Assembly: GCF_016545825.1 (NCBI RefSeq)
Contig: NC_052619.1
Span: forward strand, 33,829,803-33,893,802
Length of the DNA stretch: 64,000 bases
Source of the DNA: Eucalyptus grandis
Lineage: Eukaryota; Streptophyta; Magnoliopsida; Myrtales; Myrtaceae
Direction of reading: 5' to 3'
Under the pieces are notes generated by a model. The model did no database searches. It saw nothing but the letters and a program-made list of their open reading frames with translations, and was not told the origin of the DNA. Of this stretch, positions 1-64,000 are shown piece by piece (within the stretch, counting starts at the first letter, position 1; every line of letters starts with the position of its first letter). The position numbers and the translations under genes are program-made.

Positions 1-151
1 GCCCATGGGCTTCATCTTTTACCTTTGAACTGGGCTGAGACTCCCCCTCCCTTCTTGTTCGATCTCATCTGTACTGAAGCTTTAAACTCTTGTAATTCTG
101 CTGCCAGTTAATGCTTAATTACCTTTTTCGACCAAAAAAAAAAAGTGTCGA
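1..151 (+). repeat. possible 3' end of a LINE-type retroelement, cut by the window edge
   Basis: The segment ends in a pyrimidine-rich stretch, then ACCTTTTTCGACC and a run of 11 A. A 3' end of this style followed by poly(A) is common in plant L1-type LINEs. No reverse transcriptase is visible because the window starts here. This is an inference from style only. Confidence 0.3.
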
Positions 152-691
152 TTTATGTGCAGCGGCCAACAAGAAGAAAAACTAAGACTTCCGCTTGCCG
201 ATTTCTTCGAACAATGAGTACAGAGAAATTAATGTAAGAACAAACAAAATCAAAGGAAGAGGAGCTTAGAATTTATTTGGCTAAACATGCTTTGCTTTAA
301 TTTGGATCATATTTATTCAATGGGCTTAAACTTAGAATATATTTTAACAATTGGCCATTAATTTCTTCCCAATTAAACATTAGCCAGTAAAGGCACCCCT
401 ACGTCATGAGAGCGGTATTTGGCTATTGGCACCCCCATGTCAAGAAAAGCCCAAGATACGAAACTCTACATTTTGTCAAGGTCAATCATCCGGTTCCAAC
501 AACATGAAACTATACATTTTGGCCAACAACTGAACTTTTCCAATTAGTGGCATTTAATAAGTAGGAAATTGGTGATCCTTGAAAATTGGCATTTTGTGAA
601 TGGACTAAGAGAGTGACAAAAACAGAGTAACTAAGCTATTTATATATGCCTCTCGGTTGATTATTGGCCTCCAAAACAAACAAACAAAATC
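152..691. other. AT-rich intergenic sequence upstream of the LRR pseudogene
   Basis: No gene is visible. A TATA-like TTTATATAT lies near 640, about 50 bases upstream of the receptor-like protein ATG at 692, and may be its former promoter. Confidence 0.4.
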
Positions 692-3600
692 ATGGGTTTG
701 GCAAAATTTGAGACACTAGTGCCTCTTTTGGCTTCCTTGGCCCTTTTCATAGTGCTTTTAGTAATCATTCCACAAGGTGCAATTCCTATTTATGCCTTCA
801 CACTAGAAACACAAGCCCTTCTCAAATAGAAATGTAGCCTTCAAAACCAAAACCAATCCACATTTTCTCTATCTACATGGACTTTCCCTTCTCAAAATGC
901 CACCGACTCCAATGCGACGGCGGTGAGCCCATTCAGGTGGTACGACATCTTATGTAACCGAGCTAGGAGCATGGTTGGAATCAGTCTCACCAATTCAAAC
1001 GTCAAAGGTTCACTCAATGAGTTCCCGTTCCCATCTTTGCCGTGGCTTGCCTATATACACTTGCACATAAATGAACTCTTTGGCCATATTCCACCTCAAG
1101 TTGGTCTTTTATCCAATCTCACCTACCTTGACCTCTCCTCCAATCAACTATTTGGGATAATACCGAGGGAGATTGGTGAGCTCACGAAGCTTGAGGTGTT
1201 TAACATTGCTTTGAACGAGTTGAACAATTTTATCCCTGATGAAATAGGTCAATTGTGCTTGCTAAATGAGCTTGTCTTGTATTCAAACCAGTTGGATGGA
1301 ACACTTCCTTATTCCTTGGGTAACTTGAGTAGCCTCATTAGGGTATCCATCTCTGAAAATTCATTTTCTGGATCTATTCCTCTTGAAATGGAGAATTTAA
1401 CAAACTTAGAGGAGATTTACATGGTTTTCAACTCCTTGATAAGGCAATTTCCTCCCACTTTTGAGAAATTGATGAATTTGACAGAATTTCATGCAAGTCA
1501 CAATGAACTCTTTGGCTGTATTCCACCTCAAGTTGTTTTTTTTTTTTTTTTTAAACTAATCTCACCTACCTTGACCTCTCCTTTAATTGACTATTCGGGA
1601 TGATACTGAGGGAGATTGGTGAGCTCACGAAGCTCAAGGTGCTTGACCTTGCCTTTAACAAGTTGAATGACTCTATCCCCAATGAAATAAGTCAGTTGCC
1701 TTTGCTAAACGTGTTTGCCTTGTATTCAAAAAAGTTGGATGGAACACTTTCTTCTTCCTTGGGTAACTTGAGTAGCCTCACTAGGGTATCCATCTCTGAA
1801 AATTCATTTTCTAGATCTATTCCTCTTGAAATGAGGAATTCGACAAACTTAGAGGAGATTTACATGGTTTCCAACTCCTTGACAGGGCCAATTCCTCACA
1901 CTTTTGGGAAATTGATGAAACTGATAGAATTTCATGCAAGTCACAATGAACTCTTTAGTTGTATTCCGCCTCAAGTTGGTCTTCTAATCAATCTCACCTA
2001 CCTTGACCTCTCATTAAATTGACTATCTGGAATGATACTGCGGGAGATTGGTGAGTTCACAAAGCTCAAGGTGCTTGACCTTGCCTTTAATGAGTTGAAT
2101 GGCTCTATGCCCCGATGAAATAGGTCAGTTGCCTTTGCTGAATGTGTTTGCCCTGTATTCAAACCAATTGGATGGATCTATTCCTCCTTCCTTGGGTAAC
2201 TTGAGCAGCTTCACTTGGCTATCCATCTTAAACAATTCATTTTTCAGATCTACTCCTCTTGAAATGGGGAATTTGACAAACTTGGAAGAGATGCATATGG
2301 TTACCAACTTCTTAACAGGGCCAATTCCTCCCATTTTTGGGAAATTGATGAAACTGACGGAATTGCATATAAGTATAATGAACTCTTTGGTTGTATTCCG
2401 CCTCAAGTTGGTCTTTTAACCAATCTTACTTACCTTGACCTCTCATTCAATCAACTATTTGGGATAATACCACAAGAGATTGGTGAGCTCATGAAGCTCG
2501 AGGTGCTTAACCTTGGCTTTAATGAGTTGAATAGCTCTATCCCTAATGAAATAGGTTACCTATATTCATTGAACCAGCTTACCTTGTATTCAAACTAGTT
2601 GGATGGATCTCTTCCTTCTTCTTTGGGTAACTTGAGCTTGGTTATACATCTCTCACAATTCATTTTCCAATTCTATTCCTCTTGAAATAGGGAATTTGAC
2701 AAACTTGGAGGAAATTTACATGAGTACTAACTTCCTAACAAGGCCATTTCCTCCCACTTTTTGGAAATTGATAAAACTAACAGAATTGCACATATTTCAT
2801 AATGAACTTATTGGTTCCACGCCTTCAGAGCTTGGGAACTTGAAGCTTCTCCATAGACTCTTTCAATACTACAATAATCTTATGGGTTTAATCCCCTCAA
2901 CATTAGGTAATTTGACAGAGCTTACCATTTTTTTCTACATGGGAACCAACTTTTTTGGTAACATTCCTAATGAGTTAGGAAACCTCCAAGCTATGATGCA
3001 CTTGCAATTAAGCCTAAAATCAGCTCACTGGTCCCATTCCTCATTCTTTTGGTAATTTGATTGACCTACAATATTTGAAGCTCTGCAATAATCATCTTTT
3101 GAGTTCGACTCCTGAATCCTTAGGAAATCTCCAGGCTATGCACAACTTACATCTAAATTCAAATCAACTCACTAGTTCAATTATTTTTCTTTTCAGCAAT
3201 TTGACCAACCTGCTCCTTTTATTCCTCAACTATAATCAACTTTCGGTAAAGTGGCCAATAGAGGTTTTTCAAATACATCATTAACTGCAATTAGATTGTC
3301 CAACAACAAATTTGCAGGCCCACTTCCACTTCCATCATCCTCCATAAATTACTATTCGATTGAAAACAATAAAATAGAGGGGAAGATCTCTTCTTCGATA
3401 TGCATTGCCACTAGCCTCTCATTCCTCTTGTTGTCTAATAATAACTTAATCGGTAGCCTACTCGGGTGCTTATCAAACGATAGCATTGGTCTATCGGTTT
3501 TGAACTTGCGAATGAATCATCTTTCGAACTTAATCCTCACAAAATTTTCACTTCATTGTAGCTTGAGAACTCTTGACTTGAGTCAAAATCAATTTGAAGA

Positions 3601-4655
3601 GAAATTGTCACAATCCCTTGCCAATTGCAAAAACTTGGAAGTTCTCGATTTTGGTAACAATAAGATAAATGATAATTTTTTAGCATGGTTAGGAACACTG
3701 CCAAAGCTAAAAGTTCTTATTTTGAGATTCAACAATTTTAAGGGTCATTTGGATTTTCCAATGGTAGCTGATCTCTTTCTCAAGTTGCACATTTTGGATC
3801 TCTCGGACAACAACCTCGCTTGTCCCTTACTAGCCAATTTGATAGTGAAACTTTAAGGGATGATGAATGTACAAATTGGGCAAGAGGAGCAAAACAAATA
3901 ATTGTACATGTCACTTAAGTTTGGTCCAATAACCTATCATGATTCCGTGAAAGTGGTCATGAAAGGAAATGAGATTCAGCTAGTGAAGGTCTATCCTCAC
4001 AACTTTCGATTTATCGCTCAACTCTTTTGAAGGAAACATTCCAAATGTTATTGGATATCTCTATTCTCTTAGAGGGATTAACCTTTCCCACAACCACCTC
4101 ATGGGACCCATTCCTCCAACTCTTGAAAACCTGGCTAATCTTGAATGGCTAGATCTATCATCAAACAAGCTTAGTGGGAAGATTCCTAGAGAACTGAGTA
4201 ATTTGGCATTCCTTAAGTATTTGGACCTCTCAGAGAACCAACTCACAGGCCACATACCTCAAAACAAGCAACAGAGCACATTCACAAATGAATCATTTTG
4301 TGGAAATCTTGGCCTATATGGAACCCCATTACAAAAAACAAGCCATAATGATGCCCAACCTCAGAATAGTACGAAAGAGTATGCAAATTGGTTTGATAAG
4401 AGAGCAGTGGGAATAGGCTATGCATTTGGAATTGTGATAGGAATCACCATAGCATACATTTCATGAGAAACTGGAAGACCCAAATGGCTTGGGAGAAAAT
4501 TGAGGATAGAGACAAGAGGAGTGAAATGGATAAAGAAGCCAAAGCGGAAGGCGATCAAATTTTATGGAGGCCAATGAAAGTGTTGGGAAGTGGTCCCTTT
4601 GAACTATGCATAATGTTCGATTGAGGAATACAACTTTTGTGGGATTAAAAGGCAA
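692..4655 (+). pseudogene. LRR receptor-like protein (RLP) pseudogene
   Basis: The ATG at 692 opens a signal peptide (MGLAKFETLVPLLASLALF...), then ETQALLK. At the place where the family has the conserved Trp of LLKWK there is an in-frame TAG (827-829). The frame then continues through an N-terminal cap and 24-residue leucine-rich repeats until a 16-T run near 1538 shifts it. Later LRR pieces sit in several frames (1600-2022, 2099-2419, 2696-3055, 3057-3284, 3251-3856, 4101-4466). The C-terminal part has the typical RLP order: last LRRs, the NESFCGN and YGTPL motif region, an acidic/polar spacer, and one transmembrane segment (AVGIGYAFGIVIGITIAYIS, about 4404-4464). A short basic tail is readable after another frameshift. 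There is no kinase domain. Intact relatives are plasma-membrane receptors in immunity or development. With this many breaks the locus cannot make the full protein. Confidence 0.85.
1171..2905 (+). repeat. tandem internal repeat, about 432 bp per unit, four units
   Basis: The landmark GATTGGTGAG recurs at 1171, 1614, 2046 and 2478. The spacings are 443, 432 and 432 bp; the first is longer mainly because of the T run near 1538. A 432-bp unit equals 144 codons, or six LRRs of 24 residues. The copies remain clearly alike but carry different frameshifts. Confidence 0.85.
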
Positions 4656-6263
4656 TTTTGCATATGGATGATTGTTTTTATTATGTTATCATATTCTTCT
4701 TTAGGTGCAATTTTTGCATTAGGTTGATTGACTAAATAAGCATGAAAGAGACTTTTCAAAAACTCCCTTTGCATCATTAACCCCCTATTTGTCATTTTCT
4801 TGTTTAGTGTACGCCATTCTTTCATCTCCGTGGGAAAGAAAGAAAGATGAAGAGCTGTCGATGCCATTTAGCTTGAGTTTAAAAAATACTAATTCTGTCA
4901 TTGTTCCACCCCAGATTCCTATTGAAATTGATGCTCAATAATAGATCTTCGACTTGCACCTATCATTCTCATCTACAATAGGAAACATGGGTGTTAATGG
5001 TTCAAACCTCAAAGCATCTTCAAAGTTTATATTCAAAGTAATCTTATTGCAAAATTCTAGGTCCCGTAGGCCCAAAAGACAGAAAATTTCCTTGTTTGTA
5101 GATTTTGGAAGTTGCTAGTAATTTTCAAATACTATTGGCAAAAAAAAAGGGATCTATAACTTGTGAATTTAACTTGCCATAAGCTACCAACATCATAATT
5201 CATTAGTAAATTATTTTCTTTTACATTCAGCCAATATAGTGAGTAAGTTACCAACATCGTGATGAGTTTACCATCTTCCAAATAACTTAGTAACTTCTTT
5301 TAAATTTTACAAGTAAGATTAGGAAATTTCAAACTTTCAAATAGATTGGTAAGTTATTGATTTCTTTTAAGTTTCATAACTATAGTTAGTAAGTTACCAA
5401 CATTATAATATATTCATTAAATTTTCAAATAAATTTGCAGATTACTCATTTCTTTTATATTCTATGACTATTTCTAGTAAATTGCCATTTATAAGTATGG
5501 TTTACTAATCGATAAATATAAACTCATTTATGTGATTTATTTAGAACATGAAGGGTCATTCACAGTATTTTCAAAAGATTTATCACCTTATTTTGTTGAG
5601 TGACACAGCAAGTATAAGGTTGAGTTAGGTTTAACTTTTCTGAAGGATTTTTCCCTTAAGTTCAATGCAACTCTTACCTAGCATTTACATAAGAAATAAA
5701 AGGAAGGAGGCACACATGTCTTAAGCCATTCCACTAACTAATAAATTATATGTAAACATCATTGAATTCTTGGTTTTCTCATAGGTGAAAAAAAGCTAAA
5801 TAAATGATTATATAAATTTTTCATTTTTATTGCCCTTCTATTGGATTAATCTATCATACTTATTAGTTATTAACATGTACCTCGTGGGTGCATTAGCATT
5901 TTCCTTTGGATCTTGAGCATTGAATACATCAACAAGGAACCAAAGGTGAGTTTCATTTATATGAACGACGAGATTCTTCACCTATATTATTATCGCTTAT
6001 CTTTTACATTATTTACATTTATTTGCATATCTATGTGTGTGATTCTCTTCATTTCTTTCGTCATCTTCTCTAGTATAATTCAATATGAGTGGTCCATTTC
6101 TAATTTAGCATAAAAAAAAACCAAATACTTTTTGGAAATCATATGCTTTCCATTATGGAGACAACATATTAATTTCGAAACCTTACTTGGCCATTTTTCG
6201 TCCCAAGCATGGACAATATAACAAGTGAATATATGAAGTTGACTCCTTCTAATTATTGGGTTT

Positions 6264-6301
<38 letters not shown>

Positions 6302-6548
6302 TAATTTTCTTAGTGCTTCACGGACAATCACAACCATTGATTTCATATCCAAAGTTAAATTTGTCTTTCGAAATTGATTAACATCCACTTGTTTTAGCAA
6401 GCCCTAAATTGATATTGTAACTTCCAATGCCACCATTCTCCATGTTCTAAGAGACAATATGAGCAGAAAAAATTAAATAGTATCAAATTCAAAGCCTTAC
6501 TCTAAGATTTGAATTACACACAAACTCAATTTGAACTTAATGGAAATG
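4656..6548. other. AT-rich intergenic sequence without a supported gene
   Basis: The stretch has repeated AGTAAGTTACCAACAT-like phrases (about 5160-5500), which look like a degenerate repeat, and a TA microsatellite. No conserved protein was recognised. Confidence 0.5.
6274..6301. repeat. (TA)n microsatellite
   Basis: Uninterrupted alternating AT in AT-rich intergenic sequence. Confidence 0.9.
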
Positions 6549-6995
6549 TGTCATGGGTCAGTTGGTTGTAGAACAACCCATGTGGCGCCTAGTGAGCAAA
6601 ATTCGCTAACCCAGCCTTCCTTCTATAGTTGTTCCAATGAACAATATGTCAAATAACTTTTTCATATGAGGTCATACCATGCACAGCTTAGCTCAAGCAT
6701 CTAGTCCATCCAGTAAGACAACAAATCTCTTTAGGCTTAACAACTAGTTTTAACCTACCATGGCCTTATCAGGAGAGTGGCAACGGCTCTCGACCAGTTT
6801 ATGCACTGGAGGCCAACCTGCATTCAAAGCTCCTTAGTAATATAATCATTCTATTCTAGAACTTCTAGTACCAACCGTCCTGACGCCACTCTCACGGACC
6901 AGTTGTGTTCGTCCCCTTTGCATCCTCATTTTTCACTCGATAACTCCAAGCACCACAAGTGTCACGAGTACAGGAGGATTCACGGATCTGTGACA
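6549..6995 (-). repeat. 3' LTR of the small LTR element
   Basis: Direct repeat of 7617-8074 with matching TGTCA and TGACA ends. It lies next to the minus-strand purine tract at about 6996-7010. Confidence 0.78.
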
Positions 6996-7599
6996 TTCTC
7001 TCCCACTCAATTTCGTAACGCCCTCGTTGCAATCTACTTTGTTGCTTCCTTGCATCCCTTAACCATTGATGCGCCACTTTCGGGATCTCAAATTCAATGT
7101 TCATGCTAGCCCAACAAAACAGGTTTTGCTTCATTGGTAGCTTCTTTTGATCTCAGTTGTTTGAGCCATTTTCGATCACCTGCGCTTTCTTTGGCAAATG
7201 TGGTATTTCTCGCCAATTACATCTTTTGGCAGCATCATTTTTGCCTACTAAGCATTTTGACCTCAGCAAACCACATGGATGTTCTTTCCTTGTTGAAAAC
7301 GTGGCAGTAGACTTCCCTCTTTGGATTCACCAATCGATCTAGGAACATTATCCCCATTCGGCGAGGATTTGGTTCTTTTCCAACTCCACTCGCTTGGTGA
7401 GGAACCAAATCTTCCTAGTACCCCCATTGTCATCCTAGAAACTTAGTTGAGAGTCGCACTTTGTCCAAGCGCCTTTTGCCCCGGTGATTCACTCTCCGCC
7501 CTTGTAGGATTGGGTAGACTATTAGTACTTTCCAGTTCAACCTACACTAGAGCGAGCGAGGAGTTCGATTCTCTGACTCACCCACTTATTGGAGGGATT

Positions 7600-7613
7600 T
7601 TGGCTCTGATACT
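7600..7613 (-). other. primer-binding site (initiator Met tRNA type)
   Basis: The minus-strand reading AGTATCAGAGCC lies just inside the 5' LTR. It matches the plant consensus TGGTATCAGAGC except near its start. Confidence 0.7.
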
Positions 7614-7616
7614 ATT

Positions 7617-8074
7617 TGTCACGTGTCGGCAGTTCCCTAGAAGCGGAACGACCTGTGTGGCGCTTGGCGAGCGAAATTCGCCAGCTTAGCCTTCCTTCTT
7701 TAGTTGTTCAAATTAACAATACGGCAAATAACTTCTTCATATGAGATTGTACCACGCATAGCTTAGCTCAGACATTTAGTCCATTGAGTGAGATAGCATA
7801 TCTCTTTAGACTCAACAACTGGTTTTGGCCTACCATGGCCTAATCATGAGAGCGATATAAGTTCTCGACTAGTTTGTGCACGGGAGGCCAACCCCACATT
7901 CAGAGCTCTTAAGTAATATAATCTTTCTATCCTAGAATTTCTAGCACCAACCATTCTAACGCCACTCCAACGAACTAGTTGTGTTCGTCCCCTCTACATC
8001 CTCACTTTTCACTTGATAACCCCAAGCACCACTCACAAATGTCACAAGTATGGGAAGATTCACGGACTGTGACA
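7617..8074 (-). repeat. 5' LTR of the small LTR element
   Basis: Partner of 6549-6995. The two align along their length with many substitutions and a few small indels. Confidence 0.78.
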
Positions 8075-9210
8075 AATATCTATGAGATGGGGTTTGGATA
8101 CTCAACAAGCTAAGCTCCATAGCTCATAAATTGCTCGTCCCATTTTGTAAACCTAGCTATACTTTTGCCTTGTAATCATCATTGTTGGTATGTAGCACGC
8201 ACTAAATACATAAGAGATAATTGTTTTCTAGGGCATTTAAAGCATCATAAAGTTAAGTTGTGATATAAAGTGTTTAGTTGGGTCAAAATCTATAATAATT
8301 AGAGGTGGACATGATTCCAAGATAGAACTAGGAAATTGAGAATTGGATTAGTGAGAATCAGTCCAATTCCAGTTCTAGGTGGAACTAGAACTTGGAATTA
8401 GTAATAAGTTTTTGTGTTCTTCTTGTTCTATGACTTTGGACAATCCTATGGCATTTTATGGCGTCCAATGACAAGGAAATAATCTGAAACCACTAATCCA
8501 AGCTTTCATTTTTAGTAATATCTATGATCGATACTTCTACTTTATTAATATTTCATAATTTTCATGTGTCTAATATGAGTTGTGACGATGGAACTTGGGT
8601 AGACCGTAGAACTTATGACAAAGTTGGTTTCAAGCTCAAAAATTAGGGAATCTGTTCCGATGGATAGGTTTTAAGTTGCATATGAAACGAACGAAAATTG
8701 AAGCCACTTGCCTCGAAATGTTAAAGTTTCATATGCAACTTAAACAGAAAACTTGAATGGAAATTGGAGCTGCTTACCTCTAATAAAAATGCTCAAGTTT
8801 CATATGAAACTTGGACGGGATTGGTAGCCGCTTACCTCTAATAATAACGACTATAGTTCAGGTAGTAGTAGAAAGATAGAAAAAGAAAGAAAGAAAATCC
8901 AAAAGCTTGTCATCATGGGTTATGCTCGTGATATATCTTCGATGAGTTACTTTGAATTTTGATCGCTTTTATTTTTTTTATTGAATGATATGAAAAAATA
9001 ATGGTCTTTTGAATAATATCTTCTATGTATGCATTTTTTTTCATTTATGTGTATATCTCTTGAGTACTCACATTTACCATATAAATTGTTCTTCTAAATT
9101 TCTCATATTTTGGAGATTTAGAAATGCGCTTGATACTATTATAAATTTGATGGAAAAAAAGAAAAGAAAAAGAACTAGTACAATCATTTATGATCAAAAT
9201 GAGGATATTT

Positions 9211-9257
<47 letters not shown>

Positions 9258-9460
9258 AAAGATAAAATAACATAAATAGTCCTTAAACCTTAACCCTATG
9301 TGCAATGCGGTTCATGATTTTTCAATTTATTCAATATGATCCTTGAACTTTAGTTTTAGGGACTACGTTGTCCATTGAGTTAAAGTTTATATATTATATT
9401 AAACAAATTAAAATATGAAAGATCACATTACATATAAAATCAAAGTTTAGGGATCATTTG
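8075..9460. other. intergenic sequence with degenerate palindromic repeats
   Basis: No gene is supported. Between about 8660 and 8850 the phrase AGTTTCATATG-AACTT recurs, including a perfect 20-bp palindrome at 8794-8813. A CT microsatellite follows. Confidence 0.5.
9213..9254. repeat. (CT)n microsatellite
   Basis: Roughly 20 uninterrupted CT units. Confidence 0.95.
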
Positions 9461-9483
9461 TATCCTCGGTCATTGATCATTTT

Positions 9484-9590
9484 ATTGGGCTACGAGATTA
9501 CATTTTCTAATGAGCTTTCTTTTGGGCCGACCACCTATAAAAAGTGGGCCCGCAGGATGGCCGTGGGCCATGGCCCACAAACCTTTATAA
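9484..9590 (+). promoter_or_regulatory. PHS1: PHS1 promoter: site II-like TGGGCC/GGCCCA cluster and TATA-like boxes
   Basis: Several GGGCC/GGCCC motifs occur near 9485, 9523, 9546 and 9565. They include the perfect 16-bp palindrome GTGGGCCATGGCCCAC at 9563-9578. TATAAAAA lies at 9536-9543 and TTTATAA near 9584. GGCCCA-type site II elements are known TCP-binding motifs of growth-related plant promoters. Their use here is inferred. Confidence 0.5.
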
Positions 9591-9677
9591 CCGTTTTCTC
9601 TTTTCTCCGCCTCGCCTTTTCATTTCACACTCTCTCTCCCCTCTTTCAAAACGTCCCCCTCCCCAAGCGCATCGAAA

Positions 9678-12600
9678 ATGGCGGGAGCCCTGGCGGTCGT
9701 CGCCGGCGAGCGGCTGCCGGCGGCCTCCGCCGTCGCTCCCTTCAGGGGCCACTGGGAGGTCAGCTTCTCTCGCTTCTTCGCCCTCCCTTCCCGGCCGCCC
9801 GCATGCCTCGTCCTCGCCCCTCTCCGCGACTGCGACCGCCGCCGCCTCGCCCCCTCCGGTGGGACCTGGCTCTCGTCCTCCTCGACGGCTTCGCTGCAGC
9901 TCCACTCCGGTCCGGCCGCGATCATCACCATCTGCTTGAGCGGGAAGTTGCTCGTGAGTCGCAGTCTCAATCGTCTTCTGATTCTTCCTCTTTCGATTCG
10001 GTATCTTCGTCCTCGTCAAGTTCGTCACTGAAGTGTTCTTCTCTGATGCCGAAAAGCGAAGTGATTTTCGTTTCACAATGCTCTTGACATATGGAGCATT
10101 GCAGTGTTCGGTTGTGCACCTCTACGTTGTTTTTGCCTTGATTGCGGCGTGAGACATTGCGCGACTTTTCTCTGTTTTCCGTCTAATTGAGGTCGGAGAT
10201 TCTTAATGTCGCCGGTGCTTTCACCGACGCTTTCATGACCAAACCGATTCCTGTGAATAAGCTTTGAATAGGTTTTTGGTGCTGGTTCGGTATGATCTGA
10301 AAATGAGTTTGATACGCGGAACTAGAAGTTGTCTCTAAGCAAGATAATTCTTATTTCTCGATTTTTTTTTTTTCGGAATATGGAGATCGATGATCAGATG
10401 CATGAACTTCGAATTTAAATGTTTGGATACATCGCAGGCGCGAGCTACATTTTTGGAAGCTTTTACTTCTTTTTTGACGAGACGTAGCTGTAAATTTAGG
10501 TTCTTCAGTTCGCCACTCCTGATGAACTTCGTGGTAAATTACAGAACGGGGTAGTCTGCACATGATGTCTCTCTCTTTCTCTGTGAGGCTACAAATCATC
10601 CTGATTAAGTGTCTCAACTATTTCAGGAAGAGCATTTCGTTTCCAAATTGCAGTTCTTCAGGCCGCAGTTGTCGTACATGTCTGAATTTCCAGCAATGGC
10701 TAGCAGAGTTGTCCTCATGAGCTACAGGGATTGCAGAAATGAGGCAAGTATTCAATCTGTTGGTTTCTACTGGTTGTGTGATAAGATGTTTGTCTGAAAG
10801 CGAAAAATGAGGTTTTTTGATGCTTGGTTTTGAAGTTTGGTTTTACGGTAATTTATTCTTACTCGTCTTGAATACTCAGGAGTTTGTTGGTTCCTCTAGA
10901 TGAGATTTAGATCTGTCCTCTCCAAATAACAGCAGGGAAGAGGACCATTATCTAGTGAAAGAACAGTGAGAAAGAATAGGAAACTTCTTTTCCTCATTAT
11001 GAACTGGGTACCTTGCCTTCTCTTGCTTTGTGCTAGCGATACGAACGCCAGCTCCCTTTTAGCAGTGGTAGGGTTTGCTCTATAACTTTCAATAGCTGTT
11101 CTTTCCTTCCATTCACTCTACTGCATCCAGTTAAGATAATACTAGAGCATTCCAGCAAGCCTTCTCCCTTCAAGGCCTATTGGAACTAGAATATAAAACT
11201 TCTTAAGTTGTTGAATTTCTGAATCATAGGCAGCTCCATCGGTACCTTTGCTTGGGAACAGAAAATTTGGTTTTAGGCTTGGTTAAATAGTAGCCATGTG
11301 AGATATCTTCTGAGACAGTATATTGGTCCATGGTGATGGGAAATTCTATCTATGTCATCTAGTTCTTCATTTAAAGCTGAACCTGTCCCACATTATTGGC
11401 GCAGATGGCAATTATAATTTCATCCAACGTGCATACTATTGATTTTCCTGTAGATATACATATTTCATTGATGGAAATTTCTTGTGGAGTGAGTTATTGC
11501 TCTGCTTATGTGATGTACGAATCAACACATTAATGGCCATGTCAACTTAAGTGATCATGGAAAAAGGCAGTTAAAAAAACGACAGATGTTTTGCTTTGTG
11601 CCAGCCATGACTTGTAAAAGTCAAAAACTTTTTCCATATCTATTTTCATGACTAAAGATTTTGCAATGTCAAAATGATTATCCACCTTAAAATTTTCCAT
11701 TGTTATACTCGTCTGAACTCTGAATTCTGTCATCCACCTATTAATAGGTTAACCCAAATGTAGAATATTGTTCACACATTGTTTCAACTCATGTTTTGGT
11801 GGTTTGTGTCCAATAGTGCATGATGGACTTTTCAGTTTATTTGCAGATCCAGAAATTTGCCTTGAGATTTTCAACTACTTATGAAACTGATTCATTCGCA
11901 AATTCTTTAAAGGTAATATTCTCATTGAGGGAGTTGAAATATTTATCATGTAGTCAGCAATTTCTTATTTCATCATCTACTGTATTAGAATGGCTGCACT
12001 CAATTGCTATACATGCAGGAGATCTTGAAAGATGCCACTGAAATTGAACTGCAAAATACTCATATGGCATCTCAAATATCTTCGCATTCTGAGTTCACAT
12101 CCTATTCTCCATACAGGTGGAAAGGGTCCTAGTTCCTGACATACTTTATGTCTGTCTTTGCTACATTTGATAAATTATGTTTTCATTGTTGATCTACTTC
12201 CAACAATGAACTTGTCTTGTTGAGTTCTCAGAGTTCAGGAGGAAAGGGATATTTCTTGCATTGGCATTCAAAATCCTGAATACTTATCGATCTTGGAGAA
12301 TGAGTCTCAACAGTTCTCTTCAGACAAGGAAATTGCTTATGATCGTGATGCCGAAAATGGTCTTGCATCCTTTCCTCCAAGCTTCACATCATTTCTGACT
12401 AGTTGTGCTGACCACGGACAAGGTGAACTGACTGCTCTCTCTTAAAGATAGAAGTATTCTCTCTTTGGCAGACTTTAATTGATTTACTGTCTTGAATAAT
12501 GTAGCCACAACACAATCAACTATACCTGAAGTAGTCGAACTCAAATCTCAGATCATGGTAATATTTTTTGTCTGACTGAATGCTGCACGAATAGTTTCAC

Positions 12601-13041
12601 CACAGGGTTAAGTTATCAATCATTGATTAATGGGTTCTTCTGTCACAGAAATACATGGAAGATTCTGAATTCCAAGGTAAATCATTTTCCACATCTATCT
12701 CATGGTCAGCTAGTAGCAGTCTTATATAGCCTGCCATGCATACCTCCTTTGACTTCTTGCCAAAAACAATCGGAAAAAGCAAAAGACAAGATGGAAGTTA
12801 ACTCAAAATTATTAAAAGGTTTTAATTGAAGAGACATTAGTTCCTCATTTCAGTAGCCTTTTATATCTATTCAATTTCCCCTTTCAAATAGCCATTGATA
12901 GGCTGCAGTGGAGACACAGAAATTGCATGTGGTTCTTTGCGTTTAAAATTTAATTATAATACTAATCTGTAGAGTTCTCTTATGTTTTCATCAGAGATGT
13001 TGCTTAGAGTGGACACGGTCATCAGTGAAATTGGAATGTGA
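9678..13041 (+). CDS. PHS1: POOR HOMOLOGOUS SYNAPSIS 1 (PHS1), meiotic pairing protein
   Basis: Eight exons rebuild one open frame of 291 residues: 9678-9953, 10627-10743, 11847-11912, 12019-12116, 12232-12422, 12505-12557, 12649-12676 and 12995-13041. All phases agree. Recognition rests on family features: an early HWEVSFSRFF segment, the block EEHFVSKLQFF...SRVVLMSYRD, then IQKFALRFSTTYET, and a C-terminal LKSQIMKYMEDSEFQ...VISEIG. PHS1 is known in maize and Arabidopsis as a cytoplasmic and nuclear factor needed for homologous pairing and synapsis, acting with RAD50 nuclear import. The ATG at 9678 sits in a good context (AAAATGGCG). Intron 2 appears to use a GC donor (AG|GCAAGT at 10744). 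The GC-rich first exon contrasts with the AT-rich later ones. No break was seen. Confidence 0.85.
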
Positions 13042-15097
13042 TTCATCATTGTGATTGTCATGGCTGTTGATATTCTTAGCGAGGCATCTGAAACCTTGGC
13101 TGCTATGGTGGGCCTTGAACCTAGCAGTCAACCCTCTCGAGTGTAGATCTTTTTTCCACTTTTTTGGCGATTCCTTTTTGCAGTATAATGCGGTAAAACA
13201 TCTGGAGATATTCGAGGTCATTCAGGGGCAAATTGCTCCTCAAGTAAACTCCGGTAGTGGTGTTACTGGTTGGAATTATATAGGGTGATTTCAGCATTCA
13301 ACAGGACTGCCTGCTGAAAGCCCCAAGTTTAGTGAGCTTTGGTTAATGCTTTACGTTTTCTCCTTGGCCTGGTGCATTTTGTCTGTTGTGCTCTTAGGCT
13401 TGGGCATTGCAAACACTTTTCTGGAGATCAATACATTTACAACGACGATTTCTCTTCCTTATTTTTTGAATTCATTAGTAATATCGAGCCATCCTAAAAC
13501 ATATTATATTTAATTATAGCTCTGCATTCTAACAGATTATGAACCCTGATTACACATTGAATTGAAATGCCCTCTTTGCTTTAGTAATTTGGGGTTAGTC
13601 GAAAATTCTCTTTGATTCATTGTTAGGAATCACTTTTGATCAAGTCTTCCAGATTTGTTCATTTTCTTTTCCCATTTCTGTTTCCGACTTTATTATGTTT
13701 CTTGACCTCATTTGCTAAATCTTGGCAGTTTGTTTTTTGGCACCTTAAGCCCTGCTTTTCGCTGATGTGCGTGGTGCGAATGCTAATGGTTTTGCCGAAT
13801 CACCCGTATAGACAACAGCCATTTTTCTTTCTCTAGTGTAAGCGTTTTCTGATGTACAAGTTTCTCGTAGAGCCGGTCAAACTGCATTAGGTCAATTTTC
13901 TGTCCATTGCATATTGACGTTTCTAATAGGTTTCCATTTTTGTCGATGGGACATGGCTTTGACCCATCATCGCCCACCGCAGTCCTCAGCCTCCTCTGGA
14001 CATCACAGGTCGGCGATGGCGGCCCCGAAGTTGCGATACAATAATGAAACTCACGTCTGCACACAGACAATAGCACGTTGCACGCAGAAGAAAGGTTTTG
14101 TGGATGATGCAAAACGCCTATCGCAACGAGACAGGGACCACCCTCCATACGTTGCCGGCTTCCAACAGATGCCAATTCTATAATAATCTCTCTACTCTTG
14201 CCTCATTGCGACATAAGGTTCTTTCAGCCGGCCACTCTAAATGAAGAAATTCTGTCCTCTCGATTTCAAAATAAAAGATAAAAGCAAAACATACGAAAAA
14301 CATAATCCTCGATTCCTACATCGTAACGACAGTGGAGGTCTTTCTCAGGCCATTTCAACTATCTATATCATCGAAGGCTTGCGGCTGTTCTCGAGGCGTC
14401 TCGTCATTGGATTTCGGTCCCTTGAATCTGGAGGACTCCGATCCGATTCCCGTGGGTGGCAGGAAACGGTTCCTTTGGTCACTACTGAGAAAACGAACCG
14501 CATTGCCGTCAGAAAATTCCTCAAAAATTGTAGAACCAGGTCGTTGGTCGGGAGATGAAGTCGAGTTCATTATGGCAAAAATAACTGTTAGTACCCAATC
14601 GAAGGTCGAGATTCCTTGTGTTGTTTGTCTGTAGACAAGCAACGACTCTACTCAACAGTCCGTCGTCTGCAAATGCTCGAGTTACTTTCCATCCAAACGT
14701 CTCTTTTCCTAGTGATCTCGTCGTACAACTCGAGTCAAACTAGCAGATGGCATGTATATTTCGTGACGGCCTGATAGATTCATGTTTAAGCAAAAGCATG
14801 GCTTCTTTGGACCGGCGTATGTGATAGGAATAGTACAAAATCAAAGCGCAAGAATGCGAAATCTGCAGTTTATCCCTCTAAATGATAATGAACACCTGCT
14901 AAAACTTGGCTCGGGCTCTCTTCCCCTCACGAAGGAGAGAAGTTCAAATCTCAGAGGCGTTATTAGAGATTCTTACCTAGAGTACTATGGTGGTGGAGTA
15001 CTGTGATGGTGGGTCCTGCCGTCGCTCTCTCAAGATTTGCTTGCCGGCTATTGGCTTATGAGTTCCCCGAGTTACAAAAAAAAAAAAAAAAAAAAAA
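13042..15097. other. PHS1 3' flank and intergenic sequence
   Basis: The first few hundred bases are probably 3' UTR. Between about 13780 and 14650 there are moderately long open frames on both strands but no family I recognise, no splice model and no motif, so none is called. A run of A ends the stretch near 15078-15098. Confidence 0.4.
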
Positions 15098-15099
15098 AC

Positions 15100-15614
15100 T
15101 TGCTAAAACACGGGAACACTTAAAGTGCTAAAGTTACGAAAAATATATTGACTTTTTGTGAAAATGGGACACTCGAGTGTTAAGTCCAATGAACTCTATC
15201 GAAATCTTACGTGGCAATTTTTTTTATTAATATCAATTGCCTATGTGGCATGTCAAAGAGCTGAGTCAGCAAAGAAAATGTAAAATGACGTCGTTTTGCC
15301 TCTTTTTTGAATTTTAATATAAATATTAATTAAATTCTTCATCTTTTCAATAATTTAATTTAATTTAATTAATATTTATATTAAAATTCCAAAAAGAGGC
15401 AAAACAATGTCATTTTATTTATTTATTTATTTATCTAGCCACATTAGCATACAAAATGACATCGTTTTGCATTTGTTTTGTCGGAAAAATATCATGTTAG
15501 CATTGTAGGCGGATTTTCTCGCCATTGACATTTAATCGATTCATTTTATTCCGATTTTGGTATTTAAGTGTACCTACTTTTAGTACTTCCGCCCGTGCAA
15601 AGTTTTAACACTCC
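15100..15614. mobile_element. TIR element with long internal hairpin (family shared with 20611)
   Basis: The outer ends are loosely inverted: GCTAAAACACGGG on the left against the complement of GCCCGTGC...GTTTTAACA on the right. Inside, 15292-15346 and 15362-15416 form an inverted repeat with 55-base arms and few mismatches. The right end, reverse-complemented, resembles the left end of the element at 20611 (both have GTACACTTAAAT...AAAATGAATC). No coding capacity. The ends are approximate and no target duplication was identified. Confidence 0.55.
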
Positions 15615-16284
15615 GGAGGTTCGGGTGTTGATAATGTACAGTAGCGGCCACAGCTCACTTAATACGTCCTTTGCAAACCATATGGAGAATTGTGGATCTC
15701 AAGGTTCACATGCATCATGGAGGTACCATACCAGTAGCGTTTCGAATCGAATCCGTCCTAACTTGTCCGAGGAGAGAATCCGCCAACAGCCAAATAGCGG
15801 GCGTGCGCCGATTTCACCACATTCACAGCACAACAGTCATTCCAGCTGTTATTAAAAAAGGAAAAGGAGTGCCTTCCACAGGACCAGCAAATCCAAGCTG
15901 TTTCTGAATTGAAAACATCAGCCGCTCAGGAGATACAGATTTAAACAAAGTGTTGCGTTGTGTTCATCAGCAAGTTGTAAGCATCGCCGGAAAGGAAAAC
16001 TCAGAATTTTTATTTAGGATGTGGCAGACAAAAAGACTCTTTCGAGGACTGCGACGAGGAAAAGCCAAACAACATTGTTATCTACAAAACTTTCAGCAAG
16101 TTGTAGAGCCTATAACAAAGAAGTGGTTGCTTTGCAATCTCCATGCCAACCGTGGTGAGCAACTGCTTTGCTCCTTTGAAGGCCTTACCAGACATGTAAT
16201 GACAAGAAAAGCAGGCAATCCTTCAACGCTCCTCCATCCATTGTTCTTTCGCCTGAAGCCCGAATCACGCCTCATCCACCACTG
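15615..16284. other. LYK3 upstream region and 5' leader
   Basis: No separate gene is supported. The open frames here overlap the leader of the receptor kinase and show no recognised family. Confidence 0.4.
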
Positions 16285-19200
16285 ATGGCCCTTGGCAATC
16301 TTCTCCCTGGCCTTCTGATTCTGCTGGACTATTTGGCGACAACGGCTTTGGCCTACCAAGTGTCCATCAAAGAGACTGAAATGTATCCTTTCAACTGCTC
16401 TGACCAGATCAAAACCTGCAATGCCTTCCTGTACCATTACGACGTCGGCCTCCAGGAGGATCAGATTGCCGCCTACTACTCGGTGAACCCCTCCCAGATC
16501 AAACCCATCAAGCACGGGAACCGACGAGACTACCTCATCAGCGTGCCCTGCTCTTGCCAGAGTGCTGGGAACACCACCGCCTACTTCCACAACACGTCCT
16601 ACAAGGTCGAACAAGGCGACATCTTCGTCAACGTCTCGGCGCGGGTCTACAGCGGGCAAGCTTGGAGTGTTGGAGATGAAGCAAAGAATTTCATCCCGAA
16701 TGCCTCGGTCCCCATGTATCTTCCATGCGGGTGTGTGAAGAAAGACTCTCAGACCGTGGTGACGTACACGGTTCAGCAGGACGACACGCTGACTGATATC
16801 GCCAACCTGTTATCTGCTGAACTGAGCAGCATCCAGAGCATGAACCCGAACCTAATACAGAACTCTGACTCCATAGGCCTGGGTTGGGTATTGTTTGTGC
16901 CTATGGAGAATAACGGAATCCCATTGCCTAAGAAAGGTCCATCACTCTAACTTCTCTTCACGGCATGGTGATTCCATGATTCGGCGAGCTCAGAATTATG
17001 GATGAACTTCGATGAGCTCAGTGAATTATGGATGAACTGTGGCTAGTTCCTTCTTTCTCAGCCACATCTCGCTTGTCTCGTCTGCTTTCTTTGTGTTTTG
17101 AACTTGCGTTGTCGTCGAGAAACCTCGACACACTTTCTTTTCTTTCTTAATAAAAGATACAGATGTCTAAATTGCTTACATAGTTTAAAGTTCCTTCATA
17201 TCTTGTTCACCTTACTGATTGATTTCTCCTAATTCCGACTGATTAGCCCTGATCATCTTAACTTCATGTCCATTAGATAGATTTTGGCTGATATCACTAC
17301 ATTTTGCATAGAAGGACAAGAATTCGACAAGTTCATTCGTGCAGGAAGTGGAACATTAAGAAATTAGTTTCATACGATATTGATGACAATCCTTTCTCTA
17401 TCCAATAATAGGGATAAAGCACAAGTGGACCATAGTTGTTGGCACATTATCGGCTGTCTTGCTGATTTTGGTGCTAGCATTGATCTTCATTCTTGGAAGA
17501 AAACTGTCATGCCAAGACGGTGACGAAGACCCAAAAGCTGTATCCAAAACCCTGAGCGCTAACAAGGCCCATTCCTTCCATAACCAGTATCTGCATAAGG
17601 AAAACAAGGAAGGTTAGATATGAAAATTATGGTGAGTTTTGATTAACCTATTCTTCTTTCCACTTACCGAAGTTGGTCATACTGAATTTCCATGTACAGA
17701 CATCCCGATTTTTGAATCAGAAAGGCCTCTGATATACAGCCTTGAGGACATTGAGATCGCTACTAGTAACTTCGATGAGACGAAGAAGATTGGGGAGGGT
17801 GGATACGGGAGCGTGTACTTTGGAGTTTTAGGTGAACAGGTACCCAGTCTATTTCCCCTCCCTCCCCCTCTTATTGTGCCATTCGGAAGATTCTTTCTTC
17901 AAACTATTTTCTCGAATCTGTTGGTTTGGCAATAATTCAGGAGGTGGCCATAAAGAAGATGAGATCTAGCAAGTCCAAGGAGTTCTTCGCTGAGCTCAAA
18001 GTCTTGTGCAAGATCCACCACATCAATGTGGTAAGAAAACGTCTGAAACTTTAATCGTACTCCAAGAGTATGCGTGAACCTGCCAGGAGAATGACCCTCC
18101 AGTGTTTTGCTTTTTAGGTGGAGCTGCTAGGATATGCCAGTGGAGAAGACCACCTCTACTTGGTTTATGAATATGTTCAGAATGGGGCGCTTAGTGATCA
18201 CCTGCACGATCCTTTGCTTAGAGGTACGGAAATTCAGTTCGTTCTGTCTTTGAGCTTGACAATTGCTATTTGTTGTCTTTTGTAGAATTTGATATATGCA
18301 GAGATATCATCTGAGGAAGTTTGGTAGTCTACCTTCACTATATCCATTCTTCTTTACATCGTATAATTTCATGTCTACTGCATCTTCTGAGAAATCTCCA
18401 GGGTCAGGTATATCGTGTCAACTTGGTGCTGTAGCTCGCCCAACTACATGTCAGGCAGAGTTGCACCTTATGGCTGCACTTCATTTGAGGAATTTGATTA
18501 TTGTCTATGAAATGGAGATCAAAACTACAGATTGAGAAACTAAACTCTACAGAGAAAAGGCAATGGATCAATTGTGGCATGCATAAGACCTAGCTAATTC
18601 CGAAAATCTTGCACTCAATTGTAGTACGGCAAAATAAGAAACTTCAACAGAAGAATCTGAAAGCAAAATTGTTACTATAAAAAAACCCGAGTTTATAGCG
18701 ACATCCTCAACAAGTTCATTCCTAAACCAGGTAGGCAGCCCCTGTCTTGGACAGCAAGAACACAAATAGCATTGGATGCCGCAAAAGGTCTCGAGTACAT
18801 CCATGACCACACAAAGGATCGTTATGTGCACCGTGACATAAAGACGAGCAATATTCTGCTTGATGAGGGGCTCCGAGCGAAGGTACTGTTCAATTTCTAG
18901 CTTCACACATCCATCATCCCAATAAACATACAGAGACCGCATTTCTTTGTACCCAATATCGTCAACTGCAATCGCAAGTATTGTCACTTCCTTTCATCAT
19001 CTTGTATGCTAGCTTAAACTTCAGAACCATGAGCATAATGTTTTGAATTGACTTCTTTTACTTCTCAAATGTATTCTTTTTCGTAAATTGAGCAAAGACC
19101 AGAAGATGCCAACTTTCTGCTCATGGGGCAGGAAATTTTGAAAAGAAGCTTGACAACGGATGTGCATGAATAGTGCAGTCCCACTAGGGCATTTTCGTTG

Positions 19201-20385
19201 CTGGTCCTGCTCTCGGACAACCAAAAAACCTACCTTGGGTGGTCTTAAAAAATATCAAAATGACTTACTTAATCCACTTCCCTGTACAATAAGCTACCAT
19301 GTTGAACAGGTAGCAGATTTCGGGTTGGCAAAGTTTGTTGGTCGAAGCAATGAAGAGGATCTCATAGCTACACAACTTGTAGGAACGCCGGGCTACCTTC
19401 CTCCTGAGTAAGCTGCTCGATCTTCTCTTCACTATGTCAATATGAAATTTGCTTTCCTTCCCTTTTCTGCTCAGAGCAAGGTTTTTGTTTATTTGACTGA
19501 AATCCGCACATACCATCTCTGATCTTTTTTCTTTTTTCTTTTTTTGATTCAATATACCATCTCTGATCTTTTTTGCTTTCTTTACCTCAAAAAAAAAAAA
19601 AAAAAAAGATCTGTGAAGGAGCTGCAGGTGACTCCAAAGGCTGACGTCTTTGCATTTGGAGTGGTTCTAGCAGAGCTAATAACCGGCCAACGTGCACTTA
19701 TCCGCGACAACCAAGAGCCCACCAAATTGAAATCCTTAATCACAGTTGTCAGTTCATCTATACTTCAATCTCTGATCAATCTTCCATAAGTGAATGGGAC
19801 AATAAAAACATTAAAGTTAATTTAACCGAAAAAAAAAAAAAAAAATCGATTTCCCGCCAACCTGAATGAGGTTTAATTTAGGTTTATTAAGATATAAGTT
19901 AACCGAGATGGCTCCCAACTTCACTCAACTAAAACCGCATGAAGTTTGTTGTAAGTGCCTGGAATTTTGAAGTTAAATGTGGAGTCAAGCTTCAAGAGAA
20001 CTAAGTGTTGCTTCCTTAACATGACAGATGAATAAAATTTTCCGACACAAAGATCCAGAAGCAGCACTAGAAGCTGTGGTGGATGGAACTCTTCGAGGTA
20101 GCTATCCAATGGAGGACATGTACAAGGTTCGCGTCCCGATCCAAATCGATCTCATCCGTTACTCTATTCACATCACACGCTATCTATGTCGATGATTGAG
20201 GATCTGTCTGCATTATGTAGATGGCAGAAATTGCAGAATGGTGTCTGAGCGAGGATGCCGTGGACAGACCGGAAATGCGGGAGATCGTAGTGACACTGTC
20301 TCGAATCTTGATGTCCTCAACAGAGTGGGAAGCATCTTTGGGAGGAAATGGCCAGGTTTTTAGCGGCATTTTCAACGGAAGATAA
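16285..20385 (+). CDS. LYK3: LysM-domain receptor-like kinase, LYK3 type
   Basis: Ten exons give 613 residues with all phases matching: 16285-16936, 17412-17612, 17700-17839, 17941-18030, 18118-18223, 18731-18882, 19310-19407, 19609-19747, 20028-20126 and 20221-20385. Order: signal peptide (1 to about 23), a cysteine-bearing LysM ectodomain with CSD, CSC and CGC motifs and the phrase [11 protein letters not shown], one transmembrane segment (about 222-244), then a Ser/Thr kinase. Kinase landmarks are the glycine loop GEGGYGSV (about 316-323), VAIKK with Lys336, HRD (430-432), DFG (450-452) and GTPGYLPPE. It is therefore an RD kinase with every catalytic residue present. The family sits in the plasma membrane and takes part in perception of chitin-like or Nod-like glycans; the exact ligand is unknown. 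The exon 1 donor (AAAG|GTCCAT) is weak. The exon 8 acceptor follows a run of 19 A. The start is the only ATG in frame with the signal peptide. Confidence 0.9.
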
Positions 20386-20610
20386 CATCTAACTACTTCA
20401 GCCTTCTGTCACCTTCCCCTTTCTTGGACATGGTGTGATTCTGATTCATGGCACTCAAAATCTACCAAGTGTGACATGGAAATAGATTTCCCTAAGAATT
20501 CAGTACATTTTGAAATCTGAAACCGGAAGTAAGCAACAGTACCGCATTATATTTTTTCTGTGAAATGTCTTTCAACAATTTATTCAACAAATGAGGTGCA
20601 GACACTGGAC
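20386..20610. other. LYK3 3' flank
   Basis: Probable 3' UTR and flank up to the TIR element. No other feature was seen. Confidence 0.4.
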
Positions 20611-21614
20611 TGCTAAAACTTGGCATGGGGCATACTTAATTGCCGAAAGTTTGGAAATGTACACTTAAATATTAAAATTGGAGCAAAATGAATCATTAAG
20701 TGTCAAAGACGAGAGATTCTAGCAAAAATACCGACCTTGTGTTTTTTTCAACAAGACAAGTGCAAATGACGCAAAAAATGTACGATGTGTTTTGCACGCC
20801 GACATGGCTAGACAAGTCGAAACGATGCCGTTTTGTACTGGTGACATGGCTAGTAAGTTGAAAACAATGTCATTTTGTCTCGAATTTGAATTTAAAATAA
20901 ATATTAATTAAATTAAATTTAAGACTAAGTTATTTATAAAAATAAAAAAGGAGATTGCATAACGATGAGGGTTGTGCAAGCCCTTGCTATTGCCTCCCTA
21001 CTGTCGTCGGGAAGGGCTGGCAATAGTGGAAGGAGGGTTGGTCGGGGTGGTTGAGGGTCGCGATCCTCCCTCAAATTCGGCCAAGGGCTGCCGCCTTGCT
21101 AGGGTGACCCCCAACTAGCAACAGCCCTTAGCCCAACCGGGCAAGGGCTCGGTTGGGCTAAGGGCTGATGACCCTTGCTTGGATTTGGGGTTGGGCCGTG
21201 ACCCTCTTCTGGATTTGGACAAGTGCTTGTAAGCTCTTGTTGCTAGTCGACCAGGATCACTGGCCCCCTAGTTAGGGCCCGGCAACCCCGACTGACCCTC
21301 CCCCTAGGATATAGTGGTGAGCGCTTGCATAGCCATTCTGCAATCTTTTTATTATTATTAAAATTAGTTTTAAATTTAATTTAATTTATATTTATATTAA
21401 AATTCAAATAAGAGGCAAAATAATATCGTTTTGGTTCTTCTTTCTTGACTCAACTCTCTGGCGAGCCATGTAGGCAACTTATATTATTAAAAATAAGTCA
21501 CGGAGGATTTCCGGTACCCTTCACCGGAGTTGGCGTTTTAATTTAATTTATATTTATATTAAAATTCAAATGTACATTTCGAAACTTTTGTCGTCCTCGT
21601 GCCAAGTTTTGGCA
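20611..21614. mobile_element. TIR element with GC-rich core
   Basis: The left end TGCTAAAACTTGGCATGGGG and the complement of the right end (TGCCAAAACTTGGCACGAGG) form TIRs that continue through GAAA-TGTAC. Inner AT-rich arms (about 20880-20930 and 21360-21415) are also inverted and resemble those of the element at 15100. The middle (about 20965-21310) is GC-rich with CAAGGGC and GGGTTGGTCGGGG phrases. It has no transposase. No convincing target duplication was found. Confidence 0.7.
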
Positions 21615-23047
21615 TTTGCACTGTATTTATGCCTTCAACAAACTAAATGAAGCGAAGTTAGATTCATGCTTATGCATTGTGCAGACTCATCCTCCTTGAT
21701 ACAGGTAGTTACGTATGCACAAATGGTGAGGCCGGAACTAACTTCCACTAGGCAACATCAAATTCTGCATAAGTTTTGTCCACCACAGTATTCGTATACT
21801 GAGTGTACGAGGTTTCTTCCGGTAGCCCTTACCAAGGAAGCTCTTCCATGAGCTAAGTACATGGACTGGACACAGGCATAACGATGCAATCGTGCGAGGC
21901 TTTTGTTAGTGCCACCATCATCGATGTCTGTGGTACACTTGATCCATGGCTGTCTGAGTTTAGACCGGGAGAACTGTTATGAAAACAGAGAGGACGCAAA
22001 GTGGAAACATGCACAATTTCATCAAAGTAATGAATAGTGAACGAACGAATGGAAGCAAACTTAAGCGGTATGGTTCATAGTTCATACAATACAAACTACT
22101 CCACAGGGAGAGACAGCATGGATTCCTTTAGAAATCTGCAGATAAACATCACGCAGTCTCACTCAAGCCATGCCTCAGTTATACCCAGTCTCGCCGTGTT
22201 TAGGGCGCTGTCACTCCCTGTGTTATGACAGCTAACACACGAAACCAAGACCCAAACGCTCAAATATACTGGGAAACTGCTCATAGAAACCCTACCTCGC
22301 CGTGTTTAGGGCGCTGTCACTCCGTGTTATGACAGCTAACACACGAAACCAAGACCCAAACGCTCAAATATACTGGGAAACTGCTCATAGAAACCCTACC
22401 GAGCCCCCCCCCCCCAAAAGACATCCGGTCCGAGTAGACTAGACATTCGACCTTGAGGCAGGTTGGTTCGGGCATAGCTAGAGACTCGTGAAGAAATTGA
22501 TTAGAGAGACTGCAAGGAAAGAAAGAAAAATATTATCTAGAGAAGATATACAATAGTAGATAAGACACGAAGTAAGAATCGTTACGCTTTTAATGGTCTA
22601 GTTTTAAGTTGATTAGAACCTGCATCAAATTTGTGGTCATGTTGCCCGCAATTTAAAATCTGAATATCTCATACATATGCAGTTCATGTGTCGTGAAAAG
22701 CTGCAAAATTGTTGCTTATGGACTAACCAGTGTTGCCAATGATTAAATCCATATTTGCAGTGTATACCTTGGCCTTAACTCTTGAAAAATGATATCCTCA
22801 AGTTCAATTGGAAATAATTGACTTGTATTAACGAACTGAAAGTTTTTGAAGGCGGATTACATGGATCTGAAGATAAAGTATTAGCCTAAACCACCAGATG
22901 GATGATAGAGTAGGCCATTCAAACTATCACCTCGGGGTTACATGATTAGAAACTAGAGGCTGCAACAAAATTTTCTGTCTATATCAACTTGAGTTTGTCA
23001 CCTGTTCCCATTATTTATTTAACTATAGTACCCACTATAGATCTAAT
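21615..23047. other. intergenic sequence between LYK3 and the aminotransferase gene
   Basis: No gene is supported. The notable content is a recent 106-bp tandem duplication. Confidence 0.5.
22191..22400. repeat. tandem duplication, 106 + 104 bp
   Basis: Unit 1 is 22191-22296 and unit 2 is 22297-22400. They are identical except for a 2-base deletion (CTCCCTGTG against CTCCGTG), so the duplication is recent or an assembly artefact. A run of C (about 22405-22414) follows. Confidence 0.9.
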
Positions 23048-27520
<4,473 letters not shown>

Positions 27521-27634
27521 TTCGGGGGAGCCGCTCTCTCTTTCTGTGTCGCCTGGAGTCGAAACGAAAGAGAAGGGGCTGTGTGTCCGGAATCTCGGCG
27601 ACGGTTCTTGCCGCCTGCGGGGTGCATGCGGCGG

Positions 27635-27642
27635 TATATATA
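27635..27642 (-). promoter_or_regulatory. TAA1: TATA box of the aminotransferase gene
   Basis: TATATATA lies about 115 bases upstream of the ATG at 27520, in otherwise GC-rich sequence. The spacing suits a start of transcription near 27600. Confidence 0.65.
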
Positions 27643-27938
27643 GGCGACAGGGACGGGGGGGAGGAGGAGGGAGAGAAGAAAGAGGAGGAAGGGCAATGAA
27701 AATGGTAAGGTTTGCTTAATGTTGTTCAGAGTCACTGTGAAATTTTGTGAGTTTTATTAGCCAGCCTCTTTACCTGCTTTCCTGGAATGGAGGGATGACT
27801 CCCAAAAATGAGTGAAGAAAAGAAGGAAAATCCGGGAAAATTTTAATTGCCTCTTTTTGAGATTTAAAAGCTCTCTCTCTCTCGAAAAGATAGAAAATCC
27901 GGAAAAATTGATTAAAGTGCCTCTTTTGAAGGGTTAAC

Positions 27939-27985
<47 letters not shown>

Positions 27986-29162
27986 TTTCATTTGGGTCTA
28001 TCCAAAGCCATTAATAGGGTGAATCGTTAGGGGTCCAAATAGGAAATTCCACTGATTTCTTGGCTTTTTCTTTGGTGGCCCTTTTAAGAATATTGGTTGG
28101 ACAACTCAAAAAAGGACAAAGTTGGTGTTGTTTCCATATTTTAAATAACTTTAAGACTCGCCCTAAAATTTGAATGGTCCAAAATAGCCCTCGTTGGGGC
28201 GTTGGAATTAATGCAAAAGAAAATATATTTGTTTACCCAACCGAGATTTGAGTATTTAAATGGATTTAGTGATCGCCATTGTAATTTGAAAATATACTAA
28301 TACAAGTATATTTATTTACATTGTCTCTTTAAAGTTCAATCTCTAGTAACTTCTTGTAATTTACAACTCCTTATCTCCTATTTTTCTCAGGGGAATTCTT
28401 TGGTTAAAGTTGCGAACTCTCCACGAGTATAATTATATATAAAATATGTTAATTTTACAAATATTACTAACAACATTCAAACTCCTTACAACAAAATCCT
28501 TTATATAAAATTATGCCTGGGCACATTAGCAAGTAGACGAGAAGAAATTAAATTTGTATAAAGATGAATGGAAAACGGCATCAGGTGGTGTAATAAAACA
28601 TCATTTTTTTGCTTAATACAAACGTTTTTTTTTTTTTTTTTTAATGACAATGTGCCGCTGAAGCATTTTCAATAAGCAATAACTTTCATATAATGTGTCA
28701 TTTGTCAATTTGATGAATCAGTTCTCTTGAAGTTATTTTCGGCCACTCAATAAGTTAAGCAATGTCATAGCCATTTAGAGCGTGAAAACAATGTAAGATA
28801 AGAAAATAAAAAGGACGAAAGGATTAGGTGGAATTAACTATTCAGCATATAATGTGTTCTTTCATTCTATCGATACTTCAGCGGATAAGATACTAAGAAA
28901 AGAAGAACAGGAAATTAAACCAAACTGCAAAACAAAGTTGTTTCGATTCCAATTTTAGCTTTACAATTGAAAGATGTAGTTTGATTTCGATTGGAAATTG
29001 CATCAAATTGAGACTACATGGATAAGTGAGGACATTAACGTAATGATTTTCATTTTTCCTGCATGCGAATTTGTTATATGGTAAGCAGATAAGCGAGCAC
29101 GAGCGGGACATTCTTACCCATCCAAAAGTATGCGCACACCATCGATAGGCTAGACAAACAAC
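27643..29162. other. aminotransferase promoter flank and intergenic sequence
   Basis: It contains CT/GA repeats and AT-rich sequence. A phrase around 27850-27890 (CCTCTTTTTGAG...CTCTCTC) recurs at about 27920-27980, a local duplication. No gene is supported. Confidence 0.5.
27941..27983. repeat. (CT)n microsatellite
   Basis: About 21 CT units, some 420 bases upstream of the aminotransferase ATG. On the gene strand it reads GA. GAGA-type repeats can be regulatory in plants, but no use is shown here. Confidence 0.9.
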
Positions 29163-29167
29163 ATTAT

Positions 29168-29422
29168 TGAAAGAAGATGAACTATCGTTAAGAAGACTAG
29201 AGAGATATGGAAATTTGTATATTCAGTCTGTATTTTGATGTACAATTCTTCTGTAATTATAGTCAGATATGAAATAATAAAAGGCAAAGAAATATTTGTG
29301 TAATCACAATAAATCAGAATCTAATCTCAATCTAAAATTCCTAACTAATTTATGTACAATTAAAGTCAATTAAGATTCCGAGCATATCTCCTAGGATCGG
29401 GTTTGATGCATATCTTTCAACA
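29168..29422 (-). repeat. copia 3' LTR
   Basis: 255 bp, about 95% identical to 34417-34671, preceded on the minus strand by the polypurine tract. Confidence 0.95.
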
Positions 29423-29436
29423 CTCCCCCTCAAGCT
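29423..29436 (-). other. copia polypurine tract
   Basis: The minus-strand reading TTGAGGGGGAG lies immediately before the 3' LTR, the usual plus-strand priming site. Confidence 0.85.
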
Positions 29437-30020
29437 GGTGGCTGGTAGATATCCAAAACGCCTAGCTTGCTCAACAGATATGCATGCTGTCTTTGACATA
29501 GGGGCTTAGTGAAGATATCGGCCGGTTGCTCTGCCATTCCAATTCCTCTAGTCTCAATTATCCCTTCTTGAATCTTTTCTCTAGTAAAATGACAATCCAC
29601 TTCTATATGATTCGTTATTTCATATACTATGGGATTTGATGCAAGTTTGAGTGCCGCATCGTTGTCACAGAACAACCTAGTCGGACCCTTCAAATTTATC
29701 CCAAGATCCCCAAGTAGTCCCCGTATCCATATGATCTCACAGGTAGTTTTTGCCATGGCTCGATATTCTACTTTGGCTGAAGACAATGATACGGTTGCCT
29801 GCTTCTTGGTTTTCCATGAAAGAAGAGAATCTCCAAGTTTAATGCAAAAACCTGTAATGGATCGTCGACTCATAGGACAAGTCGCATAATATGCATCACA
29901 GTATGCCGGCATTTCCATATTGCATTCTCTGGATAAAAGAATCCCTAGTCCTGAGCACTTCTCCAAGTATTTCAAGACCTTTAAGGCAGCATTCAAGTGA
30001 GACAACTTTGGACTGTGCAT
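29430..30020 (-). pseudogene. copia RNase H region
   Basis: The phrase SRRSITGFCIKLGDSLLSWK, then SLSSAKVEYRAMA and HIEVDCHFTREKI, is typical of the copia RNase H domain and C-terminus. It is in the same frame as the reverse transcriptase upstream, separated by one stop where the family usually has Gln. Confidence 0.9.
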
Positions 30021-30035
30021 GAACTGGTTGAGAGT

Positions 30036-30944
30036 CTACACTACATATGATATGTCGGGTCTGGTCATAGTTAAGTATATGAGCTTCCCAACAAGCTTCT
30101 GATAACCTGAAGGATCATTGAGAAATGGATCATGATTCTCAAATGTCCCAGCATCATAATCCTTGGCGGTCAATTTTGTATTTTGCTCAATTGGAATGAT
30201 CGATGGTTTGCATCCCGACAGACCTGCCTCTAATATAATCTCCAGCACAAACTTCTGTTGACTAAGGGAAATCCCGCAATTAGATCGAGCAATCTCGATC
30301 CCAAGGAAGTATTTGGGTGCTCCCAAGTCTTTAATGTGAAATGTAAAGTGCAAATACTTCTTGAATCTCTCTATTGCAGTTCTATCATTTCCCATGATGA
30401 GGATATCATCAACATATATCATCAGATAAATAGATGACGTACCTTGAGTCCATGTGAACAAGGCGTAATCATATCTAGACTACTTGAAACCTACAGAAAT
30501 GAGAGCATCGGCAAATTTGGCATACCATTGCCTGGAAGCTTGCTTAAGACCATAGAGGGATTTACAAAGACGACATACTCTATTCTCCCCCTGTCTCCGT
30601 AATCCTTGAGGAATATCTATGTAGATTTCCTCATCTAAATCTCCATGCAGAAAAGTGTTATGTACATCCATTTGATGTAATGGCCAATCATTAATAGCTG
30701 CAATCAATAGGAAGGATCTTACGGTTACATCTTTGGCAACGGGAGAAAATATTTCATGGTAGTCAAAATCTTCCCGTTGAGTAAATCCTTTAGCCACCAA
30801 CCGAGCTTTGTAATGCTCAACGGACCCATCAGCGCGGTATTTAATCTTGTAAACCCATTTGCATCCAATAGGTTTCCTATTTGGTGGTAGATTGACCAAA
30901 TCCCAAGTCTTATTTGCAGTTAGTGCCTGCAATTCAGCTCCCAT
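30036..30944 (-). pseudogene. copia reverse transcriptase region with two in-frame stops
   Basis: It starts in the WDLV...RKPIGCKWVYKIKY block, passes the QMDV...FLHGDL block and QASRQWY, and contains the YVDD active-site motif in IYLMIYVDDILIMG. A TAG interrupts it just after GFK (30477-30479), and another follows ISYVV at the junction with RNase H. Apart from these stops the frame is continuous. Confidence 0.92.
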
Positions 30945-31108
30945 AGCTTCTTGCCATCTTGGATCTTTAGTTGCTTCTTCATAAGTAGATGGCTTGATGT
31001 CATCTGATATTCAACTCACACAGCATCTATGTTCCAGTGAAAGTCTATGAAATGAAACACCTGGTGAGTTGAGGATATTTCAAACATAATCTTTTGCCAA
31101 GCCGGCGG

Positions 31109-32233
31109 TCATTGGAAGACTCTTCCATCATTGCTAATTTCATTGGAAGACTCTTCCATCATTGAGGAATTTTCTTGAACGACATTTTCAGGAGAGATTG
31201 GAGTCATCATTGGAACAATTTGTTCTGGAGTTCCTGTCACAAAATATTCGGTATTTGAAGATTCTTCCATAGATAGTGACTTACTAGAAGTGTTTGGTGT
31301 CTCTCTTGAAGAATCCCCTTCCTTGAAAGGAAAAACATCTTCGTGAAAAATGACATCTTTGATGATGAAGAATTCCAATGTTGACTGATCTAGGGCACGA
31401 TACCCCTTTTGTAAATTCGGATAACCCATAAAGATGCAACGTCGAGCTCGAGGGCCCATTTTGTCTCGAGGACCCAATACAGTAGCAAAGCACTGGCATC
31501 CAAATATCATTAAATGCCCCAATTCTGGTTTCTTCTTGAAAAGTAACTCAAATGGAGTTTTTCCATTGAGTACCCGAGTTGGCATACGGTTGATGAGATA
31601 TGCTGCAGTAATGATGTATTCGCCCCAATAATTTTCTAGAATAGACGCCTGAAATTTTAATGCACGTGCAACTTCCAATAGGTGGCGATGCTTACGCACC
31701 ACTACTCCATTATGTTGTGGAGTATAGATGCAAGAACTTTCATGGAGAATCCCATGAAATGATAGGAGAAAATTGCAATCATTGTTGAAGAACTCCTTCC
31801 CATTGTTTGTCCTAACTCGTTGAATAGTTCTTCCAAATTGGTTCTTAGATAGAGCAATGAAAGTTTTCAAATGTGAGAAAACTTGTCCTTTTGACCGCAT
31901 CAGAAAAACCCAGGTGGCACGAGAATAATTGTCCACGATTGTCAAGAAATAGCGTGACCCATCATGATGTTGGGTATGATAAGGACCCCATACATCCATG
32001 TGAATTAAAGAAAAAATGTGCGTGGCACGATTTTTACTAAGAGCAAAAGGAATGCGTGATTGCTTTACAAGGGGACATATTTGACACTTAGAGTAAGGAA
32101 ATGAAGCACTATGACCCAATCGTGAATGCAAAAGATAGTCTTTATCATTGGTAGTCGTGTTATACAATGATATTTTATTTGAAGGAAATGAGGACAAATC
32201 AAAATTACTTGGAAAATTCCTCCATAGAAACAA
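31109..32233 (-). pseudogene. copia integrase, catalytic residues replaced
   Basis: A GAG-pre-integrase and zinc-binding part (HSRLGHS...CQICPLVKQ) leads into the integrase core. The first catalytic Asp is present in HMDVWGPY. The second, normally Asp before NGKEF, is Asn (TNNGKEF). The Glu normally found before RKHRHLLEVA is Val. Two of the three metal-binding acidic residues are therefore lost, although the frame is open for 374 codons. Confidence 0.9.
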
Positions 32234-32237
32234 CCCT

Positions 32238-32600
32238 TCATAAAAGATTATTCAAGCCCATCACTCTACCAGTCAAAAGGGCCCGAAAGAAGCAAGTGTC
32301 AGAATCAAACAAGACACGACAGGAATTTTCTTTGCAGACTTTGGATACTGAAATAAGATTGAATCGAAATTCTGGGAGGTAAAAGACATTTTGGAGTATG
32401 ATTTGTGGGTTGAGTTTGACTGATCCAGTGATTTTGACATGAGTAACGTTCCCATTTGGCAATTGGACAGTAATAAGAAATTCTAGGTTCTCATGTATAT
32501 ATGAAAATAATGCCCTTTCACAAACAATGTGATCACTTGCCCCATAATCAATTATCCAGGATTTTATGGAAACATTATTAATCAGGCAGCGAGAAATACT
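32238..32600 (-). pseudogene. copia protease region
   Basis: The minus-strand reading WIIDYGASDHIV marks the aspartic protease site. The family motif is usually Asp-Ser/Thr-Gly-Ala, so Tyr replaces the second residue. It is followed by LPNGN...ITGSVKLN and NLISVSKV, the usual end of this domain. Confidence 0.75.
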
Positions 32601-32679
32601 TGAGAAATTTCCTCATTTGCTTGAGGTGTCTAATTTCTATATTGCCTGCATCAGTTGTTGGTATTAGTCATTTGTTATA

Positions 32680-34320
32680 GACCGATTAGCATTAGGACCA
32701 CCAACCTAATAAGCCGCAGAAATTTCCTTCCTTTTTCCCTTTTCTCCGGGTTTACCGTGCAGTTTCCAGCAATTTTCCACTATATGATGTGGCCTTCTGC
32801 AAAATTCACAATATAATTTACCCTTTCTTGGATTAAAATTTTTCGCAGATGCCGAAAAAATCCCTCCACCGTCAGATGCTGAGAAAAATCGACCACCGAG
32901 TCAATCGCTCCATCTCCACCGTTGGATCCAGTCGAGTAGATAGGTCCCTTTGGACCGTTCGATCGGCGTGATAGATCCGAGCCGTTCATTCATTCTCTTT
33001 TAAGGAGGCGAGAATCCTCGGGTGGTCGAAACCCTAGCCCTTTGTCTTGCGCCCCTTTTTCATGCGCTAGGGTTTTTGATCCCCAATTTTGTCGCTCGTT
33101 GCAACTGGCCAGAGCGAAGCTCTCTCCTCCTTTTGCCAAATTTGACGAAGCAAGCCTCTGGCTTTCTTCCTAGACGGCTAATTGAAAGATCTGTCCAAGG
33201 GGCGGCACCGATTCCATGGCCAATATCTGCAAGCGAAACGTCAGGTAAGAGTCGTTCAAGATTAATAAGAATCAAGTTGCCTTTTCCCTTTCTTTCATCA
33301 ACCGGTACTGTGCGAGTGTCTCCTCTGGTCCCTCGAGCTTCTCTTCCGCGGCTTCGAGGTCGTTCCACAAGGACAAAAATTTGTTATAACAGGCTGAAAT
33401 CGTCATGTTTCCCTGTTTTAATTCACTGAGTTCCCGCATTAAGGAGAAAATTCGTGCTCGATCTAGTTTGCCATACATTTGCTTGATATTCTCTCACATA
33501 TTTTTTGAATCCTCTATCGGTGGCAGACCAGCCGCGACGTTTAGGGAGATGCAATTGCCGATCCATGCCCGGACGAGTTGGTTACATTTCCTCTAGTGTC
33601 GCCAATCGATCGTCGGTAGGAATCAAAACGGTTCCATCTAGGAACCCATCATTGTCTTTTGTCACCAATGCTCGTCGAAAATCTCAGGACCACCTGGAGT
33701 AGTTCTCTGACCCGGTTAATTGTAGGTTGATTAGTCGCAACTCTGGCCGTCGGCTTTTGAGACGTACAAGGGGTCACCGGGCTCCAGTCGACCGATGATA
33801 GCTCTGATTGGAAACGGCAAGAAGTCGGGTGCAAAATTCGGGTAGAGATTTGTCCCTGAACCCTGTTTGCCTGACCAGAATTGATAACCCGCTTTGAAAG
33901 TTCCCGGGTAGGGATTCATTCCCATGCCTGGTTCTCCTGACTCGCTCGTCCGCTCCAACCTGTCGATTGGGCTTGCCTTAGTCACGGTTGGTGGGCTCCC
34001 TTCGGGTTGGACGTGGCTTTGGTGGCCCATGTTACCAGGCAGTGATGAGTTTGGGCTTGGCCCAATGTACCATGGGTAAGGTACCCACTGGATAGGTTGA
34101 CCCACAACGGGTTGCCCCAAATTATACTGAGCCTAAGTGGGCCGCCATTGCACAGGCTGGGCTTGAAGAGGTTGTTGAACTGTCGCAGGAAGACCTTGAA
34201 TTTGAGCAAGCTATGGTGGAATCTCTGCAGTGGTTTAATTGTTGGCAGAGAGGCTGGCTTGCGAAGGCGAGGTGGCCATGGTTGGTAAGAAAAAAGCTGT
34301 CTTTTTCCTTGATAAAATAA
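32680..34320 (-). pseudogene. copia gag region, heavily frameshifted
   Basis: Pieces in different frames include MATSPSQASL near 34282 with an early stop, a UBN2-like segment (ELSELKQGNMTISACYNKFL, about 33440-33380) and a CCHC-like knuckle around 32790-32750 (CEFCRRPHHIVENC read across a frameshift). No continuous gag remains. Confidence 0.75.
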
Positions 34321-34403
34321 TCCTTGTTTTTCCAAATGGCAAATCTGTTTGCAGATCAGAGTTCCTCTGGGTTGGATAGTTAAGAGAGGAAGCGAAGCAG
34401 GAT

Positions 34404-34418
34404 CAGCTTGATACCATG
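34404..34418 (-). other. copia primer-binding site
   Basis: The minus-strand reading TGGTATCAAGCTG adjoins the end of the 5' LTR. It resembles the initiator Met tRNA 3' complement. Confidence 0.75.
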
Positions 34419-34671
34419 AAAGAAGATGAACTATCGTGAAGAAGACTAGAGAGATCTGGAAATTTGTATATTTAGTCTATATTATGATGTACAATTCTTT
34501 GTAATTATAGTACAGAGATGAAATAATAAAAGGCAAAGAAATATTTGTGTAATCACAATAAATCAGAATCTAATCTCAATCTAAAATTCCTAACTAATTT
34601 ATGTACAATTAAAATCAATTGAGATTCCGAGCATATCTCCTAGGATCAGGTTTGATGCATATCTTCTAACA
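34417..34671 (-). repeat. copia 5' LTR
   Basis: 255 bp, partner of 29168-29422, followed by the target duplication ATTAT. Confidence 0.95.
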
Positions 34672-34831
34672 ATTATGAAACTAAAATCCATTTATTAAGT
34701 GAGTTTTTCCGGATATTTGTAGAAAACGTTTGTAGAAAGCGCCTTGCCATCCTTGCCATGCTTCCGGTCCGTAATTCAATAACATGTAGCGTATCTTAAC
34801 TTTGTAAAGAGAAAGGAAATTTTTTAATACT

Positions 34832-35602
34832 TAGCATGCAATCAATGGGGATGAAGCTCGACATTTTTAGTATGAAAGTGAAGAATTCACTTATTTGAAG
34901 TTATCCACATTACTAAATATGCATAATCTATAACAATGGAGTTCATGATTTACACATCAAGAACTTCGAGTAATTGAGGCTCAAACCGGTTCCTACTCTA
35001 TTGAAAATAAATTGTTGGAAAATTTCACTTCTTTCATTTCACTTTAATGACAACCTCAAACTTGGACGCCCGCCCATGGTCACCTTGACTAATGACGATT
35101 TTAACCAACTCTCTGAATGGCGCATGTTACTGTTCATAAGGAGCGAATCAAGAGTTGTCGTTAATAAAATTATGTCATAACAATTTTGCATCTTGCAAAG
35201 CTTTTTTTATGTAACTCTTAGCATGTAATGATTTGGGATGGAGCTCGACATTTTTAGTATGAAAATGAAGAATTCACTAATTTGGACTTATCTACATTAC
35301 TAATGAAAGATAACCCATAACAATCGAGTTCATGATCTACATATCAAGAGCTCCTAGGTGATTGAAGCTCAAACTGAATCCTGCCCTATTGGAAATACAC
35401 TGATAGAAAAATTCACTTTAATGACAACTTGAAACTTGGATGCCCGACCATGTATCACCTTGATTTATGACCGTTTATACGACCTCTCTGAATGGCATGT
35501 GTTACCGTTCACAAGGAGCGAACCGAGAGTTGTCGTTACAGGATATAAATATATTGCATCAATTTTGCTTCTTGCAAAGCTTTTTTTGTCAATCTCTTAG
35601 GT
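34832..35602. repeat. two-copy tandem repeat, period about 387 bp
   Basis: Copy 1 starts TAGCATGCAATCAATGGGGA at 34832 and copy 2 starts at 35219. Shared landmarks are GAGCTCGACATTTTTAGTATG, GGAGCGAA-C-AGAGTTGTCG and CTTGCAAAGCTTTTTTT. The copies are diverged, so this is an old duplication. No protein is recognised. Confidence 0.8.
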
Positions 35603-35806
35603 GAAAAGTGGTACTTTAATAAAATAAAATAAAAATCCGAAAATCTAGGTCTAGTCCAATTGTGTCTCGAATTTTTTTTATTCAAAAATAACCTCAATTT
35701 TGAGTTCAGTCCCAAATCTATATATACAATACTTAAGTTAGGGCTTTTTTAAAGAATAAGGTCTATCATCCGGACATAATATAAATTGCATATTTCTATT
35801 GTAGCT

Positions 35807-35809
<3 letters not shown>

Positions 35810-35848
<39 letters not shown>
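35810..35848. repeat. (CT)n microsatellite
   Basis: About 18 CT units. Confidence 0.9.
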
Positions 35849-35850
<2 letters not shown>

Positions 35851-35897
35851 ATGTATACTATACTTAAGTTGTGTGTCTAGATGGATCTTTAAATTTT

Positions 35898-36274
35898 GGG
35901 TTAATACTATGAAAAACCTCAAACCGGGACATTTATAAATACTTTATCTCAAATTAATTTTTACTAAAAACCCTAAACTAATATATTTGTGATAAATTTA
36001 CCTCATATTAATATGGATTTCCACATGAACTTGCCATATCAATTGAGTTATTGCCATGTTTCATCCGGCTAAACAATTTCACGGTAAAATTTTACCGAAA
36101 CTAACAAAGGATAAGCATATCACGAGTGTGCTGATCTTGGGTTTTTGGAGATTCAAATTAGTTTGACGTAAATTTGTTATAAATGTACTAGTTTTGGGTT
36201 TTTGTGATTAAAAATTAGTTTTGAATAAATTCATCATAGATATACCAATTTAGTATTTTTCATGATATTAACTC
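35898..36274. mobile_element. MITE-like TIR element
   Basis: The left arm GGGTTAATACTATGAAAAA and the complement of the right arm (GAGTTAATATCATGAAAAA) pair over roughly 75 bp, continuing through CAAATTAATTTTTACTAAAAA. There is no core gene. The target duplication is unclear. A related fragment appears near 63830 at the right end of the window. Confidence 0.7.
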
Positions 36275-36462
36275 TTTGCGGAGTTATTTCTAAAATATAT
36301 TCAACATGTAATTGTCACTGGCAATTGTAAGCATTTTCTATATAATTAGAAAAATTTAGCCTTTCTTAAACATTGCAACCGAAGTCAAATTGTACTCATT
36401 CCATTTTAATTTCTTCTTCCTTGGGAGTAACTCCAATTATGACTATTGACCCTTTTATAAGC

Positions 36463-37192
36463 CATTTGATGGGAGAATTACCAAACAAATTATAAACATA
36501 TTATATTTATACCAATTCAGTCTTAAATATTTTAATTAGACCAATTTAGTCATAACCTTTTATAGTTGTGCTAACTAAGTCAATTTGTTCAATTTTGATC
36601 GAAGAATACTGATATGAATGCTAATCATCTTACGTGAAATGGCCAACATTGATGTGGACTATTTTAAATAGTATTTTAATATCTTAAGTTTGTTAATTTT
36701 TATTCTTTCCTCTTTTTTTTTTTTTTTTATAACTCTAGTCGGCAAGGTCACCAACCGACCACCGCTGGCCATATCTTGGCTAGACCAGGCAAGTGGCCCC
36801 CACCCAAATCCAAGCGACACCCTCGACGCCCTTACCTAGATTTAAGCAAGGGCCCGACACCCTTGCTTGAGGCTAGCAAGGGCACGGAAGCCCTCACCTA
36901 GACCTCGCCTATGGCTAGCGACCTCGTTGGCCAATAGATAGGGACAAAAAAGAAAGGAAAGAAAAAAGAAAGAAATAAAGAAAAAAAGTAGTTTTTTTTT
37001 TTCTAAAAGTTGTCCGTGTTAACGACAGCCATGCCACATAAAATGGCTAGCATTCACGTTAGAGATTTCCCACCAAAGATGGATTCAATTGGCACGAATG
37101 CAAAATATATAGGACTAAATTGGTTAATTGAAATACTTAAAACTGAATTGGCACAAATATAACTTTTTTTATTTTATTTTTCCCATCAGATG
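36463..37192. mobile_element. Mutator-like TIR element with GC-rich core
   Basis: The TIRs are long (over 100 bp): GGAGAATTACC... on the left against the complement of ...ATTTTTCC on the right, both with CCAATTCAGT and ACCAATTTAGTC. The candidate 9-bp target duplication CATTTGATG (36463-36471) and CATCAGATG (37184-37192) matches 7 of 9. Inside, a T-rich tract precedes a GC-rich core (about 36735-36940) with CAAGGGC phrases, followed by a purine tract (about 36945-36990). No transposase. Confidence 0.75.
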
Positions 37193-37459
37193 ACTACCGA
37201 TGTTAAACATGCATTTATTTCGCTTATGACACGTGAAATTTGTGACTTCCCAAGTAGATATGAGGGCAAGTGAACTCATTCAAAGTAGAATATGGCCATC
37301 TCTTAAATCTACAAATCTCCAAAAGATCAAGGCTTTATTCCCTAGAAAACCTCAACTTAAGATCTAATACCAATTTTACCCCAAACTTTTTTTGTTAAAA
37401 ACATCAAAAAATTTAACTATAATCCGTAATTATTTTCTCAAAAATTGCCACTAGATTCT

Positions 37460-38090
37460 TTGAAATTAGGGAAAAAGCTACGAAAAACCTTGAATTACCC
37501 AAAGTAACACATTTACCCAAAACTTTTTTTGTGACATGAATAACCCCAAACTTTTCAAATGGTGACACATTTAACCCATCAATGGCATTTTTCTTTTTAT
37601 TATGTTTTTTCATTTTTCCTTTTTTTTCTTTCTTTCTTCTTCTTCCCTCCGCCGGCCATGGCGAAGCCGGCAAAGGGAAGCCGACGTCGGGCGAGGGCCT
37701 CCCTCGCCGGATGCAAGCGAGGACCGCCCTCGCTGGTGTCGCGAGGATGGCCCTCGCCCGACGCAAGCAAGGGCAACCCTCGTCGGCGACGGGCGAGGAC
37801 GGCCCTCACCAGATCGGGCGAGGGTAGGGACACCCTCACCCGACGCCGGCGAGGGCCGCCCTAGCCCGACGCCAGCGAGGGCAACCCTCGCCCTCCACCG
37901 GCCAGTCAACGGAGGGAAGATAGAAGAAAAAAAATTTTAAACGGAAAGACCAAAATGCCCTATAATTTTGGAGTAAATGTGTTACGGTTGGCAAAGTTCA
38001 AGGCTTTTCATGTCACAAAAAAAAGTTTGAAGTAAATGTGTCACTTTGGGCAAAGTTCAGGGTTTTTTGTGGCTTTTTCCCTTGAAATTA
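37460..38090. mobile_element. Mutator-like TIR element with GC-rich core, perfect 9-bp TSD
   Basis: The element 37469-38081 has TIRs starting GGGAAAAAGC...ACGAAAAACC on the left and the complement of GGCTTTTTCCC on the right, over 100 bp long. It is flanked by the identical 9-mer TTGAAATTA at 37460-37468 and 38082-38090. Layout: AT-rich TIR, pyrimidine tract (about 37585-37650), core rich in GGCGAGGG and CCCTCGCC (37650-37905), purine tract, TIR. It encodes nothing recognised. Confidence 0.88.
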
Positions 38091-38397
38091 TTAATGTTAG
38101 CGCTAATTAGAGGTTCATTATAAGAACCAATACTGCCACCTTTGTATATAACAGCAATAGTCTACTAATATTGATAATTTTGAAGAAACTAGTTGCATTT
38201 TTTGGATGTAGGGTGGATTTGGAATCACAATGAAAGTTTGTGACTTTTTTAGACAACAAAATTCAAGACTAATTAAGATTGAACCTAAAATTAAGAATAT
38301 TTTTAAGGATTATCTAAGTAGAAACCTATGCAACATAAAGGTGGGTCATAATGGAAAATCATTAATCAAGGGCCTATGGGTTATCTTCTTTTTTGCT

Positions 38398-39373
38398 TTA
38401 GGGCACGTTTGGTAACACTTCTGTTTCCGGGAACAATTTCTTATTAAAAATGATTATTTATTATTATGTTCCCGAAAACAATTTCTAAGCATTTTAAGAC
38501 GTTTAATAACTGTCCAAAATTTTTATTATCGGAATAGAATTGCGTTTAGTACCGTTTTGAAAATTTTTAATCCAAATCATTTTTTAATAATTTTTTTATA
38601 ATTTTTTAATAATTTTATTACTTTCTTTTCTTTTCTTTCTCTTCTTCTTCTTCAATGTCTACCGGTCGCCAGCCTTGGGATGATCAATGATCAGCCAGAC
38701 AAGGGTTGACAACCTTGTCGGAGCATCGCCGACCCTCAACGAGGCCGTGCCTCGTTGACCGAGGCCGGGTGAGCGGCCTCGCCCAAATTTGGCAAGGCCA
38801 AGCTCGCCTAGCCGCCAATGAGGCTTGACCTTACCGAGCCACTGCAAGGTCGGCCTCGCTTGGCCAAAGTGAGGCTAACCTTGCGGTGGCCCGGCAAGGT
38901 TGAGTCCCGCCGGTGGCTAGGTGAGTTCGGCCTCACCCAGCCAGGCGAGGCTTGCCTAGCCACCATCAAGCTCGCTAGGCCTCACTGGACATCACCCTAG
39001 CCTAGCGAGCCTCCGACGAGCTTGTTGGACCTCACCCAATCGGTCGTTAGTGGCAAGCAACAGACGGCGGCGATTGACAATGATGGCGGCAACGGCAATA
39101 GTTGAAGAATAAGAGAGAGGGAAGAAGAACAAGAAGAAAGAAAAGAAAAGAGAAAAAATAGGTTGGCTTGATTCTAGAATTGTTCCTAGGAATAAATAAT
39201 CAACTTTTTTCTACTTCTCGATTCTGTTCCAAATCTACTTCCGAGAACAAAAAAAATATAAATTTGTTCCTGGAAACAAAAATTTTACCAAACGAATTTT
39301 TATTCCAAATCTACTCCTGAAAATAAAAGAATATAAATTTTCATTGTTTGACTGATCGCCAAACATGGTCTTA
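38398..39373. mobile_element. PIF/Harbinger-like TIR element with GC-rich core
   Basis: The element 38401-39370 has a left end GGGCACGTTTGGTAACA and a complement of the right end GACCATGTTTGGCGATC. It is flanked by TTA on both sides (38398-38400 and 39371-39373), the 3-bp duplication type of PIF/Harbinger. Inside there are pyrimidine tract, GC-rich core (about 38655-39080, many GAGGC and GCCTC) and purine tract (39105-39160). A 9-bp alternative matches only 6 of 9. No transposase. Confidence 0.65.
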
Positions 39374-40068
39374 GTATTATTATTATTTTTTTTTTTTATA
39401 CTTGACGAAGATATAATGCTAATCTTATATGTTAAATTAGTGGTCAAACGAATTTCCATATGTGAGTTAAGTGCACCATTTCGTAGGTGGAGAATGTTTT
39501 CCTTCATTCTTGGATGGAGAATGCTCTTTATTTTCTTTATTTTATTTAGAGAATAGGCATGAAAACCTGGTTATTTAAAGGTCCATAAAACATATGCAAG
39601 GGCCGCGAACACGTTAAGTGTAAGCTTATGGTTTATACAAATGATCCAGACCTAGAGTAGTTTGATTTCAATAAAAAAAAATTGATGGGCGGGTTATATA
39701 CATGGAGATTATCCACATATATTAAAAGTTGAATGTACGGGTAGATGAAACCCGGCAACGGGAAAAAAGATTAAAAAAAAATTATTCTTTAAGATAACGG
39801 TCCTCGTCATGGGGATGAGAATCATCCACTCGAAGTCCGTGGTGGATATGCTCCTCATTACCTGGTTGCCCCATCAAAAGAGTCAAAACTACAGTGTTGA
39901 CCAAAGTATCCAATACCCTGTCCGGCCGACGAGAGGAGATGAGAATGTCAATTAAAGCAGAGATCAAGGTCGAGATCAGCGTGCATTGATATGCATTGAT
40001 TATAGGGGGAAAACACTAGGAAGCTTCTTTTTTTCCATTGGCTTTTCAACTTTATTAGCTGGTCTATG
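39374..40068. other. AT-rich spacer between TIR elements
   Basis: No gene is supported. About 39780-39970 reads as a modest minus-strand open frame without recognised similarity. Confidence 0.45.
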
Positions 40069-41401
40069 CTTGAGTAGTGGGAAAAGTATAAAAAAAGTCT
40101 TAAACCTATTGCATTTGTACCGATTCAGTCCTAAACTTTTCAATTAGACCAATTCAATCATAAACATTTCAATATTTGTACCAATTCAGTCCATTTGACC
40201 AATTTTGGCCGGCTGGCGCTGACGTAAACATCGGCCAATGGCCGAACGCTGACGTGGCAATTTTTATGATTTTTTTTGAATTTTTTTTATTACTTTTTTA
40301 TTAATTTTTTTTCTTTTTCCTTTTAATTCCTGGCAGTGGCCAGCAAGCCTCCAGTGAGGCTCGTCGACCACTAGGTGAGGGCCATGAAGCCCTCACCTAC
40401 CGCTGGCGAGGGTCGTAACCCTCACCTGGCCTCTCCTAGGGTCGCCGGCGAGGCCAACCTCACCCATGGCTGGTGAGGCCATGGTGGCCATCGCCAAGGC
40501 GGAGGTGAGGGTTGCGAAGCCCTCGCCAGCTGCCAGTGAGGGTCACGATCCTCGCTCGGCCTTGTCCAGGGCCGCGAGCAAGGCGACTTAGCCTAGATCT
40601 AGGCGAGGCTAGCCTCGCCCTGGCCTTGCCGTTGAGTCCCGGTGCCTCCTCCATTGTCGACCTCAGAGCTTCTCGACCACGTCACCACCGTCCTCACCTC
40701 CACGAAATCCCAATTCGAGGCCCTGGTCCCCCACCTCCTACGCCTCACGCCGTCGCTCCTTCGCCCGATCTTCGCCTCTGAAACCCTAGCCCGCCGCCCC
40801 AACACCCTTCTCTCATTCTTCCAATGGTGCCAGTCCCACAACCCGTCCCTCGCCCGCTCCCTGTCCCTCCTCCTCTCTCTCCTCCTGCGGCAAGGCTAGC
40901 CTCACCCAAATCTAGGCTAAATTGCCTCACCCGCGGCCCTGGGTGAGGCCAAGCGAGGGTCGCGACCCTCGCCGGCCGCTAGCAAGGGCTTCGCGGCCCT
41001 CGCCTCCGCCCTGGCAATGGCCGCCATGGCCTTGCCAGCCTCAAGCGAGGCTGACCTTGCCTAGATCCAAGCGAAGCCACCTCGCCGGCGGCCTTGGGAG
41101 AGGCTAGGCGAGGGCCGCGACCCTCACCGGAGGCTTGCCAGCCACCACCAGGAAGAAAGTAGAAAAGAAAAGAAAAAAGAAAAAAAAATTCAAAAAAAAA
41201 ACATAAAAATTGCCACGTCGGCATTCAACCACCGGCCAACATCCATATCAACGCCGACCGGCCAAAATTGGTCGGATGGACTGAATTTGTATCAATATTA
41301 AAATGTTTAGGATTAAATTGGTCAAATTGAAAAGTTTAAGATCGCATTGGCACAAATACAATAGGTTTAGAACTTTTTGGGTACTTTTCCCCTCGAGTGG
41401 T
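40069..41401. mobile_element. Mutator-like TIR element carrying a captured gene fragment (Pack-type)
   Basis: The element 40079-41391 has TIRs of about 190 bp: GGGAAAAGTA... on the left and the complement of TACTTTTCCC on the right, sharing CCTATTGCATTTGT-like, GTCCTAAACTTTTCAATT-like and ATTTTGGCCGG blocks. Flanking 10-mers CTTGAGTAGT (40069-40078) and CTCGAGTGGT (41392-41401) match 8 of 10. The core (about 40330-41150) is GC-rich with repeated GCGAGG and CCTCGCC, preceded by a T/C tract and followed by an A/G tract. Within it lies a segment of different character (about 40640-40890) that codes for a PPR-protein N-terminus. Confidence 0.78.
40642..40890 (+). pseudogene. captured N-terminal fragment of a pentatricopeptide-repeat (PPR) protein
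   Basis: A frame without its own ATG reads through STSELLDHVTTVL...VPHLLRLTPSLL...RRPNTLLSFFQWCQSHNP...SLSLLLSLL. This pattern (helical start, TPSL, then RP-TLLSFFQW-QSH) is typical of the region just before the first PPR motifs in plant P-type PPR proteins, which act on organelle RNA. Only about 80 residues are present, with no 35-residue PPR repeat. Base use and lack of CGAGG repetition differ from the surrounding core. It is a fragment, probably not functional. Confidence 0.55.
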
Positions 41402-42944
41402 TAATCGTAAAATCATTAATCTCTAGCGATTCTTGTTTGCTTTTTCGACCTTTTTGCCTTCTTTAGTTTGTCCTCTCCTCAGAGTCCGGCCACGTCGTCG
41501 TTTCAGAAGTTTTCTCTTTTGGATATTTCCACTTGCGCGTCGGCTTGGCCTGTTCAGTGCTGGATGCAATACTATCATGCTGCATTTGTCATTAAGCACT
41601 TCATGATTGAGTGGAACTCCACTTGGAAGATGCGGCATAAGTCCCTAAAGGTTTCGTTTAAATAAATTCAATCATTTTGGACCGTTCGCGCTCTCGAGCA
41701 GAATATTTATAACAATCGTGAGATCCTTATGATAATATTTAGAGCAAGTTGTTAACACTCATTGCCCTTCCCTATACCTTTACTTATCAAAGAGGAAAAA
41801 AGAAAAACTCTCAAATTCTCTCAAGAAACGCTCATATATCGAGAATAACATTACTTTTATAGCAACGCGCTTTACGAACAAATCTTAATCCAGAAGCTGA
41901 ATCACCTCACTTCTCTCAACAACATTATGTTTATCTTCTTATTTAAGCTCAATTTGTTTAACGGAAAATGAATAATTTAGAAATGATTTTTGTATCGCTT
42001 AAAATAATGGGTCAATAAAAAATGTTTTAATTATTGACGATAATTTATATCTGAATATTTTCGTGAGTGGAGAAAAATATTTTTCGTTCATTTATTTTTG
42101 TAAGACACAAATAATCGTTTTTAAGAAAAATATTTCTTAAATAATTTATTTTCTACAGAATAAACAGAACATTAATCTTTATTTTACATATTTTTCTTTT
42201 TCTATAGGTAAATATTGATGACACGTTCTGTGACCGGTCAATGCGACACGTTAGTATGTGCAGGAGTTGTTCCCACGAGCACTATGAGATGCTCTGCCTT
42301 TTGGCCAAATTTGACTTGGAAACACGGTCGAGACAGAAAGCTTCATGGGTCGGCTGAGCACCTGCGAAGATTCTGGAACATCATATATAATTAGCATCAC
42401 CACATGTTGCATGCGAATATTGTTCGATTCCTAACTTATCAAATACTCAAATCAGAATCTATACTTGCCGTGGGATTGACATATAATGTCCCGAGTGGGT
42501 TGACTCGTACTTGCTTCTAACTGCACTTACTTTGGCATTAAAGCATGAGCCATTTTAAATTGGAGGACGAGAACCACCGCTCTTCAAAAGTAGCATCTTG
42601 TCGGCATACTGTCCAAAAATATCAGAATCCTCATTTTTATACAAACTCATGTTAAATAATTCCAAACACGTATTTGCTGAGAACTCACTACTTACTGTAA
42701 AATAAAGAGCTAAGAAATTTTATATTAACTATTGTTTCGCCAAAAAGTGCCAACGAAAACCTTTCGTGATTGATGTGGAAATCCACAAAGTGTATGATAT
42801 TGCTTCTTCTTTTTTTTTTTAAATAAATTCTTTGACAAAAAAGAAACAAAATTGATGAGAAAATTAAGGGCGTTCGTGATACCTATTATATTTCTCCGTT
42901 TTTGTTTTGTTTTGTTTTTTTTTCTCAGAAACAAGTTTGAAACA
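41402..42944. other. intergenic sequence with one copy of a diverged local duplication
   Basis: About 42230-42720 resembles 48030-49090 (shared CTTGCCGTGGGATTG, GAGT-GGTTGACTCG-ACTTGCTTC and TTACTT-GGCATTAA). No protein is recognised. About 42552-42560 (ATTTTAAAT) is an empty site matching the insertion site of the element at 48268. Confidence 0.6.
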
Positions 42945-43957
42945 TAAGGGCATGCATGGTAACACTCCAAAAAGTGTTTGGAACATTTTGTACTTTTTTG
43001 TTCGGGAACAAAAAAGAACAGAAACGCGTTTGGTTGCGTTTCTGTTCTTTTTTTTTTTTGTTCCGGAACAAAATTGGAGCAAAAAAGAAACACAAAAAGT
43101 TGCTTCTTCTTCCGAAACAATTTTGAAGAAGCGTTTTTCTCTCTCTTCTCTTTTCTTCTTCTTTTCTTCTTCTTTTTTCTTCTTTTTTCTTTGGCCGGTC
43201 GCTTGCCTCGGCCATGGCGACACCGGCCGTCGAGGACCGGCGATGCCGTCGAGGGTCGGTGACCTCGCCGGAGCGTCGCCGACCGGCGAGGCCGAGCCTC
43301 GCCCGCGCCGGCGAGGCCGAGCTCGCCTAGCCGGGGACGAGGCTCGGCCTCGCTCGAGGGAGATCTTCGGCTAGGGTTACGGCGAGGGCTCCGGAGGACG
43401 GTGTGCGGCAGCGCGGCACTAGAGGCTTCGGGATCGGGACGGCGTCAAGCTGCGGGCTTCGAGGCGCAGGTGCTCGGCCCGACGGCGGGCGGCGAGGCTC
43501 GGCCTCGCCCGCGCCGGCGACACCGAGCCTCGCCTTGGGGGGCGAGCTCGGGCTCGCCAGATCCGGCGAGGCCGAGCCTCGCCATGGCTGGGCGAGCTCG
43601 AGCTCGCCCGAGATCCGGCAAGGCCGAGCCACGCCCAGCCACGGTGAGCCTCGCCGTGGCTGGGCGAGGCTGTCGGCCCCATCGGCCGATCGCGGAGGCC
43701 GGCGACCGGCCGAAAGAAGAAAAAAATAAAAAAGAAAGGAAAAAATGGAAAATAAAATCAAAATATTAAAAAATTAAAAGAAACAAAAAAAGAATAAAAA
43801 TTTACCAAACGTGTTTCTACTCATTTTTTATTCCCGGAACAAACGTTACCAAACACGTTTTTTTGTTCAAAACCGTTCCCGGAACAAAAACACTTTTTTT
43901 TTATTTCTATTCCCGGGAACAAAAAAAGAAACAGAAATGTTTCCATGCAGGGCCTAA
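42945..43957. mobile_element. PIF/Harbinger-like TIR element with GC-rich core
   Basis: The element 42948-43954 has a left end GGGCATGCATGGTAACA and a complement of the right end GGCCCTGCATGGAAACA. It is flanked by TAA at 42945-42947 and 43955-43957. Subterminal GGGAACAAAAA and TTCTGTTTC blocks are repeated in both arms. A pyrimidine tract (about 43135-43195), a very GC-rich core with GGCGAGGC and GCCTCGCC (about 43196-43705) and a purine tract follow in order. Long open frames in the core are by-products of its repetitive GC-rich sequence. Confidence 0.72.
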
Positions 43958-44039
43958 ATCTATTTAGTAATACAATTTATTTTTCTTATTTTGAGGATAA
44001 ATTTTGTGCTCGGAAAGAAGTGAAAACTTTTTCATCGCT

Positions 44040-44900
44040 CACTCCCTCTATCTCCTGCATGTTCTCCCATGAGAAAACCATCTTCCTCCTCCCTGAGACT
44101 CTCCCAATCCTAAACCCCCATATTGGCTCCCGCCTCCTTTGCCCCCTCCGATCCCTCTGCCTCCGTCGCTTCCAGCAGCGGCTACTACACCTCCACCTCC
44201 TTCCCCAAGCTCTCCTTCGACACCCGCATCGGCATGGGCACCTCCTCCCTCTCCAACAACACCTCTCTCTTTGACTTCCACCACTCCCTCCCGGACAATC
44301 CCATCACCTACGACTTCTCCGAGCTCCGCTCTGCCGCCAACAACTTCCTCGTCAAGCCCCGCTACTCCTCATCCTCATCTTCCTCATAGGATTATTCCTT
44401 ATGCGGCAAGGACATCATCATCTTCTAGGCAAGTTCAGGCTTAAGATCGACATGGGTAGCCTCAAGAACCTCCTCGGGATGATCTACTGGAGCCTCCTAG
44501 TTACCATCACAAAGCTACTCAGCGCCTCTATCTCCGACGACAACATCTTCTTCGTCTATGAGTCCATCGACAGCGCCAGCTTCTCCAATCGCTTGCGGAA
44601 CCCTAAAATGCCCAATTTCACATTCCTCAAGACTAGAGGTCGAGGATGCAGATCATCGCCGACGTCTCACACAACCTTGATTCCATCCACAACAACATCA
44701 GCCTCAACATTATTTTCGTTCACAACCACATTAAGAGTAGCACCATCATGGTGAAGGAGTTGTCATTCAAAGCCAAGATCTTCGACTTCAAGACCGCCTA
44801 GCTGTGCAGCAAGTGAGACGAGAACAATGTGCTCCGAGAGCAGGCAGGTCTAGTGAAGGGCAGCAATGACATCAAGGACGAGAGGGTTGGAAATTATATG
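44040..44900 (+). pseudogene. possible LysM-type receptor-like kinase remnant
   Basis: Readable pieces: a Ser-rich juxtamembrane part followed by SLPDNPITYDFSELRSAANNF (44123-44389 frame), then LLSASISDDNIFFVYESID...LRNPKMPNFTFL, then in another frame MQIIADVSHNLDSIHNN...FVHNHIKSS and an in-frame stop after FDFKTA. The order matches the N-lobe and catalytic-loop region of plant receptor-like kinases, and the wording resembles LysM-RLKs, where HNHIKSS replaces the usual HRDIK. The ectodomain, the C-lobe and a continuous frame are missing. The subfamily assignment is from memory and uncertain; a kinase-like remnant is more secure. Confidence 0.5.
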
Positions 44901-47810
44901 TTGTCATCTAACAAGTTCTTATTTCAGAAACAGAAATTTTGTATCGTTATCAGTTATGGCCAAATGCTCAGAAACTCGTCTAGGGAATAGATATTGAAAA
45001 ATCTATTTGAGGCTAGAAATGGTGCTTGAGAACATAATTGTTATCATTCATGCCTCAAAAGTACAAAAACCGTAGGCAAAATTGTCCATCTATGTAAAGG
45101 AGTATTGAAGATGTAGAGATAAAGTGAAAGTAAAACTAAACAATTGGCATTGGGCATGAATTACAATTCCGGTGTTTACAGCATTTATTGATAGTAATGA
45201 TTACAAATAAATCAATGCATTCTCCATGACTCCTAGAATTTAGTATCAAGTATCTACAAACAATTAATCAACACATAGAACAACTCGGGGATTAGCAAGA
45301 GTGCCATAACTTTCGTACGATGCTTACTTGAGAGCCGTAACTTTTTTACCTCACTTGAGTGCCATAAATTTGAAAAATTGATCGCTTGAATGCCATTGAC
45401 GATTTGCCTCTTCGAAAAATCCGACGTGGCATTAAAATAAATTAAACCATCGGACAAGGAATGCAAACAAGCTGAAGTGAGTAATTTGATGCTGAACAAC
45501 ATCATAGGACTCATTGAATTAAAGAATCGCAAGCTTACTTCAACAAATAGGGGAAAAAAACCAATTATCTTGAAGAACCCTAATCACAAACCTTACCAAA
45601 CCCAAGATTTCCAATTCTTAAAATTAGGGCATTTGTATAAGGGAGATTCAAGAATGAAAATCCAAAGAGATATTTATCGAGTGTTACTTATCTTGTTATT
45701 GTCAGGTTTGGTCTAGTTTGCGGGCATATATAACCTTAGTAATGAGAAAAAGTCATTGGATCTACCATAGTTGCAAGAACAATGAAATGTGTTGTTGTAT
45801 TTAGAGCAATAAATGTTAGTTCATGGAATGTTTTTATACTGGAATGTTGTTACTTTTGACAATTCTTTGTATATAATTGAATGGCTTGGTTTGTGATTAC
45901 CTGAATGGATTAAATGACGATATATGGTTGATTTGGTGGAAAATGGTGTTTTATGATGCAATTTTTGCATTGTTGTTGGTTTATATAAATGATAGATGGT
46001 TTGCAATTTGCACTACAGTTTCTGAAGTTGAGGAAACTAAGTTGTAACTTTTAAAAAGTTGATGAACCTAAATGCTTACTTAAAAAATATATGGCACTCA
46101 AACGATCATTTGTAGAAGTGACCACTTGGGTTCATCAATTTTTTAGTAAGTGTTGGTTTCACTTTCTCAAACACATCTTATAGTAACTTAAGCAGGATTT
46201 CTATTTCTCTTTCTTATCATTATGTAATAGCTTATAAGAAGTATTATTCCACAGTGCCATCAACCTTGGCATGAGTTCACACCAAATAGCATTGCATTTA
46301 TACCAAATAGCAAAAATATGCTTGCACCAGCAATCATATTCTCTTACATCAGTATTAGGGCGATGTTCTTACATTTAGACCGAACAACATCGTAGATAAA
46401 CACAAAAGCAATTAAAAAAAAATGCAACAGTAAAATCAAACACCTATTAATATTATTGTTAAACACATCACCAGCCAAAATGCAACGATAATAGAGTTTC
46501 ACCTTCACCTAACAACAAAATCCTAAACATTTCGCCTAATAGAAGAAACATAAACAGATAGCCCCTCCTATCCTCCCATTAGTCAAGTTGAACAACCTGG
46601 TGACTTCCTTTTTTATTTTATTTTATGGGATCTTCATATGATTCATGATCCTTGCACTCTTCAGAATGGGAACTATAGGTACATTTTTCACTTGTATTGC
46701 TTTTCCCACTGTTTTATCTTTTGGAAGATGCATTCTTTTGCCTAGAGCTTCACGTCTTTTGGTGTTGTCTCTTGTTGAACTTCCTGTGTTTGGTCTTGGC
46801 GCTATGGCTGTAGGTTAAGATTAATGTATAGTGATATTTCCAGGATCATTTGATTGAGATGGAGCTAATGTTTAGGTCTTTTTTGGTGCGTGTTTTTGAG
46901 ACGTATTTTCTACTCTTTATTTCGGAGCTGCCATTAGTTGATTATTAGATTATGCTCGAGTTACCATTTATTGGTTTATTAGTGCTTGCTTTTAGCTTTC
47001 TGGTTCTAGGTGCAACCGATTCTTGACTTCATCTTCATTGAGATATCAGCACATCTAAACTTCTCTCGGGCTATAACCATATAGCCTTGTTTGGTTACCA
47101 TGTTAACCAAATGACATAAATTAAATGCATAACACCTAAATAACTTACATTCAAAATCGTCATGCTGGTATTCATGTCTCTAAAAAATCCATGGTCACGT
47201 TCCCTTATCCTTTTCACAATATCCACCATGTGCATATTGTGGTGCAAAATTTTGAGTAATCTCTTCACTAGCTCTTTCTTCTAACCTACAATATGACATA
47301 ACAAAATGAAGTTAACGCACCAAAAAGTACATACAACGACAATAACCACAACAAACAGCTTACTTGACATTATTTCCTCTATTATCTGACATTCAAGCCA
47401 CATGTAAACCACGTGGATTCTATCATGACAAATCTAACTTCAAGTAAACAAAATTATGGTCGTGGAGCCAACGGTGTTGGAATTTTAATGTAAGGACTAC
47501 ATTGATTATATTTTTTATAGTTCAAATACAAGATGAAACAAAAACAAAAGTTGAGGGACCTATTGACACCTAAATTTTCTCCAAATTTTTATTTTTACAT
47601 AATCCCAAAAAAAAAAGTTTGAACTTAATTTCTCCTAAAAATAAATTTCATTATAATGTTGCTTTCTTCCATTTTAAATTACTTAGTGATTTAGGAGAGG
47701 TTCTAAAAAAGTGGGATTAGGTTTTTCTGGAATTTATTCCTAACAAAAAATGAAGGGGAAAAAGGTGAAAAAGAGGATCATCATCGTTCATGCAGCTTGT
47801 TATTTGCACG

Positions 47811-47877
<67 letters not shown>

Positions 47878-48267
47878 TCTGGGTTTTTTTTTTTGGGGGT
47901 ATAGATTCAGAACCAATACCATATATAACAAGGTAGTGTAAAATCATGGGATGATTTAAATATATATATTGGGGGTCCTGATTATCTTATTTTAATAGGT
48001 CAAAGCAGTCATATCCGACATATGGTGAATACAACTAATAAATGATGACATGTAATATAACCGGCCAATACAACAACATGTTCTGTGATAATAATCTAAA
48101 CCTCACTATCATTAATATGGTATGCAAAGGAGTTGCTCCCGCGACTCATAAAATACTCGATCATAACTGATACTTGCCATGGGATTGGCATATATTATCC
48201 TGAGTGAGTTGACTCGGACTTGCTTCAACTGCTCTTACTTCGGCATTAAGGATAAACTCTTTTAAAT
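44901..48267. other. intergenic, repeat-derived sequence
   Basis: About 45285-45440 and 46020-46150 carry inverted-looking phrases (GAGTGCCATAA against TATGGCACTC), so another decayed TIR element of roughly 0.9 kb may lie here. No gene is supported. Confidence 0.4.
47812..47876. repeat. (TTA)n microsatellite
   Basis: About 21 uninterrupted trinucleotide units. Any open frame across it is a repeat by-product. Confidence 0.95.
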
Positions 48268-48881
48268 GGGAAAGTGGTACCAATGGTCTTTAAATTTTGG
48301 ATCAACATAAAATGTGGCTTCCAATTAATTTGTTAAATTTTGGATCAACTGCTCTTACTTCAGCATTAAGGATGAGCTCTTTTAATTTGTTAAATGTGAT
48401 ATTTGAACTATTAATAAATATTCAATTTAGTCACTAAATTATATAAAAATATTCAATGTCGTCTTTTTGTGAATTTCGAATTAATGGAATATGTTGATGT
48501 GGCTTCCGATCTGTTAAAACTTGGATGGTGGACAAAAAAAAAAAAAAGTTACACATGCGTCTACTAATTAAGATATCCATTTCAAATCACGATATAATGA
48601 TTCATGTCATCATATAATGATAGACATGTTAACGGTCTATTTTTTTTTTTTTCAAATAGATAGATAAAAAGATAGATGACCCATTATTTTTAAAAATCCA
48701 ATTTAGCATATAATGATCCACATCATTAAAAAATGTATGATTTTCGTTTGACCAAACAGAAAGACTACATTGAACATTTATTAATAGTTCGGGAACTATA
48801 TTGAATAAATTAAAAATTCAAAGACACATTGGATGTTAAGTCAAAATTCAAGAACTATTTGTCTCATATTCCATTTTTAAT
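48259..48881. mobile_element. MITE-like Mutator-type element with a paralogous empty site
   Basis: The element 48268-48872 has a left end GGGAAAGTGG and a complement of the right end GGAATATGAG. The arms pair through TTTTGGATCAACAT and TTTTGACTTAACAT-like blocks. Flanks CTTTTAAAT (48259-48267) and ATTTTTAAT (48873-48881) each differ at one base from the unoccupied paralogous site ATTTTAAAT at 42552-42560. No coding capacity. Confidence 0.75.
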
Positions 48882-50714
48882 TGGGGGACAAGAATCCCTC
48901 TCCAAATCAACACATTTGTTCAAACTAAATAGTAGCATCTCTTCGGCATCTTTTCATCTTCGTTCTGCAAACAATTAAAGTCTCACTTTCACACAATACT
49001 AGTGCCAAGTAATTCCAAATATACATTAGATAAGAATTCACTACCTACTGTCAAGTCAAGAGCTTGACATTTTGCGTTGACTTTGACGAAATAAGTAGAC
49101 GAAACATCGCCAACTTTTTTTTTTTTTTTTTTTGCTCGATATGATGATAGAAACAGTTCCACCAAAAGTTAGGGAAATGCAGTGGATAAGAATGCATCCA
49201 GCGCAAAACGGATCAAGCCCAACTCGGAAGTGGAGATATTGAAAAATACAAAGAAAAAAAAAAAGAAAAAGAGGTCAAAATCGACGAAGTCATGGGACCA
49301 CGCGGAGAGAGGACAAACTAAAGAAGGCAAAAGGAAGATGAAAAGCAAGCAATAATGTTGCTGCAGATTTAACCATTGGAAACATGATTGACGACACGAG
49401 CAAAATCCAACGAATAATCTGGAAAGGCCATGAAAAGGGGAGAAGCTTCCTAATTTTTTTTCCATATCCAAGGCATGTCGATTTCAACCGAGATCTGCTT
49501 TAATTGACATGCGTCTCCTTTCCTGGCCCAGACAGAATATTTGATAAATTGGTCTACTCTATATGTATGACGCTTTGATGAGGTAACCAGGTCATAAGAG
49601 CATCTCCACCTAGGATTTTGAGGGTCCCTTTTTTTTTCCTTTTACGACGACTCATTTAAAAGAGCAATATTTTTCTCAAATCACTAGTTGGACATCATTC
49701 ACATGTAATTTAACTTATAAATATATATGTACAATGTCCATGTTTGGAGCCCGCAAATCAGAAGACTGATAAAATTCTCACAAATTGCATGCTGGACCAT
49801 CTGCATAGGCCTGTGGCCTGGCTTCAATCCATTCATGGGGTTTGCAGGATTTTCCATGAGCCTCTAGGTCTCTACACTCATGCCCTGGATTATGAAAAAA
49901 AAAGCATTCAACTAAGAGTAAAGAGAAATATTGTCCTATTGCAAAAAAATAAATAAATTAAAAGATAAAGTATGTTATTGAATAGAAGAAAAAGTTTAGG
50001 TACTCAATTGTAAAAAGGAAAAAAGTTAGGTATTTACCCCTAAACACTAGAGTAAACCTGCAACAGGTCAAAATGTTGGATGGTTAAATTAAATGTGCCA
50101 CTAATCAATAGGTGGTGATTGGGATGATTTCAATAAAAAGGTTATGTCAATTGGGAATTAATTCTAGGGTGACGATATGGATGATCCTTTAACCATCAAC
50201 GTCCACATGTCCATTACACTCTATCACTCTCTCAGCAGCCGAAGTCTCAAAATGAGCGGCAACCTCAGTAACAATTTATGGTAATGGGTGGCATTGTCAA
50301 ACTTTTTGTGGGATTTCTGATTCTTGCCATTGTAATTTCTACAAATTAACAAAACGTGTCTCAGTACACATGCCAAGAACATGTTTTACTGAAAAGTGTC
50401 GATAAAATATCTCTAAAAAATGTGGATCGATTGATATAAACTAACAAAGGTTATGACGGTTTCTTAATTGATTATTGAAAGGTAATGTAAATGGCGAGAC
50501 AATTAAGGGTACTAAGACTGTGAACAATGCCAACCATGTAAAATTTATTAGATATGTAAAGATCAACTGATAGTAAAGATGAATGCTTGGGTGTTTTTCA
50601 ATTGATTGTCAACTCCACTATTCCACAGGTTGCGTTGACCAAATTGTTGACTACAACACTCGGACACTTTTTGGTGTCAATACAAAGCATTTAAGTTTTA
50701 ATCCTAGTTGATTT
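48882..50714. other. intergenic sequence without a supported gene
   Basis: The second half of the diverged local duplication ends near 49090. The rest shows only short open frames, a T run near 49113-49131 and AT-rich sequence. Confidence 0.45.
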
Positions 50715-50860
50715 GAGCAGTAACTTGATAAGATCATATGCCAACGCGAACGAAGTCGTCATTTACAAATCTACCTCCGAAAGCCGCGAGCAGTAACTTG
50801 ATAAGATCATATGCCAACTCGAACGAAGTCGTCATTTACAAATCTACCTCCGAAAGCCGC
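50715..50860. repeat. perfect-period tandem duplication, 2 x 73 bp
   Basis: Units 50715-50787 and 50788-50860 differ at one base (CAACGCG against CAACTCG). The duplication is recent. Confidence 0.92.
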
Positions 50861-52200
50861 CAAATTTCGAAAGCGTGAATAAAGATAAAGGACATCTAGT
50901 TCAAAGTTGATGGGTCCCTCGTCCATGTTTAATTTTTCAAGTACTCCTGATCCACCAAGATTCCAATTATCAAGACGACTCTTGGGCCATCAAGAAGTTC
51001 GTCGCTTGAAGTTGCTGCTGCCGTCATGGCTCGGGGCATCAAGTCACCATGTCGCGTCAGCTCTCTGCCGTGCCACAAGGTCTCCATTGCCGGAGCTTGC
51101 TGCCCCGTCCTCCCTTCTCCCCCTTTCAGAGCCCTTGCCTTATCAAATTGGAATCGAGTCAACGTCACAGAGATTGTCAGAGAAATTAAATTGCTGCTTA
51201 GAACAAAAACCACCATCCACCGTCCTCGTAGTGTGGTCCTCGTTTGCTGTCTTCTCTAGCAAGATCGTTTCCGTTGACAATCTATTTTGCTATTTCCGTG
51301 GAAGTCGATCACCCATGTTGCTCCTTGTCTACAAAATCTAGTGCAGCTGCTCGCGGTGTCATCTTTGCCTCAAACCATTTAGTAACCAGTGTTGCTATCA
51401 CTCTGTGGCTGCATTGATCCGAGTAGAATCGGACCAAGCGGTGCCGTCGTAATTGATTCTTCAAGCTGGCCACATCTCACCACACCTATTCTTGTCAAGG
51501 CAAAACACGATATTGTTCCCAAAATCCTCTAGAAATTGGTCCGGTCTATTATATTGGCAATCTCGAGTATGGGGTTTTTGACTTAAATAGACTTTTCCGC
51601 AAAAGTTCGGGTATCAATATTGGGTAAAGGAGCATAAAGAAGCAAATCGATCTTATACTCAATTTCTCTGAAGAGAGGCAATTTTCATGTGGGAAATCCA
51701 TAGAAAAAAATACTTTTAAACTCATCCATCAGAGGTTGCATTTTTTGGTATTGAGGTCTCTCTATCTCACTTTTGTTATTTCTAATCATTAGGATAGCAA
51801 AAACATTCTAGTTATAAATGACTCTTGTAATATTAGGCTAGTGGGCCCCAAAAGAAGAAAAATGAAAAGAAGTTGAAAAGTCAATAAAGCGGAAAGGAGG
51901 GGGGAGAGTGCTCGGCTAAATAGAAGTTGAGAGGTCCCACGACTAGAAAGAAAAGAAAAAAAAAGAAGAAAGAAGAAGAAGAAGAAGAAGAAGAAGAGAA
52001 AGGGGAAGAAAGGAAAGGGGTTTTGGCACATGCACGCCACGGACGCCTCGCCAAGCCGACTCGACTCCATAACGCAGCACCTGGTAATAGATTAGGCCCC
52101 TCGTTCATCCAATTGAAGTAATTTATGGGTTTAGGGCTCAAATTCGGAATTTTTGAAAAATCAAGTGGCGAAGTCCAATTTTGGAGTCGTTGAGCCGCGT
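50861..52200. other. intergenic sequence with a GA-rich tract
   Basis: A purine tract dominated by AAG units lies at about 51945-52020. No recognised gene. Confidence 0.4.
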
Positions 52201-53646
52201 ATTTTTGTAGGAATGGTAGTTTAGGGTGTTGTGCCATGGGATTTTACGGATCGTGATTTGAGCTTATGGTTTGTCTGAAACAAAATTTCAAAGTTTTCTG
52301 CGTGCAGTGAACAATACGCGTCCAACAGCTTTGGGACCGTCAAGTTGGGATTCTTCTAATATGTGTCAAGGGTTCTCTATTGACTATAAGTACGTTCGGA
52401 TCGGGGTTCGGAGGAAAAAGTTAAGGCACAATCAAGTTTTGCGCTTTAACTCTGTGTGCAAATGACTTGAACAATCACCTTAGTTATGTGATTTGTTAGC
52501 GCGTAGAAGTCCTTTTGGTAGAATTAAGGCATAATTTAGTTTTTTCATAGTTGAAATAGAGTTTTATTATATTTTAACATTATTCATCAGTTATTTGATA
52601 GGGTTGTGAGTTCAACGATATGAGTATCGTTTGTTGTTTGGTCATAGACAATGAAGTGAGTAATACTATATCTTCTTTGATTTTATAAAAATCATGTCTT
52701 GAAGTATATATATATGTATATGTATTGAATCGAGAATGGCATTTTTATTGCATAAAAGCCGGATCGAGCAATTGCTACTCTTTGGTTGATTGTGGATATT
52801 TGAAAAGCATATTATACAAAGTCAGTGGATAAATATATATGAAATTGCTTTGCGAATGATTTATGGAAATGTTTATGATGATTTGAGAAATGGATATGAA
52901 CTGGATGATGGGCTATGCTGCAAATGTTATTTGTTTGATTTAAGATATTGATTTCTAGATTGGATTTCTGGTATTGGAAAATGGTTATTTATACTCAATA
53001 TGACTATGAACCCAGTGAGGGGTTTTTGGGGTATGCATATCAGGTTTAGGATATCATTCTGAGCCCAACCATCAGTTTTGTAGGTGGAGACCTTGCCAAG
53101 GGGAGAATCTTGGTCGTTTTGTCACAAGGCATTGTGTTGTGACCATAATTAGTTATTGAGCAAAAGATTAATCGATGGATAGACCATCGACGTGTGGTTG
53201 ATATGAGATGAATCAATAGATAGATCATTGATATGTGTTTTTGATGGAGATTATTCAATGGATTTGACCATTGATACTTGACTTTTGATGGCAATTTAAA
53301 TGAGTTTTCCACATTAGTATAAAGCTTTGATGATAAGAAATAACTCTTATATGATTCGATATGTATTTTATAAATTGAGTTGGCATTATGAAGTTTGGTA
53401 TTACTTTGTATACATGCATAGTGATTATTTGATCTGCTTAGAAGATATGTACTACTCACTGAGCTTGTAGTTGCTCACTCATTTATTTCCAAACCTTTTC
53501 AAGTCCTTTGGTTAGCAGCTAGTAGGTCAAAGAGTGCTATCGATGGGGACATTTGGAAGTGGACTTTGGGTTTGGTTTAAGGCTGCGTCCTTCAGGTGGA
53601 AGGACGGCTGTGTTACCACCATCCTTGTAGGATTTGGGGTGTGACA
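52200..53646 (-). repeat. probable Ty3/gypsy LTR (3' LTR of the element at right)
   Basis: Read on the minus strand it begins TGTCACACCCCAAATCC, a typical start of plant gypsy LTRs, and is preceded by a purine tract, GGGTGAGAG. It includes a GAGCAACTACAAGCTCAGTG-like segment common in such LTRs. The far end is not fixed; 52200 is an estimate. Confidence 0.5.
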
Positions 53647-54059
53647 ACTCTCACCCATGTTTCATTCAAGAATAGATTTTCCTTACTAATGTTTCCTTCC
53701 TAGGTTGATTGTTCGAGATCGGGGAACACACCTAAAAGTGCAAGGGTAATGAGTTTCTAATCATTATGAAATGACTTTAAGTGTTCTTAGCCCATCGTAT
53801 ATGGCTTTTCTATCAAGTTTTGGGGCCTCATGTGACATGCAACCATTCACATAAAACAATATCTTGGTAATTTTTCCCAATTAAAAATGATATCAGGGCT
53901 TGCTTAGTTACTTAGAGATCGTTCCCTTTGTTCAAGCACTGCAACTTGTGTGGTTTGGAATGCTTGGGAAATCAGTAGTTTCAACTTGTGCATTAGAGTT
54001 GACAAGTCTCCTTCATCTGCCTATTCCTCGATAGCATCTTGCTCTCATAATCAGACTCA

Positions 54060-54940
54060 ATTTGATCGAGGTATGAGATAGCTTCTTAGAGCCTCATACC
54101 AATCTTCTTGATTTCTTGAAGGGCCATAACCTTTTGATTAGGGCAATTAGCTTGGAAGTGTCCACTGCCTTGGCACTTGAAGCTTTCTACTTCTGGTTTT
54201 AGATTTTTTTGGGAAGCCCTTTGACAAACTTCATAACCCTTTCTTTTCCTTTTTCTTCTGTCAAAGGCTTTTTGGTCTTACTAGAAGAAGCACCCTTAAA
54301 GAAGGATATCCTCTTTGATAAAGGTTTGGCCGAAAAAAGATTGACACACTTCAGTTGTTTCTACACTTTCATGCCATTTTGTAAACATCTTCAAATAACT
54401 AATATGGTTGAAGTTCATCCAAATTGACCATCTCTATGTTTATACCACTAAGGAATGTGCAATGGTCTAAATCTTGCATTTCAAGAACATCACACCTCAT
54501 AAAGAATTGCTCAAATCCCCTAGTATATTCTTCAATACTCATTCCATGTTGCTTGAGGGAATTTAGGTTAAGAAACAAGTCTTGTTTGTAGTTCTCTAGC
54601 AAGGACCTTTCCTTCATAAGTTTCTTAAGCTTTTCCAAGATTTAATTGTTCCTTTTCTTCCCTAGTTCTTTGATTCTTTAGGTTTTCTCACCAAAAGAAA
54701 GCATACTTCTTCAAACTTGAGGATAGCAACCTTGTATCTCTTTTTGTCCTTGTATGAGTGGAAGTCAAATACTCGTTGAGCAACATGTAGCCAATCCACA
54801 AAGCCATTTCGATTAAGGCTACCCTCAAATTCGATGCCTTTACTTTGATCACAGATCATTCTCCTCATGCCTTCTTTTTCTCCTCCTAACTCCGTAATAT
54901 GAATCGGTAGAGTTGCTTCTAGCATCATTTGATTCATCCC
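54060..54940 (-). pseudogene. Ty3/gypsy gag fragment
   Basis: Minus-strand pieces read FVDWLHVAQRVFDFHSY, then EKLKKLMKERSLLEN and GMSIEEYTRGFEQFFMRCDV, and a CCHC zinc knuckle CFKCQGSGHFQANC near 54180-54140. This is the usual gag order of chromovirus-type gypsy elements. Protease, reverse transcriptase and integrase are absent between this and the LTR at 53646, so a large internal deletion has occurred. A Mutator-like element lies just upstream. Confidence 0.7.
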
Positions 54941-55019
54941 TAGAGTTTAGATAAGGATTTGTATCGTCACGGCATGGTCAATTAACAAGAGGTCTCTCTA
55001 GATGCTTTTGTCTCATATG

Positions 55020-55725
55020 ATTCTCCTCGGGAAAATTGCCAAAAAAATCCTAAAATTATTGTAATTTTTCCAATTCAATCTTAAACTTTAATTCAATCCA
55101 TCGATCAAATTTGGCCTTGTCAACACTAACATGAACACCAATTGGCATCGGTGGATAATTTTTATTAATATTTTATTATTTGAATTTTTATATTTCCTTT
55201 TTTTTTCTTTTTCTTTTTTTCCTTCTCCCTCCTTATTTCTCTTGCTTCACGATCGGCTAGAGAGGAGGACCAATCGTCAGCCAGTGGTCAGCTTGCCTCA
55301 CCATGATTGGGCAAGGGCAAGCTCACCCAGCCACTAGTGAGGTGAGCTCCCACCAGATCTAGCAAGGGCTCGCCTCGCTAGTGGATAGCAAGGCCAACCT
55401 TGCCCATGTCCGGTGAGGCAAGCCCTCGCTAGTTGATTGGCGAGGGCGAGCTCGCCATTGGCATCAACCGACGCTCCCTCGGGCGATGGCTAGAGAAGGG
55501 GAAGAATGAGAGAAGAGAAAAGGAAAAAAAGACAAAAAATAAAGACAAAAATTCAAATAAAATATTATTAAAAAATTATCCGCCGACTAGTTAAATTTGA
55601 TTGGATTTGCTGAATTTGCACAATTACAGAAAAATTAGGACAGAAATTGATTAAAAAAAGATTTAGGACTGAATTAGAAATTATAATAGGTTTAAAATTT
55701 TTTGATAATTTTCTCTATTTTCCTC
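55020..55725. mobile_element. Mutator-like TIR element with GC-rich core
   Basis: The element 55029-55716 has a left TIR GGGAAAATTGCCAAAAAAAT and a complement of the right end GAGAAAATTATCAAAAAATT, continuing through CCAATTCAATCTTAAA. Candidate 9-bp duplications ATTCTCCTC (55020-55028) and ATTTTCCTC (55717-55725) match 8 of 9. The interior has a T/C tract (55196-55240), a core with CAAGGGC, GCGAGG and CTCGCC phrases (55250-55490) and a purine tract (55495-55550). Confidence 0.78.
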
Positions 55726-58042
55726 TGTGGCATGATTTCGCCTCCGGTTGTGTGTTTCCTCCAAAGTGAAGTCTCTCAGAACCTAATCAATCACTTAATT
55801 TTTTTGGACAAGAGCAACAAACAAGGAATGAAGGAATTCTCTCAAATTAGTTCAGCCTAATCAAACACTCTCATTTTTCTTTCCATTTTAGACCCAATCT
55901 TTAGGACTCCATTTCCTTTTCCTCCTTGCATATACACATTGTGCTCCCTTTGCACGGTTCCGGTTCGCTATTCCATGGCCAGTGACTATACAATATCTCT
56001 ATATTACAGCACGCACTTTTCACTCACTTCAAGGTTGCATTGTCGGCTGAACTGAACCTTTGAACGAGGAGAGACGCAGACAGGCAGAGAGGTGGAATGA
56101 TGGGGGCATGTGACTGGGCACGAGGAGGGGAATCGAAGCTGGGACTCCAGCGCAATGGAGTAATCATTAGCACGCACGCAGTGCCGCCCCACATGGCGTA
56201 GGGAGACATCGACCAGACAATAGTATATATATATATATAGATAATCACAGGCCAATCGAAGAAACATGAGCCAATCCAAACTCATGTCCGTGTCCATGTC
56301 AGAAATCTCGTTTTCCCACAACTTCTAACTTACTTTTTCTCCCTTAAAAAAAAAAAAAAAACTAAATGGTTTTGATTAAAAATTATTTGTCCACCCTCGG
56401 TCTGTGTTCGTGAATTGGAATGTGGAATTTGGTGGCCCACGGTATACCCAGGTCGGTAAAGGTGCATTTATCGATACCCGTCCGGTTAATTGAGTGATTA
56501 AGAAATCAATTTGTGTTTGAGCGTCAATTAGCGATCTTACAAAGTGCAAATTCTTTCGTGTTTGGACCATCAATTCGGGTTTTGACTCATCAATCAAGAT
56601 ACTAGCGTGTTCGTACTTAACTTTAGAATCTTTGAGACCTCTTGTCATCGTCATGTGCTTTGTCCATAAATTTGAGCTTTGCCTGGACTAGCAGTGGGCC
56701 GATGTCTGGTTAAATTTGGTGAAGCAGAGTGAAGCGAAGCTTGGCTCGTGGGCTCCCAAAAAAGACAAGGAGAAGCCCTGTTCCTCATAATCAATGAAGC
56801 ACCCGTAAGCTTTTAGGTCTCATATGACCATGGCCACAAGCGTAGCCATCTGCACGTTTAGGTCTATTTGCAAAGGAGCTTATATGGACCTGAATCTAGA
56901 ATTATCTGTAATCATAGTTGTTGATTCTTACGAAATTAATGTGATTTATGTGGTCAATAACTGCGATTGACCCGATCCATGAAGCCTCAAGTGCAGGCAA
57001 GCCTCACTCCCTAATGAGCCCTGCCTATTCCGACGATCTATTAACAACCTAGCCAATAGCTTGGATCGAGTCACTTGCCTTTGATCTCTTCGATCCTAAA
57101 TAATGCAACCGTCACCTTTTTAGACACCCCCTTCCCCAAAGTTAAGGTATAACCACTAATCGATATAATTAATCACAAGCTAATGTGACTAATTTAATTA
57201 AAATATTTAAGTACTGCCAGGAAATTAGCATGTCCACTTTGAACATAAGGATTTACAAACTGCCCGCATAATATAATTGCAACTGCGAAGCTTGTAACTG
57301 TATTGTGAAGTACTGTTCTATAGTTTTACTGTACCTGTTTAATAGTTATAGCACCTCAAAACTAGGTGAGACCGCATCTTATACATTGATGTATGCAAGA
57401 ATGCTGCAACTGTGAAGAGTTCGCCAAATACCATAGACAAACTACCGTGCCCCATTTTCGCAATTGTAATTGGTAACAAAAAGAAGTTATACCAGACAAG
57501 CTCTTTTTGTTCCTTTGGCAATAGCCAAAGAAGATAGTATGGATGTTCCAGTCCCAACCAATGATCTTCCATTGACGGACATGCTGCTACATTATTTGAG
57601 CCGATTAGCCTCAGCAAAAGTAATGGAATGGGCCTCCATTTCACTCCAAAGGGATTATAGATTCTCAACTTGATGCGCCTTCAAGTAAATCGGCCCAATT
57701 TAATACGTCCTAAGCTGGTCAAATGGGGCTGGACAGAGTGACAAGGCCTTGTGTAGGAACTAGAGTCTAGACAAATGAAATTTTCAAAGTTGAGAAGCAT
57801 GAGATCTCGAGTTCGACCTCGGCTCACCGTATCCCTTTCGAGTCATGCAGAAAGCTTAACACCAAGTAAATGACAGATCGGTTTGTTTACTAAGGCTGTA
57901 ATTTTCCGGGTAGGCTAAAAAGGGCTATAAACAAGAATTAGGATGACAGAATCTCGCATTTACATGAAAAAAGTGCAATATATCGCCGCATGAAATGCAT
58001 TGGTTTCCTCATACATCTATAGCCTCTTTGATTGTTTCCATG
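55726..58042. other. intergenic sequence downstream of the hydrolase gene
   Basis: Short minus-strand open frames at about 56004-56321 and 56376-56654 have no recognised family or splice model. A small AT microsatellite lies near 56224-56240. No gene is called. Confidence 0.45.
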
Positions 58043-61000
58043 CTATTGGTGGGCTAGATTGGGAAGTGTAGGTGGGTTTTTCCGGAAGACGTGCTTTCTG
58101 CAGCGTTCGAAGATGCTGTCATACATAAGGTCGAATTGAACTCCGGCTCTCTCCCGGTTTATAATGAAAAAGATGTGATCTGCTTCCACAATCTTGTAGT
58201 ACCTGCAGTTGCACAAACGGTGACAGAATCTGTAAGGTGAGAAGAGAAATGATCAAAGCAAGTGAATTCAGACGTATGGAAGGAAAAAAACAAATGATAA
58301 ATTCCTAAAGGTATCAAAGTTGGACTCTAAGTCTTGCAAACAGTCATTTGAGGAATCAGCATTCAAGATTTTAATCTACCGAATGCTGAGCAGGTTCAGA
58401 GAAAAGATGGAATCCACTGAATAATCTTTCAGTACAGAATAGATGTAGGAGCATATACAACCCAACAAAAGTTATATCCTTCGTTCGCAACACATTACAG
58501 ATTAACGTCTTCCTTTAGGATGATGAGGAAATGATGGTGTGAAGAACTACTAACCAGATTCCAGGCTGCAGAGGTTGGCATTCGGAATCACTCTGAACAA
58601 AACGACTTGGGTGTTCAACTGGGTAACGCGGGTGTGTCATAGATATGGTGTTTAATGCTCCATCGTTGTCCCGCCAATCCTCATCCCTGTGCATATACAT
58701 TTAGGAAGAAAATGAGTCATCCACCTTGGCCAATGCAGATTAAGATGAATCTTACGTGTATATTACAGTGGCCTAATGGTTGCTTCAAATCAGGACAAAG
58801 TTCTCCATTATTATATGCAGAAGCAGCAGAACAAAAAAGAAATACCAGATGGAACATGAAAGCTCTGAAATTCAAGATTCCTTTTTCCGACAGCATGAAA
58901 ATTCTCTTCATTGTGCGAAAGCAGTTTTTGTTTTGTTTTTTTTTTTTTTTTTGGGTCAAGTACTAAACCAAATTAGACAGGTGACTAACAGGTGCCTTGG
59001 CCTGAAGGTGGGTATGAATCGGAACACATGGTTGCTATTGCCTAGTCAATTTGATGTGTGTTGATTATAAGTTATTATTATTGCTAAACGGTTGTTTCAA
59101 ATCAGTACAGAGATCTCAAGGATCATATGCAGGAGCAGCCAAACAGGACAATAATTTAGGATCGGATGAGAAATCCAGGAAACTCATGATTTCTTTTTCC
59201 GACCATACGAGAGCTCTCTTCATTGTACTAAATAAAATTAGACAAGTGCAACGTTGTTTGTGTTAAATATGAGAGTTACGATGCTGAAAATGAGCATGCA
59301 ACTCTGACCTCGACACGAAAAGTACCTGTAACCTTTGTAAGGCGGGGAAACATCTGAAGGATGACACCATTGGCTCATCTGCAACACCCTTATAAAAAGC
59401 AAAGGGTGGATCCCAAGTATGCTCGATGGAACAGTAACTCCCATGATCTTCCGAGTACGTTTCGTAGCGTAGCTGAAGTAGTATGTGTCAGGAAAAGTAT
59501 GCAGATGACTGTTGAGTTGTATTGACCCTTGGATTGTGAGGTCAGGAGAATCCAATCCCCTGAAGCGAATGGGCCTGCATTCCCCATTAGGCAGTCAACC
59601 AGACCCCATACGCCCGTTTTCTTCCACGACATGTTGAAGTGATCGAATCCGAAATTGTAATAATGTTTAAGCCAAGGAATGTCAAACCAATCATATATTA
59701 TCACTCCAAGACGGCAAAGCTGAAGCAGACAAATTGGTTTCATGGAGCGCCCATCCTCTGGTCTGCAGTAGAACAGCACAATGACAATTTCATACGAAAA
59801 GTTTCAGAACTTGGTCAACCTAGATCCAGAGGCACTAAGCAGAAGTTAAAGGACCCATTATACAAACATAGACTACCGTTTGATTATCTGATTTTGTACT
59901 TAAACTTAATGACATTCTGCATAAGTGACATCACTGAGCAAATTAAGTCATAAAAAGTTAGGCACTCCTCACTTCACATAAACATCACAGTCACTCCTCA
60001 CTTCACATAGACATTACCATTCACTCCTCACTTCACATAAACATCACAGTCATGTCTCGCTTCACATAGAGTTCACCATTCACTCATCACTTCACATAAA
60101 CATCACAGTCACTCCTCACTTCACATAGACATCACCATTCACTGCTCACTTCACATAAACATCATCATCAGGATAATAAATTCCAAACTAACTTTTGGAT
60201 CACAACTGGAAAAGTTTACATTAGAAAGCAACATGATAACAAAACTGCTTCAGCTCAAACTTACTGCATGCCATCCAAGTAGGTCCTAGTGGTTCCATTG
60301 AAAGCTCCAGACAATGAAGTAATGCTCAAGACCCAGTTCTCAGATGTGTTCTCATATCCCTTAAATGCCTGAAATAATCACGTCAAATTCACTGCACGAC
60401 ACACCTACAAGCTATTAAATCATACTTTTCATTATGAAGATCACACGGTAAAATCAAAATTTTGGACCAACCTTATCAGCTAGCATCTGTTGCAAAACAC
60501 GAACAACCTGTGCTCCTGCTGAATGCCCGACAAAATGAATAGGATGATCTTCATCCCATTCAGGGTAATGCCCTGCATCATCCGATTCATGCACATTCCT
60601 CAAAAACATAACTAGACAACCTAACTATGCAAGCACTTCAACATGATCGCCAAAGAGAAAAGAGTTCAAAATAAAAGCGAACCTTGTTCATAAATCCGTC
60701 CGAACTGCGAGTGCCCGCAGGCTTTACTGTGTTCTTCGCCATAATCGACCTGCCCGCCTTTTAAATAATAGAAGAGTTCGCGGGCCCTGAAAAGCGCAAT
60801 TCCTTATTTAGTTTCTCCACTTAGCAAAGAAGCAATAGCTCAAATGTATACGAGCTCGAAAAATAGACTGATCGCCACACACACCTATCGTAAATGCTGG
60901 TGAGAGACCCCAAATCAGGCACCAGAACTCTCTCGTCTTTCTTCTCCGCCCCAGCGAAATAGGACAAGCCTCCCAATTTCTTCAAAACCACAAGCCAAAA

Positions 61001-61360
61001 AGCAAGAAAACCTGTCATAACTTCAAATTCACCGGAAACCAAAGAAGCAAAGGAAGCCATCAAAGCGAAAGCTACGCATACCCCTTTCCCAAATCCGAAA
61101 ATTCCGTGGACCAGGACGATTGGAGGAAGATCAACGACATTGGTCGATGCCGATGACGAAGACGATGAGGGTGAGCTGTCTTTAGGAATTTCTTGGGTGT
61201 TCACGTTATGCTTCAAGCTGAAGAAGAGGCAATCGTACAACGCCTGCGAGAGATCCCCGGCCACGGCCGAGCTGAATATGTAAAACCCGTAGAGCAAATG
61301 CACCACCGAGCTCACGCACAGCTCCGACAGCTGCAGCGCCAGCATCCACGGCCTCGCCAT
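58043..61360 (-). CDS. alpha/beta-hydrolase (lipase-like), with an apparent 1-base frameshift in exon 6
   Basis: Eight minus-strand exons: 61360-61082, 60979-60885, 60786-60683, 60572-60472, 60368-60265, 59762-59326, 58686-58555 and 58202-58043. They total about 470 codons. Marks: an N-terminal hydrophobic segment (LQLSELCVSSVVHLLYGFY), VLVHGIFGFG, the nucleophile elbow GHSAG (Ser177) and a late His in VEADHIFFI. The closest group in my memory is a plant family resembling bacterial triacylglycerol lipases; the substrate is not known. Seven exon joins are in phase. Exon 6 is one base short: near 59552-59562 the frame changes between SGDWIL and PDLTIQG, so translation as written would stop early. 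This may be a true loss, an allele or a sequence error. The ATG at 61360 is chosen because the frame has a stop upstream and no other Met fits. Confidence 0.85.
58766..59255. repeat. diverged tandem duplication inside intron 6 of the hydrolase gene
   Basis: About 58766-58980 and 59085-59250 share GGTTG-TTCAAATCAG-ACA, ATATGCAG-AGCAGC, TTCTTTTTCCGAC and TCTCTTCATTGT in the same order. Confidence 0.7.
59962..60165. repeat. minisatellite in intron 5 of the hydrolase gene
   Basis: About seven units of CACTCCTCACTTCACATA plus an alternating tail (AACATCACAGT or GACATCACCATT). The higher-order period is roughly 62 bp made of two half-units. Confidence 0.9.
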
Positions 61361-63014
61361 CTCCTTCCCCCCGCCCAAGAAACTCGGGGCCCCACTAACG
61401 AGCAAAGACCCGACGACCCAGAAGAGGAAAAAGCAAAAGGCAAAAGGAAAAAAGCAAAAGAGAAGTCGAGAAGCAAGAGCCCCTCTTCAAGAAAAGAAGG
61501 CTCTCCTGCGAAAAGGAGACCACAAGGCTCGAAGCTTTTCCGGAACTCTCTGCAATGGCGAGTGAAAACAAGAACCGAAACAGCTCTCTGAGACACCAGA
61601 AATTCCGGTTCCGCCTTTCGTTTCTTTACAGTTTTCGAAATTCTGGAAATGGGGGAAGGTCCTTTTCCACCACGAAATTCTCGTTTTCTCCCTGTACCTC
61701 GACGGCAGATTCAATTCATTCTTTTTCCCACTTCTCGGGTCTCTTTTCAAGATTCTTTATAGTCTCCCCGGTCTCAGAGGGTCGTACTGGGTTGGCGCCA
61801 CGTGTCCCGTTCGTATCCTCTGGTCCTCGGCGTGACTTCTTTTATGAACTTTTTTAGGTGGCGCTCGGAAACCACCGCGGTGGTGGTGGCTGTCCTTCGC
61901 CGTGGGATCGGATTCGATAGGGACCAGAACATCGGCGACGATGAAATCATACGAATCACACGTGAATGTTATTTACGGATTCCCCACGGATTTAAATTAT
62001 GGTAATAGCCATCGACGTGTCCAGATCAGAGAGGAAAATACCTCAATTTGAGCTCTCCGTTGTCAAATTCTCATGCCCACCGACATTAGAGATCTAAGAT
62101 GTCTAATCACGCGATGATTTGTTCCATTCGAGTTAAAAATTGTCATATTTGATGGTAAATTGGCCTAGAGAAGCCAATTTGAGCACCCGTACCGGCAAAG
62201 AATAGCAATTCAGTTATATGTATAGATTTTTGAAAATCAAACTCAACTTCAATCGAGATGCGTATCATCGAAACTAATCTACATATCAATATAATTAGAC
62301 AAAATTTATCCTTGAAAGATTACGCTCTATACAAAATAATCATTTTGGGGTCTTGGGTTGGATTTCTTTCTGCCAGATATGTTGGGATGGACGGATCTTT
62401 GGGTTGGCTTTTGGGGGAATTTTCTAGGGGGTTCTATCCATGAAGACTTTGAAGTTGCTTGTGATGTGTGGATTGACTCTGGAATGTTCCCTGAATTATT
62501 AAAGACTTCTCCCCCTACTTTGGCCTTCATCCATTTTGTGACGTGATAGGCATGTAATGTCCTAAGCATCTTAGAAATTCATGGTCGATTCCAACCTAAC
62601 ATGACCGTTTTAGGGTAAAAGATGCATATACAAGTCCTTCAAAGATTTATTATCATCTTCACTACATCGATCGAACATCGACGCACTATTTTGATGTTGT
62701 ATAAACATTAAAATTAAAAATGCGGCGGAAGGGTTTAGGTTAGCGAGGAAAATAATAAGCACAAAATAAAAATTAATCGAACTATTACTTTTAAAAAATC
62801 CAAACATGTGACCTTGTATCCTAAAAAATAATATAAAAATAATCAAATCACATCAAATTCCAACCTTGGAGATCATCTGACTCAGCTTTAGCCTTTATGT
62901 CTGATTAGCATGTTATATACGATATTGTATGGATATTTCGATATATTTTCTTGAAACAGAAGTTCAAGTTGCTAATACAAACAACATAATGACAAAGTGT
63001 GCTGAGATTATTAG

Positions 63015-63058
<44 letters not shown>

Positions 63059-64000
63059 CCTCTTGTTCGAATTGAAAAAAAAAAACAAGAAAGATTGCTT
63101 TTGGAGATTATATTGGACATTTCAAAGCACGCAATGGCATCAAAGAACACTTATTGACAAAACTCTTATTTTATTTTAAATTTTGTCTATTATGCCTCGT
63201 GCTCTTAGAAGGAATTAAGTGCAATAATTTTGCAAGTGTCCTTCTCAACCTTGCCGATTCGAATGTGGTACCCGAAAATCACATGGTCCCTAAGTAAAAC
63301 AACATCTATCGTTGGCACCCATTTGGAACTACACCTAGAGAAAGTTGCTCATGCACTAGTTGTGCTATCCCATGAACAAATTTGGGTAAGGCCAGCTCAT
63401 TTTGGAGTCAAGATACAATTGGAAATTACAAAAAAAAAGTAAAGTAGAGGGTAAGGCTAGCGGTAAACTATGCACTGTGCCCGTGCATGATTTACCTACC
63501 ATTGCGGCTTGGAATTAAATACGAAGGAATCTCTCTTTTCGGGAGGTGAAGGTGGGGACTTCACGTCCACATGCATTGTGCCCCCACATGAAAAATAAGA
63601 GAATATTAAATAATATATAAATGTGTGCCCTTCTAGATCATGTGATTGATCGGCGTGTTTAACCACCACAAGACTAATTAGCTGGCTTAATTTTAAGAGC
63701 TAATACAACCAAAATCCTCAATCTTATACCCACTTGTCACATTTATTCAAAACCAATTTTTGCGTCTCAAACAATTTCAAATCAATATATCCGTGTCCCA
63801 TTTATTCTAAACTAATTTTGATGTTACGAGAAATCTCAAACTGGAATGTCCGTGTCACATTAACTTGTCAGAAAAAATCTTAAATCACCAAAGTCTTAGA
63901 TCGAAAGATCTGCAAAAATATGATCATTCTGTATCATTTTATGACACGAAAATTGATTTGAAGTATATGTTCGAATTTTTAAATGGAAACAAATGCGGCA
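61361..64000. other. hydrolase promoter flank and intergenic sequence to the window end
   Basis: A pyrimidine-rich leader lies directly upstream of the hydrolase ATG on its strand. Beyond about 62000 there are AT-rich stretches, a TA microsatellite, and near 63690-63880 a fragment resembling the MITE at 35898. No further gene is supported. Confidence 0.45.
63016..63056. repeat. (TA)n microsatellite
   Basis: About 20 TA units. Confidence 0.95.

What the first reader, a model, noticed from the sequence alone, without database searches (positions are those of the whole stretch)
36463..55725. One internal design shared by two TIR transposon superfamilies
Six elements (starting 36472, 37469, 38401, 40079, 42948, 55029) have the same layout: AT-rich TIR, pyrimidine tract, GC-rich core of GCGAGG/CCTCGC words, purine tract, TIR. 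Four have 9-10-bp flanking duplications (Mutator type) and two have 3-bp TTA or TAA duplications with GGGC...TTTGG ends (PIF/Harbinger type). Unrelated ends with the same kind of cargo suggest a module that moves between transposon families, or strong convergence. The tracts are always T/C on the left and A/G on the right, so they extend the hairpin stem. Such mirror-rich, GC-skewed DNA could form triplex or R-loop structures. No transposase is present in any copy.
Basis: partly seen in the sequence, partly recalled or inferred. Interest (0 to 1): 0.8.

Follow-up and report, generated by a model that had tools for sequence, protein, structure and literature searches.

The report
Unrelated transposons sharing one repeat core
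In a stretch of Eucalyptus DNA, small transposons with unrelated ends carry related insides, a decayed array of short GC-rich palindromes, which suggests that this filling passed between transposon families.

Summary
The window is Eucalyptus grandis nuclear DNA or very near it. The six elements are real; ends, duplications and layout are nearly as described. All six cores are enriched in GCGAGG/CCTCGC-type words (0 of 500 shuffles each).

Do cores align across unrelated ends? Yes for the best pair: the cores of Harbinger-type E3 and Mutator-type E6 are reciprocal best matches in the window (nhmmer 3.8e-10, 1.9e-9). Controls did not reach this: words fixed and spacers shuffled 0 of 200 each way, unit order permuted 0 of 150. 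Ends do not match across superfamilies at E<=1 (12 queries). Convergence is therefore unlikely for E3/E6.

Repeated exchange is not shown. With transitions forgiven, E3 matches E5 of its own superfamily better (126 versus 117.5), so E3-E6 closeness is partly parallel CpG decay. Best reading: a homologous minisatellite core passed at least once between TIR families, probably by template-switching repair. Direction, number of transfers and function are open. No genome-wide copies could be fetched, so the core-tree test is undone.

The parts
36472..37183 (.). E1, non-autonomous element, Mutator-type ends family a; TSD 7 of 9
36738..36945 (.). E1 GC-rich core (word-rich, no regular period)
37469..38081 (.). 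E2, Mutator-type ends family b (no hit to family a at E<=1); TSD 9 of 9; imperfect palindrome over its whole length (66%, E 2e-38)
37648..37918 (.). E2 core, 26-bp period array
38401..39370 (.). E3, PIF/Harbinger-type ends, TTA duplication
38660..39110 (.). E3 core; reciprocal best match of E6 core
38776..38934 (+). stretch of E3 core colinear with E6 55294-55455
40079..41391 (.). E4, Mutator-type family a, TSD 8 of 10; inverted arms 40080-40619 x 40889-41390 run from the end through the core (73% over 544 columns)
40633..40890 (+). E4 non-palindromic loop, C-rich, coding-like GC3; possible captured gene fragment (not confirmed)
42948..43954 (.). E5, PIF/Harbinger-type ends, TAA duplication
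43194..43708 (.). E5 core, 25/26/49-bp units by TRF, highest GC (77%)
55029..55715 (.). E6, Mutator-type family a, TSD 8 of 9
55250..55500 (.). E6 core, word spacing 26, 25, 26, 25, 27 bp
55294..55455 (+). stretch of E6 core colinear with E3 38776-38934

Best explanation
The six elements are non-autonomous TIR transposons of three end families (two Mutator-type, one PIF/Harbinger-type) that carry a related, strongly decayed core: a minisatellite of ~25-26-bp units, each a small GC-rich hairpin (GCGAGG...CCTCGCC) with a spacer, entered through a pyrimidine tract and left through its complement. Shown: ends unrelated across superfamilies; E3 and E6 cores related in sequence and unit order. Inferred: the core passed at least once between families when repair or replication, stalled in this palindromic GC array, switched template to a like array in another element (gap filling or fork-stalling template switching); the same kind of step could make the inverted halves. 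Each family would then be moved by its own transposase acting on its ends. No host function is needed.
For: nhmmer with the E3 core: best match in the window outside E3 is E6 (34.1 bits, 3.8e-10); reciprocal 33.2 bits, 1.9e-9. Controls: Markov-3 shuffles of E3, best 15.9 bits in 60; words kept in place and spacers shuffled, best 14.3 bits (0 of 200) for E3 and 18.5 (0 of 200) for E6; E3 unit order permuted, best in E6 24.1 (0 of 150). Smith-Waterman: E3-E6 is the top of 15 pairs, 0 of 500 in both nulls. With transitions forgiven, 5 of the 8 pairs between superfamilies (E3-E6, E5-E6, E2-E3, E2-E5, E4-E5) have 0 of 200 Markov-2 shuffles at the observed score; 2 of these 5 (E3-E6, E5-E6) also have 0 of 200 with words fixed. 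Best scores of the six cores against 19 other GC-rich 300-bp windows are 42.5-64.5, against 117.5 for E3-E6; four of those six best scores come from window 21001, inside a seventh element. Ends: 12 queries, no hit in the other superfamily at E<=1. Inverted arms run from end through core in E2 and E4. E1-E3 lie within 2.9 kb and E4-E5 in the next 4.6 kb, so templates were near for these.
Against: Only six copies, one locus; and E6, the partner of E3, lies some 16 kb away, outside the cluster. With transitions forgiven E3-E5 (126; 145 matches, 60 transitions, 10 transversions) beats E3-E6 (117.5; 114, 43, 12), so the raw E3-E6 closeness is partly parallel CpG decay; the share of transversions is not informative (7.1% against a mean of 8.6% in 100 shuffles). 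Weak pairs between superfamilies: E1-E5 63, E1-E3 5 and E3-E4 2 of 200 Markov-2 shuffles reach the score; with words fixed, E1-E5 29, E2-E5 12, E2-E3 5, E1-E3 3 and E4-E5 1 of 200; E1-E5 (39.5) and E1-E3 (49) do not exceed the GC-rich controls. E2 resembles the others mainly by words and register: with words fixed, 27 to 257 of 500 shuffles reach E2's five strict scores. The period is not established for E1 and E4, and E3's rests on word spacing alone. Breakpoints of exchange were not searched for. Harbinger assignment of E3/E5 rests on 3-bp duplications and recalled end motifs, and the E3-E5 end link on one good match (2e-5).
Confidence: 0.6

Rival explanations
1. Independent capture from one common source: each end family separately picked up the same abundant GC-rich minisatellite or gene-derived sequence (Pack-TYPE acquisition, which favours GC-rich DNA), without exchange between transposons.
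For: [quoted passage not shown] Pack-MULEs of rice and maize prefer GC-rich sequence (PMC3310237 passage). E4 has a distinct non-palindromic loop, so elements here may capture DNA.
Against: No free array was seen in the rest of this window: outside the six elements no 500-bp bin holds more than 5 such words; the rest of the genome was not searched. Colinear unit order of E3 and E6 would need capture of the same piece twice.
Confidence: 0.25
2. Convergence: GC-rich palindromic DNA inside hairpin elements slips into short hairpin repeats by itself, giving similar words in unrelated elements.
For: E2 matches others mostly in words and register; E1 and E4 show no regular period. That hairpin units favour slippage is general knowledge, not tested.
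Against: Spacer sequence and unit order are shared between E3 and E6 (0 of 200, 0 of 200 and 0 of 150). Other stretches of the window hold few such words.
Confidence: 0.1
3. One family only: the 3-bp and 9-10-bp classes descend from a single element whose ends diverged beyond recognition, so a shared core is simple descent.
For: Same layout and tract orientation in all six; 3-bp duplications are weak evidence (P 0.13 each).
Against: Ends are still alignable within class (E1L-E4 1e-16, E6R-E4 8e-8, E3R-E5 2e-5) but not between superfamilies at E<=1.
Confidence: 0.05

Closest known systems
Pack-TYPE / Pack-MULE / Pack-TIR elements (PMC8903248, PMC13317346, PMC8277862)
   Same: Non-autonomous TIR elements of several superfamilies with foreign interiors; origins proposed there are hybrids of closely spaced elements, gap filling, and fork stalling with template switching.
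   Different: The interior here is a decayed palindromic minisatellite, not a recognised gene fragment, and it is shared between end families. Only E4's loop looks like captured gene DNA and that is unconfirmed.
SIRC, short interrupted repeat cassettes of Arabidopsis MITEs (PMC10342631)
   Same: Short direct repeats (10-29 bp, 2-8 copies, some with small palindromes) separated by spacers inside MITEs; like repeats occur in MuDR, Helitron and Gypsy elements, and recombination between mobile elements is suggested there.
   Different: SIRC spacers are diverse and low-copy; here spacers and unit order are shared between E3 and E6. Units are GC-rich, imperfect and near-palindromic.
Foldback elements such as Tetris of Drosophila virilis (PMC4079207, abstract and outline only)
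   Same: Long inverted arms containing internal tandem repeats; E2 and E4 arms run from the end through the core.
   Different: Tetris repeats are ~220 bp; here 25-26 bp, and the core is shared by different end families.
MULEs with multiple or tandem TIRs (PMC3310237, passages)
   Same: Duplicated terminal stretches, as near the right end of E3.
   Different: Concerns ends, not a shared interior.

Membership tests
Mutator-like elements (E1, E2, E4, E6) | 9-10-bp target site duplication | tested here: met
   7/9, 9/9, 8/10, 8/9; chance 0.014, 0.0001, 0.005, 0.0014
Mutator-like elements (E1, E2, E4, E6) | long terminal inverted repeats | tested here: met
   E1 72 columns 82%, E2 whole length 66%, E4 544 columns 73%, E6 71 columns 73% and 80 columns 80%
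Mutator-like elements (E1, E2, E4, E6) | moved by a Mutator-type transposase | not testable with these tools
   no autonomous relative could be fetched; the own-genome search did not complete
PIF/Harbinger (E3, E5) | 3-bp TWA target site duplication (rule recalled) | tested here: inconclusive
   TTA/TTA and TAA/TAA present, chance 0.13 each
PIF/Harbinger (E3, E5) | end motif GGGC...TGG typical of Tourist-type elements (recalled) | tested here: inconclusive
   GGGCACGTTTGG and GGGCATGCATGG seen; the motif is recalled, not searched
Pack-TYPE elements | captured gene fragment between TIRs | tested here: inconclusive
   E4 loop has coding-like GC by codon position (0.63/0.49/0.80) but all three frames have one stop each, and the protein search scored none of 486 candidates at E<=0.001
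Foldback elements | long inverted arms made of short repeats | tested here: met
   for E2 and E4, and E5 in part (67% over 209 columns); E3 has only a local palindrome in its core (73% over 139); no inverted match in the cores of E1 and E6
SIRC | direct repeats interrupted by diverse spacers inside a MITE | tested here: inconclusive
   25-26-bp register in E2, E3, E5, E6 to differing degrees but units imperfect and spacers shared between E3 and E6; SIRC software not run

The most novel reading that the evidence does not exclude
The core is a selfish minisatellite that hitch-hikes on unrelated transposons: its hairpin units stall repair or replication and cause template switches, which copy it into other TIR elements, so it spreads across superfamilies without a transposase or ends of its own.
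Probability: 0.25. Interest if true: 0.8.

Novelty: new variant of a known kind. Interest (0 to 1): 0.5.

Why it matters
A 2026 review says that DNA transposons may capture sequence by an alternative, yet undiscovered mechanism (PMC13317346, section 4 read). A recognisable, related core inside elements with unrelated ends would give a natural tracer: breakpoints between core and ends could show how often and by what junctions transposon interiors swap. It would also caution repeat annotation, since clustering by interior would merge different superfamilies.

Tried and rejected
Rejected: 'E3 is closer to E6 than to E5'. True for plain scoring and nhmmer, but reversed once transitions are forgiven; kept only as evidence of homology. 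Rejected: GC skew as a sign of R-loops. Rejected as proof of gene capture: the open frame in E4's loop, which I first thought PPR-like from recall; no protein match and the other frames are as open. A first spacer-shuffle control (best 34.5 bits in 150) had not excluded E3's own locus; I repeated it with E3 excluded.

Led nowhere: long permissive alignments contain much gap noise, though E3-E6 still ranked first by z. The protein search with an E5 core frame scored none of 6388 candidates at E<=0.01. A Mutator-end pattern in viral contigs found 0.

Literature: paper searches on Eucalyptus elements and on capture or shared interiors showed no title or abstract opening about this core. Several lists were capped (15 of 31, 15 of 33, 10 of 12, 10 of 25, 12 of 115), most subscription journals are not in that library, and I opened 7 papers. 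This is no proof that it is unpublished.

Cores were cut by eye. For E4 the loop 40641-40887 was left out and the two core arms joined; it was kept, and the arms were used apart.
Full report
What the DNA is. An exon at 26635-27282 (-) has the Alliinase_C domain, and 100 residues of it match EUGRSUZ_H02519 of Eucalyptus grandis at 100%. The window is thus from E. grandis or a very near relative.

The elements. By nhmmer of both ends of each against the window, E1, E4 and E6 form one end family, E3 and E5 a second, E2 a third. Of these 12 end queries none hits the other superfamily at E<=1 (full lists). E6's link to E1 is weak (0.008 at best) but to E4 good (8e-8); E3-E5 has one good match (2e-5) and otherwise 0.2-1. 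Target site duplications are 9-10 bp for E1, E2, E4 and E6, imperfect in three of them, and 3 bp for E3 and E5. The superfamily names rest on these and on recalled rules; no transposase is at hand to confirm them.

The core is a degenerate minisatellite. Words of the GCGAGG family exceed shuffles in all six cores (0 of 500 each). Tandem Repeats Finder reports a 26-bp unit in E2 (37691-37814, 37826-37893) and 25-, 26- and 49-bp units in E5 (within 43487-43638), and no such unit in the cores of E1, E3, E4 and E6. Word spacing in E6 is 26, 25, 26, 25, 27 and in E3 52, 25, 25, 51. The strongest lag is 26 in E2 and 51 in E6 (0 of 200 Markov-2 shuffles reach it); in E5 it is 10 (2 of 200), with 25 third; in E1, E3 and E4 the strongest lag is within shuffles (85, 33 and 52 of 200). 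The number of word pairs 24-27 bp apart is reached by 5, 5 and 4 of 500 Markov-3 shuffles for E2, E3 and E6, by 77 for E5, and by 151 and 89 for the two E4 arms; taken as a fraction of all pairs it is 5, 108 and 21, then 24, then 139 and 60. E4 mixes spacings such as 21, 25, 31 and 42. So the array is clear in E2, E6 and E5, visible in E3's word spacing, and not established in E1 and E4. Each unit is nearly its own reverse complement (unit list).

Inverted halves. E2 aligns with its own reverse complement end to end (66%, E 2e-38) and folds as single-stranded DNA at z -20 against 20 shuffles. E4 has arms of 544 columns at 73% from the end through the core, around a 269-bp loop. In E4 the terminal arms (229 bp) and the core arms (173 bp) are both 79% complementary in ungapped form, which fits one inverted duplication of ends and core together. 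E5's core arms match at 67% over 209 columns; E3 has a local palindrome; E1 and E6 show inverted ends and tracts but no inverted match in the core.

Core homology across superfamilies. Plain Smith-Waterman ranks E3-E6 first of 15 pairs (score 59, 90 identities in 109 ungapped columns), above the four within-family pairs. nhmmer agrees: E3->E6 34.1 bits, E6->E3 33.2 bits, next E5->E3 26.3 bits; but E3->E5 is only 6.2 bits. Nulls: 60 Markov-3 shuffles best 15.9; words fixed and spacers shuffled 0 of 200 in either direction; unit order permuted 0 of 150. So similarity goes beyond shared words: spacer letters and unit order are shared.

The correction. E3 and E6 are both decayed (GC 0.61 each; CpG observed/expected 0.81 and 0.60, against 1.16 in E5 and 1.01 in E2). 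Parallel CpG loss makes decayed copies look alike. With transitions nearly neutral, E3-E5 scores 126 and E3-E6 117.5. Both have 0 of 200 shuffles of either kind at that score. E3-E6 also exceeds the best score of any core against 19 other GC-rich windows (64.5). Hence homology of these two cores across superfamilies stands, while the claim that E3's core is nearer to a foreign family than to its own does not. Of the 8 pairs between superfamilies 5 have 0 of 200 Markov-2 shuffles at the score, and 2 (E3-E6, E5-E6) 0 of 200 in both nulls. Under strict scoring, within-family and between-family pairs overlap (mean z 4.6 for 4 pairs, 3.2 for 11, the latter counting E2 as a family of its own). This is compatible with old common ancestry with or without exchange.

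Mechanism. The literature offers template switching in gap filling or at stalled forks for TIR elements that take up foreign DNA (PMC8277862, passages) and hybrid formation between closely spaced elements (PMC13317346, section 4). The five clustered elements (36472-43954) and the hairpin-rich core fit both; E6 lies outside the cluster. These steps are inferred. A direct host function (triplex, R-loop, regulation) has no evidence here.

A seventh element. 20861-21432 has other ends (arms 81% over 103 columns) and a GC-rich core; a short relative with like ends and no core lies at 15281-15417. With transitions forgiven its core is like E1 (0 of 300 shuffles) and E4 (2 of 300), less like E2 (8), and not like E3, E5 or E6 (156, 49 and 86). 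Under strict scoring the counts are 17 (E1), 228 (E2), 6 (E3), 7 (E4), 273 (E5) and 7 (E6). It has 4 words (14 of 500), and nhmmer finds no other core below E 0.68. It is a lead, not evidence.

What I read. PMC10342631: outline, abstract, first part of Results, Discussion. PMC13317346: outline, abstract, section 4. PMC8903248, PMC8277862, PMC3310237: passages. PMC4079207, PMC9168764: abstract and outline. All others: search listing only.

Noticed in passing
window 20861-21432: A seventh TIR element with a fourth kind of ends and a GC-rich core (20960-21345) without a left pyrimidine tract; weak core similarity to E1 and E4.
   Followed up: partly
window 15281-15417: Short element with ends like the 20861 element but no GC core: a with-core and without-core pair of one end family.
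   Followed up: partly
window 39227-39340: Near the right end of E3 a 39-bp stretch (39227-39265) recurs 76 bp further on (39303-39340), a partial duplication of the terminal region.
   Followed up: partly
window 44919-45054: The left end region of E3 matches this non-element stretch (nhmmer 6e-5) better than any stretch of E5 (0.6 at best), on the minus strand; nature unknown.
   Followed up: no
window 40633-40890: Loop of E4 is C-rich (skew -0.54) and coding-like in GC by codon position; parent gene not found.
   Followed up: partly
window 1070-2787: Four tandem 443-bp copies, 83% matches, in a stretch whose frames look LRR-like by eye.
   Followed up: no
window 51945-52020: 76-bp purine run that matches the tracts of several elements in BLAST.
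   Followed up: no
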